In this document: in pieces, positions 1 through 64,000 of the stretch
Layout: every line of letters starts with the position of its first letter
Numbering within the stretch: position 1 is the first letter of the stretch
Source of the DNA: Opitutaceae bacterium
GTDB taxonomy: Bacteria > Verrucomicrobiota > Verrucomicrobiia > Opitutales > Opitutaceae
Direction of reading: 5' to 3'
NCBI GenBank assembly: GCA_027482185.1
Contig: JAIXWF010000003.1
Coordinates: 62,001-126,000, forward strand
Length of the DNA stretch: 64,000 nucleotides
The notes under the pieces: model-generated
What the model was told of the DNA's origin: nothing
What the model saw: only the letters and a program-made list of their open reading frames with translations
The model's database searches: none
Position numbers and translations under genes: made by a program

Positions 1-633
1 GCCGCCCGCCCCATTCGATGTGCCCCCAAGCTCCGATCCCTCCCAACTTCCTCCATGTCCCTCCTGTCTGCCTCCTTGGCCTCTGTGAAGCGTTGCTTCC
101 CCTCCCTCGATGATCCCCCGGTTCGTCTCTGTGCCCTTTGTGGTTCCATTCTCCGGTCTGCCTCCGTGTTCTTTGTGGTTCCTGCTTACCGCTGAGCGCG
201 ACCTCGATTGGTTTTTGTTGAAGACAGGACGAACAGGAAACCGGGCGGAGGAGGGACAGGACTTGGCGCGGAAGAATTGCCGCCAGAAGGCGCAGAAGAC
301 GTAGAAGAGAAGGCGATTGGAGGAGCGGAACGCTTTTGCGTCTTTTGCGCTTCTTTGCGGCAGACGATGGCTGAGCACTGACAGCTGATCGCTGAGAGCT
401 TTCGGCTTCAATTCTCCCCAAGACTCCTCCCTCCTCAGCCCCTCTCGCAGTTCCCCCAGCCCTCCGTGCCCTTCCGGTTTTGTCTCCGTGCCCTCCGTGA
501 CGTCTTCCCCTTCCTCCGTGTCCTCTGTGGTTCAATCTCCGATCCGCAGCTCGGATTTGAACCGGATTTCGCGCCCGCAGAAAAAGCACTTGCTTCCGAC
601 CGGGCCATCCCGCTTTCTGACCCTTCGATTGTT
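1..633. other. Gene-free, repeat-rich region
   Basis: I see no credible gene here. The short reading frames in it follow the repeats rather than codon bias. It is built from many variants of a CCTCCGTG / CTCTGTGGTTC phrase (about 50-190 and 455-545). It also holds one large imperfect palindrome (277-361, listed separately) and a short-period stretch around 367-411 with GCTGA/AGCTTTCGGC words that recur near 22880-22935. Related phrases appear at 7.6-8.0 kb and 56.4-56.8 kb, so this is a dispersed intergenic family and not a broken gene. Confidence 0.6.
277..361. repeat. Imperfect palindromic repeat, family C copy 1
   Basis: The left arm (277-301, starting TTGCCGCC and containing GGCGCAGAAGACG) is an imperfect reverse complement of the right arm (331-361, containing GCGTCTTTTGCGC and ending TTTGCGGCA). 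Copies with the same arms lie at 7727-7826 and 19717-19800. The structure would fold into a long hairpin in RNA or single-stranded DNA. Confidence 0.7.
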
Positions 634-713
<80 letters not shown>

Positions 714-1153
714 TCCCCGAGCCGAAAGGCTGTGGCTCCTTCCGACCTGAGGCGACTTAAGCCGCCTTCTCAGAGGAGAATCAAGGTTTTCAGCTCACGA
801 GCCCCACCCGGAGGGCGGCGACCCAATGCGACACAAAACGACCCGAAACGAACGCGGCGTGTGTGTGTTTTTGTGTGAGTGGCCGACTTATCCAACCTAA
901 GGGAACAAAGATAACCCAGTTCGGATTGCGCCGCTTCGTTAACACGACCGGGATTACCGACGGATCGACGCCCCTGAAAGAGACGCGGAAGCCACGAAAT
1001 CTTACGGTGCCTACTTTGTCGAGAGATGCCCCTCACGTAGCGCCGCCACATCCTGCAAGATCACCGCAATTCCATTGTCACCCCGGTCGACCAAGACCAG
1101 AACAACCATAGAGCCATTCTCTCATCTCAGCTAGACCGCCAATCCGAATCTCC
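714..1153. other. Left end of integrated element, no gene seen
   Basis: This is the space between the left att site and the ATPase gene. The reading frames at 770-1051 and 863-1111 lack recognisable motifs and overlap each other, so I do not call them. A GT-rich tract at 859-880 (alternating GT around a T5 run) resembles one at 4739-4773 near the other end. I could not identify a convincing promoter or ribosome binding site for the ATPase. Confidence 0.5.
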
Positions 1154-2743
1154 ATGTCGACGCCAAGCTCCCGTCATAATCCCATCCAGTCTCCGGCTAT
1201 CGATTTGACCGACAATGCATTGTTTGGAAACGATGCAGGCGAAGACGAAGATCCTGATGTTTTAGCCGCTTATTTTGTCGAATCAGAGAACTTTAGGCTA
1301 TTTCACGATCAACGCGCGAAGCTGCAAGTTGCTCGCGCCCGAAAGGGAATGGGCAAATCAACATTGCTATCCAAGTTCGCATATGACCTTACGAACAGGT
1401 ACAAATACAAAATAGTTATCCAAGCTACCGGGGCCGATTTTATCGGGTTTGAAAATATCCCGCCCCACGATTTTTCAGCTCATATACACAAGTGGCGAGA
1501 ACTTATATGTTCACGCATTAGTGCAGAACTAGCCAAGCAAATCGGCTTTGCGTCTAACGACACCGAAGTAACGATGGTAGAGTCCGCCGAGATTGACGGC
1601 TACAAAGGGCGCAACCTTTTGGGCTGCCTTCTAGCAAGGGTCGGCGGACGACTTCCAAGCGTCAATGGCAACCTCACAAGCACACCAACCCTTATTGTAA
1701 CGCCACAAAAGGCGCGTGATAATTTCCAGCTCTTGAAACGCTATTGCGACCAAGAGCCTGATGCTGTTGTATGGCTACTTATAGATGATATCGACTCAAC
1801 TTTTATCAACTCCGAAGAGAGTCGCTCACGCGTTTCGACCTTTTTTTCCGCCTGCCGCAATCTTGTAAGGGAAATAAAGGGAATTCATATTCGATCTTCC
1901 GTTCGCACAGACGTTTGGACCGTGATAGCAAAGAACGAAGATCTAGATAAGTTCGAACAGTACATAACTGATATTATATGGTCCGGAGAAGAATTTAGGC
2001 GGATACTATTAAAGCGAATTTTAGCGTACGCTCTACGCAAGAATCCGGCGCGCGTTGACCTAAAGCAGCTGGATGTCGACAAGGACGCCGACTTTATCTC
2101 ATCAATGGTTTTTGTGCCTTACCTTCAATGGGGCACGAAACGCGTACGACCATTTAATCCCATAAAAATTCTTGCGGCCGGTCGACCACGTTGGATGAGC
2201 CAGCTTTGTCGCCTAGCCGGCGCCGCCGCGAAACGTCATCACCATCTTGTTATTGGAATCCAAGACATAAACGCCAGCATGGAGAAGTACGGAAGCTACC
2301 GCTTGAGCGATCTGTACAAAGAGCACGCGCATCAATTTAGTCACCTCCAGAAATTGATTGAGGTCTTCAGTGGAGGTGTTTCGATGTATTCTACCGAGAC
2401 CCTATTAAGTCTAATCACGAGGAAATACATCCTACCAATTGGAGCTGCCGGAGTTCCTCCGCTGGAAGGAGAGCCGTACACGAATCCTCTTCAATTTGCA
2501 CATTTTCTGTATAAAATCGGATTTATTGCAGGCCGTCCAGATACCGAGACCTATCTTTTCTTCGAAGACCACCCTGCCCTATTGCGAAGAGACTTGAGTG
2601 TTGATCCCAGTATCAACTGGGAAATCCAGCCGTCGTATCGGCAAGCACTTCGAATTCGCAGGGAGCAAGCAAATCGTCCCAGATTGCCCAGATTGCCAAG
2701 CTCTATCGAGCGTTCGACAGCGAGACATCCTAGATCAGGTTGA
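1154..2743 (+). CDS. P-loop ATPase, element cargo, possible defence protein
   Basis: A 529-residue P-loop NTPase. A Walker A motif (ARKGMGKST, residues 62-70) and a Walker B motif (WLLIDDID, about 207-214) are visible, followed by a SVRTDVW segment near residue 250 that may act as a sensor. The N-terminal FGNDAGEDED and AYFVESENF pattern before Walker A recalls the Sll1717-like P-loop ATPase family, which is found in bacterial accessory regions; this assignment is from memory. No signal peptide or membrane helix is seen. The gene is clearly richer in A and T than its neighbours and uses many codons rare elsewhere in the window, which supports horizontal acquisition. It is the only cargo in the tRNA-Pro element. 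A phage-defence role is inferred from context, not shown. The C-terminus (PRLPRLP) has low complexity. Confidence 0.85.
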   Translation: MSTPSSRHNPIQSPAIDLTDNALFGNDAGEDEDPDVLAAYFVESENFRLFHDQRAKLQVARARKGMGKSTLLSKFAYDLTNRYKYKIVIQATGADFIGFENIPPHDFSAHIHKWRELICSRISAELAKQIGFASNDTEVTMVESAEIDGYKGRNLLGCLLARVGGRLPSVNGNLTSTPTLIVTPQKARDNFQLLKRYCDQEPDAVVWLLIDDIDSTFINSEESRSRVSTFFSACRNLVREIKGIHIRSSVRTDVWTVIAKNEDLDKFEQYITDIIWSGEEFRRILLKRILAYALRKNPARVDLKQLDVDKDADFISSMVFVPYLQWGTKRVRPFNPIKILAAGRPRWMSQLCRLAGAAAKRHHHLVIGIQDINASMEKYGSYRLSDLYKEHAHQFSHLQKLIEVFSGGVSMYSTETLLSLITRKYILPIGAAGVPPLEGEPYTNPLQFAHFLYKIGFIAGRPDTETYLFFEDHPALLRRDLSVDPSINWEIQPSYRQALRIRREQANRPRLPRLPSSIERSTARHPRSG

Positions 2744-2785
2744 GTTCGACCACGGACAACATTTAGCCGGAGAGAAAAGAATATG

Positions 2786-2812
2786 GGGCGGGCGCGCATA
2801 GCGCGCACGCCC
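2786..2812. terminator. Hairpin between convergent ATPase and integrase
   Basis: GGGCG-G-GCGCGC, loop ATA, GCGCGC-A-CGCCC: an 11-bp stem with one mismatch. Read on the minus strand it is followed by CATATTCTTTTCTC, a T-rich tail suited to ending the integrase transcript. Read on the plus strand the tail is ACTTTCTC. It lies between two convergent genes, so it may work in both directions. Confidence 0.7.
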
Positions 2813-2822
2813 ACTTTCTCAC

Positions 2823-3956
2823 TCATACAACGGCAACTATTCGCCTCGCCTCGGGACTGGATGCAGCCGACAACGCTTGAACCGGCAGGGAGTTCAGCGC
2901 CGCAGCGATCGGCAGCTGCGACGGGTCGGTGTAGGCCTTCATGGTGAGCTTCAGATCGCTGTGCCGCATGAGTTCCTGAACGACGCGGGGATGCACCCCG
3001 GCGTTGAGGAGGTTGGTGCAGAACGTCACCCGCAGCGCATGCAGGTCGATCCGGCCCTGCTCGGTTTCAAACAGGATGCGCGCCGCGCTGAGATCGCGCC
3101 GAATGGTTGAGATTCGCGGCACCCGCTGGTGAAAAACCCATTCCGAAGGCAGAGCATGGGGAGGGAAGACCGATTTCACGGCCTCGACCACGTGCGGCCG
3201 CAAGCGCATGTGCGCGGGCTTCCGGTTTTTGGTGATCGACGCCGGCAGCAGCAGGAAGGGCGCGGGCGTGTCCAGGACGAAGTCCCCGACCTTCAGCTGG
3301 TGCAGCTCCTTCCGCCGGATTCCCGTTTCGAGTACGAGCAGGTAAATCACGGCCCGAAAATGCGGGGCGGCGGCCAGCAGGCGGCGTTGCTCTTCGACGT
3401 CCAACGCCCGCCGGAACCGCTCAACCAACCGGGTATCGGCGCGCCGCACCCCGGCGAGCGGGTTTTCCGCCAGCACCTTCTGCCGAACCAACGAGGCAAA
3501 GAACCCGGCGGCATTCTTGAGAATGTCGTTGAGCGTCTTGGGAGCCAGATCGGCGCGCGCCCGCCAGTCGCAGAAGGATCCGGCCGAGACGCACCGGAGC
3601 GACGTCCACCCGGTGCCCGCGAGCAGCGTGCGGAAGTTGCTCTCGTATTTGTCGAGCGTGCCCGGCGAGGTGCCGGTTGCCCGTAGATTGGCGATAAACG
3701 CCGCGTGCAGGTCGGTCAGAGGCTGTTTGGAGGCCTCCCGCGCCGCCCGAGGAGGCAAGAGCCCCGCGTGCTCCTTCTCGCGCTCGATTCGACGTTCCTC
3801 GAGCCGGCGCAGCGCCTCCCGTTTGTCGGGCGTGCCAAGGGCGAAGACGGACGGCGTGCCGTTTTCCCAATCCATCCGGAGTTTGCCGGAGTAGTTCGCG
3901 ACCCGATGCAGCCGCCCGTCGATTCTGCGGGCCGGGCGAAAGATGAAGCAGATCAC
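2823..3956 (-). CDS. Tyrosine recombinase / integrase of the tRNA-Pro element
   Basis: Site-specific tyrosine recombinase, 377 residues. The catalytic set is visible: Arg214 (TGIRRKEL), Lys243 (ITKN), His306 and Arg309 (HALR), His332 (LMRHSD) and Tyr342 (MKAYTD). A SAM-like core-binding domain lies at about residues 80-165, after a basic N-terminus. The start is GTG, overlapping the excisionase stop in a GTGA arrangement, so the pair should be translationally coupled. It would catalyse integration and excision at the tRNA-Pro 3' end, using the repeats at 684-713 and 4831-4860. All catalytic residues are present, so it may be active. Confidence 0.95.
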   Translation of the reverse strand: MICFIFRPARRIDGRLHRVANYSGKLRMDWENGTPSVFALGTPDKREALRRLEERRIEREKEHAGLLPPRAAREASKQPLTDLHAAFIANLRATGTSPGTLDKYESNFRTLLAGTGWTSLRCVSAGSFCDWRARADLAPKTLNDILKNAAGFFASLVRQKVLAENPLAGVRRADTRLVERFRRALDVEEQRRLLAAAPHFRAVIYLLVLETGIRRKELHQLKVGDFVLDTPAPFLLLPASITKNRKPAHMRLRPHVVEAVKSVFPPHALPSEWVFHQRVPRISTIRRDLSAARILFETEQGRIDLHALRVTFCTNLLNAGVHPRVVQELMRHSDLKLTMKAYTDPSQLPIAAALNSLPVQALSAASSPEARRIVAVV

Positions 3957-4168
3957 GCGGCACCTCCCGAGCGGTCGGAATTGCCGTGAAGGGACTCGAT
4001 GTAGCGCACCAGCTCGGAAACGGAGATGCGGGTTGAACGGCCGATTTTGCAGGCTCGGATTTTCTGGGACGCTACGAGCCGCTCAACCGTGCGGCGGCAG
4101 ATGGAAAGACGCTGGGCGAACTGACTGACGGTGAGGAGCTGCGGCAGCTCCGGCGGAAACGTGTTCAC
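3953..4168 (-). CDS. Helix-turn-helix excisionase-like protein
   Basis: A 71-residue protein from a GTG at 4168. It has a MerR-like or excisionase-type helix-turn-helix: LLTVSQFAQRLSICRRTVER, then a wing-like KIGRSTRISVSELVRYI. The frame stays open for another 200 codons upstream, but that part is low-complexity Arg/Gly/Ala-rich sequence without motifs, so I chose the GTG just before the conserved domain. The stop overlaps the integrase start by four bases, the usual layout of a xis-int operon. It probably directs excision and may regulate the operon. Confidence 0.8.
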   Translation of the reverse strand: MNTFPPELPQLLTVSQFAQRLSICRRTVERLVASQKIRACKIGRSTRISVSELVRYIESLHGNSDRSGGAA

Positions 4169-4485
4169 TGTGGATTCATGCGGTGATTTGAGGATACGAC
4201 ACGTCGGCAGGTGCTCGATTGCGCCCGCTCGTATCGCGTCTTTCTCAAGTCCACCGCATTCTCCAAGTCCGCCAACGTAACCGTTGAAGGCGTCCCACTC
4301 CCTCGGGGGGATTAAGGCAGAGAGGAAATTGCGACTAACTGACCGGCGACCACCGGTGTCGGGCGTGTTCAAATGCACACGCATTGGGGTCGGCAAGTCG
4401 AAATTGCACGACAGCGTCGGAAACCGACTGGGTGCGACGAAAGATGCGGTTGCGCCCAAATATGGACCTAAGACTAAAGGGCGGG

Positions 4486-4511
4486 GGCGCGCGCGTCGCG
4501 CTGCGCGCGCC
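4486..4511. other. Strong GC hairpin inside the element
   Basis: GGCGCGCGC (4486-4494) and GCGCGCGCC (4503-4511) form a perfect 9-bp stem with an 8-base loop. It lies about 320 bases upstream of the excisionase start. It has no T-run on either side, so I do not call it a terminator. It could be a recombination or transfer structure, or a chance GC palindrome. Confidence 0.4.
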
Positions 4512-4738
4512 TGCGCGCCTCCCCGCCCGCCGGGTCCGGATCCGCACTCGGGGGCCGAAAGATCCACCCCGGGCGCACGCACCCCACGCAGATTGCGCAT
4601 CCAACGCACCCGGCGGCGACCGGCAGAGCCTGCTGCCCGCTCACCTTGCGGTGAGGTGCCGGGCAGCTCGCCTCCCTCCCCTCGCGCTTGTACATCCGTC
4701 CGACGCCCGCGCGCGCCGAGCATGGCCGGGCGCAGGTC

Positions 4739-4773
4739 GTGTGTGTGTGCGTGTGTGTTTTTTTGTGTGCGTG
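4739..4773. repeat. GT-rich tract near the right att site
   Basis: Alternating GT dinucleotides interrupted by a T7 run. A similar tract with a T5 run, in the same orientation, lies at 859-880 inside the left end. Both are within 150 bases of an att site. They could be arm-type binding sites for recombination proteins or flexible DNA; this is inference. Confidence 0.5.
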
Positions 4774-4830
4774 CAAACTCCGGCATGACGGAACCTCTTC
4801 ACGCCACAGCTGGTTGGGTGATCGCGTTGC

Positions 4831-4860
4831 TGAGTTCGAATCTCACCAGCCCGACCATTT
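4831..4860 (+). other. Right attachment repeat (partial tRNA-Pro copy)
   Basis: A 30-base copy identical to 684-713 of tRNA-Pro, covering the T-arm, acceptor 3' strand and CCATTT. The 5' part of a tRNA is absent, so this is a recombination scar and not a gene. The distance between the two repeats gives an element of about 4.15 kb. Confidence 0.9.
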
Positions 4861-4998
4861 CCCCGGCTCCGATGAGAGCCACGACCGGCATCGTCCGTCC
4901 GTTTCGGCGCTTCAACCGGCTTCGATTTGTCCGACGGGATTTCCGGCGCGGCGCTTGACGCGGCGGGGGACGGGGGGCCAAACCAAGCGCCTCCTCCC

Positions 4999-5784
4999 AT
5001 GCAAATCGGCTTCTGCACCGACCCGGCCACCCTCGCCTCACTCCCGTTCCGCCCCGAGTGCGATTTCATCGAGGGCCACGTCGTCAACTTCCTCACCCCC
5101 GAGGCGCCCGACGCCGACTTCGCCCCCCGCGCCGCCGCCCTCGCCGCCTGCGGCTACCCGATGCCCGCGGCCAACGTCCTCCTCCCCGCCGCCCTCAAGT
5201 GCAGCGGCCCGGCCATCGACTATGCCCGCCTCGACCGCTACGCCCAGACCGTCTTCCGCCGCTGCAAGCAGATCGGCATGACCCACATCGTCTTCGGCAG
5301 CGCCGGCGCCCGCATGGTCCCCGAAGGTTTTTCCCAGGTCACCGCCTTCGAGCAGTACGTCGACATCCTCCGCCAATTCGCCCCGCTCGCGGAAGAAAAC
5401 GGCGTCACGATCGTCGTCGAGCCGTTGAACCGCGGCGAATGCAACCTCGTCAACACGATCCTCGAGGGCGCCGAGGCCGTGCGCCGCGCCAATTGCAACA
5501 GCGTGAAGCTGCTCGTCGATCTCTTCCACATGCTGCGCAACGGCGAGTCCCCCGACGACATCCTCAAGGTCGGCCCGCTCATCCGCCACGCCCACCTCGC
5601 CGAGAACAAAGACCGCGCCGCCCCCGGCATTCACGGCGAAAACTTCCGCCCCTTCCTCCGCGCCCTCCGCAAGGTCGGCTACAACGACCGCCTCGCCCTC
5701 GAGCCGATCTGGACCGATCTGCCCAACCAACTCGCCCCCGCGCTCAAGGAACTGCGCCGGCAGCTGACGGACGCCGGCTATTGA
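4999..5784 (+). CDS. Sugar phosphate isomerase/epimerase family, TIM barrel
   Basis: 261 residues from ATG 4999. An upstream TTG at 4927 in the same frame adds a low-complexity stretch without conserved features. The protein has the pattern of the xylose-isomerase-like TIM barrel superfamily. Likely metal or acid-base residues are Glu in VVEPLNRGE, Asp and His in LVDLFHM, His in HAHLAENKD, and Glu in LALEPIW. It probably isomerises or epimerises a sugar or sugar derivative; the substrate cannot be told. It has its own terminator immediately downstream and no obvious operon partner. It is the first chromosomal gene beyond the integrated element. Confidence 0.85.
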   Translation: MQIGFCTDPATLASLPFRPECDFIEGHVVNFLTPEAPDADFAPRAAALAACGYPMPAANVLLPAALKCSGPAIDYARLDRYAQTVFRRCKQIGMTHIVFGSAGARMVPEGFSQVTAFEQYVDILRQFAPLAEENGVTIVVEPLNRGECNLVNTILEGAEAVRRANCNSVKLLVDLFHMLRNGESPDDILKVGPLIRHAHLAENKDRAAPGIHGENFRPFLRALRKVGYNDRLALEPIWTDLPNQLAPALKELRRQLTDAGY

Positions 5785-5811
5785 AAGCAAAACCGGAGGT
5801 TTTGTTTTCAA
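5781..5811 (+). terminator. Terminator overlapping the epimerase stop codon
   Basis: TTGAAAGCAAAACC, loop GGA, GGTTTTGTTTTCAA: a 14-bp stem with one G-U wobble. The TGA stop (5782-5784) lies inside the left arm. The right arm supplies the T-rich strand, so this may act as an intrinsic terminator, although it is less GC-rich than usual. Confidence 0.65.
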
Positions 5812-6149
5812 TAGCGGTTTGGGGTTTGGGGTTTGGGGTTTGGGGTTTGGGGTTTGCCGCCGCGACGTGGCGCCGCGGTTGGGATGCGGCGTGGCGGCGG
5901 TTCTGGGTTTTGAGTTTTGGGTTCTGGGTTTTGGGTTCTGGGTCGCGCACGGGAATAGCGGTTTGGGGTTTGGAGTTCGGAGTCTAGGGTTCTCCGCGGG
6001 CGATCCGGCTAGGGCCTTCGAGGCCTTTGGTCCCTTGGTCCTTTGGTCCTTTGATCCTTCGTCACTTGGTCCTCTTGTCCCTTCGTCCTCCGTTCCTCGC
6101 CTTTCCGCGCCCGACTTTCGCATCGCAACGGACAGGTGTCCGCGTTGAC
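5812..6149. repeat. Short-period G/T-rich repeats
   Basis: From about 5818 to 5856 the unit GGGGTTT is repeated five times, giving consecutive GGGG runs spaced by three T. This is followed by degenerate GGGTTTTGGGTTCTGG units (5905-5990) and by a CCTTTGGTCC-type repeat (6025-6090). The long open frames here on both strands are repeat-derived. Complementary CAAACCCC words recur at 59.9-60.4 kb and near 62160. No gene is supported. Confidence 0.7.
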
Positions 6150-7613
6150 GTGGCGGACGTGAACCTGCGTTGCCCCGCCCCTGCCCTGCTTTTCCGTTGC
6201 GGTCTCCTCCTCGCCTTTGTGGCCGGCGCCGGTCCGGGGCTCCGCGCCGCCGCGGCCGAGACGGTCGGCTGGGACGCCGTCCCCGCCATTCTCGCCCGGA
6301 TCAAGCCGCCGCACACGGCACCGCCGGCGCCCGACCGCGACTTCGTCATCACGGCCTTCGGCGCCGCGCCGGAAAGCCCCGACAACACCGACGCCATCGC
6401 CCGCGCCATCGCGGCCGCGCATGCCGCGGGCGGCGGACGCGTCACGGTGCCGGCCGGCGTGTTTCTCACCGGCGCGATCCATCTCAAGAGCAACGTCAAC
6501 CTCCACGTCGCCGCCGGCGCGACCCTGCGTTTCCTCACCGATCCGGCGAAGTACCCGCTCGTCTTCACGCGCTGGGAAGGCGTCGAGTGCATGAATCACT
6601 CGCCGTTGATCTACGCCTTCGAACAGGAGAACATCGGGGTCACCGGCGCCGGCATGCTCGACGGCGGCGCCGACTGGGACAATTGGTGGTCGTGGAACGA
6701 CAAACGGAAACCGCCGGTGAAACAGAAGGCCGCGCGCGACCGGCTGATCGCGATGGGCGAAAAGGGTGTGCCCGTGGCCGAACGCATCTTCGGGGAAGGC
6801 AATTTCCTCCGGCCCAATTTCATCCAGCCCTACCGCTGCAAAAACATCCTCATCGAGGGCGTGACCATCGTCCGCTCGCCGATGTGGGAAATCCATCCCG
6901 TGCTCTCGTCCAACATCACGGTCCGCGGCGTGAAGATCGATTCCCACGGGCCCAACAACGACGGCTGCGATCCCGAGTCGTCCCGCGACATTCTGATCGA
7001 GGACTGCGTCTTCGATACCGGCGACGATTGCATCGCGATCAAGTCCGGCCGCAACAACGACGGCCGCCGCGTCGCCGCGCCTTCGGAAAACATCATCGTC
7101 CGCCGTTGCACGATGAAGGACGGCCACGGCGGGGTTGTGATCGGCAGCGAGATCTCCGGCAACGTGCGCAACGTCTTCGTCGAGGATTGCACGATGGACA
7201 GCCCCAACCTCGACCGCGCCCTGCGTTTCAAATCCAACGCCCAGCGCGGCGGCGTGCTGGAAAATGTGTTCATGCGCAACGTGAAGATCGGCCGCGTCAG
7301 CGAGGCCGTCCTCACGATCGATCTGATCTACGAGGAAGGCGCCCGCGGTCCGCACCGCCCCGTCGTCCGCAACATCGTCCTCGAACGCATCGAGAGCCGC
7401 TCCAGCCCCCGCGTGATGTGGGTGGCCGGCTTCGACGGCGCGACGATCGAGGGCGTGCGTTTTGCCGACAGCACCTTCCGCGGCGTCGAGGCCGCCGAAG
7501 TCCTCACCCACGCCGGCGACGTCACCTTCCGCAACGTGACCATCGAACCCGCCAAACGTGGCCGCAGCGCCAATTCCGTCGAGGCGCCGCCGGCGACCGC
7601 GCCGGGCAAGTAG
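6150..7613 (+). CDS. Glycoside hydrolase family 28, polygalacturonase-like, secreted
   Basis: About 487 residues. The start is uncertain. I prefer the GTG at 6150 because it directly precedes a Sec-type signal (hydrophobic LLFRCGLLLAFVAGAG, then AAAAE); the frame upstream is repeat-derived. GH28 signatures are clear: NNDGCDPESS, DTGDDCIAIKSG with the catalytic Asp pair, and the GHGGVVIGSE loop with its conserved His. It should cleave pectin-like galacturonan or a related alpha-glycoside in the periplasm or outside the cell. It stands alone between two repeat regions, and no pectin cluster is adjacent. Confidence 0.93.
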   Translation: MADVNLRCPAPALLFRCGLLLAFVAGAGPGLRAAAAETVGWDAVPAILARIKPPHTAPPAPDRDFVITAFGAAPESPDNTDAIARAIAAAHAAGGGRVTVPAGVFLTGAIHLKSNVNLHVAAGATLRFLTDPAKYPLVFTRWEGVECMNHSPLIYAFEQENIGVTGAGMLDGGADWDNWWSWNDKRKPPVKQKAARDRLIAMGEKGVPVAERIFGEGNFLRPNFIQPYRCKNILIEGVTIVRSPMWEIHPVLSSNITVRGVKIDSHGPNNDGCDPESSRDILIEDCVFDTGDDCIAIKSGRNNDGRRVAAPSENIIVRRCTMKDGHGGVVIGSEISGNVRNVFVEDCTMDSPNLDRALRFKSNAQRGGVLENVFMRNVKIGRVSEAVLTIDLIYEEGARGPHRPVVRNIVLERIESRSSPRVMWVAGFDGATIEGVRFADSTFRGVEAAEVLTHAGDVTFRNVTIEPAKRGRSANSVEAPPATAPGK

Positions 7614-8047
7614 CCTCGGCGGCGGTTGAAAGGTGAAAGACTCGGGTTGAAAGCCAGGCCCGATAAAGTCTGAGGATTACCACCGAGGCACGGAGGACAC
7701 AGAGATAGCCGAACGCCGCCGAGCAATTGGCCGCAAAGAGGCACAGAAGGCGCAAAAACAAGGACCGGCAGGCAATACCGCGAGCGCCTGCCCACTTCTG
7801 CGTCTTTTGCGCCTCCTTGCGGCCAACTCCGATCCGACGGTCTCACTAGACGAATGACTGCCACCGAGGCACGGTGGACCCGGGGAAATACAGGAAGAAC
7901 AGCGGACCAACGCGAAGTCGCCCCGAAATCCCAAGGCCTTCCTCCGCGACCTCCGTGCCTCCGCTTCACCAGCGACCCGCGGCCGCCGGCGGGCTTTCAA
8001 CTTTCACCCTTCAACTCAGCCGCTGCGCGGCGCCGCGCCCGCGCGGC
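7614..8047. other. Repeat-filled convergent intergenic region
   Basis: This lies between the convergent GH28 and DUF1552 genes. It contains GTTGAAAG-type words (7624-7660), a CACCGAGGCACGGAGG phrase of the family also seen at 56.4 kb (7680-7704, again near 7862 and, inverted, near 7955), and the large palindrome at 7727-7826. No gene was found. Confidence 0.6.
7727..7826. repeat. Imperfect palindromic repeat, family C copy 2
   Basis: The left arm starts TTGGCCGCAAAGAGGC and the right arm ends GCCTCCTTGCGGCCAA. About 26 of 31 positions pair, with roughly 36 bases between the arms. The arm sequence is shared with 277-361 and 19717-19800. Confidence 0.75.
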
Positions 8048-9460
8048 TTATACGGCGGTGATTCGTCCGCTGGAGTCGCCGATCCGCGGCAGGCCGGACA
8101 CGCCCATGCGGTCCGTCATCGAGAGGAAGAGGTTGCTCATCGGCTGGCCGCCGAGCTTCACGTGCCGACCCGGGTTGAAGGTGCCGCCGCCCGCGCCCGC
8201 GAGGACGATGGGCAGGTTGTGATGGGTGTGGCGGTTGCCGTCGGAATTGCCGCAGCCGTACACGATCATCGAATTGTGCAGGATCGATTTCCCGTCGGCG
8301 TCCTTCTTCCCGTCGAGGCGCTGCAGGAAACGCGCGAAGTGCTGCATGTAATACAGGTCGATCTGCGCGATCTTCGCCATCAGGTCGGGCTCGTTGCGGT
8401 GGTGCGAGCAGTAGTGGTGGCCCTCCGGGATGCCAATCTGCGGATACGCGCGGTTGGTGCCGTCGCCGGCCAGGAGCAGCGTCGCCACGCGCGTCGAATC
8501 CGTCTCGAAGGCCATCGCGAGCAACTCGTACATGATGTCCATGTGCTCGCCGTAGTTGCCGGGAATGCCGGCGGGCGTGTCGCTCTGCGGATTGGGCAGG
8601 TCGCCGAACTTCTCCGCGCGCTGGATGCGTTCCTCGATGCCGCGGAGGCCGGTGAGGTATTCGTCGAGTTTCTCGCGGTCGTTGCGGCCGAGCTGGCGCT
8701 GCAGCGCCTTGGCGTCCTCCTGCACGAAATCGAGCAGCGACTTCTGCGTTTCCTGGCGCATCCGGAAATTCTTCTGCCGCTCGCCGGGCGCGCCGGCGCC
8801 GAAGAGGCGTTCGAACACGAGGCGCGGGTTCGGCTCGGGCGCCATCGGCGTCGAGGCCGAGGCCCAGGAGAGGTTGTACTGGTAGGCGCAGGAGTAGCCG
8901 GAATCGCAGCGGCCGGCTTTGCGCACGGCGTCGCAGGACAGTTCGAGCGAGGAGAACCGCGTCAGGTGGCCCATGCGCTGGGCCGCGATCTGGTCGACTG
9001 AAATGCCGACCTCGATGTCGGTGCTGTCGGTTTTCCGCGCGCGCGCGCCGGTGAGGAAGGTGGCATTGGCGCGGGCGTGGTCGCCGGCGCCGTCGTTGCC
9101 CGCGGTGGCGTTCTTGTGGTCGAGGCCGCCGAGGACCTGGATCGAACGCTGCAACGGTTTGAGCGGCTGCATCGTGGCGCCGAGCTGGAAGTTCGCGCCT
9201 TCGCCCGTCGGCCACCAGTTGTCCTGGTGCGCGCCGTTGGGAAAATAGACGAAGGCCATGCGCAGCGGCATGCCGGACGGCGTCACGGCCATGCCGCCGG
9301 GCCCGGCGACCGCGGCCTGGGCGACGGGGCGCAGCGCGGACTCGAACACCGGGAGCGCGACGCAGGCGCCGAGGCCGCGGAGGAACTGCCGGCGGCTCAG
9401 GGCGAGGTGACGTTGCGCGGCGCGTTCTTCGCGGGAGAGGTGCGGGACTCGGTTTTTCAT
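8048..9460 (-). CDS. DUF1552 protein with twin-arginine signal
   Basis: 470 residues from ATG 9460. The frame is open further upstream, but this start places a Tat-type motif (SRRQFLRG) near residue 22, followed by a hydrophobic stretch. This is the usual N-terminus of DUF1552 proteins of Planctomycetes and Verrucomicrobia. The family resembles sulfatase or phosphatase-like alpha/beta proteins; its biochemical role is not established. It lies 64 bases downstream of a DUF1592 gene on the same strand, the pairing in which these families commonly occur. Export to the periplasm is likely; function is otherwise unknown. Confidence 0.9.
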   Translation of the reverse strand: MKNRVPHLSREERAAQRHLALSRRQFLRGLGACVALPVFESALRPVAQAAVAGPGGMAVTPSGMPLRMAFVYFPNGAHQDNWWPTGEGANFQLGATMQPLKPLQRSIQVLGGLDHKNATAGNDGAGDHARANATFLTGARARKTDSTDIEVGISVDQIAAQRMGHLTRFSSLELSCDAVRKAGRCDSGYSCAYQYNLSWASASTPMAPEPNPRLVFERLFGAGAPGERQKNFRMRQETQKSLLDFVQEDAKALQRQLGRNDREKLDEYLTGLRGIEERIQRAEKFGDLPNPQSDTPAGIPGNYGEHMDIMYELLAMAFETDSTRVATLLLAGDGTNRAYPQIGIPEGHHYCSHHRNEPDLMAKIAQIDLYYMQHFARFLQRLDGKKDADGKSILHNSMIVYGCGNSDGNRHTHHNLPIVLAGAGGGTFNPGRHVKLGGQPMSNLFLSMTDRMGVSGLPRIGDSSGRITAV

Positions 9461-9524
9461 GGGGCGGCGGGGAACGAGGGTGACGGGACGACGGCGGGCA
9501 GGACGCAGCGGAAAGGGAAAGGGC

Positions 9525-12029
9525 TCAGGGGGCAACGGCGGCGAGACCGCGCTCCGGGGCGACGGTGCGCTGTTTCTGGAACGGCACGGACTCGATCACG
9601 CCCATCAGGAGGGCGGAGAACTTGCCGTCCTCGCGCTCGAGGCGCGCGATGATCTCGTCGAGGGCGAACGTGTCGTAGTACTCGAGGCCGCGGCCGAGCG
9701 CATAGGTGAGCAGCTTCTCGGCGAGGCAGTGGTAGACGTCGTGTTTCCGGTCGCGGACGATCACGCGCTTGAGTTCGCGGACATCGGCGAACTTTTCCCC
9801 GGTGACCAACTTGCCCGCGGGATCGATCGGCTGGCCGGCGTCGCGGTCGCGCCAGGCGCCGAGGGCGTTGAAGTTCTCGAAGGCCAGGCCGAGCGGATCC
9901 ATGCGTTCATGGCAGGAACTGCACAGGGCGTTGGCCCGGTGCACGGCGAGCATTTCGCTGAGCTTGGGCTCGCGGCCCTTGAAGTCTTTGCGCGCTTCCT
10001 CGAGGTCGGGGACGTTGGGCGGGGCCGGCGGCGGGGGCGTGCCGAGGATGTTCTCGAGAATGAAGAGGCCGCGTTTCACCGGCGACGTACGCGTGGGGTT
10101 CGAGGTCACGGCCAAGATCGTGCCCTGCGTGAGCAGGCCGCCGCGGGGGCTGCCGGGCGGGAGCGTGACGCGCTGCATCTGCTCGCCCTTCACTTCGACC
10201 GGAATGCCGTAGAACGAAGCGAGCTTCTCGTTGAGGAACGTGTAATCGCTGTCGATCAACTCGAGCACGCTGCGGTCCTCGCGCATCACGTATTCGAAAT
10301 ACATTTCCGTCTCGCTGCGCATGAGCCGGCGGAACGGCCCGTCGAACTCCTGCCGGCCCTCGCGGTTGCGGGGCATGGTGTTGCCCATCACGGCGCGGGG
10401 ATTGATCGGAACGAATTCGATGTCGCGGGCCTGGAGCCATTGGCCGGTGAAGTTGCGGATGAACGCCTGGGACTTCGCATCTTTCAACATGCGGTCGACC
10501 TGGGCGCGGAGGTTGCGGCGCAGTTCGCCGGCCCCGGCCAGCCGGAGCAATTCGTCGTCCGGCATCGAAGACCAGAGCAGGTACGACAGGCGCGAGGCCA
10601 GGGAGTATTCGTCGAGGGGCGCGACGGGCTCGCGGGCAAACTTAGGATCCGGCGATTCGACGCGGAACAGGAACCGCGGCGACGCCAACACGGCCATCAT
10701 CGCGCGACCGATGCCTTCCTCGAAGGTCTTGCCGCCGCCGGCGTAGGCGGCCTTGGCCAGCGCGGTCAATTGGGCGAGGCGCTCGGGCTCGACCGGGCGA
10801 CGGTAGGCGCGCGTGGCGAAGCGGCCGAGGATTTCCATCGCGTAAGCGTCGCGGGCCTTCGCGTCCGCCGGAGCCGGGCCGCGGGGGAAGAAACGGTCGT
10901 GGTTCTCCGGCGCCACCCAATGCTCGGGGCTCAGCGGGCCGCGGACCGTCACCGACGCCACGCGGGCGGTGACGCTGGTCGCGCCGGGCCGGGGGCCGTC
11001 GCCGCGCTTCGCGCCCGGCGGCGGCGTGGGCTCGGGCGGGGGAACGACGCCGTCGACCGGCGGCAACGGCTGCACCTCGAAAGCGACGACGTGGTTGCCG
11101 GGCTGCCAATCGAATTCGAAATCGCGCAGCACCTTGCGGCTCTCGCTCCACACGACGTCCTCGGTGTGCATCGGCTGGCCGTCGACCGTGCAGACCAACT
11201 TGCAATGGCTGGGGTCGAAGTCGAAGGACCCGCGCACCTCGAGCTCGATGGAGACGCGGTAGCGGTCGGCTTTGTCGACGTAGAAACTGCGGGAAACCTT
11301 GGCCGCGTTGCGCGCGTTGAGGCGCTCGCCGGAGGCGCCGCCCTCGCCGCGGAAATCGCGGCCCGCGGACGTGCGTTCGCGGACAATCCGGGCCACCTTG
11401 GGCACGGCCTTGTCGACGATCGTCTCGGCGGCGGAGAGGTATTTTTCGAGGAGGAGCGGGGAAATGGTCAGGACGTCGCCGTTGTTGTCGAAACCGTTGC
11501 CGCTGTCGTCGGGCGGGAATTCGACCTCGCTGTTGAAATCGTACCCCATCAGGTCGCGGATGGTGTTGCGGTATTCGATGCGGTTGAGGCGGCGGGAGGT
11601 GACGCGGCCGGGATCGGGATTGGCCGGGTCGATCCCGAAGGCCTCGAACTTGATCCATTTGACCAAGGTTTCGATCTCCGCCGCGGTGGGCCGGGAGTTT
11701 TCGTCGCCCTCTTCGCGCGGCGGCATGAGACCGCCCTGCACGTTCTTCAGCGCCGCCCACCAAAGGTCCTTGCGCGCGAGCAATTCGGCCGGAGAGGCAA
11801 ATTCGTCGAACGAAACCTTGCCCTTGCTCAGGCCGTTGCCGTGGCAGTCGTAGCAATACTTCTCCAGCAACGGTTCAACCTTGGCGTGGAACGAAGCGAG
11901 GGCCGCAGGCTTGGACTCGGCCGCACCGACCGTGCCGGCGCCCAACCAAGCGGCGGCAACCGCGGCCAAGGCACGGAATTTCGGGGTGAAAGGGGAAACC
12001 GGGGCGGGGAGCACGCGAGCAAGACGCAC
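9525..12029 (-). CDS. DUF1592 multidomain cytochrome-like protein
   Basis: 834 residues from a GTG, with an N-terminal signal peptide (LAAVAAAWLGAGTVGAAE). The order fits the planctomycete-type architecture. First is a PSCyt1-like segment with a heme motif CYDCH (near residue 60). Then come DUF1587 (RRLNRIEYRNTIRDLMGYDF), DUF1595, DUF1592 (LASRLSYLLWSSMPDDEL), DUF1588 with a second heme-type motif CSSCH, and DUF1585 at the C-terminus. It is a periplasmic or outer-surface protein of unknown activity, presumably working with the downstream DUF1552 partner. A GC-rich stem near 12080-12110 separates it from dgt. Confidence 0.92.
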   Translation of the reverse strand: MRLARVLPAPVSPFTPKFRALAAVAAAWLGAGTVGAAESKPAALASFHAKVEPLLEKYCYDCHGNGLSKGKVSFDEFASPAELLARKDLWWAALKNVQGGLMPPREEGDENSRPTAAEIETLVKWIKFEAFGIDPANPDPGRVTSRRLNRIEYRNTIRDLMGYDFNSEVEFPPDDSGNGFDNNGDVLTISPLLLEKYLSAAETIVDKAVPKVARIVRERTSAGRDFRGEGGASGERLNARNAAKVSRSFYVDKADRYRVSIELEVRGSFDFDPSHCKLVCTVDGQPMHTEDVVWSESRKVLRDFEFDWQPGNHVVAFEVQPLPPVDGVVPPPEPTPPPGAKRGDGPRPGATSVTARVASVTVRGPLSPEHWVAPENHDRFFPRGPAPADAKARDAYAMEILGRFATRAYRRPVEPERLAQLTALAKAAYAGGGKTFEEGIGRAMMAVLASPRFLFRVESPDPKFAREPVAPLDEYSLASRLSYLLWSSMPDDELLRLAGAGELRRNLRAQVDRMLKDAKSQAFIRNFTGQWLQARDIEFVPINPRAVMGNTMPRNREGRQEFDGPFRRLMRSETEMYFEYVMREDRSVLELIDSDYTFLNEKLASFYGIPVEVKGEQMQRVTLPPGSPRGGLLTQGTILAVTSNPTRTSPVKRGLFILENILGTPPPPAPPNVPDLEEARKDFKGREPKLSEMLAVHRANALCSSCHERMDPLGLAFENFNALGAWRDRDAGQPIDPAGKLVTGEKFADVRELKRVIVRDRKHDVYHCLAEKLLTYALGRGLEYYDTFALDEIIARLEREDGKFSALLMGVIESVPFQKQRTVAPERGLAAVAP

Positions 12030-12126
12030 GAACGCGTCGACGGTGACTGTGAGAACCGCGGCCCGGAAATCAATCCGCGGCGCCGGGAAATCGGCGGATT
12101 TCCGCGCGGCGCACCGTCCGTTCGGA

Positions 12127-13395
12127 CTAGCTGAGGTCGCGGATCGAACCGAACTCCGGATCGAACAGGCGCCGGTAGGTCCGGACGATCATGCCGTCGG
12201 TCAAACCGGCGAGCCAATCGCAGATCTGCCGGGCTTTGCCCGCGGCCGTGTTCTCGCCCTCGATCAGTCGGCCGACGCGCGGCGGCAGAATGTTGATCAC
12301 GCGGGGGCCCTTATCGACGTAGTTGCGCCAGCAGGATTGCCACAGTTCGAACATCACGCGCCGCGCCTTGTGCTCCATCTGCTGCAACTGCGGGCTCTCG
12401 AAGATGATGTCGTTGGCCATCTTCTTGTAGAAAGCCGCCTCGCGCTCCGCCGCCGGCGCCACGACAAGTTCGTACCGGTAGCGGTTGGTCTGGGCCGACA
12501 TGAAATTCGTCCGCTCCCGCAACCGGCACGCGGTGATGAAATTGCCCACCTTCTGCGCAAACGCGCTCTCCAGCCGGTCGCCGCGGATGGCCGCCAGCAA
12601 TTGCTCCAGCCAACGTTGCCGTTCGGCGTCGATCGGCTCGCCGGCGGCCCAGACCTCGATGCGCTCAAGGGTGAGGAAACCGGCCTTCACGCCATCGACG
12701 ATGTCGTTCAACGAATACGCTGCGTCGTCTGCCCAATCCATGATCTGGCACTCGATGCTCTTGAAGGCGTTGAGTTTCTCGCCGGCATGCAGCTCCGCCG
12801 GGATCGCCGCTCCGCCGAAGACGAAGGCCCGGTGCGGCTCCTGCGGATCGTAGAGAAAATGGTGTTTCGGCGGCGCCGGGAATTCGCGAAACAGCTTCTT
12901 GTACTTGAGGACGCCGTCGAGCAGCGCCCGCGTCGGGCTCATGCCGCGCACACCCGCTTCGTTCTGATAAAGCGTTTCGGTCAGCAGGTGCAGCGTCTGC
13001 GCGTTCCCCTCGAAGCCGCCCCACGCCAGCATCAGTTCCTGGAGCGTGCGTTCGCCGGAATGGCCGAAGGGCGGATGCCCGAGGTCGTGGGCGAGGCAAA
13101 CGGCTTCGACCAAGTCGGAATCGATGTAGAAATCGCCCCGCAGCGGCGCCCCGCGCGACCGCAGGTAGGCGCAGATCGAACGCCCGATCTGCGCGACTTC
13201 CATCGAATGCGTCAGCCGGGTCCGGTAGAAATCGTATTCGCCCGAGAGAAACACCTGCGTCTTCGACTGCAGTTTCCGGAACGCCTGCGCATGGATGATG
13301 CGGTCGCGGTCCATCTGGAAAGGCGTGCGGTAGTCCCGCTTGCGCGCGCCGCCGAGGGTCTCGCTGTCGAAGGCGCTGTAGAAACGGTTGGTCAT
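12127..13395 (-). CDS. dgt: Deoxyguanosinetriphosphate triphosphohydrolase-like protein
   Basis: 422 residues from ATG 13395 (MTNRFYSAF). The frame is open for 200 more codons upstream, but that is only the antisense of the ogt gene. HD-domain metal residues are visible in RLTHSMEVAQIGR and AHDLGHPPFGHSGE, with a later Asp in MDWADDAAYS. The RDRIIHAQAFRKLQSKTQV segment is typical of dNTP triphosphohydrolases. It hydrolyses dGTP or other dNTPs to nucleoside and triphosphate, affecting nucleotide pools and sometimes phage growth. It is divergent from ogt, with about 130 bases between the starts. Confidence 0.94.
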   Translation of the reverse strand: MTNRFYSAFDSETLGGARKRDYRTPFQMDRDRIIHAQAFRKLQSKTQVFLSGEYDFYRTRLTHSMEVAQIGRSICAYLRSRGAPLRGDFYIDSDLVEAVCLAHDLGHPPFGHSGERTLQELMLAWGGFEGNAQTLHLLTETLYQNEAGVRGMSPTRALLDGVLKYKKLFREFPAPPKHHFLYDPQEPHRAFVFGGAAIPAELHAGEKLNAFKSIECQIMDWADDAAYSLNDIVDGVKAGFLTLERIEVWAAGEPIDAERQRWLEQLLAAIRGDRLESAFAQKVGNFITACRLRERTNFMSAQTNRYRYELVVAPAAEREAAFYKKMANDIIFESPQLQQMEHKARRVMFELWQSCWRNYVDKGPRVINILPPRVGRLIEGENTAAGKARQICDWLAGLTDGMIVRTYRRLFDPEFGSIRDLS

Positions 13396-13527
13396 GCGGC
13401 GGTCGGGCCGACCACGCCACACCTTCGCCCCCGGCGAGGCAATCTTCGGATTTCCGGGGCATAAGGCGGGACGGAGATTGCAAGTGATCGTCGGCAAGGT
13501 TTGGCTGCGGTCGCCCCACCGGGTCCG

Positions 13528-14022
13528 ATGCCCCACGCGACCTTCGCCACTCCTCTCGGCACTTGCGCCATCGCCTGGAACGATGCGGGCCTCACTCGCT
13601 TCCTGCTCCCGGACCCCGAGCGTCGCCACGGTTCGAATACGGAAGCCGAGCCGCCCGACTGGGTCCGCGCCGTCATCGCCCGTGTCCAACGGCATCTCGC
13701 CGGCGAACCGCAGGATTTTTCCGACGTCCGCTACGATTTCACCCGCGTCCCCGAATTCGTCCGCGCCGTGCTCCACGTCACCCTGCAGGTCAAACCCGGC
13801 ACCACGGCCACCTACGGCGACATCGCCCAGGCCCTCGGCCACCTGCCCGGCGCCAGCCGCGCCGTCGGCGCCGCCTTGGGCGACAATCCCTGGCCGCTCC
13901 TGATTCCCTGCCACCGCATCGTCGCCGCCTCCGGCAAGATGACCGGCTTCTCCGGCCCCGGCGGCGTCGCCACCAAGGTCAAACTGCTCGCGCTTGAAGG
14001 CGCGCAACTGCTCGCGGAGTGA
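13528..14022 (+). CDS. ogt: Methylated-DNA-protein-cysteine methyltransferase
   Basis: 164 residues from ATG 13528; a TTG at 13501 in the same frame is less likely. The active-site motif IPCHRIVAASGKMTGFSG carries the acceptor Cys and is preceded by the helix-turn-helix region GTTATYGDIAQALG. It repairs O6-alkylguanine by [12 protein letters not shown] transfer of the alkyl group to its own Cys. It lacks the Ada N-terminal regulatory domain. It is divergent from dgt. Confidence 0.94.
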   Translation: MPHATFATPLGTCAIAWNDAGLTRFLLPDPERRHGSNTEAEPPDWVRAVIARVQRHLAGEPQDFSDVRYDFTRVPEFVRAVLHVTLQVKPGTTATYGDIAQALGHLPGASRAVGAALGDNPWPLLIPCHRIVAASGKMTGFSGPGGVATKVKLLALEGAQLLAE

Positions 14023-14068
14023 CGCGCCCGCCGCTCGACACGCCGGGCTGCGAATTTAGTTTGGCCGC

Positions 14069-15103
14069 ATGAAAACCATGCGCGCCATCGCCAAGCTCAG
14101 GGCCGGCCCGGGCTTGGAACTCACCGAGGTCCCGATTCCCGAACCCGGCGTCAACGACGTCCTCATCCGGGTGAAGAAGACCTCCATCTGCGGCACCGAC
14201 GTCCACATCTACAACTGGGACGCCTGGGCCGAGAAAACCATCCGCCCGCCCATGGTTGTCGGGCACGAATTCGTCGGCGTCATCGAATCCGTCGGCGCCA
14301 ACGTCCAGGGCTTCAAGCCCGGCGATCTCGTCGACGGCGAGGGCCACATCGTCTGCGGGCAATGCCGCAACTGCCTCGCCGGCCGCCGCCACCTCTGCAA
14401 AAACACCCGCGGCGTCGGCGTGAACCGCGACGGCGCCTTCGCCGAATACCTCTGCATCCCGGCCAGCAACGCCGTGCACGTCGACCCCGCCATCCCCCTC
14501 GACGTCCTCTCCTGCTTCGATCCCCTCGGCAACGCCGTCCACACCGCCCTGCAGTACGACCTCGTCGGCGAGGACGTGCTCATCACCGGCGCCGGCCCCA
14601 TCGGTTGCATGGCCGCCGCCGTCGCCAAGCAGGCCGGCGCCCGCCAGGTCGTCGTCACCGACGTCAACCCCGACCGCCTCGCCCTCGCCCGCCGCATGGG
14701 CGCGACCCGCGTCGTCGATGTCTCGCGCGAAAAGTTGCCCGACGTGCAGCGCGAGCTCGGCATGAAGGAAGGCTTTGATGTCGGCCTCGAGATGTCCGGC
14801 AATCCCCGCGCCCTCGCCGACATGATCGACAACATGTTCCACGGCGGCCGCATCGCCCTCCTCGGCATCATGCCCGACAAGGCCGCCGTCGACTGGAACA
14901 AGGTCGTCTTCAACATGCTCACGATCCGCGGCATCTACGGCCGCGAAATGTACGAGACCTGGTACAAGATGACCGCCCTCATCCAGAGCGGCCTCGACAT
15001 CTCGCCCGTCATCACGCACCGCCTGCCGTATTCGGAATTCCAGCACGGCTTCGACCTCATGCGCTCCGGCAAGAGCGGCAAGATCGTCCTCAATTGGGAC
15101 TGA
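14069..15103 (+). CDS. tdh: L-threonine 3-dehydrogenase
   Basis: 344 residues, the normal length for Tdh. It is a zinc medium-chain dehydrogenase. The catalytic zinc residues are Cys in [12 protein letters not shown] and His-Glu in VGHEFVG. The structural zinc cysteines lie in [15 protein letters not shown]. The NAD-binding turn is [14 protein letters not shown]. It oxidises L-threonine to 2-amino-3-ketobutyrate. The kbl start follows the stop by five bases, forming the classic tdh-kbl threonine degradation operon. Confidence 0.96.
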
Positions 15104-15108
15104 CCGCC

Positions 15109-16299
15109 ATGCTCCCCGCCTACCGGCTCCACCTGGAACGCACCCTCGCGGAGATCGACGCCGCCGGCCTCACGAAACGCGAACGGCTCCTCGCCTCCCC
15201 GCAGGGCGCGAGAGTCGCCGTCGCCGGCGGCCGCGAGGTCGTGAACTTCTGCGCCAACAACTACCTCGGCCTCGCCGACCACCCGGAAATCGTCGCCGCC
15301 GCCCGCGCCGCCCTCGACCGCTGGGGCTACGGCCTCTCCTCCGTGCGCTTCATCTGCGGCACCCAGGAAATCCACCGCGAACACGAAGCCCGGCTCAGCG
15401 CCTTCCTCGGCACCGAAGACACGATCCTCTACAGCTCCTGCTTCGACGCCAACGGCGGCGTGTTCGAGACGCTGCTCGGTTCCGAGGACGCCGTCATCAG
15501 CGACGAACTCAACCACGCCTCGATCATTGACGGCATCCGTCTCTGCAAGGCGAAGCGCTTCCGCTACCGCAACTGCGACCTCGCCGACCTCGAGGCGAAA
15601 CTCCGCGAGGCCGACGCGCAATCGGCCCGCTTCAAACTCATCGTCACCGACGGCGTGTTCTCGATGGACGGCTTCATCGCCCCGCTGCGCGGGATCTGCG
15701 ATCTCGCCGAAAAGTACGGCGCCCTTGTTATGGTGGACGACAGCCACGCCGTCGGCTTCATCGGCCGCACCGGCCGCGGCACGCCCGAACTGCACGGTGT
15801 CGTCGATCGCGTCGACCTGGTGAGCGGCACCCTCGGCAAGGCCCTCGGCGGCGCCAGCGGCGGCTACGTCTCCGGCCGGCGGCCGATCATCGACCTGCTG
15901 CGCCAGCGTTCGCGGCCGTACCTGTTTTCCAACACCCTCGCGCCGATGATCGTCGCCGGCTCGCTCGCGGCGCTCGACCTGATCGAACGCTCCACCTCCC
16001 TGCGCGACCGGCTGGAAGCCAACACCGCGTTCTTCCGCGCCGGGCTCGCCGCCGCCGGCCTCGATCTCCGGCCCGGCACGCATCCGATCGTGCCGGTGAT
16101 GCTCGGCGACGCCGCTCTCGCCCAGCGCTTCGCCGCGCGCATGCTCGACCACGGCGTCTACGTCGTCGGGTTCTTCTACCCCGTCGTGCCCGCCGGCGCC
16201 GCGCGCATCCGCACGCAGGTGAGCGCCGCCCACCGGCGGGAGGATTTGGAGTTTGCCATCCGCGCGTTCGCGGACGTCAAACGGGAACTCGCCCTCTGA
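15109..16299 (+). CDS. kbl: Glycine C-acetyltransferase (2-amino-3-ketobutyrate CoA ligase)
   Basis: 396 residues from ATG 15109. It is a PLP-dependent alpha-oxoamine synthase family member. The pattern [14 protein letters not shown], the Asp in [13 protein letters not shown] and the PLP-lysine segment [15 protein letters not shown] are present. It cleaves 2-amino-3-ketobutyrate with CoA to glycine and acetyl-CoA, completing threonine breakdown after Tdh. It is cotranscribed with tdh upstream and, two bases after its stop, cdd downstream. Confidence 0.96.
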
Positions 16300-16301
16300 C
16301 C

Positions 16302-16766
16302 ATGCCCGTCGAACCCCTCACGCCCGCGCTCCGCCGCCGCCTCGTCCTCGCCGCCCGCCGGGCCGTGCGCACGTCCTATTCGCCGTATTCGAAATTCAAG
16401 GTCGGCGCCGCGATCCTCACGGACACGGGCCGCGTCTTCACCGGCTGCAACGTCGAGAACGCGTCCTACGGCCTGTGCAATTGCGCGGAACGCACCGCGA
16501 TTTTTTCCGCCGTCGCCGCCGGCGAGCGCCGCCTCCGCGCCGTCGTCGTCTACACGCCGACTCCCGAGGCCACGATGCCCTGCGGCGCGTGCCGCCAAGT
16601 GATCAACGAATTCGGCCCCGAGGCCGTCGTCCTGAGCGTCTGCGACGGCCAGGAGCGCCTCGAGACCGTGCTCCCTGCCCTGCTCCCCGTCGCCTTCGGC
16701 CCGCAGGATCTCGGCATTCGGGAACAGGAACCGCGCGTGCCCCGTCGCCGGCGCTCGCCCGCCTGA
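16302..16766 (+). CDS. cdd: Cytidine deaminase
   Basis: 154 residues. Zinc and catalytic residues are in NCAERTAIF (Cys-Ala-Glu) and PCGACRQVI, the signature of homotetrameric cytidine deaminase. YSPYSKFKVGAA is the usual N-terminal motif. It deaminates cytidine and deoxycytidine for pyrimidine salvage. The C-terminal 20 residues (REQEPRVPRRRRSPA) are a basic tail beyond the usual end. It is the third gene of the tdh-kbl-cdd unit. Confidence 0.95.
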   Translation: MPVEPLTPALRRRLVLAARRAVRTSYSPYSKFKVGAAILTDTGRVFTGCNVENASYGLCNCAERTAIFSAVAAGERRLRAVVVYTPTPEATMPCGACRQVINEFGPEAVVLSVCDGQERLETVLPALLPVAFGPQDLGIREQEPRVPRRRRSPA

Positions 16767-16968
16767 ACCCCGGAAACGCCGTCGGCCCCGGAGTCCTTGG
16801 CGGCCATCCGCAGGCGCATCGCGGCAGGAGCGGCCATTCGGAAACGCGGCCGTTCTGCCTGCAGGCACGCGCGCAAAAACTATCTCCGTTCCAACGCATC
16901 GTCCTCCGTGACCTCCGGGCTGCGCTCGGTGATCCCAGTGCCCCTGCCGGACCCGACATGAACTCGGC

Positions 16969-18282
16969 TCAGCTGCCCGAGAAGAAATCGCGCACGTGCG
17001 CCGCCACCTGCGCGCGCGGCACCTCGACTTCGTTGCGCTGGTTCAGGTCCCGGATCTTCACGACGCCCTTCGCCAATTCGTCGCCGCCGTAGATCAACGC
17101 CAGCTTCGCGCCCGACTCGGTCGCCGCCTTGAACTGCTTGCCGAAGGCCAGCTCCTTCATCGGATAGTCGACGCGGTAACCGGCCGCGCGCAGCGCGTGG
17201 ATGTCGCCGAAGGCCGCCTGCCGTTCCGCCTCGCCGCCGATGACGCAGTAGACATCCGGCGCCTGCACAAACGTCGGCATCAGCCCGCGTTGCTCGAGCA
17301 ACAACGCAAAGGTCATGTCGCCGATCGCGAAGCCCACCGCCGGCAACGCCGGACCGCCCAGCTTCTGCACCAGGTCGTCGTAGCGCCCGCCGCCCGCCAA
17401 CGCGCGCAGCTCGCCCTTCCGGTCGAAGGCCTCGAACACAAATCCCGTGTAGTACGCGAGTCCGCGCACCACGCCCAGATCAACCTCGACGAAGCGCGCC
17501 AGTCCCATCGCGTCGAGCGCGCCGAGCAGTTTGCGCCAATCGGCCAGCCGGCCCGCCAATTTCTCGCCGCCCAAGGTCTGCAACTTGGCCTCGAGCGCCG
17601 GCAGCGACTTGATCTGCAGGAAATCGAGGATCGCCGTTTTCAGCTCCGGCGCCAGCGGCCCGAAGGTCTCGGTGTAACCTTTGAACGCGTCGTCGCCGTA
17701 TTTCTCGTAACGATCGATCGCGCCGAGCACGCCGCGCGTCCGCGCTTCGTCCAAGCCCAACGCCTCGAGGTAATAGAACCACAGGTTCCGGTCGCTCAGG
17801 CGCACGTAGAAATCCTGGTCCGTCAGCCCGAACGCGCAGAGGCATTGCACGAGCAGCGCGATCAATTCGATCTCCGCCTCCGGGCCCGGCTCACCGAAGA
17901 TGTCGGCGTTGAACTGGAAAAAGCAGCGGCCGCGGCCCTTCTGCATCCGCTCGTAGCGGTAGAATTCCGCGATGCTGAACCACTTGATCGGCCGCTTCAG
18001 CGCATTCGCCTTCGCTCCGACCAACCGGCACACCGTCGGCGTCATCTCCGGCCGCAACGCCACCTCGCGCCCTCCCTTGTCCGTGAAACTGAACAGCTGG
18101 TTTTCGATCTCGTCGCCCGACTTGGCCTTGTACAGGTCCAGCGGCTCCAGCACCGGCGCATCGTACTCGGCGAAACCGAAGGTGTTCGCCGTCTGGCGCC
18201 ACAGCCGGAACAGATGGTTCCGGCGCGCCAAGTCTTCGGGATAGAACTCGCGGAAACCGGGAAGCGTCTGGAACGTGGCCAT
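16969..18282 (-). CDS. hisS: Histidine-tRNA ligase
   Basis: 437 residues from ATG 18282 (MATFQTLPGFREFYPED); the frame is open upstream without conservation. It is a class II synthetase. The motif 2 region RYERMQKGRGRCFFQFN, the histidine-A motif GLAYYTGFVFEAF, motif 3 AGGGRYDDLV and a C-terminal anticodon-binding domain are visible. It charges tRNA-His; a tRNA-His gene lies at 62261. It is convergent with cdd and is separated from the upstream HU gene by a terminator. Confidence 0.96.
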   Translation of the reverse strand: MATFQTLPGFREFYPEDLARRNHLFRLWRQTANTFGFAEYDAPVLEPLDLYKAKSGDEIENQLFSFTDKGGREVALRPEMTPTVCRLVGAKANALKRPIKWFSIAEFYRYERMQKGRGRCFFQFNADIFGEPGPEAEIELIALLVQCLCAFGLTDQDFYVRLSDRNLWFYYLEALGLDEARTRGVLGAIDRYEKYGDDAFKGYTETFGPLAPELKTAILDFLQIKSLPALEAKLQTLGGEKLAGRLADWRKLLGALDAMGLARFVEVDLGVVRGLAYYTGFVFEAFDRKGELRALAGGGRYDDLVQKLGGPALPAVGFAIGDMTFALLLEQRGLMPTFVQAPDVYCVIGGEAERQAAFGDIHALRAAGYRVDYPMKELAFGKQFKAATESGAKLALIYGGDELAKGVVKIRDLNQRNEVEVPRAQVAAHVRDFFSGS

Positions 18283-18322
18283 GGAGCCCGGACGTTGCGA
18301 AACGCCCCCGGCCGGCGCCACC

Positions 18323-18353
18323 AAAAAAATAGGCCGGTCGTTGGGACCGGCCT
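18323..18353 (-). terminator. Intrinsic terminator of the HU gene
   Basis: On the minus strand, AGGCCGGTC and GACCGGCCT form a 9-bp perfect stem followed by ATTTTTTT. It starts six bases after the HU stop codon and lies upstream of hisS. Confidence 0.92.
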
Positions 18354-18358
18354 GAGCC

Positions 18359-18715
18359 TCAATCGTTGTCGCCGTCCGCGTCGCCGTCGGCGGCCGCCGG
18401 CGCATTCGCCTGCAACTTCGCCAAATCCAGCTTCTTCAGCTGCTGCTTCAGGATCTTGCCGGATTTGAATTTCACCACGGCGCGCTGCGGGATGACGACT
18501 TCCGCCTCCGGCTTGTTGGGATTGCGGCCGATGCGCTGCTTGCGGACCTGGACTTCCAGGACGCCGAAGTTGCGCAACTCGACGTTTCGACCGTTGGCCA
18601 GTGCCTTCTGGACGATGTCCAAAGTCTGCTGCACAGTGTCGACGATCTGTTTCTGGGGGAATCCCGACTTACGATAGATCTCCAGGACGATTTCGCGTTT
18701 GGTCAGATTAGACAT
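18359..18715 (-). CDS. HU/IHF family DNA-binding protein
   Basis: 118 residues from ATG 18715. That start has a clear ribosome binding site (AGGAG, seven bases upstream), so the longer frame to 18766 is rejected. It contains the HU fold pattern: NLTKREIVLEIY at the N-terminus, LRNFGVLEVQVRKQRIGRNP as the DNA-binding arm with its Pro, and VVKFKSGKILKQQL. An acidic C-terminal tail (about 15 residues ending DGDADGDND) is not typical of short HU. It is a nucleoid-associated protein and ends at its own terminator. Confidence 0.93.
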   Translation of the reverse strand: MSNLTKREIVLEIYRKSGFPQKQIVDTVQQTLDIVQKALANGRNVELRNFGVLEVQVRKQRIGRNPNKPEAEVVIPQRAVVKFKSGKILKQQLKKLDLAKLQANAPAAADGDADGDND

Positions 18716-18721
18716 GGGTGA

Positions 18722-18727
18722 TCTCCT
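18722..18727 (-). promoter_or_regulatory. Ribosome binding site of the HU gene
   Basis: The minus strand reads AGGAGATCACCC before the ATG at 18715, a strong Shine-Dalgarno at good spacing. It decides the start of the HU gene. Confidence 0.75.
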
Positions 18728-18845
18728 TCTGGTTAAGCTGCCCGTGTGGTTCCGGAACACCTTCATCTATTTGCATTCCCGTAATTGCGTCAACCTCTAT
18801 GACCAATTTGCTTTACCAGTTTTAAGCCACGATTTCCTCCCCACC

Positions 18846-19544
18846 ATGCCCGATCCCGTAGCCGTCAACTCCATGTTCGCGCGTATCGCGCGGCGCTACG
18901 ATCTGGCCAACCGCCTGCTCAGCGGAGGCATGGATGTCTGGTGGCGCCGGGTGCTGGTCCGCCGGGTCGCCCGCCAAACCCCGGCCGACCTCCTCGACCT
19001 TGCGACCGGCAGCGGCGATGTCGCCTTCGCCCTCGGTGCCGGCATCCCCGGCGCCCGCCGGATTCTGGGCATGGATTTTTGCCAACCCATGCTCGATGAG
19101 GCGGTAAAGAAAAACACCGGCGACCGCCCGGCCTCCGCCCGGATCACGTTCCGCCAAGGGGACGCCCTCGCCCTGCCCCTGCCGGATGCGGACTTCGACG
19201 CCGTCACGATTTCCTTCGGCCTGCGCAACTTGGCCGACCGCGACCGCGGCCTGCGCGAAATGCGCCGCGTCCTCCGCCCCGGCGGCCGCCTCTACGTCCT
19301 TGAATTCTCGCAGCCGTACCCATGGTTCCGGCCGATTTATTTTTTCTACCTCCGCCACATTTTGCCCCGCGTGGCCGGTTGGCTGACCGGCGATCGCGCC
19401 GCCTACGGTTACCTCAACGACACGATCGAACAGTTTCCCGACCGCCCCGCCCTCGCCGCGGAGATCGCGCGCGCCGGGTTCAAACGCGTCGACGCCACCG
19501 GTCTCACTTTCGGCATCGTCGCCCTGCACATCGCGGAGGCTTGA
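18846..19544 (+). CDS. ubiE: Demethylmenaquinone/ubiquinone methyltransferase
   Basis: 232 residues from ATG 18846. The UbiE/MenG pattern is clear: NSMFARIARRYDLANRLLS, a SAM motif LLDLATGSGDVAF, then TISFGLRNLADRDRGLREM and PGGRLYVLEFSQP. It methylates demethylmenaquinone (or the ubiquinone precursor), the last step of menaquinone synthesis. Verrucomicrobia usually use menaquinone, which fits the ACIII respiratory cluster at 41-49 kb. It is divergent from the HU gene. Confidence 0.93.
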   Translation: MPDPVAVNSMFARIARRYDLANRLLSGGMDVWWRRVLVRRVARQTPADLLDLATGSGDVAFALGAGIPGARRILGMDFCQPMLDEAVKKNTGDRPASARITFRQGDALALPLPDADFDAVTISFGLRNLADRDRGLREMRRVLRPGGRLYVLEFSQPYPWFRPIYFFYLRHILPRVAGWLTGDRAAYGYLNDTIEQFPDRPALAAEIARAGFKRVDATGLTFGIVALHIAEA

Positions 19545-19894
19545 GGAAAACCAAATCGTTGAGTTGGGTTGGTTCGACTCCGAACTCCGCTTCGTTTACT
19601 GGCCCGGATCACGCGTGGCTCCCGCACGCTCCGGTCACCTGCCGGATCGATCTCTCAACCTCTAAGGAACCTCTAAAAGCGCGCGGCTGAGTTTCTTGCC
19701 CCAGCCCCGGAGCGCAACTTGCCGCCAAGGGGCGCAAAGAGCGCAAAAAAGGGCGGCCTTGGCCGCAGCTTTTGCGGATTTTGAGTTTCTTTGCGGCCAT
19801 CCCAAGGGCCGAATTCCACAGACCGCCAAATCCCCGAAGGTTTTTCCGAGGCTCCTTAGCTTTCAACGCTCAACTCCCACCGCGCGGACCCGAC
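19545..19894. other. Repeat-containing convergent intergenic region
   Basis: No gene is seen. It contains AGGTTGAGAGATCGATCCG in inverse orientation (19643-19661), identical to 52683-52701. It also holds the family C palindrome (19717-19800) and a TTCAACGCTCAAC word near 19862 that is matched in inverse at 52663. Confidence 0.6.
19717..19800. repeat. Imperfect palindromic repeat, family C copy 3
   Basis: The left arm contains TTGCCGCCAAGGGGCGCAAAG and the right arm GTTTCTTTGCGGCCAT. The spacing and arm words match the copies at 277-361 and 7727-7826. Confidence 0.7.
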
Positions 19895-20212
19895 TCAGTT
19901 GAACGACTTGCCGCAGCCGCAGGTGCTCTGCGCGTTGGGATTCTTGATTTCGAACCCCTTGCCGTGGAGGCCGTCGTCGAAATCGATCGATGAACCGCTC
20001 AGGTAGGCGAGGCTCGAGGGATCGATGAGCATCGGCACGCCCTCGCTCTCGAGCTGCGTGTCGTCCGCCTTCGGTTCGTCGAACGACATCCCGTATTGGA
20101 AACCGGAACAGCCGCCGCCCTCGACCAGCACCCGCAGCCGTTTCTGCGGGGCGTTCAATTCGGCCTGCATGGAGCGCACTTGCTTGGCGGCGCGGGGCGT
20201 CAGCGTGATCAT
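19895..20212 (-). CDS. erpA: A-type iron-sulfur cluster carrier (IscA/ErpA family)
   Basis: 105 residues. The three conserved cysteines of A-type carriers are present, one in EGGGCSGFQYG and two in STCGCGKSF. It delivers Fe-S clusters to apo-proteins; the several [4Fe-4S] sites of the ActB subunit in this window would need such a carrier. The ErpA symbol is the likeliest, but IscA and SufA cannot be told apart from sequence alone. It stands alone, divergent from the kinase gene. Confidence 0.9.
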   Translation of the reverse strand: MITLTPRAAKQVRSMQAELNAPQKRLRVLVEGGGCSGFQYGMSFDEPKADDTQLESEGVPMLIDPSSLAYLSGSSIDFDDGLHGKGFEIKNPNAQSTCGCGKSFN

Positions 20213-20327
20213 GACCGGACCGTAGAATCGGCCGCGACCCTGTCAAATCGGGCGTACAGCAAATATCGGGCCGAAAAAATATCTGCACGCTTGCCACTCC
20301 CCGGGCCCGCACCTTTGCTCGGCCCGA

Positions 20328-21302
20328 GTGGCGTCGATCAAACACATCTTCAACGAGCTCCATTACGAGATGACTCGGAAGATCGCCGAGGGCGGCATGG
20401 GCCTCGTGTACGAAGCCCAGCAGCTCGGGGCCGGAAATTTCCGCAAGGTCGTCGCGGTGAAGCTCATTCGCGAGGAGTACTCGGCGATCGAGGAATTCCA
20501 GAACAACTTCATCGGCGAGGCCCGCCTCGTCGCCGATCTGATCCACACCAACATCGTCCAGACCTACCACCTCGGCCAGGTCGGCGGACAGTATTTCATG
20601 GTGATGGAATTTGTCCGCGGCGTGAACCTCGAGCAGTTCCTCGAGCAGCACCGCAAGCTCAACCGCCCCATCCCGGTCGACCTCGCCGCCTTCATCATTT
20701 CCCGCGTCGCCCGCGGCCTCGCCTACGCCCACATGAAGTGCGACCGCGAGGGCCGCCATCTCAACATCGTCCACCGCGACATCGGCCCCAAGAACATCAT
20801 GCTCGCCTACGAGGGCGACGTGAAGCTCACCGACTTCGGCATCGCGAAGGCCCTCGACCTGATGTACAACGAGGAGGGCAAGGTGATCGCCGGCAAAGAC
20901 GAGTACCTCTCCCCCGAACAGGCCAGCTACGCCATCACCGACGCCCGCGCCGACCTCTTCCCCCTCGGCATCGTCCTGACCGAGCTGCTCCTCGGCAAAA
21001 ACCTGTTCCGCTCCCTCGATCGCGCGCAGTCCCGCCGCAATATTTTGACCATGCCCATCCCCAAGTTCGGCACCCTCCGGGCCGATATCGATGCCGGCTT
21101 GGAAAACATCATCCAACGCGCCCTCCTGCGCGACCGCGACAAACGCTACCAGTCCGCCTACGACATGCTGACGGATCTGGAACTGTACCTTTACAGCGAC
21201 CGCTACGGACCCACGAACGAGAAACTGGGAGTTTACCTCAAGGATCTCTTCGGCGTACGCGATCCTGTCGTTCCTTCGCTTTCGACGCGCCCTCCCATCT
21301 GA
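20328..21302 (+). CDS. Serine/threonine protein kinase (Hanks type)
   Basis: 324 residues from a GTG. It is a complete kinase domain. The Gly-rich loop is [13 protein letters not shown], the ATP-binding Lys is in VVAVKLI, and the catalytic loop is [11 protein letters not shown]. It has DFG in LTDFGIAKA and an activation segment ending [11 protein letters not shown]. There is no membrane helix and no PASTA or other sensor domain, so it is cytoplasmic. It lies 26 bases upstream of rpoN on the same strand and is probably cotranscribed with it. Whether it acts on sigma-54 or its activators is unknown. Confidence 0.92.
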
Positions 21303-21328
21303 GATGATCCCTCGGCTTCTTCATCCCT

Positions 21329-22846
21329 ATGAGCGGGCAAGGATTTAGTCAGGATCTGCGCCAGCGGCAGACGCAGTCGCTGGTCCTCGCCCCGCAGCTG
21401 CGGCACTCCCTGAAAATCCTTCAGGTGGCCGCGCTGGATCTGCGTTCCGTCATCCAGGAGGAGTTGCAGAGCAATCCGACCCTCGAGGAATTGCCCATGG
21501 AGGGCGTCAGCCTCGACAAACCCGCCGACGAAAGTCCCAACGACGGCAGCGAGTCCGGCGGCAACACCCCCAGCACCGACGCCGACCCCGGCGCCCCCGC
21601 CGACCACTCCGATTCCAAACGCGAGGAAATGGATTTCTCGAAGGACAAGGAATTCGAGATCCTCGGCAAACTCGACGAAGACTGGCGCGACCATATGGCC
21701 AGCGTCGGCGGTTCCCAACCGTTCACGTCCGAGGACGCCGAACGCCGCCAGCATTTCTTCGACTCTCTCGTCAGCGAAACCTCGCTCCAGGAACACCTGA
21801 TGCAGCAGGCCGAAATGGCCGACCTCTCCCCCGCGTCGGTCCTGGCGATGAAGCACCTCGTCGGCAGCCTCGACGACCGCGGCTTCCTCACCCAGACCCC
21901 CAACGATATCGCGCTGCAAACCGGCATCGCCCTCGACGCCGTCCAGGAGGCCCTGAAGCTCCTCAAAACTTTCGAGCCCGCCGGCATCGGCGCCAAGGAC
22001 CTCGCCGAGTGCCTCGTCCTCCAGCTCCAGGCCAAAGGCCGCGCCGGTTCCCTCGCGACGCGCATGATCCGCGACCATTTCGAACTGCTCACCCGCCGCC
22101 GCATCCCCGAGCTCGCCCGCAAGCTCGGCGTCGATGCCGACGACGTGCAGTCCGCCATCGAGGAAATCGGCAAACTCGACCCCGCCCCCGGCCGCCGTTT
22201 CGCCGAGGACAACAACCGCGTCGTCGTGCCCGACGTCACCGTCGAGAAAGACGGCGCCGAGTGGCGCATCCACCTCAACAGCGACTACATCCCCCGCCTG
22301 CGCATCTCGAGCACCTACCGCGACCTCATCGCCAAGGGCACGCTCAACAAAACCGAGCGCGACTACCTCCGCGAACGCATGCGTTCCGGCAAATTCCTCA
22401 TCGACTCGATCGAGCAGCGCCAGCGCACCATCGAGCGCATCACCCGCGAGATCATCAACGCGCAGAAGGATTTCTTCGAAACCGGCGTCTCCGCCCTGAA
22501 GCCGCTCACGATGACGCAGATCGCCGACGTCGTCGGCGTCCACGAAACGACCGTCAGCCGCGCCATCGCCAACAAGTACATCCGCACGCCCCACGGCGTC
22601 TTCGATTTCAAGTACTTCTTCACCCCGGGCTACCAGGCCGAGAGCGGCGCGTCCGTCTCGAACACGAGCGTGAAGGAGATGATCGCCGACCTCATCAACA
22701 TGGAGGACAAGGGCGCTCCGCTCAGCGACCAGGAACTCGTCGCCAAGCTCCTCGACAAGGGCATCACCATCGCCCGCCGCACCGTCGCCAAGTACCGCGA
22801 GGAACTCGGGATTCTCCCGAGCAATCTCCGTCGCGACTACAAGTAA
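21329..22846 (+). CDS. rpoN: RNA polymerase sigma-54 factor
   Basis: 505 residues. Region I is the Gln/Leu-rich activator-contact segment (LRQRQTQSLVLAPQLRHSL). An acidic linker follows at about 55-110, then the core-binding domain. The helix-turn-helix is MTQIADVVGVHETTVSR, and the C-terminal RPN box is ARRTVAKYREELGI. It directs transcription from -24/-12 promoters with AAA+ activators. A GC stem (GGCCGG/CCGGCC, 22854-22869) just downstream may terminate transcription. A Ser/Thr kinase gene is directly upstream. Confidence 0.96.
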   Translation: MSGQGFSQDLRQRQTQSLVLAPQLRHSLKILQVAALDLRSVIQEELQSNPTLEELPMEGVSLDKPADESPNDGSESGGNTPSTDADPGAPADHSDSKREEMDFSKDKEFEILGKLDEDWRDHMASVGGSQPFTSEDAERRQHFFDSLVSETSLQEHLMQQAEMADLSPASVLAMKHLVGSLDDRGFLTQTPNDIALQTGIALDAVQEALKLLKTFEPAGIGAKDLAECLVLQLQAKGRAGSLATRMIRDHFELLTRRRIPELARKLGVDADDVQSAIEEIGKLDPAPGRRFAEDNNRVVVPDVTVEKDGAEWRIHLNSDYIPRLRISSTYRDLIAKGTLNKTERDYLRERMRSGKFLIDSIEQRQRTIERITREIINAQKDFFETGVSALKPLTMTQIADVVGVHETTVSRAIANKYIRTPHGVFDFKYFFTPGYQAESGASVSNTSVKEMIADLINMEDKGAPLSDQELVAKLLDKGITIARRTVAKYREELGILPSNLRRDYK

Positions 22847-22932
22847 TCGGCCCGGCCGGACCGCCGGCCTTCCAGCTTTCAGTCGTCAGCGGTCAGCTTT
22901 CGGCCTAGAGCTTACCGCTTAAAGCTTACGGC

Positions 22933-23976
22933 TTACCGCCCCGTACCCAGCGCCGCACTCGGCTCGATCCGCAAATCGAGACCCGTCGGTACCGTCCCCT
23001 GCGGATCCACCCACGCCGCAAACGCGATCATGCCCGCGTTGTCGCCCGTATGCTTCGGCTGCGCCGCCAGCGCCGGAATGCCGGCCTTCGCCGCCTCCGC
23101 CGCCAACGCCGCCCGCAGCACCTGGTTGTTCGCCACGCCGCCCGAAAGCCCGAGGCTGCGGTACCGGCCTTCGCCTTGCCGCAACGCCGCGCGCGTCTTC
23201 CGCACGAGCGCGTCCACCACGGCCTGCTGGTAGCTCGCGCACAAGTCGGGAGTGCGCGCCGCCACCTCGGCGGGCGTCATCTTTTCCAACTGGTAACGCA
23301 GGCTCGTCTTCAGCCCCGAGAAACTGAAATCCAACTCGTCGCGCCGGCCGATGCCGCGGGGAAAATCGAAGGCCGTCGGCGATCCCGTTCGCGCCAATCG
23401 CTCCACCAGCGGCCCGCCCGGATAGCCAAGGCCCAGGAGTTTCGCTCCTTTGTCCAGCGCCTCCCCGGCGGCGTCGTCGCGCGTCGTCGATAGCACGGTC
23501 ACGGTCCGGTCCGTGCCGATCGTGAACAGCAACGTGTTGCCGCCTGAAACGATCAACCCGAGGTGCGGCAGCAGGCCCGCCAACGCCGGCTCGAAGTCCG
23601 CCGGCGCCGCCGCGTGCAACGCCATGAACGGCGACCACACGTGCCCGCGCAGGTGGTTCACGCCGCACACCGGCTTCCGCCACGCGGTACCGAGCGCTTT
23701 CGCTGCGGCCAACCCGATCGCCAAGCAGGCCGCGAGCCCCGGCCCGTGCGTCACGGCGATGCTTTCCACTCCCGCGAAACCGACTTCGTCCCGCGCCCGC
23801 GCCAGCAGCGGCGCGAAGGTGCGCAGGTGCTCCCGCGTCGCCAGGTCCGGCACCACGCCGCCGTGCTTTTCGTGCAACGCAATCTGGCTGTGCACCCATT
23901 CGCCGACGATCCCGCGCGCGGGATCGAAGAGCGCCACCGCCGTCTCGTCGCAGGAACTTTCGAGCGCGAGGATCAT
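22933..23976 (-). CDS. tsaD: tRNA N6-threonylcarbamoyladenosine transferase
   Basis: 347 residues. The Kae1/TsaD/Qri7 family is clear: ILALESSCDETAVAL at the start, VTHGPGLAACL, the metal-binding NHLRGHVW (two His), LIVSGGNTLL, and NNQVLR near the end. It transfers threonylcarbamoyl to A37 of ANN-decoding tRNAs. Its ATG overlaps the ctpA stop by four bases, so the two are translationally coupled. Confidence 0.95.
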   Translation of the reverse strand: MILALESSCDETAVALFDPARGIVGEWVHSQIALHEKHGGVVPDLATREHLRTFAPLLARARDEVGFAGVESIAVTHGPGLAACLAIGLAAAKALGTAWRKPVCGVNHLRGHVWSPFMALHAAAPADFEPALAGLLPHLGLIVSGGNTLLFTIGTDRTVTVLSTTRDDAAGEALDKGAKLLGLGYPGGPLVERLARTGSPTAFDFPRGIGRRDELDFSFSGLKTSLRYQLEKMTPAEVAARTPDLCASYQQAVVDALVRKTRAALRQGEGRYRSLGLSGGVANNQVLRAALAAEAAKAGIPALAAQPKHTGDNAGMIAFAAWVDPQGTVPTGLDLRIEPSAALGTGR

Positions 23977-25262
23977 CCGCGCTTCGCCGTCGTCGCCGGC
24001 CGCTCGCCGAACACCCGCGCCGCCTTCAGCATCGCCACCGCCGTGTCGAGCTGGCGGTCCGCGATCGGCTCGAAGCCGAAGCGCTCCTTGAATTCCACGG
24101 GATCGGTCAGGTCCGGACGCGACCGCTGCCGGGCCAATTTCGTATCCTCCTCCGCCGTCATCACGACCTCCACGTGCGGCGCAATGCCGCGTTCATGGAT
24201 GGTCGCGCCGCCCGGCGTGTAATAGCGCGCCGTCGTCAGACGCAGGCCTTCGCCGCGCTCGAGTTTAAAGACGGATTGCACGGAGCCTTTGCCGAACGAA
24301 CGTTCGCCCACGACTACGGCGCGGCCCGTATCCTTGAGGGCGCCGGTGACAATTTCCGCCGCGCTTGCGCTGCCGGCATTGATCAGGACGGCCAACGGCA
24401 ACGCCAGCGGCTCGCCTTCGAACTCCGACTTCAGGTCCTCGCGGTCCTCGGGTTTCCGGCCCTTCGTGTAGACGATCAGTTCGCCCTTCCGGAAAAACGG
24501 CTCGGCCACTTCCACCGCGGCCTCGAGCACGCCGCCGGGGTTGTTGCGCAGGTCGATCACGAGGGCCCGCGCACCCTGCCGCAGCAGGTCGTCGACGGCC
24601 CGCCGGAATTGGTTCCCGGTCTGGTCGGAAAACTCCGTCAGCTGCACGTAGCCGATGCCGTCGTCCAGCAAACGCGCCCCGCGCACGCTCTCGATTTTGA
24701 TGACTTCGCGCAGGAGCGAGACATTGAGATTCTGGCGCTTGGCCGGACGAAACAGTCCGACCTCGACCTTGGTCTTGGGCTTGCCGCGGAGCCGGCCCAC
24801 GACGCCGTCGAGCCCGGACGTCGCCTCCACGGGCTTCCCGTCGATGCTCACGATCTCGTCGCCGCGCTGGATGCCGGCGCGTTCGCTCGGCCCGCCCGCG
24901 GTGGGCGTGATGACGACGATGCGGTTGTTGCGCGCCTCGACCTGCAGGCCCACGCCGCCGAATTCGCCGATCAGGTCTTCCTCGAACTCGGCGTTGTCCT
25001 TCTTTTCGAGAAACTCGGAGTGCGGATCGAGCGACTCGATCATCCCGTGGAGGGCGTTGCGCGCGAGTTGGTCGTAGGCCGCCGCCTTCTCGTCCACGTA
25101 GTTCTCGGCCACGAGCTGCATCACGTCCTTCACGTACGCGGCCGAGCGCGAAAGTTCGCGGTTCGGAAACAGATTCCACGCCGCCGCGACCCGCAGGCCC
25201 GCGACCGCCAGCACGGCCCCGAGCAGGGTGCCCGCGCCGAGCATGAGAATCCGTTTGAACAT
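23973..25262 (-). CDS. ctpA: S41 family C-terminal processing protease
   Basis: 429 residues from ATG 25262; in-frame ATGs at 25280 and 25286 are alternatives. It has an N-terminal membrane anchor or signal (FKRILMLGAGTLLGAVLAVAG), a PDZ domain (FGGVGLQVEARNN to DEIVSIDGK), and the S41 domain. The catalytic Ser is in INAGSASAAE and the Lys in ERSFGKGSVQ. It cleaves C-termini of periplasmic or membrane proteins. It is the first gene of the ctpA-tsaD pair and divergent from the MidA-like gene. Confidence 0.93.
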   Translation of the reverse strand: MFKRILMLGAGTLLGAVLAVAGLRVAAAWNLFPNRELSRSAAYVKDVMQLVAENYVDEKAAAYDQLARNALHGMIESLDPHSEFLEKKDNAEFEEDLIGEFGGVGLQVEARNNRIVVITPTAGGPSERAGIQRGDEIVSIDGKPVEATSGLDGVVGRLRGKPKTKVEVGLFRPAKRQNLNVSLLREVIKIESVRGARLLDDGIGYVQLTEFSDQTGNQFRRAVDDLLRQGARALVIDLRNNPGGVLEAAVEVAEPFFRKGELIVYTKGRKPEDREDLKSEFEGEPLALPLAVLINAGSASAAEIVTGALKDTGRAVVVGERSFGKGSVQSVFKLERGEGLRLTTARYYTPGGATIHERGIAPHVEVVMTAEEDTKLARQRSRPDLTDPVEFKERFGFEPIADRQLDTAVAMLKAARVFGERPATTAKRG

Positions 25263-25296
25263 CGCGGCCACTGTGGGCATCGGCATCGCTTTGTAA

Positions 25297-26295
25297 ATGG
25301 GATCGTCGCCCTCCGCCCCTCCGCCGTCGGCCGCCTTTGTGGCGGCGTTTTGCGAACGGGCCGGCGCGGCCCGCACGCTGCCGTTCGCCGACTTCATGGC
25401 GCTCGCGCTCTACCATCCTGCCGTCGGCTATTACCGCCGCGACCGACCCCGCGTCGGCTACGGCCCCGGCACCGATTTCTACACCGCCAGCACGAGCGGC
25501 CCGCTCTTCGGCGAACTCGTCGCGGCCGCCGCCGCGAAACTGCTCCGCGACGCCGGCCGCGATCCCGCGCGGCACACCTTCGTCGAAATCGGCGCCGAGA
25601 GCCCCGGCGGTATCCTCGAAGCGGTGACGCACCCGTTTGCCGCGGCGCAGACCGTGCGCGTCGGCGACTCCGCCGCGCTCAACGGTCCCTGCGTCGTGTT
25701 TTCCAACGAATTGTTCGACGCCCAGCCCTGCCGGCGTACCGAGTTCCGCGGCGGCCAATGGCGCGAATGGGGCGTCCGTTGGGACGGCACCGCGTTCACG
25801 GAGGTGTTGCTCGACGGCGCCATCGAGCCGCCCGCCGGCGCCGCGGGTCCGTTTCCCGAAGGCTACCGCCTCGATCGTCCCGACGCCGCGACCGACCTCG
25901 CCCGCAATCTCGCCGCCCAACCGTGGACCGGCCTCTTTCTCGCCTTCGACTACGGCAAAACGCTTGCCCAACTCACGACCGAGACCCCGGCCGGCACCGT
26001 CCGGGCCTATTTCCGCCACACCCAGAGCAACGCCGTGCTCGACCAGCCGGGCGACCAGGACCTCACGTGCCACGTTTGCTGGGACTGGCTCTCCGCCGCG
26101 CTCAAGGCGGCCGGCTTTGGGGAACCCCGGCTCGATTCGCAGGAGGCGTTTCTCATCCGCCAAGCCGGCGAACTCATCGCCGCGGTCAGCCGCAACGAAG
26201 CCAGCCGGTTGAGCCAACGGAAATTGGCGCTGATGCAATTGCTCCACCCGGGGCACCTCGGGCAGAAGTTCCAGGTCCTGCACGCCGTGCGGTGA
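25297..26295 (+). CDS. SAM-dependent methyltransferase, MidA/NDUFAF7 family
   Basis: 332 residues. The family pattern is visible: FADFMALALYHPAVGYY, GTDFYTAST, a modified SAM motif FVEIGAESPGG, VVFSNELFDAQP, and FLAFDYGKT. Mitochondrial homologues methylate a complex I subunit; the bacterial substrate is unknown. The SAM-binding glycines (GAESPGG) differ slightly from the common GxGxG. It shares a short intergenic region with ctpA, transcribed divergently. Confidence 0.85.
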   Translation: MGSSPSAPPPSAAFVAAFCERAGAARTLPFADFMALALYHPAVGYYRRDRPRVGYGPGTDFYTASTSGPLFGELVAAAAAKLLRDAGRDPARHTFVEIGAESPGGILEAVTHPFAAAQTVRVGDSAALNGPCVVFSNELFDAQPCRRTEFRGGQWREWGVRWDGTAFTEVLLDGAIEPPAGAAGPFPEGYRLDRPDAATDLARNLAAQPWTGLFLAFDYGKTLAQLTTETPAGTVRAYFRHTQSNAVLDQPGDQDLTCHVCWDWLSAALKAAGFGEPRLDSQEAFLIRQAGELIAAVSRNEASRLSQRKLALMQLLHPGHLGQKFQVLHAVR

Positions 26296-26380
26296 ATGCC
26301 CGCGACAAACGCCAAAATTGCCCTTGCTTCGCTTTTCCGCCGCCGTTTAGTTCTGACCCTTTAACCAAAGCGAAACCATC

Positions 26381-26611
26381 ATGGCCAGAATCTGTGCAAT
26401 CACCGGTCGCCGTCCCGTCAAGGGCTCGATCATCAATCGCAAGGGTCAGTCGAAGAAGAGCGGCGGCATCGGTACGCACGTGACCAGCATCACGAAGCGC
26501 AAATTCCGCCCCAACCTGCAGCGCATCCGCATCAAGACCGCCAACGGCGGCACGAAGCGCGTGTGGGTCTCGGTCAAGGCCATCAAGGCCGGCCTCGTCG
26601 AGAAGGCCTGA
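26381..26611 (+). CDS. rpmB: 50S ribosomal protein L28
   Basis: 76 residues, the full family length. It has the L28 pattern ARICAITGRRPVKGSIINRK and KRKFRPNLQRIRIK. It is a component of the large ribosomal subunit. It is monocistronic here, with an intrinsic terminator 26 bases after the stop. Confidence 0.96.
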   Translation: MARICAITGRRPVKGSIINRKGQSKKSGGIGTHVTSITKRKFRPNLQRIRIKTANGGTKRVWVSVKAIKAGLVEKA

Positions 26612-26637
26612 GGCCCTCCCGATCCCAGTTTTCCCGA

Positions 26638-26666
26638 CCCGCGGTCCCCGGACCGCGGGTTTTTTG
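26638..26666 (+). terminator. Intrinsic terminator of rpmB
   Basis: CCCGCGGTCC and GGACCGCGGG form a perfect GC-rich stem followed by TTTTTT. It is a textbook rho-independent terminator. Confidence 0.93.
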
Positions 26667-26730
26667 TCGTCCGCCGGCCCCGCGAAAAATCCTTTAGCCG
26701 CCGGGGCGCTTGCCGTAGTTAACCTGCTGC

Positions 26731-28560
26731 ATGCCCGACACTCCCCCGACCGCCTCGGCCGCCCCGGAAACGGGCAACGCCGCCGCCATCGGGCGCCAGG
26801 TCGAGGCGGAAATGACCCGGCTGCTCTACCGTTCCGCGGGGTTCGGCCTGTTTTCCAATTTCGTCCTGGCCCTGATCTTGGTGGCCGGCACGCGGTCGGT
26901 GCACCCCGATTCGCTCCACCTCCCTTGGCTGGGTGCCATGATCGGCGTCACGGTGCTGCGCTGGGGGCTCAATATCGCTTTCGCCCGCACCTCCCCGGCC
27001 GGGGACGACCTCCAACGTTGGCGCCATGCCTTCTTTGCTGGCACCGTCGCCGCCGGCATCGTTTGGGGCGCCGCCGGCTGGTTCTATTTCCAAGTCCAGG
27101 CTCTGCTGCCCGGCCTTCTGCTAACCGTCATCCTTGCGGGCATGAACGCCGGCGCCGCGCGTTCCCTCGCATCCGTGCCGCTGTGCTACCGCGTCTACGT
27201 GATCGCCAGCCTCACTCCGTTGCTCGTCCGCGTCCTGTTGCTCGACGTCGCCGGGACCTGGACCCTCGGTCTGGTCATCGTCACCTACGCCCTCTTTCTG
27301 CTCCGCACGGCCCAGTTGCACCACGCCGACCTCCTGCGGCTCTGGCGCCTGATCTTTGAAAACGAGCTCCTGGTCGCCAACCTGCGGGTGGCCAAAGAGC
27401 AAGCCGAGGCCGCCAGCCAAGCCAAGAGCGAGTTCCTCGCCACCGTCAGCCACGAGATCCGCACGCCGATGAACGGCATCATGGGCATGCTCCAGGTGCT
27501 CGAGAATTCGCCCCTCACCGCCGAGCAACAGGCCCAGGTCGGCATCGCCGCCGGTTCCGCCGACACCCTGCTGCGTTTGCTCAACGACATCCTCGATTTC
27601 TCCAAGATCGAGAACGGCCAGCTCGAATTCGAGGCCATGCCGTTTTCCCTGCCCGGGGCCGTCGGCGAAGTCGCCGCCCTCCTCCGCGCCCGCGCCGCCG
27701 AAAAACGTCTCGAACTCGTGGCCGATCTGCCGGCCGACCTGCCGCCGTACGTGGTCGGCGACGCCGTCCGCCTCAAGCAGGTCCTCCTCAACCTCACCGG
27801 CAACGCGATCAAGTTCACGCCCCAGGGCCGCGTTGTGATTGCGGTGCGCGCGGAGGCCGTCACCGCCACCGAGGCCCGTCTGCGTCTCAGCGTCAGCGAC
27901 ACCGGCATCGGCATGAACGAGCAGACGCAGGCGAAACTGTTCCAGGCATTCTCCCAGGGCGACAGCTCGATGACCCGGCGTTTCGGCGGCACCGGTCTCG
28001 GCTTGGCGATCTCGCAACGCCTTGTCGCGCGGATGGGCGGACAGATCTCCGTCCAGAGCGAGCCCGGCCGCGGTTCCGAGTTTTCCTTTGTGCTGGGCCT
28101 GCCGCTGGCCTCCGTGCCGGTGCGGACGCCGGCCACGGTCGCCCCTTTCCCGGCCGCCCCGCTGGCGGGCCGCATTTTGGTCGTCGAGGACGACCGCGTG
28201 AACCAGCGCGTCATCCAACTCATTCTGCAGAAACTCGGCCTCGAATCCGCCTTGGCCGGCGACGGCAAGGCCGCCGTCGAGGCCGTCGCGGCGGAGAAGT
28301 TCGACGCCGTGCTCATGGATTGCCAGATGCCGGGTATGGACGGCCTCGAGGCCACGCGCCGGATCCGGACCTACCTCGCGGGCCGGCCTCTGCCGATCAT
28401 CGCCCTCACGGCCAACGCCATGAACGCCGACCGCCTCGCCTGCACGGCGGCGGGCATGGACGATTTTCTCGCGAAGCCTGTCCGGCAGGAGGAATTGCGC
28501 GCCGTCCTCGTTCGTTGGCTGCCCGCCGGCGCCGCGCCCGCGGCCCCGAAGCCCGCCTAA
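26731..28560 (+). CDS. Hybrid sensor histidine kinase / response regulator
   Basis: 609 residues. The N-terminal 200 residues form about six membrane helices without an obvious extracellular sensor domain. They are followed by HisKA with the phospho-acceptor His (SHEIRTPMNGIMGM), HATPase (NAIKFTPQG, DTGIGM, GTGLGLAIS) and a C-terminal receiver (ILVVEDDRVNQRV, phospho-Asp in LMDCQMPGMDG). No histidine phosphotransfer domain is attached, and no output regulator is adjacent. The signal is unknown. Confidence 0.94.
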   Translation: MPDTPPTASAAPETGNAAAIGRQVEAEMTRLLYRSAGFGLFSNFVLALILVAGTRSVHPDSLHLPWLGAMIGVTVLRWGLNIAFARTSPAGDDLQRWRHAFFAGTVAAGIVWGAAGWFYFQVQALLPGLLLTVILAGMNAGAARSLASVPLCYRVYVIASLTPLLVRVLLLDVAGTWTLGLVIVTYALFLLRTAQLHHADLLRLWRLIFENELLVANLRVAKEQAEAASQAKSEFLATVSHEIRTPMNGIMGMLQVLENSPLTAEQQAQVGIAAGSADTLLRLLNDILDFSKIENGQLEFEAMPFSLPGAVGEVAALLRARAAEKRLELVADLPADLPPYVVGDAVRLKQVLLNLTGNAIKFTPQGRVVIAVRAEAVTATEARLRLSVSDTGIGMNEQTQAKLFQAFSQGDSSMTRRFGGTGLGLAISQRLVARMGGQISVQSEPGRGSEFSFVLGLPLASVPVRTPATVAPFPAAPLAGRILVVEDDRVNQRVIQLILQKLGLESALAGDGKAAVEAVAAEKFDAVLMDCQMPGMDGLEATRRIRTYLAGRPLPIIALTANAMNADRLACTAAGMDDFLAKPVRQEELRAVLVRWLPAGAAPAAPKPA

Positions 28561-29807
28561 ACCGAACGGAAAACGACGGCGGCGTTCTGGCCACCGAAGC
28601 CGAGGTTGTTGCTCAGGACGGTCTTCACCTTGGCCGGACGCGCCACGTTGGGCACGTAGTCCAGGTCGCAGTCCGGATCCGGATCCTCGAGGTTGATCGT
28701 CGGGGCGATCGTCTGGGTCTGCAGGGTCTTCACGCAGATTACGGACTCGATGCCGCCCGCGGCGCCGAGCAGGTGACCGGTCATGGATTTCGTCGAACTG
28801 ATCGCAACGGTGCGCGCGTGGTCGCCGAAGACCTTCTTGATCGCGAGGGTCTCGAATTTGTCGTTGTAAGGCGTCGAGGTGCCGTGGGCGTTGATGTACT
28901 CGATCTGCTCCGGCGCCGTGCCGGCGCTCGCCAGCGCGCGCTTCATCGCCATGGAGAGCCCCTTGCCCTCGGGATCGGGCTGCGTGATGTGGTACGCATC
29001 GCAGGTGGCGGCGTAGCCCGCCAGTTCGCAATAAATCCGGGCCCCGCGCGCCATGGCATGCTCGTACGATTCGAGCACCAGCACGCCGGCTCCCTCGCCC
29101 ATGATGAAACCGTCGCGGCCCCGGTCGAAGGGCCGGCTGGCGCGCGCCGGTTCCGTGTTGCGCGTGCTCATCGCCTTCATTGCGCAGAAACTCGCGTAGG
29201 CAAAGGGCGTGATCGCCGCCTCGCTGCCGCCGGCGACCATCACGTCGACATCGCCGCGCCGGATGGCGTGCGCCGCCTCGCCCAGCGCGTGCGTGCCCGT
29301 CGCACAGGCGGAAACGACGCCGAAATTCGGGCCCCGCGCGCCGATCTCGATCGCGAAAAGGCCCGAGCACATGTTGCCGATCAGCGATGGGATCGTGAAC
29401 GGCGACACCTTGCGCGGACCGCGTTCGGCCAGGACCTTCAGCTGCGACTCATACGTGTACATGCCGCCGATGCCGGAGCCGATCATGACGCCGACGCGGT
29501 CGCCGTCCTCCTTGCCCATGTCCAAGCCCGCATCCTTGAACGCCTGCTTCGCCGCCACGAACCCGAAGTGCGTGTAGCGGTCGTTGCGCCGCGCTTCCTT
29601 CGGATCCATGTGCTGCGCCGCCTCCCAGTTCCGCACCTCGGCCCCGATCTGCGAGGCGAGCTCCGAGGGATCGAAGAGCGATACCCGGTCGATGCCGCAC
29701 TTGCCGGCGACCAGGCTGGCCCAGAAGGAATCGACGTCGTGACCGAGGGAGGTCACGACCCCGAGACCGGTCACCACGACACGGCGGGAAGACGAGGAAG
29801 AGTCCAT
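28557..29807 (-). CDS. fabF: 3-oxoacyl-ACP synthase II
   Basis: 416 residues. The ketosynthase Cys is in VVSACATGTHALGEA, and the two catalytic His are in INAHGTSTPYND and SMTGHLLGAAGG. It elongates acyl-ACP with malonyl-ACP in fatty acid synthesis. It is the last gene of a fabG-acpP-fabF unit, and a terminator-like hairpin lies between acpP and it. Its stop overlaps the end of the convergent histidine kinase by four bases. Confidence 0.96.
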   Translation of the reverse strand: MDSSSSSRRVVVTGLGVVTSLGHDVDSFWASLVAGKCGIDRVSLFDPSELASQIGAEVRNWEAAQHMDPKEARRNDRYTHFGFVAAKQAFKDAGLDMGKEDGDRVGVMIGSGIGGMYTYESQLKVLAERGPRKVSPFTIPSLIGNMCSGLFAIEIGARGPNFGVVSACATGTHALGEAAHAIRRGDVDVMVAGGSEAAITPFAYASFCAMKAMSTRNTEPARASRPFDRGRDGFIMGEGAGVLVLESYEHAMARGARIYCELAGYAATCDAYHITQPDPEGKGLSMAMKRALASAGTAPEQIEYINAHGTSTPYNDKFETLAIKKVFGDHARTVAISSTKSMTGHLLGAAGGIESVICVKTLQTQTIAPTINLEDPDPDCDLDYVPNVARPAKVKTVLSNNLGFGGQNAAVVFRSV

Positions 29808-29840
29808 GGGCGTGAAAACAAACCGCCGATCTCAGAAAAC

Positions 29841-29889
29841 AAAAAGGCGTTCTGCCAGAAATTTCCGCGAGGGAAACCGGCAGAACGCC
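29841..29889 (-). terminator. Hairpin terminator/attenuator between acpP and fabF
   Basis: On the minus strand, GGCGTTCTGCC and GGCAGAACGCC form a perfect 11-bp stem with a loop of about 22 bases, followed by TTTTTG. It lies between acpP and fabF and probably reduces readthrough, so that more ACP than FabF is made. Confidence 0.85.
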
Positions 29890-29907
29890 AAAAGGGAAAC
29901 GCAGGGC

Positions 29908-30171
29908 TCAGGCAGCGCCGGCCTTGGCCTTGATGTAGTCGATCACCTGGCCGACCGTCTGGAGCTTCTCGGCATCGGACTCGGGGATCTCGCCCTTGAT
30001 CTCGTCCTTGAACTCTTCTTCGAAGGCCATGATCAGCTCGACGGTATCGAGCGAATCGGCGCCGAGATCGTCGAGAAAGGAGGCCGTCGGGGTGATCTGC
30101 TCTTCGTTGACGTTGAGCTGATTGACGATGATCTCTTTGACGCGTTGTTCGATGGTTTTTTGGTCAGCCAT
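29908..30171 (-). CDS. acpP: Acyl carrier protein
   Basis: 87 residues, acidic. The phosphopantetheine attachment Ser is in [11 protein letters not shown]. It carries acyl chains for fatty acid and lipid synthesis. It lies between fabG upstream and fabF downstream, the common bacterial order. Confidence 0.96.
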
Positions 30172-30210
30172 TTTCGGAAATTTGAGAGGGAAAAGCGCTG
30201 GGCGGAGGCT

Positions 30211-30960
30211 TCACATCGCCATTCCACCGTCAACGTTAAAAACTTGTCCGGTAATGTATCCCGCCTGATCCGAACACAGGTAGGCGGTCATCGTGGCGAT
30301 GTCGGCCGACTCGCCGAATCGCTTCAGCGGCACCGCTTCCAGGATCTTCGCCGACGCTTCCGGATTGTTCACGAATTCCGTGGTCATGTCGGTCTTGATG
30401 AACCCGGGGGCCACCGCATTGACGGTCACGTTGCGTCCCGCGAACTCCCGCGCCAGCGTCTTGGTCAGGCCGATCATGCCCGCCTTGGCCGCCGAGTAAT
30501 TGGCCTGGCCGGCGTTGCCCATCACGCCGCTGACCGAGGCGATATTGACGATCCGGCCGAAGCGCGCGCGCGTCATCGGGCGGCCGATCAACTTGGTAAA
30601 ATGGAAGCAGCTGGTGAGGTTGGTCGCGATGACGTCGTTCCAATCCGTCTCGCTCATGCGGAACAGCAGGCCGTCGCGGGTGATGCCGGCGTTGTTGACC
30701 AGAATATCGATCGCGGGGAATTCCTTGAGCAGGTCCTCGGACGCTTTCGCAATCGCCGCGCCGTCCGCGACATCCACCGCCAGCGCCTTGGCCTTGCCGC
30801 CCGCCGCCACGATCCCCGCCGCGACCGCGCCGCAGGAATCGGCGGATTTGGAAACGCAAATGACGGTCACGCCCTGTTTGGCGAGCGTTTCGGCGATGGC
30901 CTTGCCGATGCCTCGGCCAGCGCCGGTGACAAGGGCGGTGCGGTTGGTGAACGTGAGCAT
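30211..30960 (-). CDS. fabG: 3-oxoacyl-ACP reductase
   Basis: 249 residues from ATG 30960; the frame is open far upstream, but that is antisense to nothing conserved. It is a short-chain dehydrogenase. The NADPH site is TGAGRGIGKAIAE, the NNAG motif is present, and the catalytic residues are Ser in NIASVSGVMGN with Tyr-Lys in YSAAKAG. It reduces 3-oxoacyl-ACP. It is the first gene of the fab unit, 39 bases from acpP. Confidence 0.95.
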   Translation of the reverse strand: MLTFTNRTALVTGAGRGIGKAIAETLAKQGVTVICVSKSADSCGAVAAGIVAAGGKAKALAVDVADGAAIAKASEDLLKEFPAIDILVNNAGITRDGLLFRMSETDWNDVIATNLTSCFHFTKLIGRPMTRARFGRIVNIASVSGVMGNAGQANYSAAKAGMIGLTKTLAREFAGRNVTVNAVAPGFIKTDMTTEFVNNPEASAKILEAVPLKRFGESADIATMTAYLCSDQAGYITGQVFNVDGGMAM

Positions 30961-31058
30961 AGGAACGGAAAAGGTGCGGGCAGCGTTCAGCGCGTAGCGA
31001 GTAGAAAATTCGCCGCCGCCCTCGCCCGCTCCCCGCCGCCGCGTATCCGTCGCTCCGC

Positions 31059-32234
31059 TCAGTAGACGTCGCGCTGGTAGCGCTTGTCCTTCTTGAGCTG
31101 CTTCACGTAGTCCGCCGCCTGCTCCGGCGTCAGGCCGCCCTGCTCCGCCGCAATCTGGTGCAAGGCCGCATCCACGTCTTTCGCCATCCGCTTGGCATCG
31201 CCGCAGACGAAGAAATACGCCCCGCCCTGCAGCCACGCCCACAGCTCCTTCCCGTGCTCGCGCATCCGGTCCTGCACGTAAACCTTCGCCGCTTGGTCGC
31301 GCGAAAACGCCGTATCCAGCCGCGCCAGCTGCCCCTTTGCCTGATAATCGAGCCACTCTTCCTCGTAGAGAAAATCGGTGCTGCGCTTTTGGTCGCCGAA
31401 AAACAGCCAGTTCCGCCCCGTTGCGCCCGTCGCCACCCGCTCCTGCATGAACGCCCGGAACGGCGCGATCCCCGTGCCCGGCCCCACCATGATGCAATCC
31501 TTGCTCCGGTCCTCCGGCGGGCCGAAATGCGAATCCGACACAAACACCGGCACCGGCGTCGCGCCCGGCTGCGCCCGGTCCGCCAAAAACGTCGAGCACA
31601 CGCCCACGCGCTCGCGCCCGTTCGTCGCATAGCGCACCACCGCGACGGTCAAGTGCACGTCCTCGGGATAAACCGTGCCCGACGACGCGATCGAATACAG
31701 CCGCGGCATCAATTTCCTCAGGTACTCGGCAAACTCCGCCGCCGTGAACCGCGCGCTCGGAAACTCCGCCAGCAAATCCACGAATTCCCGTTCTTCCAAG
31801 AAGGCCGGCAACGCTTCCTTCGCCTCCGGCGCCAGCAGGGCCGCCAACTTCTCCTTTTCCGCCCCCGTGGTCACCTTCGCCGCGAGCGTCTCGAGGAATT
31901 TCCGTGTCGGCTTCGCCAACGCCAACCGCTCCGTCAACGCGACCCGCAGCGCGATCGGCGCCGCCAGTTTCAACGCCGCCGGCGCGACCGGCTCGTCGCC
32001 CGTCGCCCCCAGGCGCTGCAGCAATTCCGCCACTTCCTCCGGCCGGTTGGTCGGGAACACCCCGAGCGAATCGCCCGCCTTGCAACGCAGGCCGCTGCCC
32101 CGCAGGTCCACGACGAAGTGGCGCGTCTCCTTGGCCGATCCCGGTTTGTTCAGCATCCGGTTTTCGGTCAGCCGCGCGGGAAACGGCCGGTCCTTGGAGA
32201 ATTCGGAAACGGAAACGTCGGCGGAAGCGGACAT
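31059..32234 (-). CDS. CysJ-like flavoprotein reductase without flavodoxin domain
   Basis: 391 residues. It resembles the FAD/NADPH half of sulfite reductase alpha subunit and cytochrome P450 reductases. FAD binding is seen in RLYSIASS and VGVCSTFL, the NADP site in GPGTGIAPFRAFMQER, and VCGDAKRMAKDVD follows. The C-terminus KRYQRDVY ends with the aromatic residue that stacks on FAD. The N-terminal flavodoxin domain of CysJ is absent and no cysI is adjacent, so the electron acceptor is unknown; it could be a separate flavodoxin or hemoprotein. Confidence 0.88.
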   Translation of the reverse strand: MSASADVSVSEFSKDRPFPARLTENRMLNKPGSAKETRHFVVDLRGSGLRCKAGDSLGVFPTNRPEEVAELLQRLGATGDEPVAPAALKLAAPIALRVALTERLALAKPTRKFLETLAAKVTTGAEKEKLAALLAPEAKEALPAFLEEREFVDLLAEFPSARFTAAEFAEYLRKLMPRLYSIASSGTVYPEDVHLTVAVVRYATNGRERVGVCSTFLADRAQPGATPVPVFVSDSHFGPPEDRSKDCIMVGPGTGIAPFRAFMQERVATGATGRNWLFFGDQKRSTDFLYEEEWLDYQAKGQLARLDTAFSRDQAAKVYVQDRMREHGKELWAWLQGGAYFFVCGDAKRMAKDVDAALHQIAAEQGGLTPEQAADYVKQLKKDKRYQRDVY

Positions 32235-32342
32235 GGGCTGCGAACAAGGCCGAAACCTTCACCCACGGAAAGTCTGAAAGCGGCGGCCCGTCCGGATTTG
32301 GCTGTTGTTTCGACCTCCCGCCCCTCCACAGTCCTCCGTCCC

Positions 32343-33161
32343 ATGTCCGCCGAACCTATCCGAGTCCAAAAATTCCTCGCCGACGCCGGAGTCTGCTCGC
32401 GCCGCGCCGCCGAGGCCCTCGTCGTTCAAGGCGAAGTTTGGATCAACGGCACCGCCGCCACGGTCGGCCAAAAAGTCGTGCCCGGCGTCGACCGCGTCAC
32501 CGTCAGCGGCAAGACGGTCCGCACCCAGGCCCAGCCCAAGATCACCGTCGCCGTCCACAAACCCCGCGGTCTCGTCTGCTCCAACGACGACCCGCACCAC
32601 GCCGCGACCGTCTTCGAATTGCTGCCGCGCGAATTTTCGAAATTCCGTTTCTTCTGCGCCGGCCGTCTCGACCTCGACAGCGAGGGCCTCGTGATTCTCA
32701 CGACCGACGGCGATCTCGCCCACCGGCTGATGCATCCGTCCAACGTGGTCGTGAAACGCTACCACGTCGTGCTCAAGGCTCCGTTCCCGTCCCGCCGTTT
32801 GCCGCAGCTCATCCGCGGCGTCGTCATCGAGGGCGAACGCCTGAAGGTCGAGCGCGCCGCCTTGATCAACGCCGACGCCTCCGAGTCCGCCACCGATCTC
32901 GATGTGCACATGCACCACGGCAAGAAGCGCGAGATCCGCCAGCTGTTCACCACGCTCGGCTTCGAGGTGAAACGCCTGAAGCGCTACCAGATCGGCGCCC
33001 TGCAGCTGAAGGGAATCCCGTTGCGGGCCGGGAAGGTCCTTTCCACAAAGGACATCGAGTCCCTTTTCCGCAGTCCGCGGACGCCGCGCGCGCCCCACGA
33101 AGCCTACGCCCGCCGCGCCCCCGCCCCGGCCGCCGCCTCCTCTCCCGTTGATGAAGACTAA
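32343..33161 (+). CDS. Pseudouridine synthase, RsuA/RluB family
   Basis: 272 residues from ATG 32343; a much longer frame upstream is antisense to the reductase. An S4 RNA-binding domain is at the N-terminus (RVQKFLADAGVCSRRAAE). The catalytic Asp is in GRLDLDSEGLVILTTDGD, and the HHGKKREIRQLF motif follows. It makes a pseudouridine in rRNA, probably 23S rRNA as RluB does. The C-terminal tail is Pro/Ala/Arg-rich. It overlaps the next gene by 11 bases. Confidence 0.92.
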   Translation: MSAEPIRVQKFLADAGVCSRRAAEALVVQGEVWINGTAATVGQKVVPGVDRVTVSGKTVRTQAQPKITVAVHKPRGLVCSNDDPHHAATVFELLPREFSKFRFFCAGRLDLDSEGLVILTTDGDLAHRLMHPSNVVVKRYHVVLKAPFPSRRLPQLIRGVVIEGERLKVERAALINADASESATDLDVHMHHGKKREIRQLFTTLGFEVKRLKRYQIGALQLKGIPLRAGKVLSTKDIESLFRSPRTPRAPHEAYARRAPAPAAASSPVDED

Positions 33162-33996
33162 ACTCCTCGCCATCGCCGTCCTCTCCGTCGCACTCCTCGC
33201 CGCCGGCCGCGCCGCTCCGCTCGCCGCCACCACCGCGGTGCACACGAAGCCCGACCGCAGCGCCCCCGTCATCACTTCGCTCAAGGCCGGCACCGAGCCC
33301 GCCATCGCCGTCAGCGCCCTCGCGAACACGCCCGCCGGGTGGATGGCCATCGAGCTGCCCGGTCCCTTCGAGGGCTACGTCGAAAACAAGGACCTCACCA
33401 AGAGCCTCGACGTGAAAGCGGGCGCGCCGATCCGCCTCGCGCCGAAGGCCGACGCCGGCGTCCTCGTCGTCGCCGAAAAGGGCGACAAGACCACCATCAC
33501 CGGCCTCCGCGGCAAATGGACGCAGCTCAATCTCGAGAAGAAGCTCATCGCCTTCATCGAGGTCGGCGCCACGCCCGGCTACCTTCCCCCGATCGCCACC
33601 GCCCCGGCCGGCGGCACCGTCGCCCCTGCCCCGCAGCCTTCGTCCCCCGCCCCGCTCGCCGCCGCCCCGGTCCAACCCGGCGTCTACGGCTCCGCCACGC
33701 CCGGCCAAGCCGTGCAGATGGTGAATCTCGGCGACGGCGGCTCTACCACCCTGCCGCGCCAGTACGCCGGCCGCTTTGTCTCCACGCGCCGCCCGCTCGC
33801 CCCGCGCCGTCCCTTCGATTACGCCCTCAACGACGACGCCGGCCGCCGCTACGCCTACCTCGATATTTCCAAGCTGCTCCTCACCGACCAGATCGACAAC
33901 TACGTCGGCCGCACCGTGTACGTCTTCGGCACCGCCCGCGCCTCCGCGGACGGCAAAGACATGGTCATCCAGGTCGAGACGCTGCAGCTGAAGTAA
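33151..33996 (+). CDS. Secreted protein with SH3-like domains, function unknown
   Basis: 281 residues from ATG 33151. A signal peptide (KTKLLAIAVLSVALLAAGRA) precedes two apparent SH3b-like repeats. The first (about 25-85) contains VHTKPDRSAPVITSLKAG and the second (about 88-142) IRLAPKADAGVLVVAEKGD. A Pro/Ala linker and a C-terminal domain (about 205-281) with YVGRTVYVFGTA follow. Bacterial SH3 domains often bind cell wall. The start overlaps the pseudouridine synthase stop. No enzyme motif is seen. Confidence 0.75.
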   Translation: MKTKLLAIAVLSVALLAAGRAAPLAATTAVHTKPDRSAPVITSLKAGTEPAIAVSALANTPAGWMAIELPGPFEGYVENKDLTKSLDVKAGAPIRLAPKADAGVLVVAEKGDKTTITGLRGKWTQLNLEKKLIAFIEVGATPGYLPPIATAPAGGTVAPAPQPSSPAPLAAAPVQPGVYGSATPGQAVQMVNLGDGGSTTLPRQYAGRFVSTRRPLAPRRPFDYALNDDAGRRYAYLDISKLLLTDQIDNYVGRTVYVFGTARASADGKDMVIQVETLQLK

Positions 33997-34059
33997 ACTT
34001 CCTCCCTTCGCCGCGGCCGCCGCGCGTTTGTCCGCGGGCCGCGGTCCTTCTTTGCCCTC

Positions 34060-34935
34060 ATGGAACTGATCGACGGTAACCACATCGCGGCCGCCATCGC
34101 CGCGGAACTCAAAGCCGAAATCGCCGCCGCCCCGGGCCGCAAGCCCTGCATCGCCCTCGTGCGCGTCGGCGAAGATCCCGCTTCGGTTTCCTACGTCAAA
34201 AAGAAGGAGAAAACCGCCGCCGAGATCGGCGCCGTTTCCCGCGTCATTCTGCCGCCCGTCACGATCTCGCAGGCCGAACTCTTCGCCCTGATCGATTCGC
34301 TCAACGCCGACGCCACCGTCGACGGCATCCTCGTCCAGTCCCCGCTGCCCAAGCACATCGACGAGGTCGCCGTCTTCCGCCGCGTCGCGCCGGAAAAGGA
34401 CGTCGACGGCTTCAACACCGTCAATCTCGGCAAGGTCGCGCAGGAGGACGAGACCGGCTTCGTTGCCTGCACGCCCGCCGGCATCATGGAGTTGCTCCGC
34501 CGCAGCGGCGTCGACCTGAAGGGCAAACACGTCGTCGTCCTCGGCCGATCCCTCATCGTCGGCAAACCCGTCGCCCTCCTCGCGCTCCAGAAACGCGCCG
34601 GCGCCAACGGCACCGTCACCATCTGCCATTCCGGCACCGCCAATCTCCCCGTTTTCACCCGCTCGGCCGACGTCCTCATCGCCGCCATCGGCCGCCCCGA
34701 GTTCGTCACCGCCGACATGGTGAAACCCGGCGCCGTCGTCATCGACGTCGGCATCAACCGCGTCGCCGATGCGTCCAAGAAAACCGGCTACAAGCTCGTC
34801 GGCGACGTCCACTTCGAGTCCGTCGCCCCGCTCTGCGCCAAGATCACGCCCGTGCCCGGCGGCGTCGGCCCGATGACCGTCGCCATGCTCCTGCAGAACA
34901 CGGTCAAGGCGTGGCGCGGCCGCGGCGTCCGCTAG
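34060..34935 (+). CDS. folD: Methylenetetrahydrofolate dehydrogenase/cyclohydrolase
   Basis: 291 residues, normal for FolD. The catalytic Lys lies in [21 protein letters not shown] and the C-terminal [14 protein letters not shown] are family signatures, and the Rossmann NADP site is [13 protein letters not shown]. It interconverts methylene-, methenyl- and 10-formyl-tetrahydrofolate. Confidence 0.96.
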
Positions 34936-34973
34936 CTTGCCCCGGCCGGCGCAATCCGTTTCCCTTTTCCCCA

Positions 34974-36104
34974 ATGCCCGCCCCCTTGATTTTGGTCGTC
35001 GACGACCAGCCCATCAACGTTCAGCTGCTGAAACGTAAACTGGAGCGCGAGGGGATCCGCATCAACGCCGCCTACAACGGACTCGAGGCCCTCGAATTGG
35101 TCCGGAAGGAAAAGCCCGATCTCATTCTCCTCGATGTCATGATGCCCGACATGGACGGCATCGAGGTCTGCCAACGTCTCCAGGCCAGCGAGGAAACGCG
35201 CGGCATCCCCGTCATCTTCATCACCGCGCGCACCACCAAGGAGAGCAAACTCGAGGGGCTCAGCGTCGGCGCCGTCGACTACATCACCAAGCCCATCGAC
35301 CTCGACGAAACCCTCGCCCGCGTCCAGACGCAGTTGCGGTTCGTCACCATCAACCGCCAGCTCGTCGACCTCACCCGTCGCCTCGAGGAATCGCGCAAGG
35401 CCGCCACCATCGGCGCCGTCACCCAAGGCATCGCCCACAATCTCAACAATCTCCTCGGCGTCGTCATCGGCTACCTCGATCTCGTCAAAGCCTACTACGA
35501 CAAACCCGAGCAGGTGAAAAAGAACGCGCAGCACGTCGAAGACGCCGTCCAGCGCATCGTCACCATCATCAAGCAGCTGAGCACACTGGTTGTGAAATCG
35601 CGCCCGCCGCTCGTGAAGGCCGGCCTCCAGAAATTGCTCGAAGGCGGCATCGAGCGTTTCCACGAGGACTACCGCTCCACCGCCCCGGTCACGATCGACA
35701 ATCCCCTCGGCGACCAACTGATCGACACCAACTACGAGATCCTCGAGGAGGTTCTCGCCAAGGTCCTGATCAACGGCTGGGAGTCCTACGACAACAAGCC
35801 GACCGACCCGCGCCCCCTGTCCATCCACACCCGCATCGTCGAGAAACCCGACGAGGGCAAATTCGTCGAAATCCGCGTCACCGACCACGGCCACGGCATC
35901 GACGCCGACATCCGCGACAAGATGTTCGAGCCCTTCGTCAGCACGAAGAACACCGTCGGCGTCGGCATGGGCCTCACCGTCGCGCGCCACGCCCTGCGCA
36001 ACCTCGGCGGCGAAGTCACGATGACCGACACGCCCGGCGGCGGCGCCACCGCGATCTTGATGCACCCCGTCGAAAAACGGGTGAAGAAACCGTTCGGCGA
36101 GTGA
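34974..36104 (+). CDS. Receiver-histidine kinase protein, soluble
   Basis: 376 residues from ATG 34974. The domain order is receiver first (LILVVDDQPINV, phospho-Asp in ILLDVMMPDMDG, Lys in YITKPID), then a histidine kinase with the acceptor His in GIAHNLNNLLGVVIGY. The ATPase domain follows (INGWESYDN, DHGHGID, GVGMGLTVAR). There is no membrane segment. This order suggests a kinase controlled by phosphorylation from a partner; none is adjacent. It lies between folD and proC. Confidence 0.9.
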   Translation: MPAPLILVVDDQPINVQLLKRKLEREGIRINAAYNGLEALELVRKEKPDLILLDVMMPDMDGIEVCQRLQASEETRGIPVIFITARTTKESKLEGLSVGAVDYITKPIDLDETLARVQTQLRFVTINRQLVDLTRRLEESRKAATIGAVTQGIAHNLNNLLGVVIGYLDLVKAYYDKPEQVKKNAQHVEDAVQRIVTIIKQLSTLVVKSRPPLVKAGLQKLLEGGIERFHEDYRSTAPVTIDNPLGDQLIDTNYEILEEVLAKVLINGWESYDNKPTDPRPLSIHTRIVEKPDEGKFVEIRVTDHGHGIDADIRDKMFEPFVSTKNTVGVGMGLTVARHALRNLGGEVTMTDTPGGGATAILMHPVEKRVKKPFGE

Positions 36105-36154
36105 ACGGGCCGCGGCTTGACGCCGCACCCGCGCCGACCCAAATCCGCTTTCCC

Positions 36155-36961
36155 ATGGCGAAAATCGCATTCCTCGGTTCCGGCAACATGGCCGGCGCCA
36201 TCGTCGACGGCCTCCTGGCCCAGCAAACGCTCACCGCGGCCGACCTTGTTTGCCTCGGCGGCGCCGACGACACCGCCGCGAAGCTGCAGGCCCGCACCGG
36301 CATCGCCATCGCGGCCGACCTTCCCGAATTGCTGGCCACCGCCGGCACGCTCGTGCTCGCGTTCAAGCCGCAGCACCTCGCGTCCGCCGACCCGCGCCTC
36401 GCCGAACTGACCCGCGGCAAACTCGTCGTCTCCATCTTGGCCGGCAAGAAACTCGCCAGCCTCCAGCGCGCCTGCCCGCACGCCCGCAACGTCGTCCGCA
36501 CCATGCCCAACATACCCGGCCAGATCGGCGCCGGCGTCACCGCCTGGTGCAGCCGCGAACCGCTCTCCGCCGCCGACCAGACCGTCGTCGACACGCTCCT
36601 CGGCGCCCTCGGCCGCGTCGTCGCCGTGCCGGAATCGGACCTCGACGCCGTCACCGCCGTCAGCGGCAGCGGCCCCGCGTACGTGTTCGAATTCGCCGCC
36701 GCGCTCCGCGACGCCGGCGTCTCCGCCGGACTTTCCCGCGCCGTCGCCGAACAGCTCGCCGTCGAAACGCTGCTCGGCTCCGCCCGTTTGCTCGCGCGCA
36801 AGCAGATCGATCCGGAAATTCTCCGCGACCAAGTCACTTCCCCCAACGGCACCACCTTCGCCGGCCTGCAGCGCATGGCCGCCCGCGATTTCCGCGGCTT
36901 GATCAAGGAAACGGTACTCGCCGCACGCAACCGTTCCGAGGAGCTCTCCCGCGATTCCTGA
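36155..36961 (+). CDS. proC: Pyrroline-5-carboxylate reductase
   Basis: 268 residues from ATG 36155 (MAKIAFLGSGNMAGAI). The Rossmann NADPH site is at the start, RTMPNIPGQIGAGVTAW is in the middle, and the dimerisation and substrate signature VSGSGPAYVFEF and TSPNGTTFAGL are near the end. It performs the last step of proline synthesis. hldD follows 16 bases downstream. Confidence 0.95.
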   Translation: MAKIAFLGSGNMAGAIVDGLLAQQTLTAADLVCLGGADDTAAKLQARTGIAIAADLPELLATAGTLVLAFKPQHLASADPRLAELTRGKLVVSILAGKKLASLQRACPHARNVVRTMPNIPGQIGAGVTAWCSREPLSAADQTVVDTLLGALGRVVAVPESDLDAVTAVSGSGPAYVFEFAAALRDAGVSAGLSRAVAEQLAVETLLGSARLLARKQIDPEILRDQVTSPNGTTFAGLQRMAARDFRGLIKETVLAARNRSEELSRDS

Positions 36962-36977
36962 TCCCGGCGCGTACGCC

Positions 36978-37976
36978 ATGAGCCACCTCAACGGCAAGAT
37001 CCTCGTCACCGGCGGCGCCGGCTTCATCGGCAGCGCCCTGATCTGGGCCCTCAACCGCCGCGGCCTCTCCGACATCCTCGTCACCGACCTGCTCGGCACC
37101 GACGAGAAATGGAAGAACCTCGTGCCGCTGCACTACGCGGACTACGTCGAGGCCGACGTTTTCCGCCGTACCCTCGCCGCGAATCCTTCGGCGTTCGGCA
37201 AATTCTCCTGCGTCTTCCACCTTGGCGCCTGCTCCGCCACGACCGAGAAGAACGCCGGCTACCTCGCCGACAACAACTACACGTTCACCAAGGAGCTTGC
37301 GCACTGGGCCCTCGGCCAAAACGCGCGCTTCATCTACGCCTCGTCTGCGGCGACTTACGGCGACGGCGCTCAGGGCATGGATGACCGCAGCGAGGATCTT
37401 CACGCTCTGCGGCCGCTCAACATGTACGGCTACTCGAAGCACATGTTCGACCTCTACGCCCAACGCGCCGGTTTGTTGCCGCGCTTGGTCGGCGTGAAGT
37501 ACTTCAACGTTTTCGGCCCCAACGAGGACCACAAAGCCGACATGCGCTCCCTCGTGAACAAGGCCTACCGCCAAATTCTCGATACGGGCCGCGTCCAACT
37601 TTTCCGCAGCCACAAGCCCGAGTACCGCGACGGCGAGCAAATGCGCGACTTCCTCTACGTGAAGGACGCCGTCGAGATGACGATCCACTTCGCCGAAACC
37701 GCGCCCCGCGCCGGCGGCCTGTACAATCTCGGCAGCGGCGAAGCCAATACGTGGCTCACGTTGACGCACGCCATCTTCGCCGCCCTCGGCCGCGCCCCGC
37801 AGATCGATTTCATCGACATGCCCGAGATCCTGCGCGGCAAGTACCAGTACTACACCAAGGCCGACGTCGAAAAGCTGCGTGCCACGGGCTACACCCGCGC
37901 CATGACGCCGTTGCCCGAGGCCGTCCGCGACTACGTGCAGAACTATCTCGTGACGGGCCAAAAGCTCGGCGAGTAA
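36978..37976 (+). CDS. hldD: ADP-L-glycero-D-manno-heptose 6-epimerase
   Basis: 332 residues. It is an extended short-chain dehydrogenase. The NADP site is VTGGAGFIGSALIWALN, and the catalytic set includes SSAATYG and the YGYSKHMFD Tyr-Lys. KYFNVFGPNEDHKADM is typical of HldD. It epimerises ADP-heptose for lipopolysaccharide inner core, which implies a Gram-negative envelope with heptose. It is convergent with the respiratory operon. Confidence 0.93.
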   Translation: MSHLNGKILVTGGAGFIGSALIWALNRRGLSDILVTDLLGTDEKWKNLVPLHYADYVEADVFRRTLAANPSAFGKFSCVFHLGACSATTEKNAGYLADNNYTFTKELAHWALGQNARFIYASSAATYGDGAQGMDDRSEDLHALRPLNMYGYSKHMFDLYAQRAGLLPRLVGVKYFNVFGPNEDHKADMRSLVNKAYRQILDTGRVQLFRSHKPEYRDGEQMRDFLYVKDAVEMTIHFAETAPRAGGLYNLGSGEANTWLTLTHAIFAALGRAPQIDFIDMPEILRGKYQYYTKADVEKLRATGYTRAMTPLPEAVRDYVQNYLVTGQKLGE

Positions 37977-38094
37977 ACCACCGGTCCAGAGCGGCACACC
38001 GATGGCGAACCCGTCCTCGCCGCGGCACGGAAAACTTCAACCGCGTCGCCTGCGTGCCTCGGCGGCACGTCGCCTCCGCTCCATCGCCACCGGA

Positions 38095-38127
38095 CAAAAA
38101 AATGGCCGCCGTCCAGGGACGGCGGCC
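38095..38127 (-). terminator. Terminator of the respiratory operon
   Basis: On the minus strand, GGCCGCCGTC and GACGGCGGCC form a perfect 10-bp stem with a 4-base loop, followed by ATTTTTTTG. It lies 27 bases after the last cytochrome gene and closes the operon that starts at actA. Confidence 0.93.
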
Positions 38128-38153
38128 GGAAAGTTCGGCTATGGACGGTGAGC

Positions 38154-38813
38154 TCAGGGCAGCTTCTCGAGCTCGGCGACCTTCATCGCAGCGCGGTTGC
38201 CTTCCTTACCCTTGATCTCGGCGACCTTGGCCGCAGTGACCGGACCGGAGGTGTTGCCCCACTCCTGGCGGATGTAGGTCAGCACGGCGGCAATCTTCTC
38301 GGGGCTCAGGTTGAAACCGGAGCCGGGACCGGCCGCCGGCATCACGCCGTTATAGTCGACGCCCTTGACCTTGATCGGACCCTCGAGCCCGTAAAGCACG
38401 ATGCGGATCGCACGCTCCTCGGAGGCCACCCACTCGGAAGCCGCCAGAGGCGGGAACGCCGGGGGCAGGCCCATGCCGTTGGGCTGGTGGCAGCTGGCGC
38501 ACACCTGCGCATAGACCGCCTTGCCGAGCACGATGGGATCGACCGCCGGAGCGGCCGCGACCTCGCCGGCCTTGGGCGGCATGGCGTACTCGTTGTAAAC
38601 CTTCGGATGGAAGTGACCGGAGAAACGGCCGAGATAGGTGCCGCCGAAGAAGATCAGTCCGCTGAAGAGAAACAGCAGGGCCAAAGGCGCCAGCTTGTAG
38701 TGGGCCTTCTCGTCCGGTTGCTTGCCGATCAGCTTTTCATGCGCCGCCATCAGACTCTCGTCCGTGACCGCGGCCTGGTCGACGCGCTTGTCCTGGTGCA
38801 TCGGCGAGCTCAT
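38154..38813 (-). CDS. Membrane-anchored monoheme cytochrome c, CcoP-like position
   Basis: 219 residues. A membrane helix (LAPLALLFLFSGLIFFGGTYLG, about 41-62) follows a soluble N-terminal segment. A class I cytochrome c domain then has heme motif CASCH (105-109), with a likely distal Met in NGVMPAAG. In cbb3 oxidases this place would be taken by diheme CcoP; here only one heme is seen. The start overlaps the CcoO-like gene by four bases. It is the last gene of the ACIII operon and a candidate electron acceptor or donor for the complex. Confidence 0.88.
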   Translation of the reverse strand: MSSPMHQDKRVDQAAVTDESLMAAHEKLIGKQPDEKAHYKLAPLALLFLFSGLIFFGGTYLGRFSGHFHPKVYNEYAMPPKAGEVAAAPAVDPIVLGKAVYAQVCASCHQPNGMGLPPAFPPLAASEWVASEERAIRIVLYGLEGPIKVKGVDYNGVMPAAGPGSGFNLSPEKIAAVLTYIRQEWGNTSGPVTAAKVAEIKGKEGNRAAMKVAELEKLP

Positions 38814-39448
38814 TTCTTGGCCTCTTCTTTCTTGGCCGCGACGGTGAACGGACGGGCCTCGGGATAATCGTAAGTCGTGTTGGAATTCAGCAGGTAGGCC
38901 ACAAGGGTCTGGGCCCGCTCCGAAGGCACGATCTGCCGGCCGGCCGGCGAAGCCGCGAGGGCCTTGGTCGAGCGCTGGCCGTCGATCGCTTTGTCGTCGA
39001 AGAGGAATTTGTAGGCCGGATGCGCGGCGCTGCCGGCATAAAGGAATTGGTATATCGCGTCGGCCGCGGCCGGACCCTTTTCCTTCTCGATGCGACCGCC
39101 GTAATTCATGAGGTCGGGGCCGAGCCGAGCCACGCCGAGCTGCGGTTTGGCCTGGAAGATATAGTCGCGGGCGACGCTCTGCCGCTCACCCCATCCGCGG
39201 GCCTGGTCGGCACCGAAACCGGGACGGCGCACCTGCTGCGTATGGCAGGACGCGCATCCGAGATCGGCGTAAACCAATTGCCCGCGCGAGGCGACACCCT
39301 GCGGGCGCAGCGGGAACGCGTTGCCCTGCGTGTCGTCGTAGTAAGGCGCGAGCGAACCCAGCTGGTAATGGGAGCCGAGCACGATGCCGCCCCACGAAAT
39401 GCCGACCGCGGCGAGGAGGCCAAAGAAGAAGACGGGACCGTTTTTCAT
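38810..39448 (-). CDS. CcoO/FixO-like monoheme cytochrome c
   Basis: 212 residues from ATG 39448. An N-terminal membrane anchor (VFFFGLLAAVGISWGGIVLGS) is followed by the CcoO-type heme motif CASCHTQQVRRPG (Cys65-His69) and RLGPDLMNYGGR. In CcoO the distal ligand is a Met in an SxMPxY-like segment. Here the equivalent reads GSAAHPAYKF, with His143 where Met is expected, so the heme may be bis-His. It overlaps its neighbours on both sides by four bases. It accompanies a degenerate CcoN-like protein. Confidence 0.85.
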   Translation of the reverse strand: MKNGPVFFFGLLAAVGISWGGIVLGSHYQLGSLAPYYDDTQGNAFPLRPQGVASRGQLVYADLGCASCHTQQVRRPGFGADQARGWGERQSVARDYIFQAKPQLGVARLGPDLMNYGGRIEKEKGPAAADAIYQFLYAGSAAHPAYKFLFDDKAIDGQRSTKALAASPAGRQIVPSERAQTLVAYLLNSNTTYDYPEARPFTVAAKKEEAKK

Positions 39449-40872
39449 GTCGCGGAGCCCTCCAAAGCGGCGGGCTGACGGAAGAGAGTTTGCGGCTGGA
39501 CGGAAGGACCGCTGAAGGCCAACGCCGTCTGCAGGAAATTGACCAGCAGGAGAAGGTTGGCCGCGAGCAGCAACAGGTAGGCGGAAATCACCCCGAGCAA
39601 AGGCAAACCGATCCGCTGTGTGATTTCCCCGAAGGAAACCTTGGCATCGGCCAGCAGGCCGGCCTGCGTCGAGCCGGCGGCGCACAGCGCCACCAGCAGA
39701 ACGACAATGCCGATCGACACCAGCACTCGGTGGCCGGCAGCCAAACCGGCTGAAGCCCAGGGCCGGGACGTGATGCGCGGCACGAGGAAATGGATCGCAC
39801 CAAAGAAGAGCATCGAAACCGCCCCATAGAGCGCGAGCTGTTCAAGGGCGACCGCCAAGAAGGTGAACTGCACCCCGAGGGCGGCGCTGCGGAAGGAGGT
39901 GTAGAGCTCGAGCACGCCGACCAAGATGTAGGCCAAGAGACCGAAGCGAATGTACTTCGCCGCCTCACCGGACGAGCCGGTCGCGATCCGCAGGTTCAGG
40001 AATACGACGAGGTAGTGGAAAATCAGCATGCTGCCCGCCATGACCGCCATGGTCGCGATCCACGCCGGCACCGGACCGCCGATGAGGTGGCGTCCGCCGG
40101 TCCAAGCCCCGAGGAACATCAGGGTCCAGAAGCCAAGGGAGGCGAAATCGTAATTGGGCATCAGTTTGCCGGCCGTCTTCGGCACGACGAAATAAGCACC
40201 CGCGAGGGCCAGCGGCGCGAGCCAGAGGGTCCAAGCCGCCTGCGCGTACCACGTCGCGGCGATCGCCTGCACGACGCCGCGGACCGGCAACCAGAGCAGC
40301 ACGAGCTGCGCGGCAGCCAGAATCCAGGGGAGAATGAAAAGGGCGGCGACCGCGTACCACTGGGCGGCGAACGTCGTGTCGTTGCGGCGGCCGATCCAAG
40401 CGAGAACGCCGGGGACCGCGATCGCCGCGTAGGCGATTGCCATCGCCGGGAGCACGTAGCGCGGCAGCTGCAGGAAGGCGAACCCGCTCATGTCGCCGGT
40501 GGCGATACCGACGAGGCCGACCGCAAGGGCCGTGTTCCAGAAGAGCGTGCCGATGACGGCCCAATTCAAGCCGCGCAGGGGGCTGCCGCCGAGGCGACCG
40601 AGGACCCAGAGCGCAACCGCCAAGCCGGCGTTGGCCAGCCAGCCGTAGATGAACGTGCTCTCGCGCAGAGCCTGCGCGCGGCCATGGGTGAGCCAGGCAC
40701 AATCGGCCATGAAGCCGGGAGTACGGAGCTGGATCGCGGTGATCAGCGCCAGCACTCCGCTGATCACGAGCCACAGCAGACCGGACCCGATCAACAGCAG
40801 CAACGGGCCGCGGGCGTGGGTGTCGGTCGGAGTGACTTCAGCCGAAGCGGCGTGGGTCGGTACGTTGGTCAT
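39445..40872 (-). CDS. CcoN-like heme-copper oxidase subunit I homologue lacking ligand histidines
   Basis: 475 residues from ATG 40872, with about 12 membrane helices. The fold relationship to cbb3 subunit I shows in GAYFVVPKTAGK, the FWTLMFLGAWTGGRHLIGG region and AIHFLVPRI. By eye the positions that bind heme and copper are changed. Helix II reads ALRESTFIYG (Arg70-Glu71) where a heme His is expected. Helix VI reads WYAQAAW (Ala210-Gln211) where GH is expected. Helix VII has Arg261-His262 in place of His-His. Helix X reads ALEQLALYG (344-350) in place of the HxH pair. It therefore cannot be a standard oxidase. It lies in the ACIII operon between a small membrane protein and the CcoO-like gene. 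Confidence 0.8.
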   Translation of the reverse strand: MTNVPTHAASAEVTPTDTHARGPLLLLIGSGLLWLVISGVLALITAIQLRTPGFMADCAWLTHGRAQALRESTFIYGWLANAGLAVALWVLGRLGGSPLRGLNWAVIGTLFWNTALAVGLVGIATGDMSGFAFLQLPRYVLPAMAIAYAAIAVPGVLAWIGRRNDTTFAAQWYAVAALFILPWILAAAQLVLLWLPVRGVVQAIAATWYAQAAWTLWLAPLALAGAYFVVPKTAGKLMPNYDFASLGFWTLMFLGAWTGGRHLIGGPVPAWIATMAVMAGSMLIFHYLVVFLNLRIATGSSGEAAKYIRFGLLAYILVGVLELYTSFRSAALGVQFTFLAVALEQLALYGAVSMLFFGAIHFLVPRITSRPWASAGLAAGHRVLVSIGIVVLLVALCAAGSTQAGLLADAKVSFGEITQRIGLPLLGVISAYLLLLAANLLLLVNFLQTALAFSGPSVQPQTLFRQPAALEGSAT

Positions 40873-40895
40873 CTCGGAAAGATTTGGCGCGGACG

Positions 40896-41228
40896 TTACT
40901 TCTTCGCGCCGTAGCGCTGCACCGTGAGTTCCATCGCCCGCTCGATCGGGAGTTGGACTTTGCCGGCCTGCTGGTCGATCCATGCGTAGCCGGAAACCTG
41001 CTTGGCTTCGTTGGCGCGCAGGTCGGCGAGCGCTTTGCGGCGGGCCTCGGGCGTGGCCCGCCATTCGAGTTCCTTGGTCAGATTCTCGGCCGCCAAATTC
41101 TGCGGGGAGGTCGCGGCCGGCTTGTAGTAGTGGCGCGCGATGAAGAAGAACGTCGCGAACAACAACGCCAAGCAGACGATGGTGAAGAGCGAGACGGGAC
41201 GCGCCGGACTGGCAGAATGATCACTCAT
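40896..41228 (-). CDS. Small single-helix membrane protein of the ACIII operon
   Basis: 110 residues. One membrane helix (VSLFTIVCLALLFATFFFIA, about 12-32) is followed by a soluble charged domain ending GYAWIDQQAGKVQLPIERAM. Similar WVD...V.IPIDRAME endings occur in small proteins encoded near cytochrome oxidases, as I recall. Its start overlaps the actF stop by eight bases. It may be an accessory subunit or assembly factor; no cofactor motif is seen. Confidence 0.75.
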   Translation of the reverse strand: MSDHSASPARPVSLFTIVCLALLFATFFFIARHYYKPAATSPQNLAAENLTKELEWRATPEARRKALADLRANEAKQVSGYAWIDQQAGKVQLPIERAMELTVQRYGAKK

Positions 41229-42498
41229 GGTGAGTCAGGCTTTCGCCGATGCGGGGATCGCGGATCGGGATGAGTTTGGCCGTGGGGAAGCTGCGAAGGT
41301 AGGACCAGACACAGATGCCGCCGACACCGACGACGGAGGTCAGCGTCCAAACCAAATTGAGGGAAAGGAACGGCAGCGAGTCCTCGTGCGAATCCTTCAT
41401 CGCCGGCAGGATGTTGTAGCACATATCGAGCAAGATCACGCCGAGGATCCAGAACGCGATCCGGCGGATGATGTGCGGCGTCACCTTGAAGCGGTAGGAC
41501 AGCAGGAAGAAGAACGGCAGGAAGAAGTGGCCGAAGAGCAGCGCCAGACCGACGTACCACCACTGGTTAGTGGAGCCGTCGTGGTTCAGCTCGCGCAGGT
41601 TGTACCAGAAGGTTTCTTCGGGCACGTTGGCATTCCAGATCAGGAAGTACTGCGAGAACGTCACGTAGGCCCAGAACACCGTGAACGCGAGCATCAGCAT
41701 GCCGATGCTGTGGTAGTGGTTCTTGTTGAGAATGCCCTTGTAGTCGCCGCGGGCCGCCAGCCACACCATGATGATCACGCCGACGGAAAGAGCACCGCGC
41801 ACGCAGTTCGCGAAGAACCACACACCGTACATGGTGGAGAACCAGTGGTACTCGAGGGACTTGACCCAGAAGATCGCAATCGCGGTCAGGGAAAAGGCGC
41901 CGATCGGCAGACCGAAGGCCGCCGTCTTACGATTCATGAACGTCCACTTCAGGTCGCCGTCTTTGTCCTGGGTGAAGGACGCCTTGCGCAGCCGCGCGGC
42001 GAGCCACATCCAAAGCAGGAAGGAGCCGAAGGTACCAATGAGGAAAGCGTTGCTGTTGAGGAACGCGGACTTCTTCAGGTAAAGCGGATCGTGGCCGACC
42101 GTGTGGCCGCCGTGAATCTCATTCGTCAGATCCATCCAAGGCCAGACGAGGTCGGCGTTGTGGCCGAGGAAAGGCGTGATCGCGAGCGGGAGGAAGAGGA
42201 GCGCGAGCCACTTGAAGGCCGAGAGGCCGTGCTCGAACTGGCGCCGGATCACCGTCGACCACGAAGCGTCGAAGATGTGGTGGATCAGGCACAGCATCAG
42301 CATGCCGATCGCGATCGCGGTCCAAAACGTCATGCCGACGAGCCAAGAGTAGGCGACGACCTTTGTCCCGGAGACGAGGAGCCCCACCAGCGTGAGGGCA
42401 ATGCCGACGGCGCCAATGACCAGCGCCTTGGTGGCGGCCGGAGCGGCGGCGGACTCGGCGGGAAAAGCCGCGGGAGCGGTGGCTGCGGGGGAACTCAT
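41221..42498 (-). CDS. actF: Alternative complex III subunit ActF
   Basis: 425 residues, a polytopic membrane protein with about 10 helices. It is related to NrfD-type quinone-interacting subunits, as expected for ActF. It follows actE with a four-base overlap. Its large periplasmic or cytoplasmic loops (GHNADLVWPWMD; NEIHGGHTVGHDPLYLKKSAFLN split around the helix) match the type seen in ACIII. It forms half of the ActC/ActF membrane core and takes part in quinol oxidation or proton movement. Confidence 0.9.
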   Translation of the reverse strand: MSSPAATAPAAFPAESAAAPAATKALVIGAVGIALTLVGLLVSGTKVVAYSWLVGMTFWTAIAIGMLMLCLIHHIFDASWSTVIRRQFEHGLSAFKWLALLFLPLAITPFLGHNADLVWPWMDLTNEIHGGHTVGHDPLYLKKSAFLNSNAFLIGTFGSFLLWMWLAARLRKASFTQDKDGDLKWTFMNRKTAAFGLPIGAFSLTAIAIFWVKSLEYHWFSTMYGVWFFANCVRGALSVGVIIMVWLAARGDYKGILNKNHYHSIGMLMLAFTVFWAYVTFSQYFLIWNANVPEETFWYNLRELNHDGSTNQWWYVGLALLFGHFFLPFFFLLSYRFKVTPHIIRRIAFWILGVILLDMCYNILPAMKDSHEDSLPFLSLNLVWTLTSVVGVGGICVWSYLRSFPTAKLIPIRDPRIGESLTHHE

Positions 42499-43133
42499 TG
42501 GATTCCGAGGGATTTCTTGGCCGCGGGGTCCTGGACATCGGCGGCGGTGCCGAGCTGCGCACGCTGGAGGGCGCGAACGTAGGCGACAACGGCCCAGCGT
42601 TCGTCCGGCGTCAGCTTGTCGGCGTACGGCAGCATGGTGTTCTTGCCGTTGGTGATCGTGTTGTAGAGCTCGCCTTCCGGCATAGAACGGAGGCGGTCAT
42701 CGTGGTACGTCGGGGTCGCACCCATGCCGTATTTCTTGGTGATGCCGTTGCCGTCGCCGAGGGCGCCATGGCAAACGGAGCAGTAAACTTGGTAACGGTC
42801 CCGACCGCGCTCGAGGAGCTTCAGGTCGACGGGCAAGTCGGCCGGGAAACCGACGGCAAACGCACCGGCGGAATCCTTGCCAAGGTGGCGGTGGTCATCG
42901 TCGCGCAGCATGCCGCGGGCAACCGTGTGGGCCGGCGGCGTGCGGTCGGCGCGGCCGTCCGCGAAGAACTTGCTCTCCGCCTGGGGCCGCAGCTTCGGCG
43001 TGTGCTTCATGCCGGGGAACGCCCACTCGGGGAAGACGTCCATCGGCGGCAGCGTGAAAGGCGTGTCGCGGAACCCGAGGATCGAGACCACGAGCACGCA
43101 GACGAAGAAGGTGATGAGGTAGACGTGGCGCAT
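42495..43133 (-). CDS. actE: Alternative complex III cytochrome c subunit ActE
   Basis: 212 residues. A hydrophobic N-terminus (VYLITFFVCVLVVSILGF) is followed by a proline-rich linker and a class I cytochrome c domain with heme motif CSVCH, near residue 118. It passes electrons from the ActB/ActA side to the outgoing acceptor. It overlaps actF by four bases and follows actD by three bases. Confidence 0.92.
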   Translation of the reverse strand: MRHVYLITFFVCVLVVSILGFRDTPFTLPPMDVFPEWAFPGMKHTPKLRPQAESKFFADGRADRTPPAHTVARGMLRDDDHRHLGKDSAGAFAVGFPADLPVDLKLLERGRDRYQVYCSVCHGALGDGNGITKKYGMGATPTYHDDRLRSMPEGELYNTITNGKNTMLPYADKLTPDERWAVVAYVRALQRAQLGTAADVQDPAAKKSLGIQ

Positions 43134-43136
43134 CGC

Positions 43137-43670
43137 TCAGGGCTCCAGCTCGGCGATCGCCTTGCCGCCGGCCTTCTCGAGGAGGGCCTTGGTGTTGGCG
43201 AGATTGAAGCGCGGGTCGCGCGCCTCGATAACGATGAAGAAAGTGTCGTCCATGCCCTTCCGGATCTGGTCGTACTTCAGCACCGGGTGGTAGTGCATCG
43301 GGAGACCGTTCAGCACGAACATGCCGATGATCGTCGCGAAGGCGGTGAAGAGAATGGTCAGCTCGTAGCTGACGGGAAACGCGAACATCGGGCTGAAGTA
43401 GGGCTTGCCGCCGACGATCAGCTTGTAGTCGACCGCGCCGGTCCACCAGATCATGGTCATGCCGGTGCAGAAACCGGTGATGCCGCCGGCGAGCGAGATG
43501 CGCGGGACGATCGAGCGCTTCAGGCCCATGGCCTTGTCGAGGCCGTGGACCGGGAAGGGCGTGATGCAGTCCCAATTGCGGTAACCGGCGTCGCGGACTT
43601 GCTCCGCGGCGTGGTACAGCTCGGGAGCGGTGTTGAAGGTGGCGATCAGGCCGTAGGATGGTGCGGACAT
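43137..43670 (-). CDS. actD: Alternative complex III subunit ActD (DUF3341)
   Basis: 177 residues. It has the DUF3341 pattern YGLIATFNTAPELYHAAEQVRDAGYR split by conserved Gly and Asp, then two membrane helices (SLAGGITGFCTGMTMIW and TILFTAFATIIGMFVLNG). It is a structural membrane subunit of ACIII without cofactor. It lies between actC and actE. Confidence 0.92.
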   Translation of the reverse strand: MSAPSYGLIATFNTAPELYHAAEQVRDAGYRNWDCITPFPVHGLDKAMGLKRSIVPRISLAGGITGFCTGMTMIWWTGAVDYKLIVGGKPYFSPMFAFPVSYELTILFTAFATIIGMFVLNGLPMHYHPVLKYDQIRKGMDDTFFIVIEARDPRFNLANTKALLEKAGGKAIAELEP

Positions 43671-43682
43671 CGGCTTGAAGGA

Positions 43683-45110
43683 TTAATGGTGGTCGTGGCC
43701 GCCGTGGACGTCGGCCTGGGGCGTGACCGCCTTGAGTTCCGCCATCGGCATGACGGGCAGGAACCGGATGAAGAGCAGGAAGAGCACGGAGAACACGCCG
43801 AAGGTGCCGAAGAACGTGAAGATCTCGACGATCGACGGGCTGTAGTAACCCCAGCTCGACGGCAGGAAGTCGCGGGCGAGCGAGGTGACGATGATCACGA
43901 AGCGCTCGAACCACATGCCGACGTTGACGAAGATGGAGAGGATCCAAACCAGCGCGGTGTTCTCGCGGATCTTCTTGAACCAGAAGAACTGCGGCGTGAT
44001 CACGTTGCACGAGATCATGATCCAGTAGGCCCACGCGTAGTGGCCGAACGCGCGGTTGACGAAGGCGAAGCCCTCGTAGGGGTTCGCACCGTACCACGCG
44101 ATGAAGAACTCCATGCCGTAGGCGTAGCCGACGATCGTGCCGGTCGCCAACGTGATCTTGCACATGCAATCGATGTGGTACTGCGTGATGAGATCTTGCA
44201 GGCCGTAGACGGCGCGCAGCGGCAGCATCAGCGTAAGCACCATGCCGAAGCCGGAGAAGATGGCGCCCGCAACGAAGTACGGCGGGAAGATCGTCGTGTG
44301 CCAGCCCGGCAGGAGCGAAACAGCGAAGTCGAACGAAACGATCGTGTGCACGGAGAGCACGAGGGGCGTCGAGATGCCGGCGAGGATCAGGTAGGCCATC
44401 TCGTAGTTGCTCCAGTGGCGGTTGGAACCGCGCCAGCCCATGGCGAACAGGCCGTAAAGGAACGAACGGAATTTGTTGCCCGCGGCGAAGAAGCGGTCGC
44501 GCAGGACGGCGAGGTCGGGAATGAGACCGACATACCAGAAGAGCACCGAGACCGTGCCGTAGGTCGAAACCGCGAACACGTCCCACTCCAGCGGCGAACG
44601 GAAGTTCTGCCAGATGACGTTGGAATTCGGGATCGGGAACAGGTACCAGGCGTACCACACGCGACCAACGTGGAAGACCGGGAAGATCGCGGCGCAGACG
44701 ACGGCGAAGATCGTCATGGCCTCGGCGGCGCGGTTGATGGACGTGCGCCACTTTTGCCGCAGGAGGCACAAGATGGCGGAGATGAGCGTACCGGCGTGTC
44801 CGATACCGATCCAGAACACGAAGTTGACGATATCCCACGCCCAGTTGACCGGGTTGGCGTGGCCCCAGACACCGACGCCCGTGGCGACGAGGTAGACGAT
44901 GCCGGCGACCGTGAAGGACGCGACGAAGCAGGCGAGGATGAAGCAGACCCACCACCACGTGGGCGTCTTGCCCTCGATGATGTTGCAGATCTTCTCGGTG
45001 ATCCACGAGAAGCTGCGGTTGTTCTCAACCAGGACCGCGCGCGGCAGCGAGGCCGGTTTGACCTCCTGCAGAATCGGGTTCGCGGCGGCGGCGTGTTCGG
45101 CGTGAGCCAT
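43683..45110 (-). CDS. actC: Alternative complex III NrfD-like subunit ActC
   Basis: 475 residues, a polytopic NrfD/PsrC family protein with about 10 helices (for example [18 protein letters not shown] and [19 protein letters not shown]). It holds the menaquinol oxidation site of ACIII in characterised complexes. It lies 30 bases downstream of actB. Its neighbours fix the assignment. Confidence 0.94.
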
Positions 45111-45140
45111 TAGGAATGTCCTCCGGAGGAAACGTTCATC

Positions 45141-48100
45141 TTAGTGCCCACCCTTTTTGGAACCATGCGAGTCGTGGCTGCCGTGGCCGTCGCCGTGGGC
45201 GGCGGGCACGTTCTTCTTCTCGTATTCGATGCGGCTGGCCGGCAGCTTGTTGTAGCCGGGCATCTTGGGATTCGGATTGCGCAGCTTGCCGGAATACGTG
45301 GTGCGCGGGCGGATGTTGAGGTAGCCCAGCACTTCGTAGTCCTGATCGCGGGCCTTGGCCTTCGCGACGGCGCTGTCCTTGTCGAGGAGATTGCCGAAGG
45401 TGATCGCGTTGACCGGGCAGGTCTGTTCGCAGGCGGTCTTGATGGTGCCGTCCGGTACCACGACGTTCTCCGGCGTGCCGGCCTTGGCCATGCGGACCTT
45501 GTGCTGGATCTTCCCGTTTTGGATGCGCTGCACGCAGTACGTGCACTTTTCCATCACGCCGCGCATGCGGATCGTGACTTCGGGATTCTTGCCCATCGCG
45601 ACGAGCTCGGGCATGCCGAACTCGGCCAGCTGGCTCATGTACAGCTGGTCCAACTTGCGCTGGTTCCAGTCGAAGAAGTTGAAGCGACGGACCTTGTAAG
45701 GGCAGTTGTTCGCGCAGTAGCGCGTGCCGATGCAACGGTTGTAGGCCATCGTGTTGAGGCCTTCCTCGTCGTGAACGGTGGCGTTGACCGGGCAAACGAC
45801 TTCGCACGGGGCGAGTTCGCAGTGCACGCAGGTCATCGGCTGGACGGAAACCTGGGGATCTTCGGGGAGGGCCTTGTTGCCCTCGCCGCCGAAGGCCTCG
45901 CCGTCGATGTTGCCGTCGGAGTAATAGCGATCAATGCGGATCCAGTGCATCTCGCGGCCGCGGGCGACCTGTTCGCGGCCGACGATCGGGATGTTGTTCT
46001 CCGCCTGGCAGGCGACAACGCACGCGTTGCAGCCGATGCAGACGTTCATGTCGATCGCCATGCCCCACTGGTGGTGGCCGTCGAACTGGGGCGTCTTGTA
46101 GAGCGAGTTGCCGCGCGGGATATCTTTGGAGATTTCGGCGCGGGCCTTGATGCGCTCCTCCGGGCTGAGCTTGTTGAAGGACTCGACGGTGTACTTCGCC
46201 CCGAGGTTGCTCGGCGCGTGCGACTCCATGCCGAAGGTATCGACGAAGGTCGGAGTCTGGTTGTACTCCTCGAGGTTGGCTTCGCGGATGATGTCGCGGC
46301 CTTCCATCGACCAGTGCTCCTGGGTGTTCGCCAGCATCTGGAACTCACCCGTATTGTTCAGCTGAGCGCCGGTGACGGCGTAGGGGGCGGCAGACGTGCG
46401 GATCGGGTAGGCGTTGTAACCGGCGCCGTTGCCGACATGGCCGGCGGCGGAGCGGCCGTAGCCGAGCGTGACAACGACCGTATAGCTGGCGAGACCGGGC
46501 TGGATGTGGACCGGGCCGCGGACCTTGCGGCCGCCGACCACGAGTTCGAATACCGGAGCCTTCTCCTTGCCCATCGAATACTCGGCCTCTTCCTTGCGCG
46601 CGACTTGGATCAGCGAGCCCTTGGGATCGATGCCCAGTTCCTTGGCCAGCTTGGGGCTGACGAGGATCGCGTTGTCCCAGGAAATCTTCGTGATCGGCTC
46701 GGGGCACTCCTGCAGCCAACCGTTGTTGGCGAAACGGCCGTCGTCGGCCTTGACGTCGGCGATGAAGCGGACCTCGAGGTTCGCCTTGCTGAGCGTGGCC
46801 AGCGGGGCGGCGGGTTTGAAGAGCTGCTCGACATCCGACTGGTTGAAACGGACCGCCACCGGGCGGGCGGCCGAGCCGGCGAGGAGGCCGTCGTGCAGGA
46901 AACGCTGCATCGCCTTGTCGGCCTTGGTGCCGGCGCCGGCGAGGGCGGTGATCGTCTCCAGCACCAGCGCGTAGGAATCGGGATTCGCAACGCCGGCGAG
47001 GCGCGCGAGCACTTCGATCTGCGTCAGACCGCCGAAGAGCGGCTGGATCATCGGCTGCACCGGAACAACGGTGCCGTCGACCGTGCGGGCATCGCCCCAC
47101 GATTCAAGGTAGTGGGCGGCGGCGAGCTGGACGGTCGCCGCGGGGTTCACCGCGGAGGTCTCGTCGACGTAGTAGCCGTAGCGAATCACCTCGGGCACCG
47201 ACTTCTGCAACGCGGTCCAATCGAGATCGGCGGGCGCGTTGTAGGCGGGATTGCCGCCGAGGATCACAAGCGTCTTGACCGAGCCGGCCTTGATGGCGGC
47301 GGCGAGGGTCGCGATGGAGGGGGCGGCGGCTTCGGTCGGGATGAAATCGACCGTGGTCCCGATGTTGCCGAGGGCGGAGTTGAGACCGTGGACGATCGCG
47401 TGGACTTCGACGGGCAGGTGCGAACCGGCCACGACGAGGCAGGAGCCGCGGTGCGCGAGCAGGTCGGCAGCGCATTCCTCGATCCACTTGGCGGGAACCT
47501 GGAGACCTTCGGCGTAGGGCGCGAGGGAACCGGCCACCTCGGGGAAAAGGACGGAAGCGAGCTTCGCCGTGAAGGCCAGCATATGGCTGGTGGCGAAACG
47601 GAGGCGATGGTCCGCCATGCTGCCCGTGAGCGAGAGCGCGCTCTCGGCCACGTACAGGCGGTTCATCGGATCGTTGGCCTTGGCCACACGGCGGCCGTTG
47701 GCGAAGCCGCGGGCGTAGTAGAGGCTGCCGGCCTCGGACTGGAGGAAGTCGGCGTCGATCGAAACGATGCGCTTGGCCTTCGCGAAATGGCACAGCGGCT
47801 TCACCGGGCGGCCGAAGGCGGCCTGCGCGGCTTCCACCGGGGGCTCGTCGGCGATCGGCTCGTACTCGGACCAAAGCGCGCGCGGGAACTTGGCGCGCAG
47901 GGCCTTCACGAGGCGCTGGCGGGTCGGCGACGAGGATTCGTCGGCGAGGAAAGCGAGGCCCGCGCCGTTTCCGGCGGCGTAATTCTTGGCGATGCCGTCG
48001 AGGAGGGCGTTGACCGCTTCGGCGTTGAGCTGCTGGCCACCCTTGGTGTGGGCGGTGGCGCGGTCGGGATCGTAAAGGTCGAGGATGGACGCCTGCGCCT

Positions 48101-48521
48101 TCAGCGTGGCGGCGCCGCCGTGCGGCTGGTAGGTCGGATTGCCTTCGAGCTTGGTCGGGCGGCCCTGATGGGTCTCGGCCAGCAGCGGAATCGCGGATTT
48201 GCGCAGCGGCATCGCCGTCGCGTAGTAGGACGGCAGGCCGGGGATGATTCCCTCCACGGATTTGCCGTAGGGCAGAATGAATTTCTCCGGACGACGGCAG
48301 CCCGCCAAGCCCGCGCCGCCGAGCGCGAACGAGGCCGCCATGATCTTCATGAAGTTGCGGCGATCGACGCCGTCCAACTCCGCCGCTCCCTCGGGGAACT
48401 CGCGGGCGAGCTGGGCCTTGAAGCCGGGGGTGCCGGCGAGCTCGTCGAGGCTGCGCCAGTACTTCGGGCCGGTGAGCTGCTCCTCAGCAGACGGAGCGGG
48501 ATGGTCAAATTTGCGTTTCAT
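45141..48521 (-). CDS. actB: Alternative complex III iron-sulfur subunit ActB
   Basis: 1126 residues from ATG 48521. The N-terminus has a Tat-type motif (DRRNFMK, near residue 55) and then a lipobox-like LAGC, suggesting a lipid-anchored, Tat-exported protein. The first part is a molybdopterin-oxidoreductase-like fold that holds no cofactor in known ACIII. The C-terminal ferredoxin part has four Cys clusters: [35 protein letters not shown] with CTYCV, and CEQTCP. It conducts electrons from quinol to the cytochrome subunits. The four-base overlap with actA indicates coupled translation. Confidence 0.96.
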
Positions 48522-49177
48522 CGATGGCAGCCGGAGCAGCTCTGCGGGGGCATCAACTTCCAGTCTTTGTGAAATTTCTCGGCGATCTTCGCCCCTTCGG
48601 CGCCCTGATCGACCAAGCGTTTCGAATCCAAATTGTAGACGTCCTTCGGGTCGCGCAGGCGTTCGGCCGGGGCGCGGTGGCACTCGATGCAGAACGCCAT
48701 GCTCAGCGGCTGCGAGTGCTTCACGACGTCCATCTCGTTGACCTTGCCATGGCACTCGACGCACGAGATGCCGCGGTTCACGTGGACGGCGTGGTTGAAA
48801 TAGGCGTAGTCGGGCGTCTGGTGGATCCAGACCCACGGCACCGGGGTGCCCTTTTCGTAACTCTCACGGACGGGGGCCAGCAACGGACTCGTGGTCTTGA
48901 TGATGCTGTGGCAGTTCATGCACGTCTGGGAGCTCGGGACGTTGGAGTGCCCGGACTTGTCGACGTTGGAATGGCAATAACGGCAATCGAGGCCGACTTC
49001 CTGCACGTGCTTGGCGTGGCTGAACGGCACGGGCTGCACCGGGGCGTAGCCGACGCGCGTGTACTTCGGCGTCATGTAGTACGTGACGCCCGCCGTGGCG
49101 ATGCCCGCCAAGACACCCAGATAGATCACGATCTGGAGCGGCAGCTTGTTCGCCGACTTCGGGAAGATTTTCGACAT
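48518..49177 (-). CDS. actA: Alternative complex III pentaheme cytochrome ActA
   Basis: 219 residues. A membrane anchor (LPLQIVIYLGVLAGIATAGV) is followed by five CxxCH heme motifs: CRYCH, CMNCH, CVECH, CIECH and CSGCH. It is the first gene of the operon. ACIII oxidises menaquinol and reduces periplasmic cytochrome c, replacing the bc1 complex, none of which is seen here. Confidence 0.95.
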   Translation of the reverse strand: MSKIFPKSANKLPLQIVIYLGVLAGIATAGVTYYMTPKYTRVGYAPVQPVPFSHAKHVQEVGLDCRYCHSNVDKSGHSNVPSSQTCMNCHSIIKTTSPLLAPVRESYEKGTPVPWVWIHQTPDYAYFNHAVHVNRGISCVECHGKVNEMDVVKHSQPLSMAFCIECHRAPAERLRDPKDVYNLDSKRLVDQGAEGAKIAEKFHKDWKLMPPQSCSGCHR

Positions 49178-49763
49178 GATCGGAAAGGAAGCGGGTGAAA
49201 ACGACGCTTAGACCGTGCCGAAATCCGGCACTGCGGCGGAACCTGCCGCAAAATTCACCGGTCGGCTTGCGCGAATCCCGAATTCAGCGCCCTGTACTCC
49301 GCCCAAAGCGGACCGCAGAGCGGGAACAGGAGTGCGCGGTGAGGTGGGGAACACGGTGAAACGGGAGTGAGAGGGAAAAATCGCTGCCGAACCAATGGAG
49401 CGCCGTTTCGCTTGTAAACCAAAATTTCCGGGGGAATTTTCCGGCTACGAAGAATTAGCAGCGCCGGAGCCGCGCTTCGTTTGCCCTTATCGGGAGCCGC
49501 GGCCCGACGCGCCCGCGCCCCGGGGCCGAAACCTTTCCGCTGGGCGCGCCGGCCGGCCGAAGCCCGGAGATTTCCCAACCGCGCCGGGCCCCCAACCGAG
49601 CGGCCGCACGTTGTCGATCGCGCCGCGGTGACATTTGCGCGACGGCAGCGCCGAAAATCTCCGGATCGTTGCGCAGCCGTCGAGTTCCCGTGACACGGGG
49701 CCGCGATCTTGGGCGGGCCCGGGCATGGCGCGGACGGTTCCGTTGCCGCCCCGGCCTCCCACC
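49178..49763. other. Divergent intergenic region between actA and TonB receptor
   Basis: No gene is supported; frames here are antisense extensions or GC-driven. It must contain the promoters of the respiratory operon (minus) and the receptor gene (plus). I could not define promoter boxes with confidence. A short palindrome-like CCGAAATCCGG lies near 49220. The stretch at 49350-49450 is more A/T-rich and is the likeliest promoter zone. Confidence 0.45.
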
Positions 49764-52649
49764 ATGCCCACCACCCTTGTCCACCGTTCCGTCCGCCGGC
49801 TCGCGGCCGTTTTCCTCGCCTGCGCCGGCACCGCTGCCGCCTTGCTGGCCCAGACCGCCGGCACCCTCACCGGCCGCGTCTCCGATGCCGCCACCGGTCG
49901 CTCCCTGCAAGGCGCCGTCGTCCGTGCCGTCGGCACCTCGGCCGTCGCCTACACCGATGCCAACGGCCGCTTCAATCTCCCCGCCCTGCCCGCCGGCCCG
50001 CGCACCCTGGAAATCAGCTATGTCGGCCTCGACGCCCAGACGCGCGAAGTCGCCGTCGCCGCGGGCGCCACCGGCACGGTCGACGTCGCACTCGAAAGCA
50101 AGGCGTTGAAGATGGAGGCGTTCACCGTCGCCGAATCCGCCCGCGGCCAGGCGCTTGCGATCAACCAGCAGAAGACCGCCAGCGGCCTCGTGAACATCGT
50201 TTCCGAGGAGACCTTCAACACCATGATCAACGGCAACATCGGCTTCACGCTGCAGCAGTTGCCCGGCTTGAGCGTGAACGAGGACGAGGACGGCGAGCCC
50301 AGCGGCGTCAACATCCGCGGCCTCGAGGCCAAGTACAATTCCGTGCAGGTCGACGGCAACCGCATGCCCACCTCCGGCAACTCCCGCGCCTTCTCCGTCG
50401 GCCAGATCAACGCCGAAAGCGTCAGCAACATCGAGGTCGTCAAAGCCGCCACCCCGGACCGCGACGGCGACGCCCTCGGCGGCATCATCAACGTGATCTC
50501 CCGCTCCGCCTTTCAGCGCGACGGCCGCTCCGTCGAGCTCAACGCCAGCGGTCTCTACTACGACAAGAACGAGAAATGGAATTCCGCCTACGCGCTGAAC
50601 TATCTCGATATCTTCAGTCTCGGCGGCGGCACGAAAAACTTCGGCGTCGGCCTCAACCTCGCCTGGTCCGAAGCCTCCCGCGACTACGACAATCTCGACA
50701 AGGACTACAACGTGCTCCGCCCGGCGAACGAGCCCGCCCTCAACCTCTCCGCTCCGCTCTACTTCCACACCAACGGCGCTCCGCAGACCAATTTCCGCAC
50801 CACCACGGCCCGCAGCGCCAACCTCGCCCTCGACTACCGTCTGAGCCCCGCGACCTTCGTCTACCTGCGGCCGTTCTACCGTCACAACCAAGTCGATACG
50901 GAGAAACCCCGCGCCCGCTACTACATCAACGCGAACCACAACTTCAACGCCGCCACCGGCACCAAGAGCATCCTCGAGGCCACCTACAACACCGGCCGCA
51001 GCCTCGCGACGACCCTCACCGAGTTCCGCTACCAGAACGACGCCAGCTTCACCGAGGTCGATTCCTACGGCGCGGCCTTCGGCGGCAAACACCAGGTCGG
51101 GCCCACCACGATCCTCTTCGACCTCTTCCGTTCCAACAACGACTCCAACCGCGACCGCTCCCTCGCCTACGTCGTCCGCAACCAAGGCTTCAGCATCGCC
51201 TACGACCAATCCGTCCGCTGGAACCCCGTCTACACGATCCTCAACGGCAAGAGCCCGCTCGATTTCTCGACCATCAATCGCGGCGATCTCACCGTCAGCC
51301 CGCGTGACGCCGCCGACAAGGTCGCCAGCGCCAAGGTCGACGTGGAGCGCAAATTCGTCGGCGAAAAGATCGCCGGCGCCTTCAAGTTCGGCGGCAAGTT
51401 CCGCGCCAACGTCAAGGAGCAGGACCAAGCCTCCATCGTCTACCAGACCGGCACCAACGCCAGCGGCTTCCCCTACTCCGACCTGCTCATCCGCACCGAC
51501 GCGAAGACCTTCGGCTCCATCCCGATCCACGCCTACCCCGATCTCGCCAAAGTCGAGGCCCTGTTGCGCAACGAGCCCGGCCGCTTTGCCCTGCAAACCA
51601 ACACCGCCCTGCTCAACAGCGTGATCAACGACTACCGCGTCGAGGAGGACGTCGCCGCCGCCTACGCCATGGGCACGCTCCGCATCGGCCGCAGCACCGT
51701 GATCACCGGCCTCCGCGCCGAGCGCAATACGTTCAAGTCGCGCACCTACCGCTACAACAACGCGACCCCCGCCGTCCCGGCCACCGTCAACGCCGACCGC
51801 GACTACACGATGTGGCTCCCCGGCCTGCACTTCCGCCACGAACTCGCGCCCAACCTCATCCTCCGCGAGAGCTACCACCGCAGCTACAGCCGCCCCGACG
51901 TCAACGCCATGGTCGCCGGCCTCCAACTCGACGCCAACACCGGCAACATCTCCGGTGGCAATCCGAACCTCGCCCCGTCGACGTCCCACAACCTCGACGC
52001 CCAACTCGAATACTACACGCCACAGGGCGGCCTCTACTCCGCCGGCGTGTTCTACAAGAAGATGAAGGGCTTCTATTATTCGAGCACGCTGCGGTTCACC
52101 AACACCGACGCCGCCGGCTTCCCGATTCCCGACGCCAACGGCACCCGCCTCTACACCACGACCGACAACGCCCTCGGCGCCACCAACTACGGCCTCGAAC
52201 TCATCGCCCGCCAAAAACTCGGATTCCTCCCCCGCCCCTTCAACGGCCTCGGCATCTCGCTGTCCTCCACGCTGACGAAGAGCGACGGCAAATACCCCGG
52301 CCGGCTCGACGAAGACCTCCCCACCTACGGCTTCAGCGACAAAATCTACAACGTCGCCCTCGAGTACGCCGCCGGCCCCGTTCGCGCCCGCCTCAGCTAC
52401 ACCTACCGCTCCGACTTCCTCGAGGGTCTCGATGTCGACAACACCTTCGACGACTACTTCGGCGCCTACGAATCCCTCAACTGGGAATCCAGCTACCAGG
52501 TCAACCGGCAGCTCCGGCTCTACTTCAACGTCAACAATATCACCGACGAGCCGCAGATCTCCTACCAGGGCTTCAATCGCCCCGACAACCCCGAGGACTA
52601 CACGACCTACGGCTGGCGCGCCACCGTCGGCGCCTCGTACCGCTTCTGA
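49764..52649 (+). CDS. TonB-dependent outer membrane receptor
   Basis: 961 residues from ATG 49764. A signal peptide (LAAVFLACAGTAAALLAQ) precedes a carboxypeptidase-regulatory-like domain (about 30-110, GTLTGRVSDAATGRSLQGAV). The plug domain (about 125-235, LQQLPGLSVNEDEDG and VNIRGLEAKYNSVQVDGN) and a 22-strand-type barrel follow, ending in aromatic Phe (GASYRF). It imports a large substrate, probably a glycan or siderophore, across the outer membrane with TonB energy. The domain order matches the receptor type common in Opitutaceae and Bacteroidetes-like glycan uptake. No SusD partner is adjacent. Confidence 0.94.
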   Translation: MPTTLVHRSVRRLAAVFLACAGTAAALLAQTAGTLTGRVSDAATGRSLQGAVVRAVGTSAVAYTDANGRFNLPALPAGPRTLEISYVGLDAQTREVAVAAGATGTVDVALESKALKMEAFTVAESARGQALAINQQKTASGLVNIVSEETFNTMINGNIGFTLQQLPGLSVNEDEDGEPSGVNIRGLEAKYNSVQVDGNRMPTSGNSRAFSVGQINAESVSNIEVVKAATPDRDGDALGGIINVISRSAFQRDGRSVELNASGLYYDKNEKWNSAYALNYLDIFSLGGGTKNFGVGLNLAWSEASRDYDNLDKDYNVLRPANEPALNLSAPLYFHTNGAPQTNFRTTTARSANLALDYRLSPATFVYLRPFYRHNQVDTEKPRARYYINANHNFNAATGTKSILEATYNTGRSLATTLTEFRYQNDASFTEVDSYGAAFGGKHQVGPTTILFDLFRSNNDSNRDRSLAYVVRNQGFSIAYDQSVRWNPVYTILNGKSPLDFSTINRGDLTVSPRDAADKVASAKVDVERKFVGEKIAGAFKFGGKFRANVKEQDQASIVYQTGTNASGFPYSDLLIRTDAKTFGSIPIHAYPDLAKVEALLRNEPGRFALQTNTALLNSVINDYRVEEDVAAAYAMGTLRIGRSTVITGLRAERNTFKSRTYRYNNATPAVPATVNADRDYTMWLPGLHFRHELAPNLILRESYHRSYSRPDVNAMVAGLQLDANTGNISGGNPNLAPSTSHNLDAQLEYYTPQGGLYSAGVFYKKMKGFYYSSTLRFTNTDAAGFPIPDANGTRLYTTTDNALGATNYGLELIARQKLGFLPRPFNGLGISLSSTLTKSDGKYPGRLDEDLPTYGFSDKIYNVALEYAAGPVRARLSYTYRSDFLEGLDVDNTFDDYFGAYESLNWESSYQVNRQLRLYFNVNNITDEPQISYQGFNRPDNPEDYTTYGWRATVGASYRF

Positions 52650-52933
52650 GCCGGAATCATGCAGTTGAGCGTTGAACGTTGAAGGTTGAGAGATCGATCC
52701 GCCGAGCCCCGGAAAACGCAGCCGATGCCAACAAGCTGACGAACCGAACGGTTTTGCTCTCAACCCTCACAAGCTCTCTCAACTGCACGTGCTCGGCTGG
52801 GCTCCGGGCCATACCGGTTTTTGCCGCAGGCCGGTCATCCGACCGGCCCGCGGTTTTTGCGCTTCCGCAAATCTTCGCCCAAGTGTCACACCCGCCGGTT
52901 GTCCGCCCTTCCCGACTCCCCTCCCGTTCCCCC
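52650..52933. other. Intergenic region with dispersed repeat
   Basis: No gene is seen. It holds GTTGAGCGTTGAACGTTGAAGG (split words, 52663-52684) and AGGTTGAGAGATCGATCCG (52683-52701). The latter matches the inverse sequence at 19643-19661 exactly. It provides the leader of the phosphatase gene. Confidence 0.55.
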
Positions 52934-54574
52934 ATGAACTTCCCCGCCCGCCCCGCCATCGTCCTGCTGTTTGCCGTCTGCGCCGCACCCCTCTCCGCCC
53001 ACCAGGGCCACGAGTCCGACGCTTGGAAACCCACCCCCTACGCCGACAAACTCGCCCACGCCCCGCGCCCGCTGCCCGACCGCATCGTGCTCACCTGGGA
53101 CGGCGACCCCGCCACCACTCAGGCCGTCACGTGGCGCACCGACACTTCCATCCCGCGCGCCGTCGCCGAAATCGCCGTCGCCAACGACAACGGCCGCGCC
53201 CTCAAGGGCACCGTCGTCCCCGCCCGCACCGAAGGTCTCAGGACGGATCTCGGCGAGGCCAATTACCACACCGCCCGCTTCACCGGCCTCGTCCCCGACA
53301 CGCTCTACGCCTACCGCGTCGGCGACGGCGTCAATTGGTCCGAGTGGTTCCACTTCCGCACCGCCAGCCGCGAAACCCGCCCCTTCACCTTCGTCTATTT
53401 CGGCGACGCCCAGAACGACATCCGCACCCATTGGTCCCGCGTTTTCCGCGAATCCTTCCGCGACGCCCCCCGCGCCGCCTTCACCCTCCACGCCGGCGAC
53501 CTCATCAACAACGCCAACAACGATGCGCAGTGGGGCGAGTGGTTCGGCGCTCCCGCCTGGGTCAACGCCACCGTCCCCGTCCTCGCCACCCCCGGCAACC
53601 ACGAGCACTTCAACGCCAACGCCGGCCCCGCCGCCGAGCGCAAATGGACCGCCAAGGACGGCCGCACCCTCGAGGTCACCGTCGCCCAGCAATCCGACCG
53701 CGACGCCGCCGGCAAAGTCGTGCGCCAGCGCGTCACCGCCCGCGCCGCCGACGGGCGCACCGGCCAACTCGTGCTCGATGCCGACGGCGTCGTCGTCTCC
53801 GTCGACGCCGGTCTGTCCGCCCTTACCGGATACGCCGCCGCCGAACTCGTCGGCCAGCAGCCCGACAAGCGCCCGCTCCGCGACCGGCTCGCCAATCCCG
53901 GCGTCCGCACCCTGAGCCACCACTGGCGCCCGCAGTTCGCGTTCCCGGCCGACCAGCAGGCCCCCGCCGGCCTCGAGGAAGCGTGCTACTTCGTCGACTA
54001 CCAGGGCACCCGCATCATCTCGCTCGAATCGAACCGGCAGCAGACCGACCAAGTGGCGTGGCTGCGGAAGGTCCTCGCGAACAACCCCAACCGTTGGACC
54101 GTCGTCACGTTCCACCACCCGATTTTCTCGCCCGCCAACAACCGCGACAACCCCGAGCTCCGCGCCGCCTGGAAACCGCTCTTCGACGAATTCAAGGTCG
54201 ACCTCGTCCTCACCGGCCACGACCACACCTACGCCCGCAGCGGCGACATCGCCGGCCGCGGCGGTTCGCAAAACCTGCCGACCGGCTACAACCAAGCCTA
54301 CGATGCCGCCATCGGCACGGTCTACGTCGTCTCCGTCAGCGGGCCCAAGATGTACGACGTCTCCACCCGCTTCGGCGTGCGCCACGCGGAAGACACCCAG
54401 CTCTACCAGATCATCCACGTCGACCTCGACGAGATCCGCTACGAGGCCCGCACCGCCACCGGCCGCCTCTACGACGCCTTCGTCCTGAAGAAACGCCCCG
54501 GCCAACCCAACGCCCTGATCGAATCGCTGCCGCCGGAAAACCGCCGCACGCCGAAAACCAAGTCCGCCGACTGA
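52934..54574 (+). CDS. Purple acid phosphatase-like metallophosphoesterase with insertion
   Basis: 546 residues from ATG 52934. A signal peptide (IVLLFAVCAAPLSA) precedes an N-terminal fibronectin-III-like domain (about 45-145). The metallophosphoesterase core has FGDAQND, HAGDLINNAN, TPGNHEHF, VTFHHPIF and LTGHDHTYAR. Between GNHEHF (about 221-226) and CYFVDYQG (about 351) lies an insertion. Part of it (279-310: LDADGVVVSVDAGLSALTGY, then AAELVGQ) resembles a PAS domain core. It is secreted and probably hydrolyses phosphate esters or related substrates. It ends 13 bases before the convergent miaA. Confidence 0.88.
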   Translation: MNFPARPAIVLLFAVCAAPLSAHQGHESDAWKPTPYADKLAHAPRPLPDRIVLTWDGDPATTQAVTWRTDTSIPRAVAEIAVANDNGRALKGTVVPARTEGLRTDLGEANYHTARFTGLVPDTLYAYRVGDGVNWSEWFHFRTASRETRPFTFVYFGDAQNDIRTHWSRVFRESFRDAPRAAFTLHAGDLINNANNDAQWGEWFGAPAWVNATVPVLATPGNHEHFNANAGPAAERKWTAKDGRTLEVTVAQQSDRDAAGKVVRQRVTARAADGRTGQLVLDADGVVVSVDAGLSALTGYAAAELVGQQPDKRPLRDRLANPGVRTLSHHWRPQFAFPADQQAPAGLEEACYFVDYQGTRIISLESNRQQTDQVAWLRKVLANNPNRWTVVTFHHPIFSPANNRDNPELRAAWKPLFDEFKVDLVLTGHDHTYARSGDIAGRGGSQNLPTGYNQAYDAAIGTVYVVSVSGPKMYDVSTRFGVRHAEDTQLYQIIHVDLDEIRYEARTATGRLYDAFVLKKRPGQPNALIESLPPENRRTPKTKSAD

Positions 54575-54587
54575 GCCGCCGCCGCCT

Positions 54588-55499
54588 TCAGGCGGGAAAC
54601 AACTCGTCCGCGTCGCGCAGCGTTTCCGCCGCCAACACGCGGTGCTCGGGCAACTGCGTGCGGAACCACGTCCGCTGTTTCTTCACGAGCGCCCGCGTGT
54701 TCTTCGCGATCTCGGCCGCCAATTCCGCTTCCGGCAACGCGCCGTCGAACATCGCCAGCACCTCGCGGTAGCCGATCGCCCGCGCCGCGCTCGGGTTGCG
54801 CTCGAAGCCCGCCGCCCGCAGCGCCTTCACCTCCGCCACGAGCCCGCCCGCCAGCATCGCGTCCACCCGCGCCGCGATCCGGCGCTCCAAAGCTTCCGGC
54901 GCCCGCTCGAGCCGCGTCAGCGCCACCTCGTACTCCGCAAAGGGCCCCGGCTGCCGCGCAAACTCCGCCGCCAAGTCGGCCAACGTCCGCCCCGACGCCA
55001 GACAACGCTCCAACGCGCGCGTCACGCGCCGCGGATTCGCCGTATCCAATTCCCCCAGACCGTCCGGGTTCAACTCTCGCAGCCGCGCCAGCGCCGCCTC
55101 CGGCGCGAGCGCCCGCACCTCCGCGCGCAGCGTCTCGGGCACGGCGATGTTGTCCGCCACCGGGCCGAAAAACGCCGCCAGATAAAAACCGCTCCCGCCC
55201 GTCGCCAACACCGGCCGCCCCCGCCCCGCAATGTCCGCCACCGCCCGGCGCGCGAGCGCCGTGTACGCCGTGATGTCCATCGGCTCATGCGCCGCGCACA
55301 CGTCGATCAAGTGGTGCGGCGCGCGCGCCTGCTCGGCCGCCGTCGGCTTGGCCGTGCCCAGGTCCATGCCGCGGTAGAACAGCAGCGAATCGCAGGACAC
55401 GATTTCCGCCCCGTGCCGCTCCGCCCACCGCAGCGCCCACTCGGTTTTCCCGACGGCGGTCGGGCCGGTCAGGACATGGAGGCGGGAACGCGGCGGCAC
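54588..55499 (-). CDS. miaA: tRNA dimethylallyltransferase
   Basis: 303 residues from GTG 55499 (PPRSRLHVLTGPTAVGKTE); the frame upstream is antisense to the lipid kinase. The P-loop GPTAVGKT is at the start. DSLLFYRGMDLGTAKPT and GGSGFYLAAFF are family motifs, and ARAIGYREVLAMFDG is near the end. It adds dimethylallyl to A37 of tRNAs reading U-starting codons. It is divergent from the lipid kinase, with only 36 bases between the starts. Confidence 0.94.
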   Translation of the reverse strand: MPPRSRLHVLTGPTAVGKTEWALRWAERHGAEIVSCDSLLFYRGMDLGTAKPTAAEQARAPHHLIDVCAAHEPMDITAYTALARRAVADIAGRGRPVLATGGSGFYLAAFFGPVADNIAVPETLRAEVRALAPEAALARLRELNPDGLGELDTANPRRVTRALERCLASGRTLADLAAEFARQPGPFAEYEVALTRLERAPEALERRIAARVDAMLAGGLVAEVKALRAAGFERNPSAARAIGYREVLAMFDGALPEAELAAEIAKNTRALVKKQRTWFRTQLPEHRVLAAETLRDADELFPA

Positions 55500-55535
55500 G
55501 GTTTTGTCTTCCCATCCCTGCCGGCCCCGTGCTGC

Positions 55536-56423
55536 GTGGTCAAAAGTTTCCCGTCCCTGAAAATCCGTTACATCGTCAATCCCCGCTCCGGCCGCGCCGC
55601 CCGCGCCCGCGCCGCCGTCGAGCACTTCGCCGCCGGCCGCGGCGAAATCGTCGCCGCCACGACCGGCCCGCGTCACGCCACCGTCCTCGCGCAGGCGGCG
55701 ATCACGGAGGGCTGCGACGCCGTCGTGGCCGTCGGTGGCGACGGCACCATGAACGAAATCGCCACCGCCCTCGTCGGCACCGGCACGGCCCTCGGACTCG
55801 TGCCCTGCGGTTCCGGCAACGGCCTCGCCCGCCATCTCGGCTGTTACGGTTCGGTGGCCCACTCGCTCGCCGTCATCGCCGCGGGCCACACGCGCCGCAT
55901 CGACACGGGCCTCGCGGCTGGCAACCCGTTCTTCTGCGCCGCCGGTCTCGGCTTCGAGGCCGAAGTCGCTGATCGGTTCAACCGCCTCACGTCCCGCGGT
56001 TTTCTCCGCTACCTTTCCACCAGTCTCCGCGCGTTCCGCGAATTCCAGCCGCTGGCCTGCACCGTGACCCACGCCGACGGCACGACGTCCCTCGCCGCCT
56101 TCACCGTCGCCGTCGCCAACACCGACCAGTACGGCAACAACGCCCGCATCGCCCCCGGCGCCCGCTGCGACGACGGCCACATCAATCTCACCGCCGTCCC
56201 GCCGCTCCACGCTTTCAATTTGCTGCCGCTGGCCGTCCAACTCTTCGCCGGCACCCTCGGCCGCAATCCCCGCGTCGCCCGCTTCGCCGGCCCGGCGTTC
56301 ACCGTCCGCACCGGCAAACCGGGCCGCCTGCACACCGACGGCGAAGTCCACGACGTCGGTCCGGAAATCGAATTCCGCGTCCGCCCCGCCAGCCTGCTCG
56401 TGCTCGCCCCGCCGGAAGTTTAA
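55536..56423 (+). CDS. Diacylglycerol kinase-like lipid kinase
   Basis: 295 residues from a GTG at 55536. It has the catalytic motif AVGGDGTMNE and LVPCGSGNGLARHLG of the DAGK/YegS family, plus a C-terminal beta-sandwich with LHTDGEVHDVG. It phosphorylates a lipid or sphingoid-like substrate; the exact substrate is unknown. Its last 30 bases (from 56391) are partly duplicated at 56624-56641, together with the adjoining repeat. Confidence 0.9.
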   Translation: MVKSFPSLKIRYIVNPRSGRAARARAAVEHFAAGRGEIVAATTGPRHATVLAQAAITEGCDAVVAVGGDGTMNEIATALVGTGTALGLVPCGSGNGLARHLGCYGSVAHSLAVIAAGHTRRIDTGLAAGNPFFCAAGLGFEAEVADRFNRLTSRGFLRYLSTSLRAFREFQPLACTVTHADGTTSLAAFTVAVANTDQYGNNARIAPGARCDDGHINLTAVPPLHAFNLLPLAVQLFAGTLGRNPRVARFAGPAFTVRTGKPGRLHTDGEVHDVGPEIEFRVRPASLLVLAPPEV

Positions 56424-56588
56424 CCACAGAGGTCACGGAGAAAAACCGGAGGTTCACGGAGCGGAGCATCGGGATCGCGCGCCCCAAAAAACTCCTCGGA
56501 ACCAACGAAGGATTCCGTCCCGGACATCGCCTCCGTCTCCCTGCCTCCCTCCGCGACCTCTGTGCTCCCTCCGTGACCTCTGTGGTCA
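56423..56588. repeat. Imperfect palindromic repeat, family B copy 1
   Basis: The left arm starts ACCACAGAGGTCACGGAG and the right arm ends CTCCGTGACCTCTGTGGT, a near-perfect reverse complement. Between them is an inner segment containing GCATCGGGATCGCGCGCC. The same structure recurs at 56668-56833. Related single arms occur near 50-190, 455-545, 7680 and 16905. Confidence 0.8.
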
Positions 56589-56667
56589 AATCTTCTTCCC
56601 TTTCGTCGTTTTAAGCCCCAGCCAGCCTGCTCGTGCTCGCCTCTCCTCCGAACGCGACGGAGATTTA

Positions 56668-56833
56668 ACCACAGAGGCCACAGAGGAAAACCGGAGGTTC
56701 ACGGAGCGGAGCATCGGGATCGCGCGCCAAAGAAACTCCTCGGATCCAACGAAGGATTCCGTCCCGGACATCGCCTCCGTCTCTCTGCCTCCCTCCGCGA
56801 CCTCTGTGCTCCCTCCGTGACCTCTGTGGTCCA
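56668..56833. repeat. Imperfect palindromic repeat, family B copy 2
   Basis: Near-identical to 56423-56588, including the inner GGAGCATCGGGATCGCGCGCC-type segment. It is preceded by AGCCTGCTCGTGCTCGCC (56624-56641), which copies the 3' end of the lipid kinase gene (56391-56408). It therefore arose as a tandem duplication with a period of about 233-245 bases. Confidence 0.8.
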
Positions 56834-56854
56834 AGTTTCTTCCCTGACGTCGGT

Positions 56855-57772
56855 TCACGCCCCCGCCGCGGCCACCTCGTCGAACGCCACCGCCCGGTTG
56901 CGCCCGCGCTCCTTCGCCGCGTAGAGCGCCTTGTCCGCCGCCGCCACGAGGTCGGCCCCGGTGCCCGCGTGGATCGGCAGGAGCGCCACCCCCGCGCTGA
57001 TCGTCACTTTCAATTCGAGCGCAGTTCCGACCCGCACGGGCGCGGACGCAACGGCCGCACAGGCGCGTTGCGCGACTTCCAACGCCGCCTCCCGGGTGGT
57101 CTCCACCAGCACGATGGCGAATTCCTCGCCGCCGAACCGCGCGAGGCGGTCGACGTTGCGGACCTGTTTGCCGAGACTCCAGGCCACCTCGCGGAGGACA
57201 GCGTCGCCGACCGGATGCCCGTGCGTGTCGTTCACCGCTTTGAAATGGTCGATGTCGATCATCACCAGCCCGAGCGTATGCTCGAACCGCAGCGCGCGCT
57301 CGCGTTCGTCCGCCATGATGCGGTCGAACTCCCGCCGGTTCAGCAAACCCGTCAGCTGGTCCCGCGTCGCCAATTGCCGCAGCGCCTCGAGCGTTTCCCC
57401 GAGTTTCAACGCGTACCGCAGCGACCGCTCGATCGTGCGCGGCGTGATCTCGCCCTTCACCAGATAGTCGAGCGCGCCGGCGTTCATCGCCTCGATGTCG
57501 ACGCGGTCGGCCGTCTCCGCGGTCAAAAACACGATCGGCGTCCGGCAACCCGCGGCCACCGCCTCGCGGATCAATTGCAGGCCGTTGCGCGGGCCCAATT
57601 GGTAGTCGAGCAGACAGACGGCGTACTGGCCCGACATCAGACTTGCGAGGCCCTCCTCGTACGTCGCCGCCCACTCGAGTTCGTAAAGATCGGTCTGGAA
57701 ACTCCGGATATGCGCCTGCGTCAGCCGGAATTGGAGCCGGTCGTCGTCGATGAGCAGGATTTTGCGCGTCAC
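56855..57772 (-). CDS. Receiver-GGDEF diguanylate cyclase
   Basis: 305 residues from GTG 57772; another GTG at 57844 is possible. The receiver domain (ILLIDDDRLQF, phospho-Asp in VCLLDYQLGPRNG, Lys in YLVKGE) is followed by a GGDEF domain with the active-site variant RFGGEEFAIVL. The RNVD five residues before it is an I-site for c-di-GMP product inhibition. It makes c-di-GMP when its receiver is phosphorylated. No cognate kinase is adjacent. Repeats flank it on both sides. Confidence 0.93.
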   Translation of the reverse strand: MTRKILLIDDDRLQFRLTQAHIRSFQTDLYELEWAATYEEGLASLMSGQYAVCLLDYQLGPRNGLQLIREAVAAGCRTPIVFLTAETADRVDIEAMNAGALDYLVKGEITPRTIERSLRYALKLGETLEALRQLATRDQLTGLLNRREFDRIMADERERALRFEHTLGLVMIDIDHFKAVNDTHGHPVGDAVLREVAWSLGKQVRNVDRLARFGGEEFAIVLVETTREAALEVAQRACAAVASAPVRVGTALELKVTISAGVALLPIHAGTGADLVAAADKALYAAKERGRNRAVAFDEVAAAGA

Positions 57773-57892
57773 AACCGCCAAAAAGTTCACGCCTCCGCGT
57801 CCGGCAAGGGGAAACGCCAACCGCGCCGTACGGAATTTCCGCACGTAGCCTTCCCCGGCCCGAACCTACCTGACAAACGTCCGCCTATTCCG

Positions 57893-57950
57893 ATTTCCGG
57901 CCGCGGTATCCGGTATCCAAACTCCGGTTTCCGGTCTCCGAATTCCGGTT
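57893..57950. repeat. Short-period CCGGTTTCCGG repeats, family E
   Basis: Degenerate tandem words of the form ATTCCGGTTTCCGG / GGTATCC between the GGDEF gene and trpA. The same words occur at 58846-59009. The unit is about 7-14 bases and varies. No gene is encoded. Confidence 0.65.
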
Positions 57951-57953
57951 TTG

Positions 57954-58760
57954 TCACCCCGTCCGCTTCGTCCCCGCGCTCAGGTCGGCCGCGCGGGCCG
58001 CGATGGCCGCGACCAGCTTCGCCTTGTCGCCGAGGTTGTCGCGCACGCAGTTCACGAGCGCGGAACCGACGACGACGCCGTCCGCGTGCACCGCGACCTG
58101 CGCCACCTGCGCCCTCGTGCCGATGCCGAAGCCGACGACCATCGGCACCCTCGCCCGCGCACGGATCCGCGCCACGGCCTCGGGGATGTTGCCGGCGACC
58201 TGGTCGCGCACGCCCGTCACGCCTTCGCGCGACACGTAGTAGATGAAACCCGTCGTCACGCCCGCGATCACGGGGATGCGCTCGTCCGGCGTCGTCGGCG
58301 CCACAATGAACACCGTCTCCACGCCGTGCGTCCGGCACGCCGCCGCCACCTCGCCCGCTTCCTCGGGCGGCAGGTCGAGCGTCAAAATGCCGTCCACGCC
58401 CGCGGCCTTCGCGGCCCGCACGTAGGCGTCGACGCCGTTGGCGAACACGAGGTTGTAGTACGTGTAGAAAACGATCGGCGCCTGGCTGAATTCGCGGATG
58501 CGCTGCACGAGTTCGAAGACCCGCGCCGCCGTCATGCCGCTCTCGAGGGCGCGCTGGGCCGCGAGCTGGTTCGTCAACCCGTCCGCCAGCGGATCGGAAA
58601 ACGGCACGCCCAGTTCGAGCACATCCACGCCGTTGGCGAGCAGCGCGCGGCAGACCTCGAGCGAGGTGTCGAAGTCCGGATCGCCGGCGCACACATAGGC
58701 GACAAACGCCGCGCGGTTCTCCGCCCGGGCCCGGGCAAACGTGGTCTGAAGTCGGGACAT
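57954..58760 (-). CDS. trpA: Tryptophan synthase alpha chain
   Basis: 268 residues from ATG 58760 (MSRLQTTFARARAENRAAF). The catalytic Glu lies in LELGVPFSDPLADG and the Asp in GILTLDLPPEE. GIGTRAQV and GVVVGSALV are the phosphate-binding part. It cleaves indole-3-glycerol phosphate to indole and glyceraldehyde-3-phosphate. trpB is not in the window, so trpA is unlinked from the other trp genes here. Repeats lie on both sides. Confidence 0.95.
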   Translation of the reverse strand: MSRLQTTFARARAENRAAFVAYVCAGDPDFDTSLEVCRALLANGVDVLELGVPFSDPLADGLTNQLAAQRALESGMTAARVFELVQRIREFSQAPIVFYTYYNLVFANGVDAYVRAAKAAGVDGILTLDLPPEEAGEVAAACRTHGVETVFIVAPTTPDERIPVIAGVTTGFIYYVSREGVTGVRDQVAGNIPEAVARIRARARVPMVVGFGIGTRAQVAQVAVHADGVVVGSALVNCVRDNLGDKAKLVAAIAARAADLSAGTKRTG

Positions 58761-59013
58761 GGAACCGTCACCTTGGCCGCATTCCCGCCCGGAAGGCACG
58801 CCAATTTTCCGCGCCCCGGCCGCGATCCTAGCGGATCGCCGCAGACCGGAATGCGGAGACCGGAAACCGGAGACCCAACAATATCCGACGCAGCGCAGCC
58901 ACCTGCCTGATTCCGGTTTCCGGTTTCCGCATTCCGGTTTCGGACCTCCGCATTCCGGTCTCCGGTTTTGAATCTCCGGTTTCCGGTTTCCGCATTCCGG
59001 TTTCCAAAATGGG
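58761..59013. repeat. Family E repeats between trpA and EEP-family gene
   Basis: From 58846 to 59009 the sequence is a string of CCGGTTTCC, GCATTCCGG, GGAGACCGGAAACCGG words. Those before about 58880 are partly inverse to those after 58910, so the block can fold on itself. No gene is seen. It is the leader of trpA on the minus strand. Confidence 0.65.
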
Positions 59014-59784
59014 CTATATCTCAAACTCGATCACCACCGGCAGATGGTCCGACAGCATCGTCTTCACGATCTCGCATTTCACGTGCCGGCAGCTGGCCGG
59101 GAGGAAAATGAAATCGAGCGCGCGTTGCGGCAGCGGCGAGGGAAAGGTCCGCCCGCCCACGGGGTACAGCTGGTAGTCGCCGTAATCGGACAAATGGCTC
59201 AGCAGCGACGCCGTCGCGTCGTCGCGCGTCCCCGGATTGTTGAAGTCGCCGCAGATGATCGGCGGCAGCGCCCAATGCTGCCGGTGCATCCGGTGCTTTT
59301 CCCGCAGCCACGTCAGCAGCCGTTCCAATTGCAGCAGGCGTTGCCCGCGCGAGCCGAAGTGCAGGTGCAGGTTCACGAGCGGCACCACCTTCCCGCCCAG
59401 CTCGAGCTCGACGTAGAGGAAGCCCTTTTCGCCGAGCCGCTTTTGCCCGAACACGACCGTCTCCGCCGCGCGGATGTCGAGGTGCGAGAGGACGGCATTG
59501 CCGTAGGAAAGATTGATCAGGCCGGTGCGCCGGTTGTTGATCCCGAAGACCGTGTGCGGAAACCGCGCGTGCACGCGCAGGTAATCGAGATGGTCGAAGT
59601 TCCCCGCCCAGCTCGAGCGCTCGTCGATTTCCTGCAAGGCCACGACGTCCGGTTTCAACTGCTCCAGCAACGCCGCGATCTTGCGCAGATTGATCCGCAG
59701 CTTGCGCTGGCTGGTGAGTCCCTGGATCGGATTCAGCCCGCGCCCGTGCGCGATGTTGAAGGTGACCAGACGAAGACGCGCCAT
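59014..59784 (-). CDS. Endonuclease/exonuclease/phosphatase family protein
   Basis: 256 residues from ATG 59784 (ARLRLVTFNIAHGRG). Catalytic motifs of the EEP superfamily are present: Asn in TFNIAHG, Glu in VVALQEIDERS, the Asp-Asn pair in ICGDFNNPG, and SDHLPVVIEF at the end. It is a Mg-dependent phosphodiesterase; nuclease, lipid phosphatase or another activity cannot be decided. There is no signal peptide from this start. Confidence 0.88.
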   Translation of the reverse strand: MARLRLVTFNIAHGRGLNPIQGLTSQRKLRINLRKIAALLEQLKPDVVALQEIDERSSWAGNFDHLDYLRVHARFPHTVFGINNRRTGLINLSYGNAVLSHLDIRAAETVVFGQKRLGEKGFLYVELELGGKVVPLVNLHLHFGSRGQRLLQLERLLTWLREKHRMHRQHWALPPIICGDFNNPGTRDDATASLLSHLSDYGDYQLYPVGGRTFPSPLPQRALDFIFLPASCRHVKCEIVKTMLSDHLPVVIEFEI

Positions 59785-60494
59785 GTTGGTCCCACGACCT
59801 TGCCCGCCCCCGCGGTGAACACCAAACCCAAAGATTGGAACCACGGATGCACACGTGCGGGCACTGATTCGGCAGGAATCCGGAAGCTTTGGCTTCTCCG
59901 ACATCAGTGAGCATCAGTGAAAATCAGTGGTTCACAGTCCGAGAACTCCGAACCCCAAACTCCAAACCCCGAACCTCAACCCCGAGGAGACTTAACCACT
60001 GATGCACACTGATGGGCACTTAATCGGAAGGAATCCGGAGGCTGTGGTTTTTCCGCGCTCAGCGAACATCAGCGAAAATCAGTGTTTCACGGTTTGGAAA
60101 CTCCGAACCCCGAACTCCAAACCCAAAACTTAGGTAACCACTGATCAACACTCATGGACACTTAATCGGAAGGAATCCGGAGGCTTTGGCTTCTCCGGCA
60201 TCAGTGCACATCAGTGAAAATCAGTGGTTCACCTTTCGAGAACTCCGAACTCCGAACCCCAAACTTAGGTAACCACTGATCAACACTCATGGACACTTAA
60301 TCGGAGGGAATCCGAAGGCTTTGGCTTCTTCCGGATCAGTGCACATCAGTGAACATCAGTGGTTCACCTTTCGAGAACTCCGAACCCCGAACCCAAAACC
60401 CCAAACTCCGCCCCCCCGAACCGCGCGCCCCGCGCCCGCCGCCTCCCCCGTTGACCTCCCGTCCCGCCTGCCCCCAACGTCGCGCCTCCCCGCC
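59785..60494. repeat. Block of four related palindromic units, family D
   Basis: Four units of about 135-148 bases lie at about 59837-59983, 59984-60130, 60131-60266 and 60267-60408. Each begins with an ACCACTGAT...CACT(G/C)ATG arm, has a core TTAATCGGAAGGAATCCGG (degenerate in unit 1), and ends with an inverse arm ATCAGTGAAAATCAGTGGTTCAC. A short run of CCGAACCCCAAACTCC words follows each one. Units 3 and 4 are the most alike. Frames crossing this block are repeat-derived. The oxidoreductase gene starts just after it. Confidence 0.85.
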
Positions 60495-62141
60495 ATGAAA
60501 TCCCCGCTTCGCCGCGCCGCGCTCGCGGCCGCCGTCCTTGTTTCCTCGCTGCTCCCCGGCCTCGCCGCCGCGCCCGCCGCCGCGCCGACCTCCCCGAATC
60601 CCGGCCTGCGCCACTACTATCCCGTCCCGCCGCTGACGAATCCGCAAACAATCACCGTCGACCTCTGCGTCTACGGCGGCACGCCCGGCGGCGTCGGCGC
60701 CGCCGTCCAGGCCCGCCGCATGGGGAAGACCGCCGTGCTCGCCGTCTTCCGCCGCCACGTCGGCGGCCTGACCGCCGCCGGCCTCACCGCCGTCGATCTT
60801 GGCAAAAAAGAATCCATCGGCGGCATGGCCGCAGAGTTTCTCGACCGCATGGGCAAGTGGAGCGGGTTCCGCGCCGCCGACGCGGAGAACACCTTCCGCG
60901 CCATGCTCGCCGAGGCCGGCGTGCCCGTGCTCTTCGAACACCGCCTCAAGTCCGTCGAGAAAACCGGCAACCGCATCCGCGCCCTCATCTTCGAAAACGG
61001 CCAGCGCATCGAAGCCAAGATGTTCGTCGACGCCACCTACGAGGGCGACCTCTTCGCCCGCGCCGGCGTTTCCTACCACGTCGGCCGCGAGGGCAACGCG
61101 ACCTACGGCGAGGCCTTCAACGGCTACTTCATCGCCGACAAGCACCAGTTCCGTTTCCCGGTCGATCCGTACCGCGAAAAGGGCAACCCCGCCAGCGGCC
61201 TGCTCCCCGGCATCGACCCCAACCCGCCCCGTCCGCGCGGCTCCGGCGACAAAGAAGTCCAGGCCTACAATTTCCGCATGTGGCTCGTCGCCGCCGCCGA
61301 TGGCCGCCCCTACCCCAAACCCGCCGGCTACGACCGCGACGCCTACGCGCTCCTCGAACGCTACCTCACCAGCGCGCCGCCCGGCTTCGTCTGGGATTTC
61401 ACCTACCGCCACGGCCCGATCAAATTGAACCTCGGCGACTGCAACAACGCCGGCCCCGTCTCCACCGACTTCATCGGCGCCAGCAAGGAATGGCCCGAAG
61501 CCGACTACGCGAAACGCGAGCAGATCTTCCAGGCCCACGTCACCTACCAGCAAGGCATGATGTGGTACCTCGCCAACGACCCCGCCGTGCCCGCGGCCGT
61601 GCAGGCCGTGCCGCGCAAATTCGGCCTGCCGCGCGACCAATTCGAGGAAACCGCCGGGTGGCCCCACGAACTCTACGTGCGCGAAGGGCGCCGGATGATT
61701 TCCGACTACGTCATGACGGAGCACAACTGCACCGGCAAAGTCGTGGCCCCCGACAGCGTCGGGCTCGCCAGCTACACGATGGATTCGCACCACACCTCGC
61801 GCGTAGTAGTCGACGGCGTCGTGAAGGCCGAAGGCAACGTCGAGGAGCGCACCCCGCAGCCGTACCCCGTGAGCTACCGCGCGATCGTCCCGAAGGAATC
61901 CGAGTGCGCCAACCTCCTCGTGCCGGTGTCGGTCTCGAGCTCGCACATGGCCTTCGGCAGCATCCGCATGGAGCCCGTGTTCCTCCTCCTGGGCCAAAGC
62001 GCCGCCACCGCCGCGTCCCTCGCGATCGACGCCAACGTCCCCGTGCAAAAAGTCGACTACCCCACCCTCCGCACCCGCCTCCTGCAGGACAAACAGATCC
62101 TCGCCTGGACCCCGCCCCCCGCCCCTCCCGCGAAGAAGTAA
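60495..62141 (+). CDS. Secreted FAD-dependent oxidoreductase
   Basis: 548 residues from ATG 60495; the frame is open upstream through the repeats. A signal peptide (LRRAALAAAVLVSSLLPGLAA) is followed by a dinucleotide-binding motif in a variant form, VYGGTPGGVGAAVQARRMG. FVDATYEGDLFARAGV and SVSSSHMAFGSIRMEP are typical of the FAD-dependent oxidoreductases often labelled xanthan-lyase-like in Planctomycetes and Verrucomicrobia. It probably acts on carbohydrates in the periplasm; the substrate is unknown. Confidence 0.9.
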   Translation: MKSPLRRAALAAAVLVSSLLPGLAAAPAAAPTSPNPGLRHYYPVPPLTNPQTITVDLCVYGGTPGGVGAAVQARRMGKTAVLAVFRRHVGGLTAAGLTAVDLGKKESIGGMAAEFLDRMGKWSGFRAADAENTFRAMLAEAGVPVLFEHRLKSVEKTGNRIRALIFENGQRIEAKMFVDATYEGDLFARAGVSYHVGREGNATYGEAFNGYFIADKHQFRFPVDPYREKGNPASGLLPGIDPNPPRPRGSGDKEVQAYNFRMWLVAAADGRPYPKPAGYDRDAYALLERYLTSAPPGFVWDFTYRHGPIKLNLGDCNNAGPVSTDFIGASKEWPEADYAKREQIFQAHVTYQQGMMWYLANDPAVPAAVQAVPRKFGLPRDQFEETAGWPHELYVREGRRMISDYVMTEHNCTGKVVAPDSVGLASYTMDSHHTSRVVVDGVVKAEGNVEERTPQPYPVSYRAIVPKESECANLLVPVSVSSSHMAFGSIRMEPVFLLLGQSAATAASLAIDANVPVQKVDYPTLRTRLLQDKQILAWTPPPAPPAKK

Positions 62142-62183
62142 GCCCCGCCGCTGGCCCAACTCCAAACTCCGAACCCCAAACTC

Positions 62184-62212
62184 CCCTGTGTCGCGCCGAG
62201 CGCGACACAGGG
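62184..62212. terminator. Perfect GC hairpin after the oxidoreductase gene
   Basis: CCCTGTGTCGCGC, loop CGA, GCGCGACACAGGG: a 13-bp perfect stem 43 bases after the stop codon. No T-run follows, so termination activity is likely but not certain. CCAAACTCCGAACCCC words of the dispersed repeat family lie just before it (62158-62183). Confidence 0.6.
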
Positions 62213-62260
62213 ATTGACAGCCGCAAACCCGTTCGCGAACGTCCGCGTCCCTCACTTTAC

Positions 62261-62338
62261 GGCGGTCATAGCTCAGTTGGTTAGAGCACAAGATTGTGGA
62301 TCTTGGGGTCGCGGGTTCGAGTCCCGTTGGCCGCCCCA
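62261..62338 (+). tRNA. tRNA-His (anticodon GTG)
   Basis: The acceptor GCGGTCA pairs with TGGCCGC. An extra G at 62261 opposite C73 gives the G-1 identity element of tRNA-His. The D-arm is GCTC/GAGC, the anticodon loop TTGTGGA in stem CAAGA/TCTTG, and the T-arm GCGGG-TTCGAGT-CCCGT. CCA is encoded at 62336-62338. An integrase gene starts 72 bases downstream, so this tRNA is probably the attachment site of a second element. Confidence 0.97.
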
Positions 62339-62341
62339 TCT

Positions 62342-62364
62342 AACTCTCACGAAATGTGAAAGTT
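62342..62364. terminator. Inverted repeat after tRNA-His
   Basis: AACTCTCAC and GTGAAAGTT form a 9-bp stem with one mismatch and a GAAAT loop. It lies four bases after the tRNA end. It may terminate the tRNA transcript or be part of the recombination site. Confidence 0.5.
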
Positions 62365-62380
62365 ACGATTAAGTCGAAGC

Positions 62381-62407
62381 TAGGTTGCCAGTTGACGTGG
62401 CAACCTA
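62381..62407. promoter_or_regulatory. Perfect 10-bp inverted repeat before integrase start
   Basis: TAGGTTGCCA (62381-62390) and TGGCAACCTA (62398-62407) are exact reverse complements with seven bases between. The repeat ends three bases before the integrase ATG at 62411. It could be an operator or an RNA hairpin hiding the ribosome binding site; either would repress integrase production. Confidence 0.65.
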
Positions 62408-62410
62408 CTC

Positions 62411-63622
62411 ATGAATCAGACAGGGTTCGCCGTCAGCAAGTTCGTTAATCGAAACGGGATCATCTCTTGGCGCGTTGCCGGATGGCTCCACGGAGTTCGC
62501 ATCCGGAAGAACTTCAAAACGCGGGAGGAAGCAGGGGCCGAAAAGTCCGCGCTTGAAATGAAAGCGCTCCATGCGGAATCCGGCCTCCGGGCTGCCGCTA
62601 CGAGCCTAAGCAACGAACAGCTTCGCGAAGCCGAAGCCGTGTACCGGCGCCTCGAGGGCCGCACCCGTTCATTGGCCTTCTATCTGGATTTCGCCCTGAG
62701 CAACTACCGCGATCCGGCGCAGGACATGCCGGTGGCAGACGCCACCCGGGAGTACCTTGCGCTGCGGCAAGCGGACCACGAACAGGGTCACCTATCGCAT
62801 CGCCAGTTCACTTCTTTTCGCTGCGAGTTCCGCGCCCTCAATGTCGCCTTTGCCGGCAAGACGGTCTCGGAACTCACGGCCGCCGCACTCACGGAGTTCT
62901 TCAAGCGCGGAAATGCGTCGCGAAAAACCTACAACAACCGCCGCGGTCTGCTGAGCGCCTTCCTCAAGTACGGCGTGCTGAAGGATTGGGTGGCGGAAAA
63001 CGTGATCGTCAAAGTGCCCCATTTCCGCGGAGTGGGGCATCGGCGCGGCTCGGCGCCGACGCTGAACGCAAAGCAATGCGCCGACATCATGACCTGGGCG
63101 GAGGAGAACCACGGCGGGGCGCTCGTTCCGTTCATCGCCCTGTGCCTGTTCGCGGGCATCCGGCCCGACCTTTACGAAGGCGAAATTTCCAAACTGAAAG
63201 CCGCGGACGTGCGGCTGGATACGGGCGTGATCCTGATCGAGCCCGACGTCTCGAAAGTTCGGATGAAGCGCAGTGTCGCGATCCAACCCAATCTGGCGGC
63301 TTGGCTGCGCGCCTACCCGCTCGATCAATTCCCGATCATGCCGCGAGGATTTCGGCGGCTGCGGCTCAAATTCCGCAAGCAATTCGACCTGTCGCACGAC
63401 ATCCTCCGGCACACCTTTATTTCGATGCACGTCGGAAAGTATCGCTCGCTCGGGGAAGCCGCCCTGCAGGCCGGCAATTCCGAGAGCATCATCCGCAAGC
63501 ACTACCTCGACCTGAAGAGCACCGCGGAGGCGGAGGAATTCTTCGGCATCATGCCGCAACGTAGCGCCGCACCCGAAGCCGCTCCCCTCGCTGCCGCTCA
63601 GACGGTTGACGTCGCCGCCTAA
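62411..63622 (+). CDS. Integrase of a second element at tRNA-His
   Basis: 403 residues, tyrosine recombinase fold. An arm-like N-terminal domain (FVNRNGIISWRVAGWLHGVR) is followed by a core-binding domain (about 105-200) and the catalytic domain. Arg251 (FAGIRPDLYEGEI), a Lys near 282-286 (VSKVRMK), Arg333 (HDILRHTFIS) and Tyr365 (RKHYLD) are visible. The position three before Arg333 is Asp, with His one earlier, and the second His site reads Asn356 (AGNSES). I recall similar variants in Verrucomicrobia integrases. It lies beside tRNA-His, pointing into the putative element. Confidence 0.92.
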   Translation: MNQTGFAVSKFVNRNGIISWRVAGWLHGVRIRKNFKTREEAGAEKSALEMKALHAESGLRAAATSLSNEQLREAEAVYRRLEGRTRSLAFYLDFALSNYRDPAQDMPVADATREYLALRQADHEQGHLSHRQFTSFRCEFRALNVAFAGKTVSELTAAALTEFFKRGNASRKTYNNRRGLLSAFLKYGVLKDWVAENVIVKVPHFRGVGHRRGSAPTLNAKQCADIMTWAEENHGGALVPFIALCLFAGIRPDLYEGEISKLKAADVRLDTGVILIEPDVSKVRMKRSVAIQPNLAAWLRAYPLDQFPIMPRGFRRLRLKFRKQFDLSHDILRHTFISMHVGKYRSLGEAALQAGNSESIIRKHYLDLKSTAEAEEFFGIMPQRSAAPEAAPLAAAQTVDVAA

Positions 63623-63624
63623 CC

Positions 63625-63855
63625 ATGAACTCGAACCTTTCTTCTTCTCCCGGCCGGAGCCAGCTCATCGACATCGTCGCCCTGCGCACCTGCGGCATCT
63701 TCCCCGTCGGCAAAGAACCGTCGATCCGAACCCTGCGCCAGTGGACGAAGCTGCGCCGCATCCCGCACCACAAGGTCGGCCACTTCGTCTATTTCGACGC
63801 CACCGAGGTCGACATTCACATCCGCACGAAACTCAAGGTGCCCGCCCGCGGCTGA
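63625..63855 (+). CDS. Small helix-turn-helix-like protein
   Basis: 76 residues, starting two bases after the integrase stop codon, so cotranscribed. The middle (EPSIRTLRQWTKLRRIPHHKVGHF with a following VYFDATEVD) has the look of an excisionase or MerR-type DNA-binding domain: a recognition helix, then a basic wing, then a strand. The N-terminus is Ser-rich. It probably acts as directionality factor for the integrase. No close family can be named. Confidence 0.7.
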   Translation: MNSNLSSSPGRSQLIDIVALRTCGIFPVGKEPSIRTLRQWTKLRRIPHHKVGHFVYFDATEVDIHIRTKLKVPARG

Positions 63856-63878
63856 GCGGGCGAAGGCCCAATCCGGCG

Positions 63879-63902
63879 CGGGGCCGATCCGCCCCGCGCC
63901 GC
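63879..63902. terminator. GC-rich hairpin between convergent genes
   Basis: GGCGCGGGGC and GCCCCGCGCC form a near-perfect stem with a loop around CGATCC. It lies between the small DNA-binding protein and an oppositely oriented partial gene. There is no strong T-run, so terminator function is likely only by position. Confidence 0.5.
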
Positions 63903-64000
63903 TCAATTCACGGATGGATCGCGCGGCCGCGACGCCGACGCGGCCAACGCCCGCGCGCGGACTTCGTCGACGAATGCCGTGATCGACCGCAGTTCCGCCA
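63903..64000 (-). CDS. Partial gene, C-terminus only
   Basis: On the minus strand an open frame enters from the window edge and ends at TGA 63905-63903. Its last residues read AELRSITAFVDEVRARALAA, followed by SASRPRDPSVN. The spacing and the hairpin before it fit a real convergent gene, but only 32 codons are visible and no family can be named. Confidence 0.4.
   Translation of the reverse strand, partial: AELRSITAFVDEVRARALAASASRPRDPSVN

Follow-up and report, generated by a model that had tools for sequence, protein, structure and literature searches.

A CcoN-like subunit I without most of its heme and copper ligands in the ACIII gene cluster of an Opitutaceae bacterium and its relatives

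The window analyzed here, a 64,000-nucleotide stretch of an Opitutaceae contig, contains a gene cluster for alternative complex III (ACIII) in which actA, actB, actC, actD, actE, actF, a 110-aa open reading frame, and three genes referred to here as N, O, and C follow one another on a single strand (Table 1). N, which encodes a CcoN-like subunit I and lies on the minus strand, starts with an ATG at 40872, ends with a stop codon at 39445-39447, and has no internal stops. The stop codon of N overlaps the start codon of O in the sequence ATGA, and the same overlap joins the end of O to the start of C. The first-pass annotation had described N as translationally overlapping its neighbours; this is the case for the downstream FixO-like gene, and on the upstream side a gap of 23 nt separates N from the 110-aa open reading frame. 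N is thus followed immediately by FixO-like and CcoP-like genes, the counterparts of the CcoO and CcoP partners of CcoN, and the products of both are far under the curated ccoO and ccoP cut-offs. In the O protein of the window, the position of the distal Met, which we take to be a heme ligand, reads His.

Table 1. Genes of the ACIII cluster in the window, with the basis of each assignment
Feature	Coordinates	Strand	Basis
ActA multiheme cytochrome c	48518..49177	minus	PF14522 E 1.3e-12; sub-threshold QrcA model match, E 5e-22
ActB (ATG start assigned by reading)	45141..48521	minus	name from gene order
ActC (NrfD family)	43683..45110	minus	PF03916 E 2.1e-23
ActD	43137..43670	minus	PF11821 E 3.8e-65
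ActE monoheme cytochrome c	42495..43133	minus	PF13442 E 1.1e-13; name from gene order
ActF position	41221..42498	minus	gene order; no Pfam/NCBIfam match alone
110-aa ORF, no Pfam/NCBIfam match	40896..41228	minus	between actF and N, also in many relatives
Ligandless CcoN-like subunit I (N), 475 aa	39445..40872	minus	PF00115 E 2.4e-21; ligand-site readings
FixO/CcoO-like monoheme cytochrome c (O)	38810..39448	minus	PF02433 E 2.3e-8; CxxCH present
CcoP-like monoheme cytochrome c (C), one N-terminal hydrophobic stretch	38154..38813	minus	PF00034 E 8.1e-11, PF13442 E 3.1e-9

The membrane core of N is homologous to that of CcoN. N matches the Pfam COX1 model PF00115 with 76.6 bits, above the cut-off of 34.8, and a profile of 40 close relatives of N aligns positions 30-456 with CcoN of P. 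stutzeri (PDB 3mk7) at E 1.6e-21. These matches support a C-type oxidase origin, in line with the first-pass proposal of a module built from a dead oxidase. In the NCBI ccoN model N scores 60.3 bits, below the curated cut-off of 583.15, and homologues with all six His from two other genomes (G001 and G146) are likewise under this cut-off, with 253.5 and 245.1 bits. No NorB model is present among the NCBIfam matches of N, and of the His ligand positions, which are the same for NorB, only one is occupied by His.

The ligand sites were read against the true CcoN of the same genome, in whose numbering the six His are 61, 208, 258, 259, 346, and 348. At these sites N possesses R, Q, R, H, L, and Q, and at the helix-VII Tyr site near CuB, presumably that of the cross-linked Tyr, it possesses Gly. 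The sole remaining His of the six that serve heme b, heme b3, and CuB is H262 (N numbering). The alignment agrees with the Arg-Glu, Ala-Gln, Arg-His, and Glu-Gln-Leu-Ala-Leu readings of the first-pass annotation and confirms that N is a CcoN-like subunit I stripped of almost all ligands. In a close-family alignment of 121 rows, comprising N and the best 120 of 853 matches, the helix VI CuB His site (CcoN 208) is Gln and the site of the first His of the HH pair (CcoN 258) is Arg in every row; the second His of the pair, H262, is present in 113 rows, and H286 and H381 of N are invariant (121/121). Since Arg, Gln, Gly, and Leu at the ligand sites leave neither CuB, nor the Tyr, nor either heme b site, N is predicted to be unable to reduce O2.

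The distribution of N was determined by a profile search of 288 genomes sampled from the phylum; 89 match at E 1e-5, some of these matches being true CcoN. Within the class, 66 sampled genomes have a strong ActD match (E 1e-40 or better), and 65 of them carry N, 64 as detected by the profile search and one (G265) as detected at the locus. The arrangement actF, small ORF, N, O, C is repeated throughout the class, and this constant place in the act gene cluster upholds, by gene order, the link to ACIII that the first-pass annotation had proposed. At the 65 loci, N has all six His and the Tyr in 21 genomes and 0-3 His in 44, with no canonical His at all in eight genomes. Six families contain intact forms, and two of them, the window's (f1) and f2, contain both states; in the window's family 17 of 24 genomes are ligandless and seven are intact. 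Sister homologues that keep all ligands, an outcome which the first-pass annotation had set against its own reading, were found at the same locus in 21 of the 65 genomes; the loss itself is not undone by them. Rather, the intact homologues indicate that the loss is derived and repeated.

The one sampled ACIII genome of the class in which N was not found is G008; it gave no match in the profile search, and N, O, and C are all absent from its locus. Here (L199, 9600-14100) the genes that come immediately after actF and the small ORF read as CoxC, CoxD, and CoxB, and CoxA is also missing at that place. Thus, the module is dispensable in this genome. Among the remaining 28 sampled class genomes, ActD-like matches are at best weak (13 genomes) or absent (15). 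One of the 28 (G078), in which no ActD or ActC matches were found, has an N-like gene in an orphan N-O-C module (L144, about 9016-11182); its N-like ORF of 346 aa has none of the six His, and the genes beside the module read like what we presume to be heme-biosynthesis enzymes. Outside the class, ActD is present in 22 sampled genomes of the phylum. Six of these have no match to the N profile; the other 16 do, in each case through a frame of 715-783 aa (E from 1e-21 to 1e-15), and were taken as putative fused CcoNO. More than one ActD match was observed in nine genomes (G018, G042, G054, G072, G134, G143, G152, G243, and G265), a possible sign of a second ACIII or of a fusion protein.

The absence of otherwise invariant residues is what a sequencing error or a decaying pseudogene would produce, an explanation to which we assign a negligible probability. 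It is ruled out by a relative of 96% identity that a database search returned from other sources, by an open frame of N free of stops in all 44 ligandless genomes, and by the Ka/Ks values of N, which range from 0.06 to 0.29 in pairs of ligandless genomes (11 finite of 12) and from 0.05 to 0.16 in intact pairs (five finite of 10), the pairs being hand-chosen and several Ks saturated. These values, well below 1 inside ligandless clades, also support the first-pass view that the gene is not a decaying pseudogene. For ActC, Ka/Ks is 0.07-0.21 in nine of the ligandless pairs, and in the nine ligandless pairs computable for both proteins the ratio of the N value to the ActC value runs from 0.9 to 2.9. 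N is thus under purifying selection that is somewhat weaker than that on ActC in most pairs.

The number of losses was estimated on trees that were all quick searches, several N branches being long. A tree of ActA-D with 64 rows, 18 of them intact (63 of the 94 loci, those having ActB, ActC, and N, plus the window), requires eight state changes and rejects a single ligandless clade (p-AU 2.2e-5). If regain is excluded, it requires nine losses; the raw count of 10 was read as nine because the root splits one clade. A tree of O and C with 63 rows, from which L144 and two loci with no detected C (L117 and L191) were left out, requires five changes and also rejects a single clade (p-AU 7.6e-33). 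The tree of N itself, built with the ligand columns removed, requires three changes, with p 0.058 for a single clade; once the longest branches are removed and a simpler model is applied, it requires two, with p 0.026, so that it is ambiguous about a single clade. A first N tree used 14 of 75 loci, with L150-L153 left out, and L144, L200, L125, and L126 were left out of the two-change tree. On the two-change tree, ligandless L153 is placed inside the intact clade of its family with a support of 95.9, joining L119 to that clade is not rejected (p 0.587), and a constraint uniting L157 and its family's seven intact rows meets weak rejection (p 0.038). Repeated ligand loss is firm on the operon trees, and its exact number is not fixed, being about nine on the ACIII tree and at least two to three changes on the N tree. 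The smaller number on the N tree and the result for L157 suggest that operons may have exchanged N to some extent.

The order of loss was read from relatives of the intact form at L124. Among the best 120 of 4526 matches, 119 were scored, and 107 of these are intact and 12 transitional. All 12 transitional relatives differ at a CuB His, at the Tyr, or at both, and none differs at a heme ligand; the changes replace the helix VI His by R, S, or N, the first His of the HH pair by Q, and the Tyr by S or T, one or two to a row (P0139, P0173, P0193, P0194, P0204, P0213, P0221, P0234, P0235, P0243, P0246, and P0248). In five of the 12 the Tyr is the only site changed, and these may still be active. 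In a wider sample weighted to the queries, 382 rows remained after three of 385 with gaps at the seven sites were dropped, and the numbers of rows with zero to six His are 19, 207, 10, 2, 0, 7, and 137. The helix-VII Tyr is present in 132 of the 137 six-His rows as against five of the 245 other rows. A strict all-or-none distribution, with either 0-3 or six His, was rejected on account of the seven five-His rows. Two loci, L120 and L121, retain just the low-spin heme b His pair (HNSQRYH).

The c-heme motifs of the partner proteins are retained. CxxCH is present in O in 65 of 65 genomes and in C in all 63 in which C was detected, 62 of these having its Met as well. The distal Met of O is kept in all 21 intact genomes, as opposed to 28 of the 44 ligandless ones. 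In the other 16 it is replaced by Cys (nine), His (three, the window included), Arg (two), Lys (one), or Ala (one), substitutions that would permit a possible shift of the O heme to bis-His or His-Cys ligation and that may mean that this heme is also drifting. A non-Met residue occupies this position at L128, L129, L133, L148, L194-L198, and in the window and close relatives, where it is His, and neither Cys nor His was ever seen there in the 21 intact forms. Additionally, an extra CxxCH gene lies between actF and N in eight of 44 ligandless genomes versus none of 21 intact ones. Its product, of 255-313 aa with one CxxCH, takes the place of the small ORF (L126, L129, L133, L148, and L195-L198). 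A ninth genome, G072, was dropped from this count, the gene there belonging to a 7-kb stretch of other genes. In that Methylacidiphilum-like genome (L141), about 7 kb of genes separate actF (17641-18846) from the small ORF (10348-10722), inside the run of ACIII, N, O, C, and coxA. These genes read like a cluster that we take to be that of nitrous oxide reductase (nos).

Apart from error or decay, three rival explanations of the ligandless protein were weighed. N could be a vestigial anchor, needed for O and C to fold or to insert into the membrane in a translationally coupled operon, with no role in electron transfer and itself being lost. We regard this as unlikely, yet as the most serious of the alternatives; the higher Ka/Ks of N relative to ActC, the restriction of a non-Met distal ligand of O to ligandless genomes, and the G008 locus without N, O, and C speak for it, but several separate losses have left N in place in 65 of the 66 ACIII genomes sampled from the class, its replacements at CcoN 208 and 258 are invariant in the close family of the window, and every detected O and C has its c-heme motif. 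The second explanation, that N still binds a cofactor such as a metal or heme through other ligands, for example H262, H286, or H381, is improbable. Conservation of these three residues in the close family suggests it, as do H381 in 38 of 44 ligandless genomes and the low-spin heme b His pair of L120 and L121. Across the ligandless genomes, however, H286 is His in only nine of 44, with Pro in 25 (as in every one of the 21 intact forms), and H262 is His in only 14 of 44, so that these genomes do not have the candidate ligands in common; H381, which the 21 intact forms all have as His too, is no new ligand, and the eight genomes without any canonical His also stand against this explanation. A role for N as an ion-conducting or regulatory module, providing a proton path or sensing gas or redox state without electron transfer, seems to us very improbable; the retention of the fold core over nearly its full length speaks for it, but the cluster, with its ten genes, showed no regulator.

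The source genome contains two further PF00115 genes, one for a canonical oxidase on contig C3, adjoined by a CoxB with a cytochrome c motif, and one for a CcoNO fusion on C19. Their location on other contigs means that no linkage backs a hand-over to a particular oxidase. All 44 ligandless genomes hold another PF00115 gene (E 4e-125 or better). Among the intact genomes, 19 have a further PF00115 gene too, and in the other two, G001 and G146, intact N is the sole PF00115 match. A search of the 65 genomes for bd oxidase, which found one in 22, found none in these two; if they respire, N would be their O2 reductase. At 20 of the 44 ligandless loci a coxA gene is found 1.4-2.3 kb downstream of N, and at one of the 21 intact loci at a distance of 2.4 kb on the same side, an adjacency clustered in a few families and hence not an independent count. 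A loss of CuA in the CoxB near the module was considered for loci without a match to a pattern that had demanded Glu, and was rejected. The four CoxB-like sequences read, from three of the 21 loci without a pattern match and from L199, all contain C-x-Q-x-C-G-x-G-H-x-x-M and retain the Cys, Cys, His, and Met of CuA.

These observations lead us to a model for the evolution of the module. Because intact homologues occupy the same locus, N in the ancestor of the class would have been the terminal C-type (cbb3-like) oxidase of an ACIII-oxidase gene cluster. In the lineage of the window and, independently, in several more, N lost the sites for CuB and for the two b hemes as well as the Tyr of the active center, a loss that would have started at CuB and the Tyr once another oxidase had taken over O2 reduction. 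N would have been retained as a cofactor-free membrane scaffold that docks the monoheme cytochromes O and C onto ACIII, so that electrons would pass from menaquinol to the ACIII hemes, from there to the hemes of O and C, and finally to a separate aa3/caa3-type oxidase, encoded just downstream of the module in some relatives and elsewhere in the source genome. The c-heme relay would remain under selection. That N is such a decommissioned C-type oxidase, kept as a cofactor-free scaffold with two c-hemes between ACIII and a separate oxidase, is in our judgment the probable reading of the residues and genes described above. The first-pass annotation had also offered an electron-conducting role for the protein itself. 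This is not supported, since N possesses no heme ligand pair; a plausible path runs through the neighbouring c-type cytochromes, and N now probably does no more than hold these electron-carrying partners in place.

The model bears on Methylacidiphilum. The N protein of G152 corresponds to a protein of Methylacidiphilum kamchatkense Kam1, and the same search gave a relative in M. infernorum that is 73% identical to its query. The His sites of the G152 locus and of M. infernorum (the latter by reading) are both S, E, S, H, F, and V, and no true CcoN was found in four Methylacidiphilum-type genomes, in which the best ccoN score is 28.5 bits. In the portions available of the published accounts, a shared location of the ACIII genes and a cbb3 oxidase is described and tied to high oxygen affinity (PMC6688271); cbb3, aa3, and ba3 oxidases are listed for verrucomicrobial methanotrophs, and ACIII with a C-type oxidase is restricted to these methanotrophs and Opitutaceae, with reference to Refojo 2010 on the ACIII-linked C-type oxidase (PMC8498564); and the cbb3 count is repeated (excerpts of PMC10205796 and PMC8170126). 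The ligand data argue against O2 reduction by the ACIII-linked "cbb3 oxidase" of Methylacidiphilum. We lean slightly toward the broader proposal that a class-wide wing of ACIII, formerly a cbb3-like oxidase, was repeatedly switched off in order (CuB and Tyr, then the heme sites) while its body and two c-heme partners were kept, so that it now would act as a pseudo-oxidase relaying electrons sideways to other oxidases, and that the Methylacidiphilum "cbb3" is such a protein, its high oxygen affinity coming from another enzyme.

The mode of respiration of an organism and the oxygen level at which it lives are inferred from oxidase genes counted by profile matches. The N family passes the PF00115 cut-off, yet the catalytic ligands are absent in 44 of the 65 genomes examined, and several sources name the family "cbb3-type cytochrome c oxidase subunit I". 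As far as their available portions go, PMC6688271, PMC8498564, PMC10205796, and PMC8170126 count ligandless N as an oxidase in verrucomicrobial methanotrophs. The natural series of intact, transitional, and ligandless forms allows a direct test of the order in which a respiratory active site is lost and of what follows from the loss. The gene link between ACIII and a C-type oxidase is already known. In the open-access literature searched, by titles and abstract openings, we found no paper describing a ligandless or inactive subunit I, ACIII-linked or of Methylacidiphilum included; the ligandless state, its repetition, and its loss order are to that extent unpublished.

Several known systems resemble the module in part. 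N resembles CcoN of the cbb3 oxidase in its near full-length profile alignment and in the CcoO-like and CcoP-like genes that follow it, but lacks five of the six His and the Tyr, and its partner C has one CxxCH. The ACIII-linked C-type oxidase, as it appears in the available parts of PMC8498564, is encoded in the same gene cluster as N; it is called an oxidase there, whereas here Methylacidiphilum and 17 of the 24 genomes from the window's family have a ligandless subunit I, the other seven an intact one. The ACIII-aa3 supercomplex of Flavobacterium johnsoniae (Sun 2018, as cited in excerpts of PMC8361435 and PMC8498564) shares the idea of direct electron transfer from ACIII to an oxidase, but its description in those excerpts includes no CcoN-like subunit. 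The unusual cbb3 oxidase of Nitrospina (PMC3578206) has a C-type subunit I in which substitutions have altered the surroundings of CuB; in the passages available, however, most cofactor sites are said to be kept, and no ACIII link is described. Finally, the NrfD-like membrane subunits, said in the accessible part of PMC8076601 to interact with quinones without redox cofactors, provide a likeness for a cofactor-free membrane subunit that anchors redox partners, although they belong to a family other than that of N.
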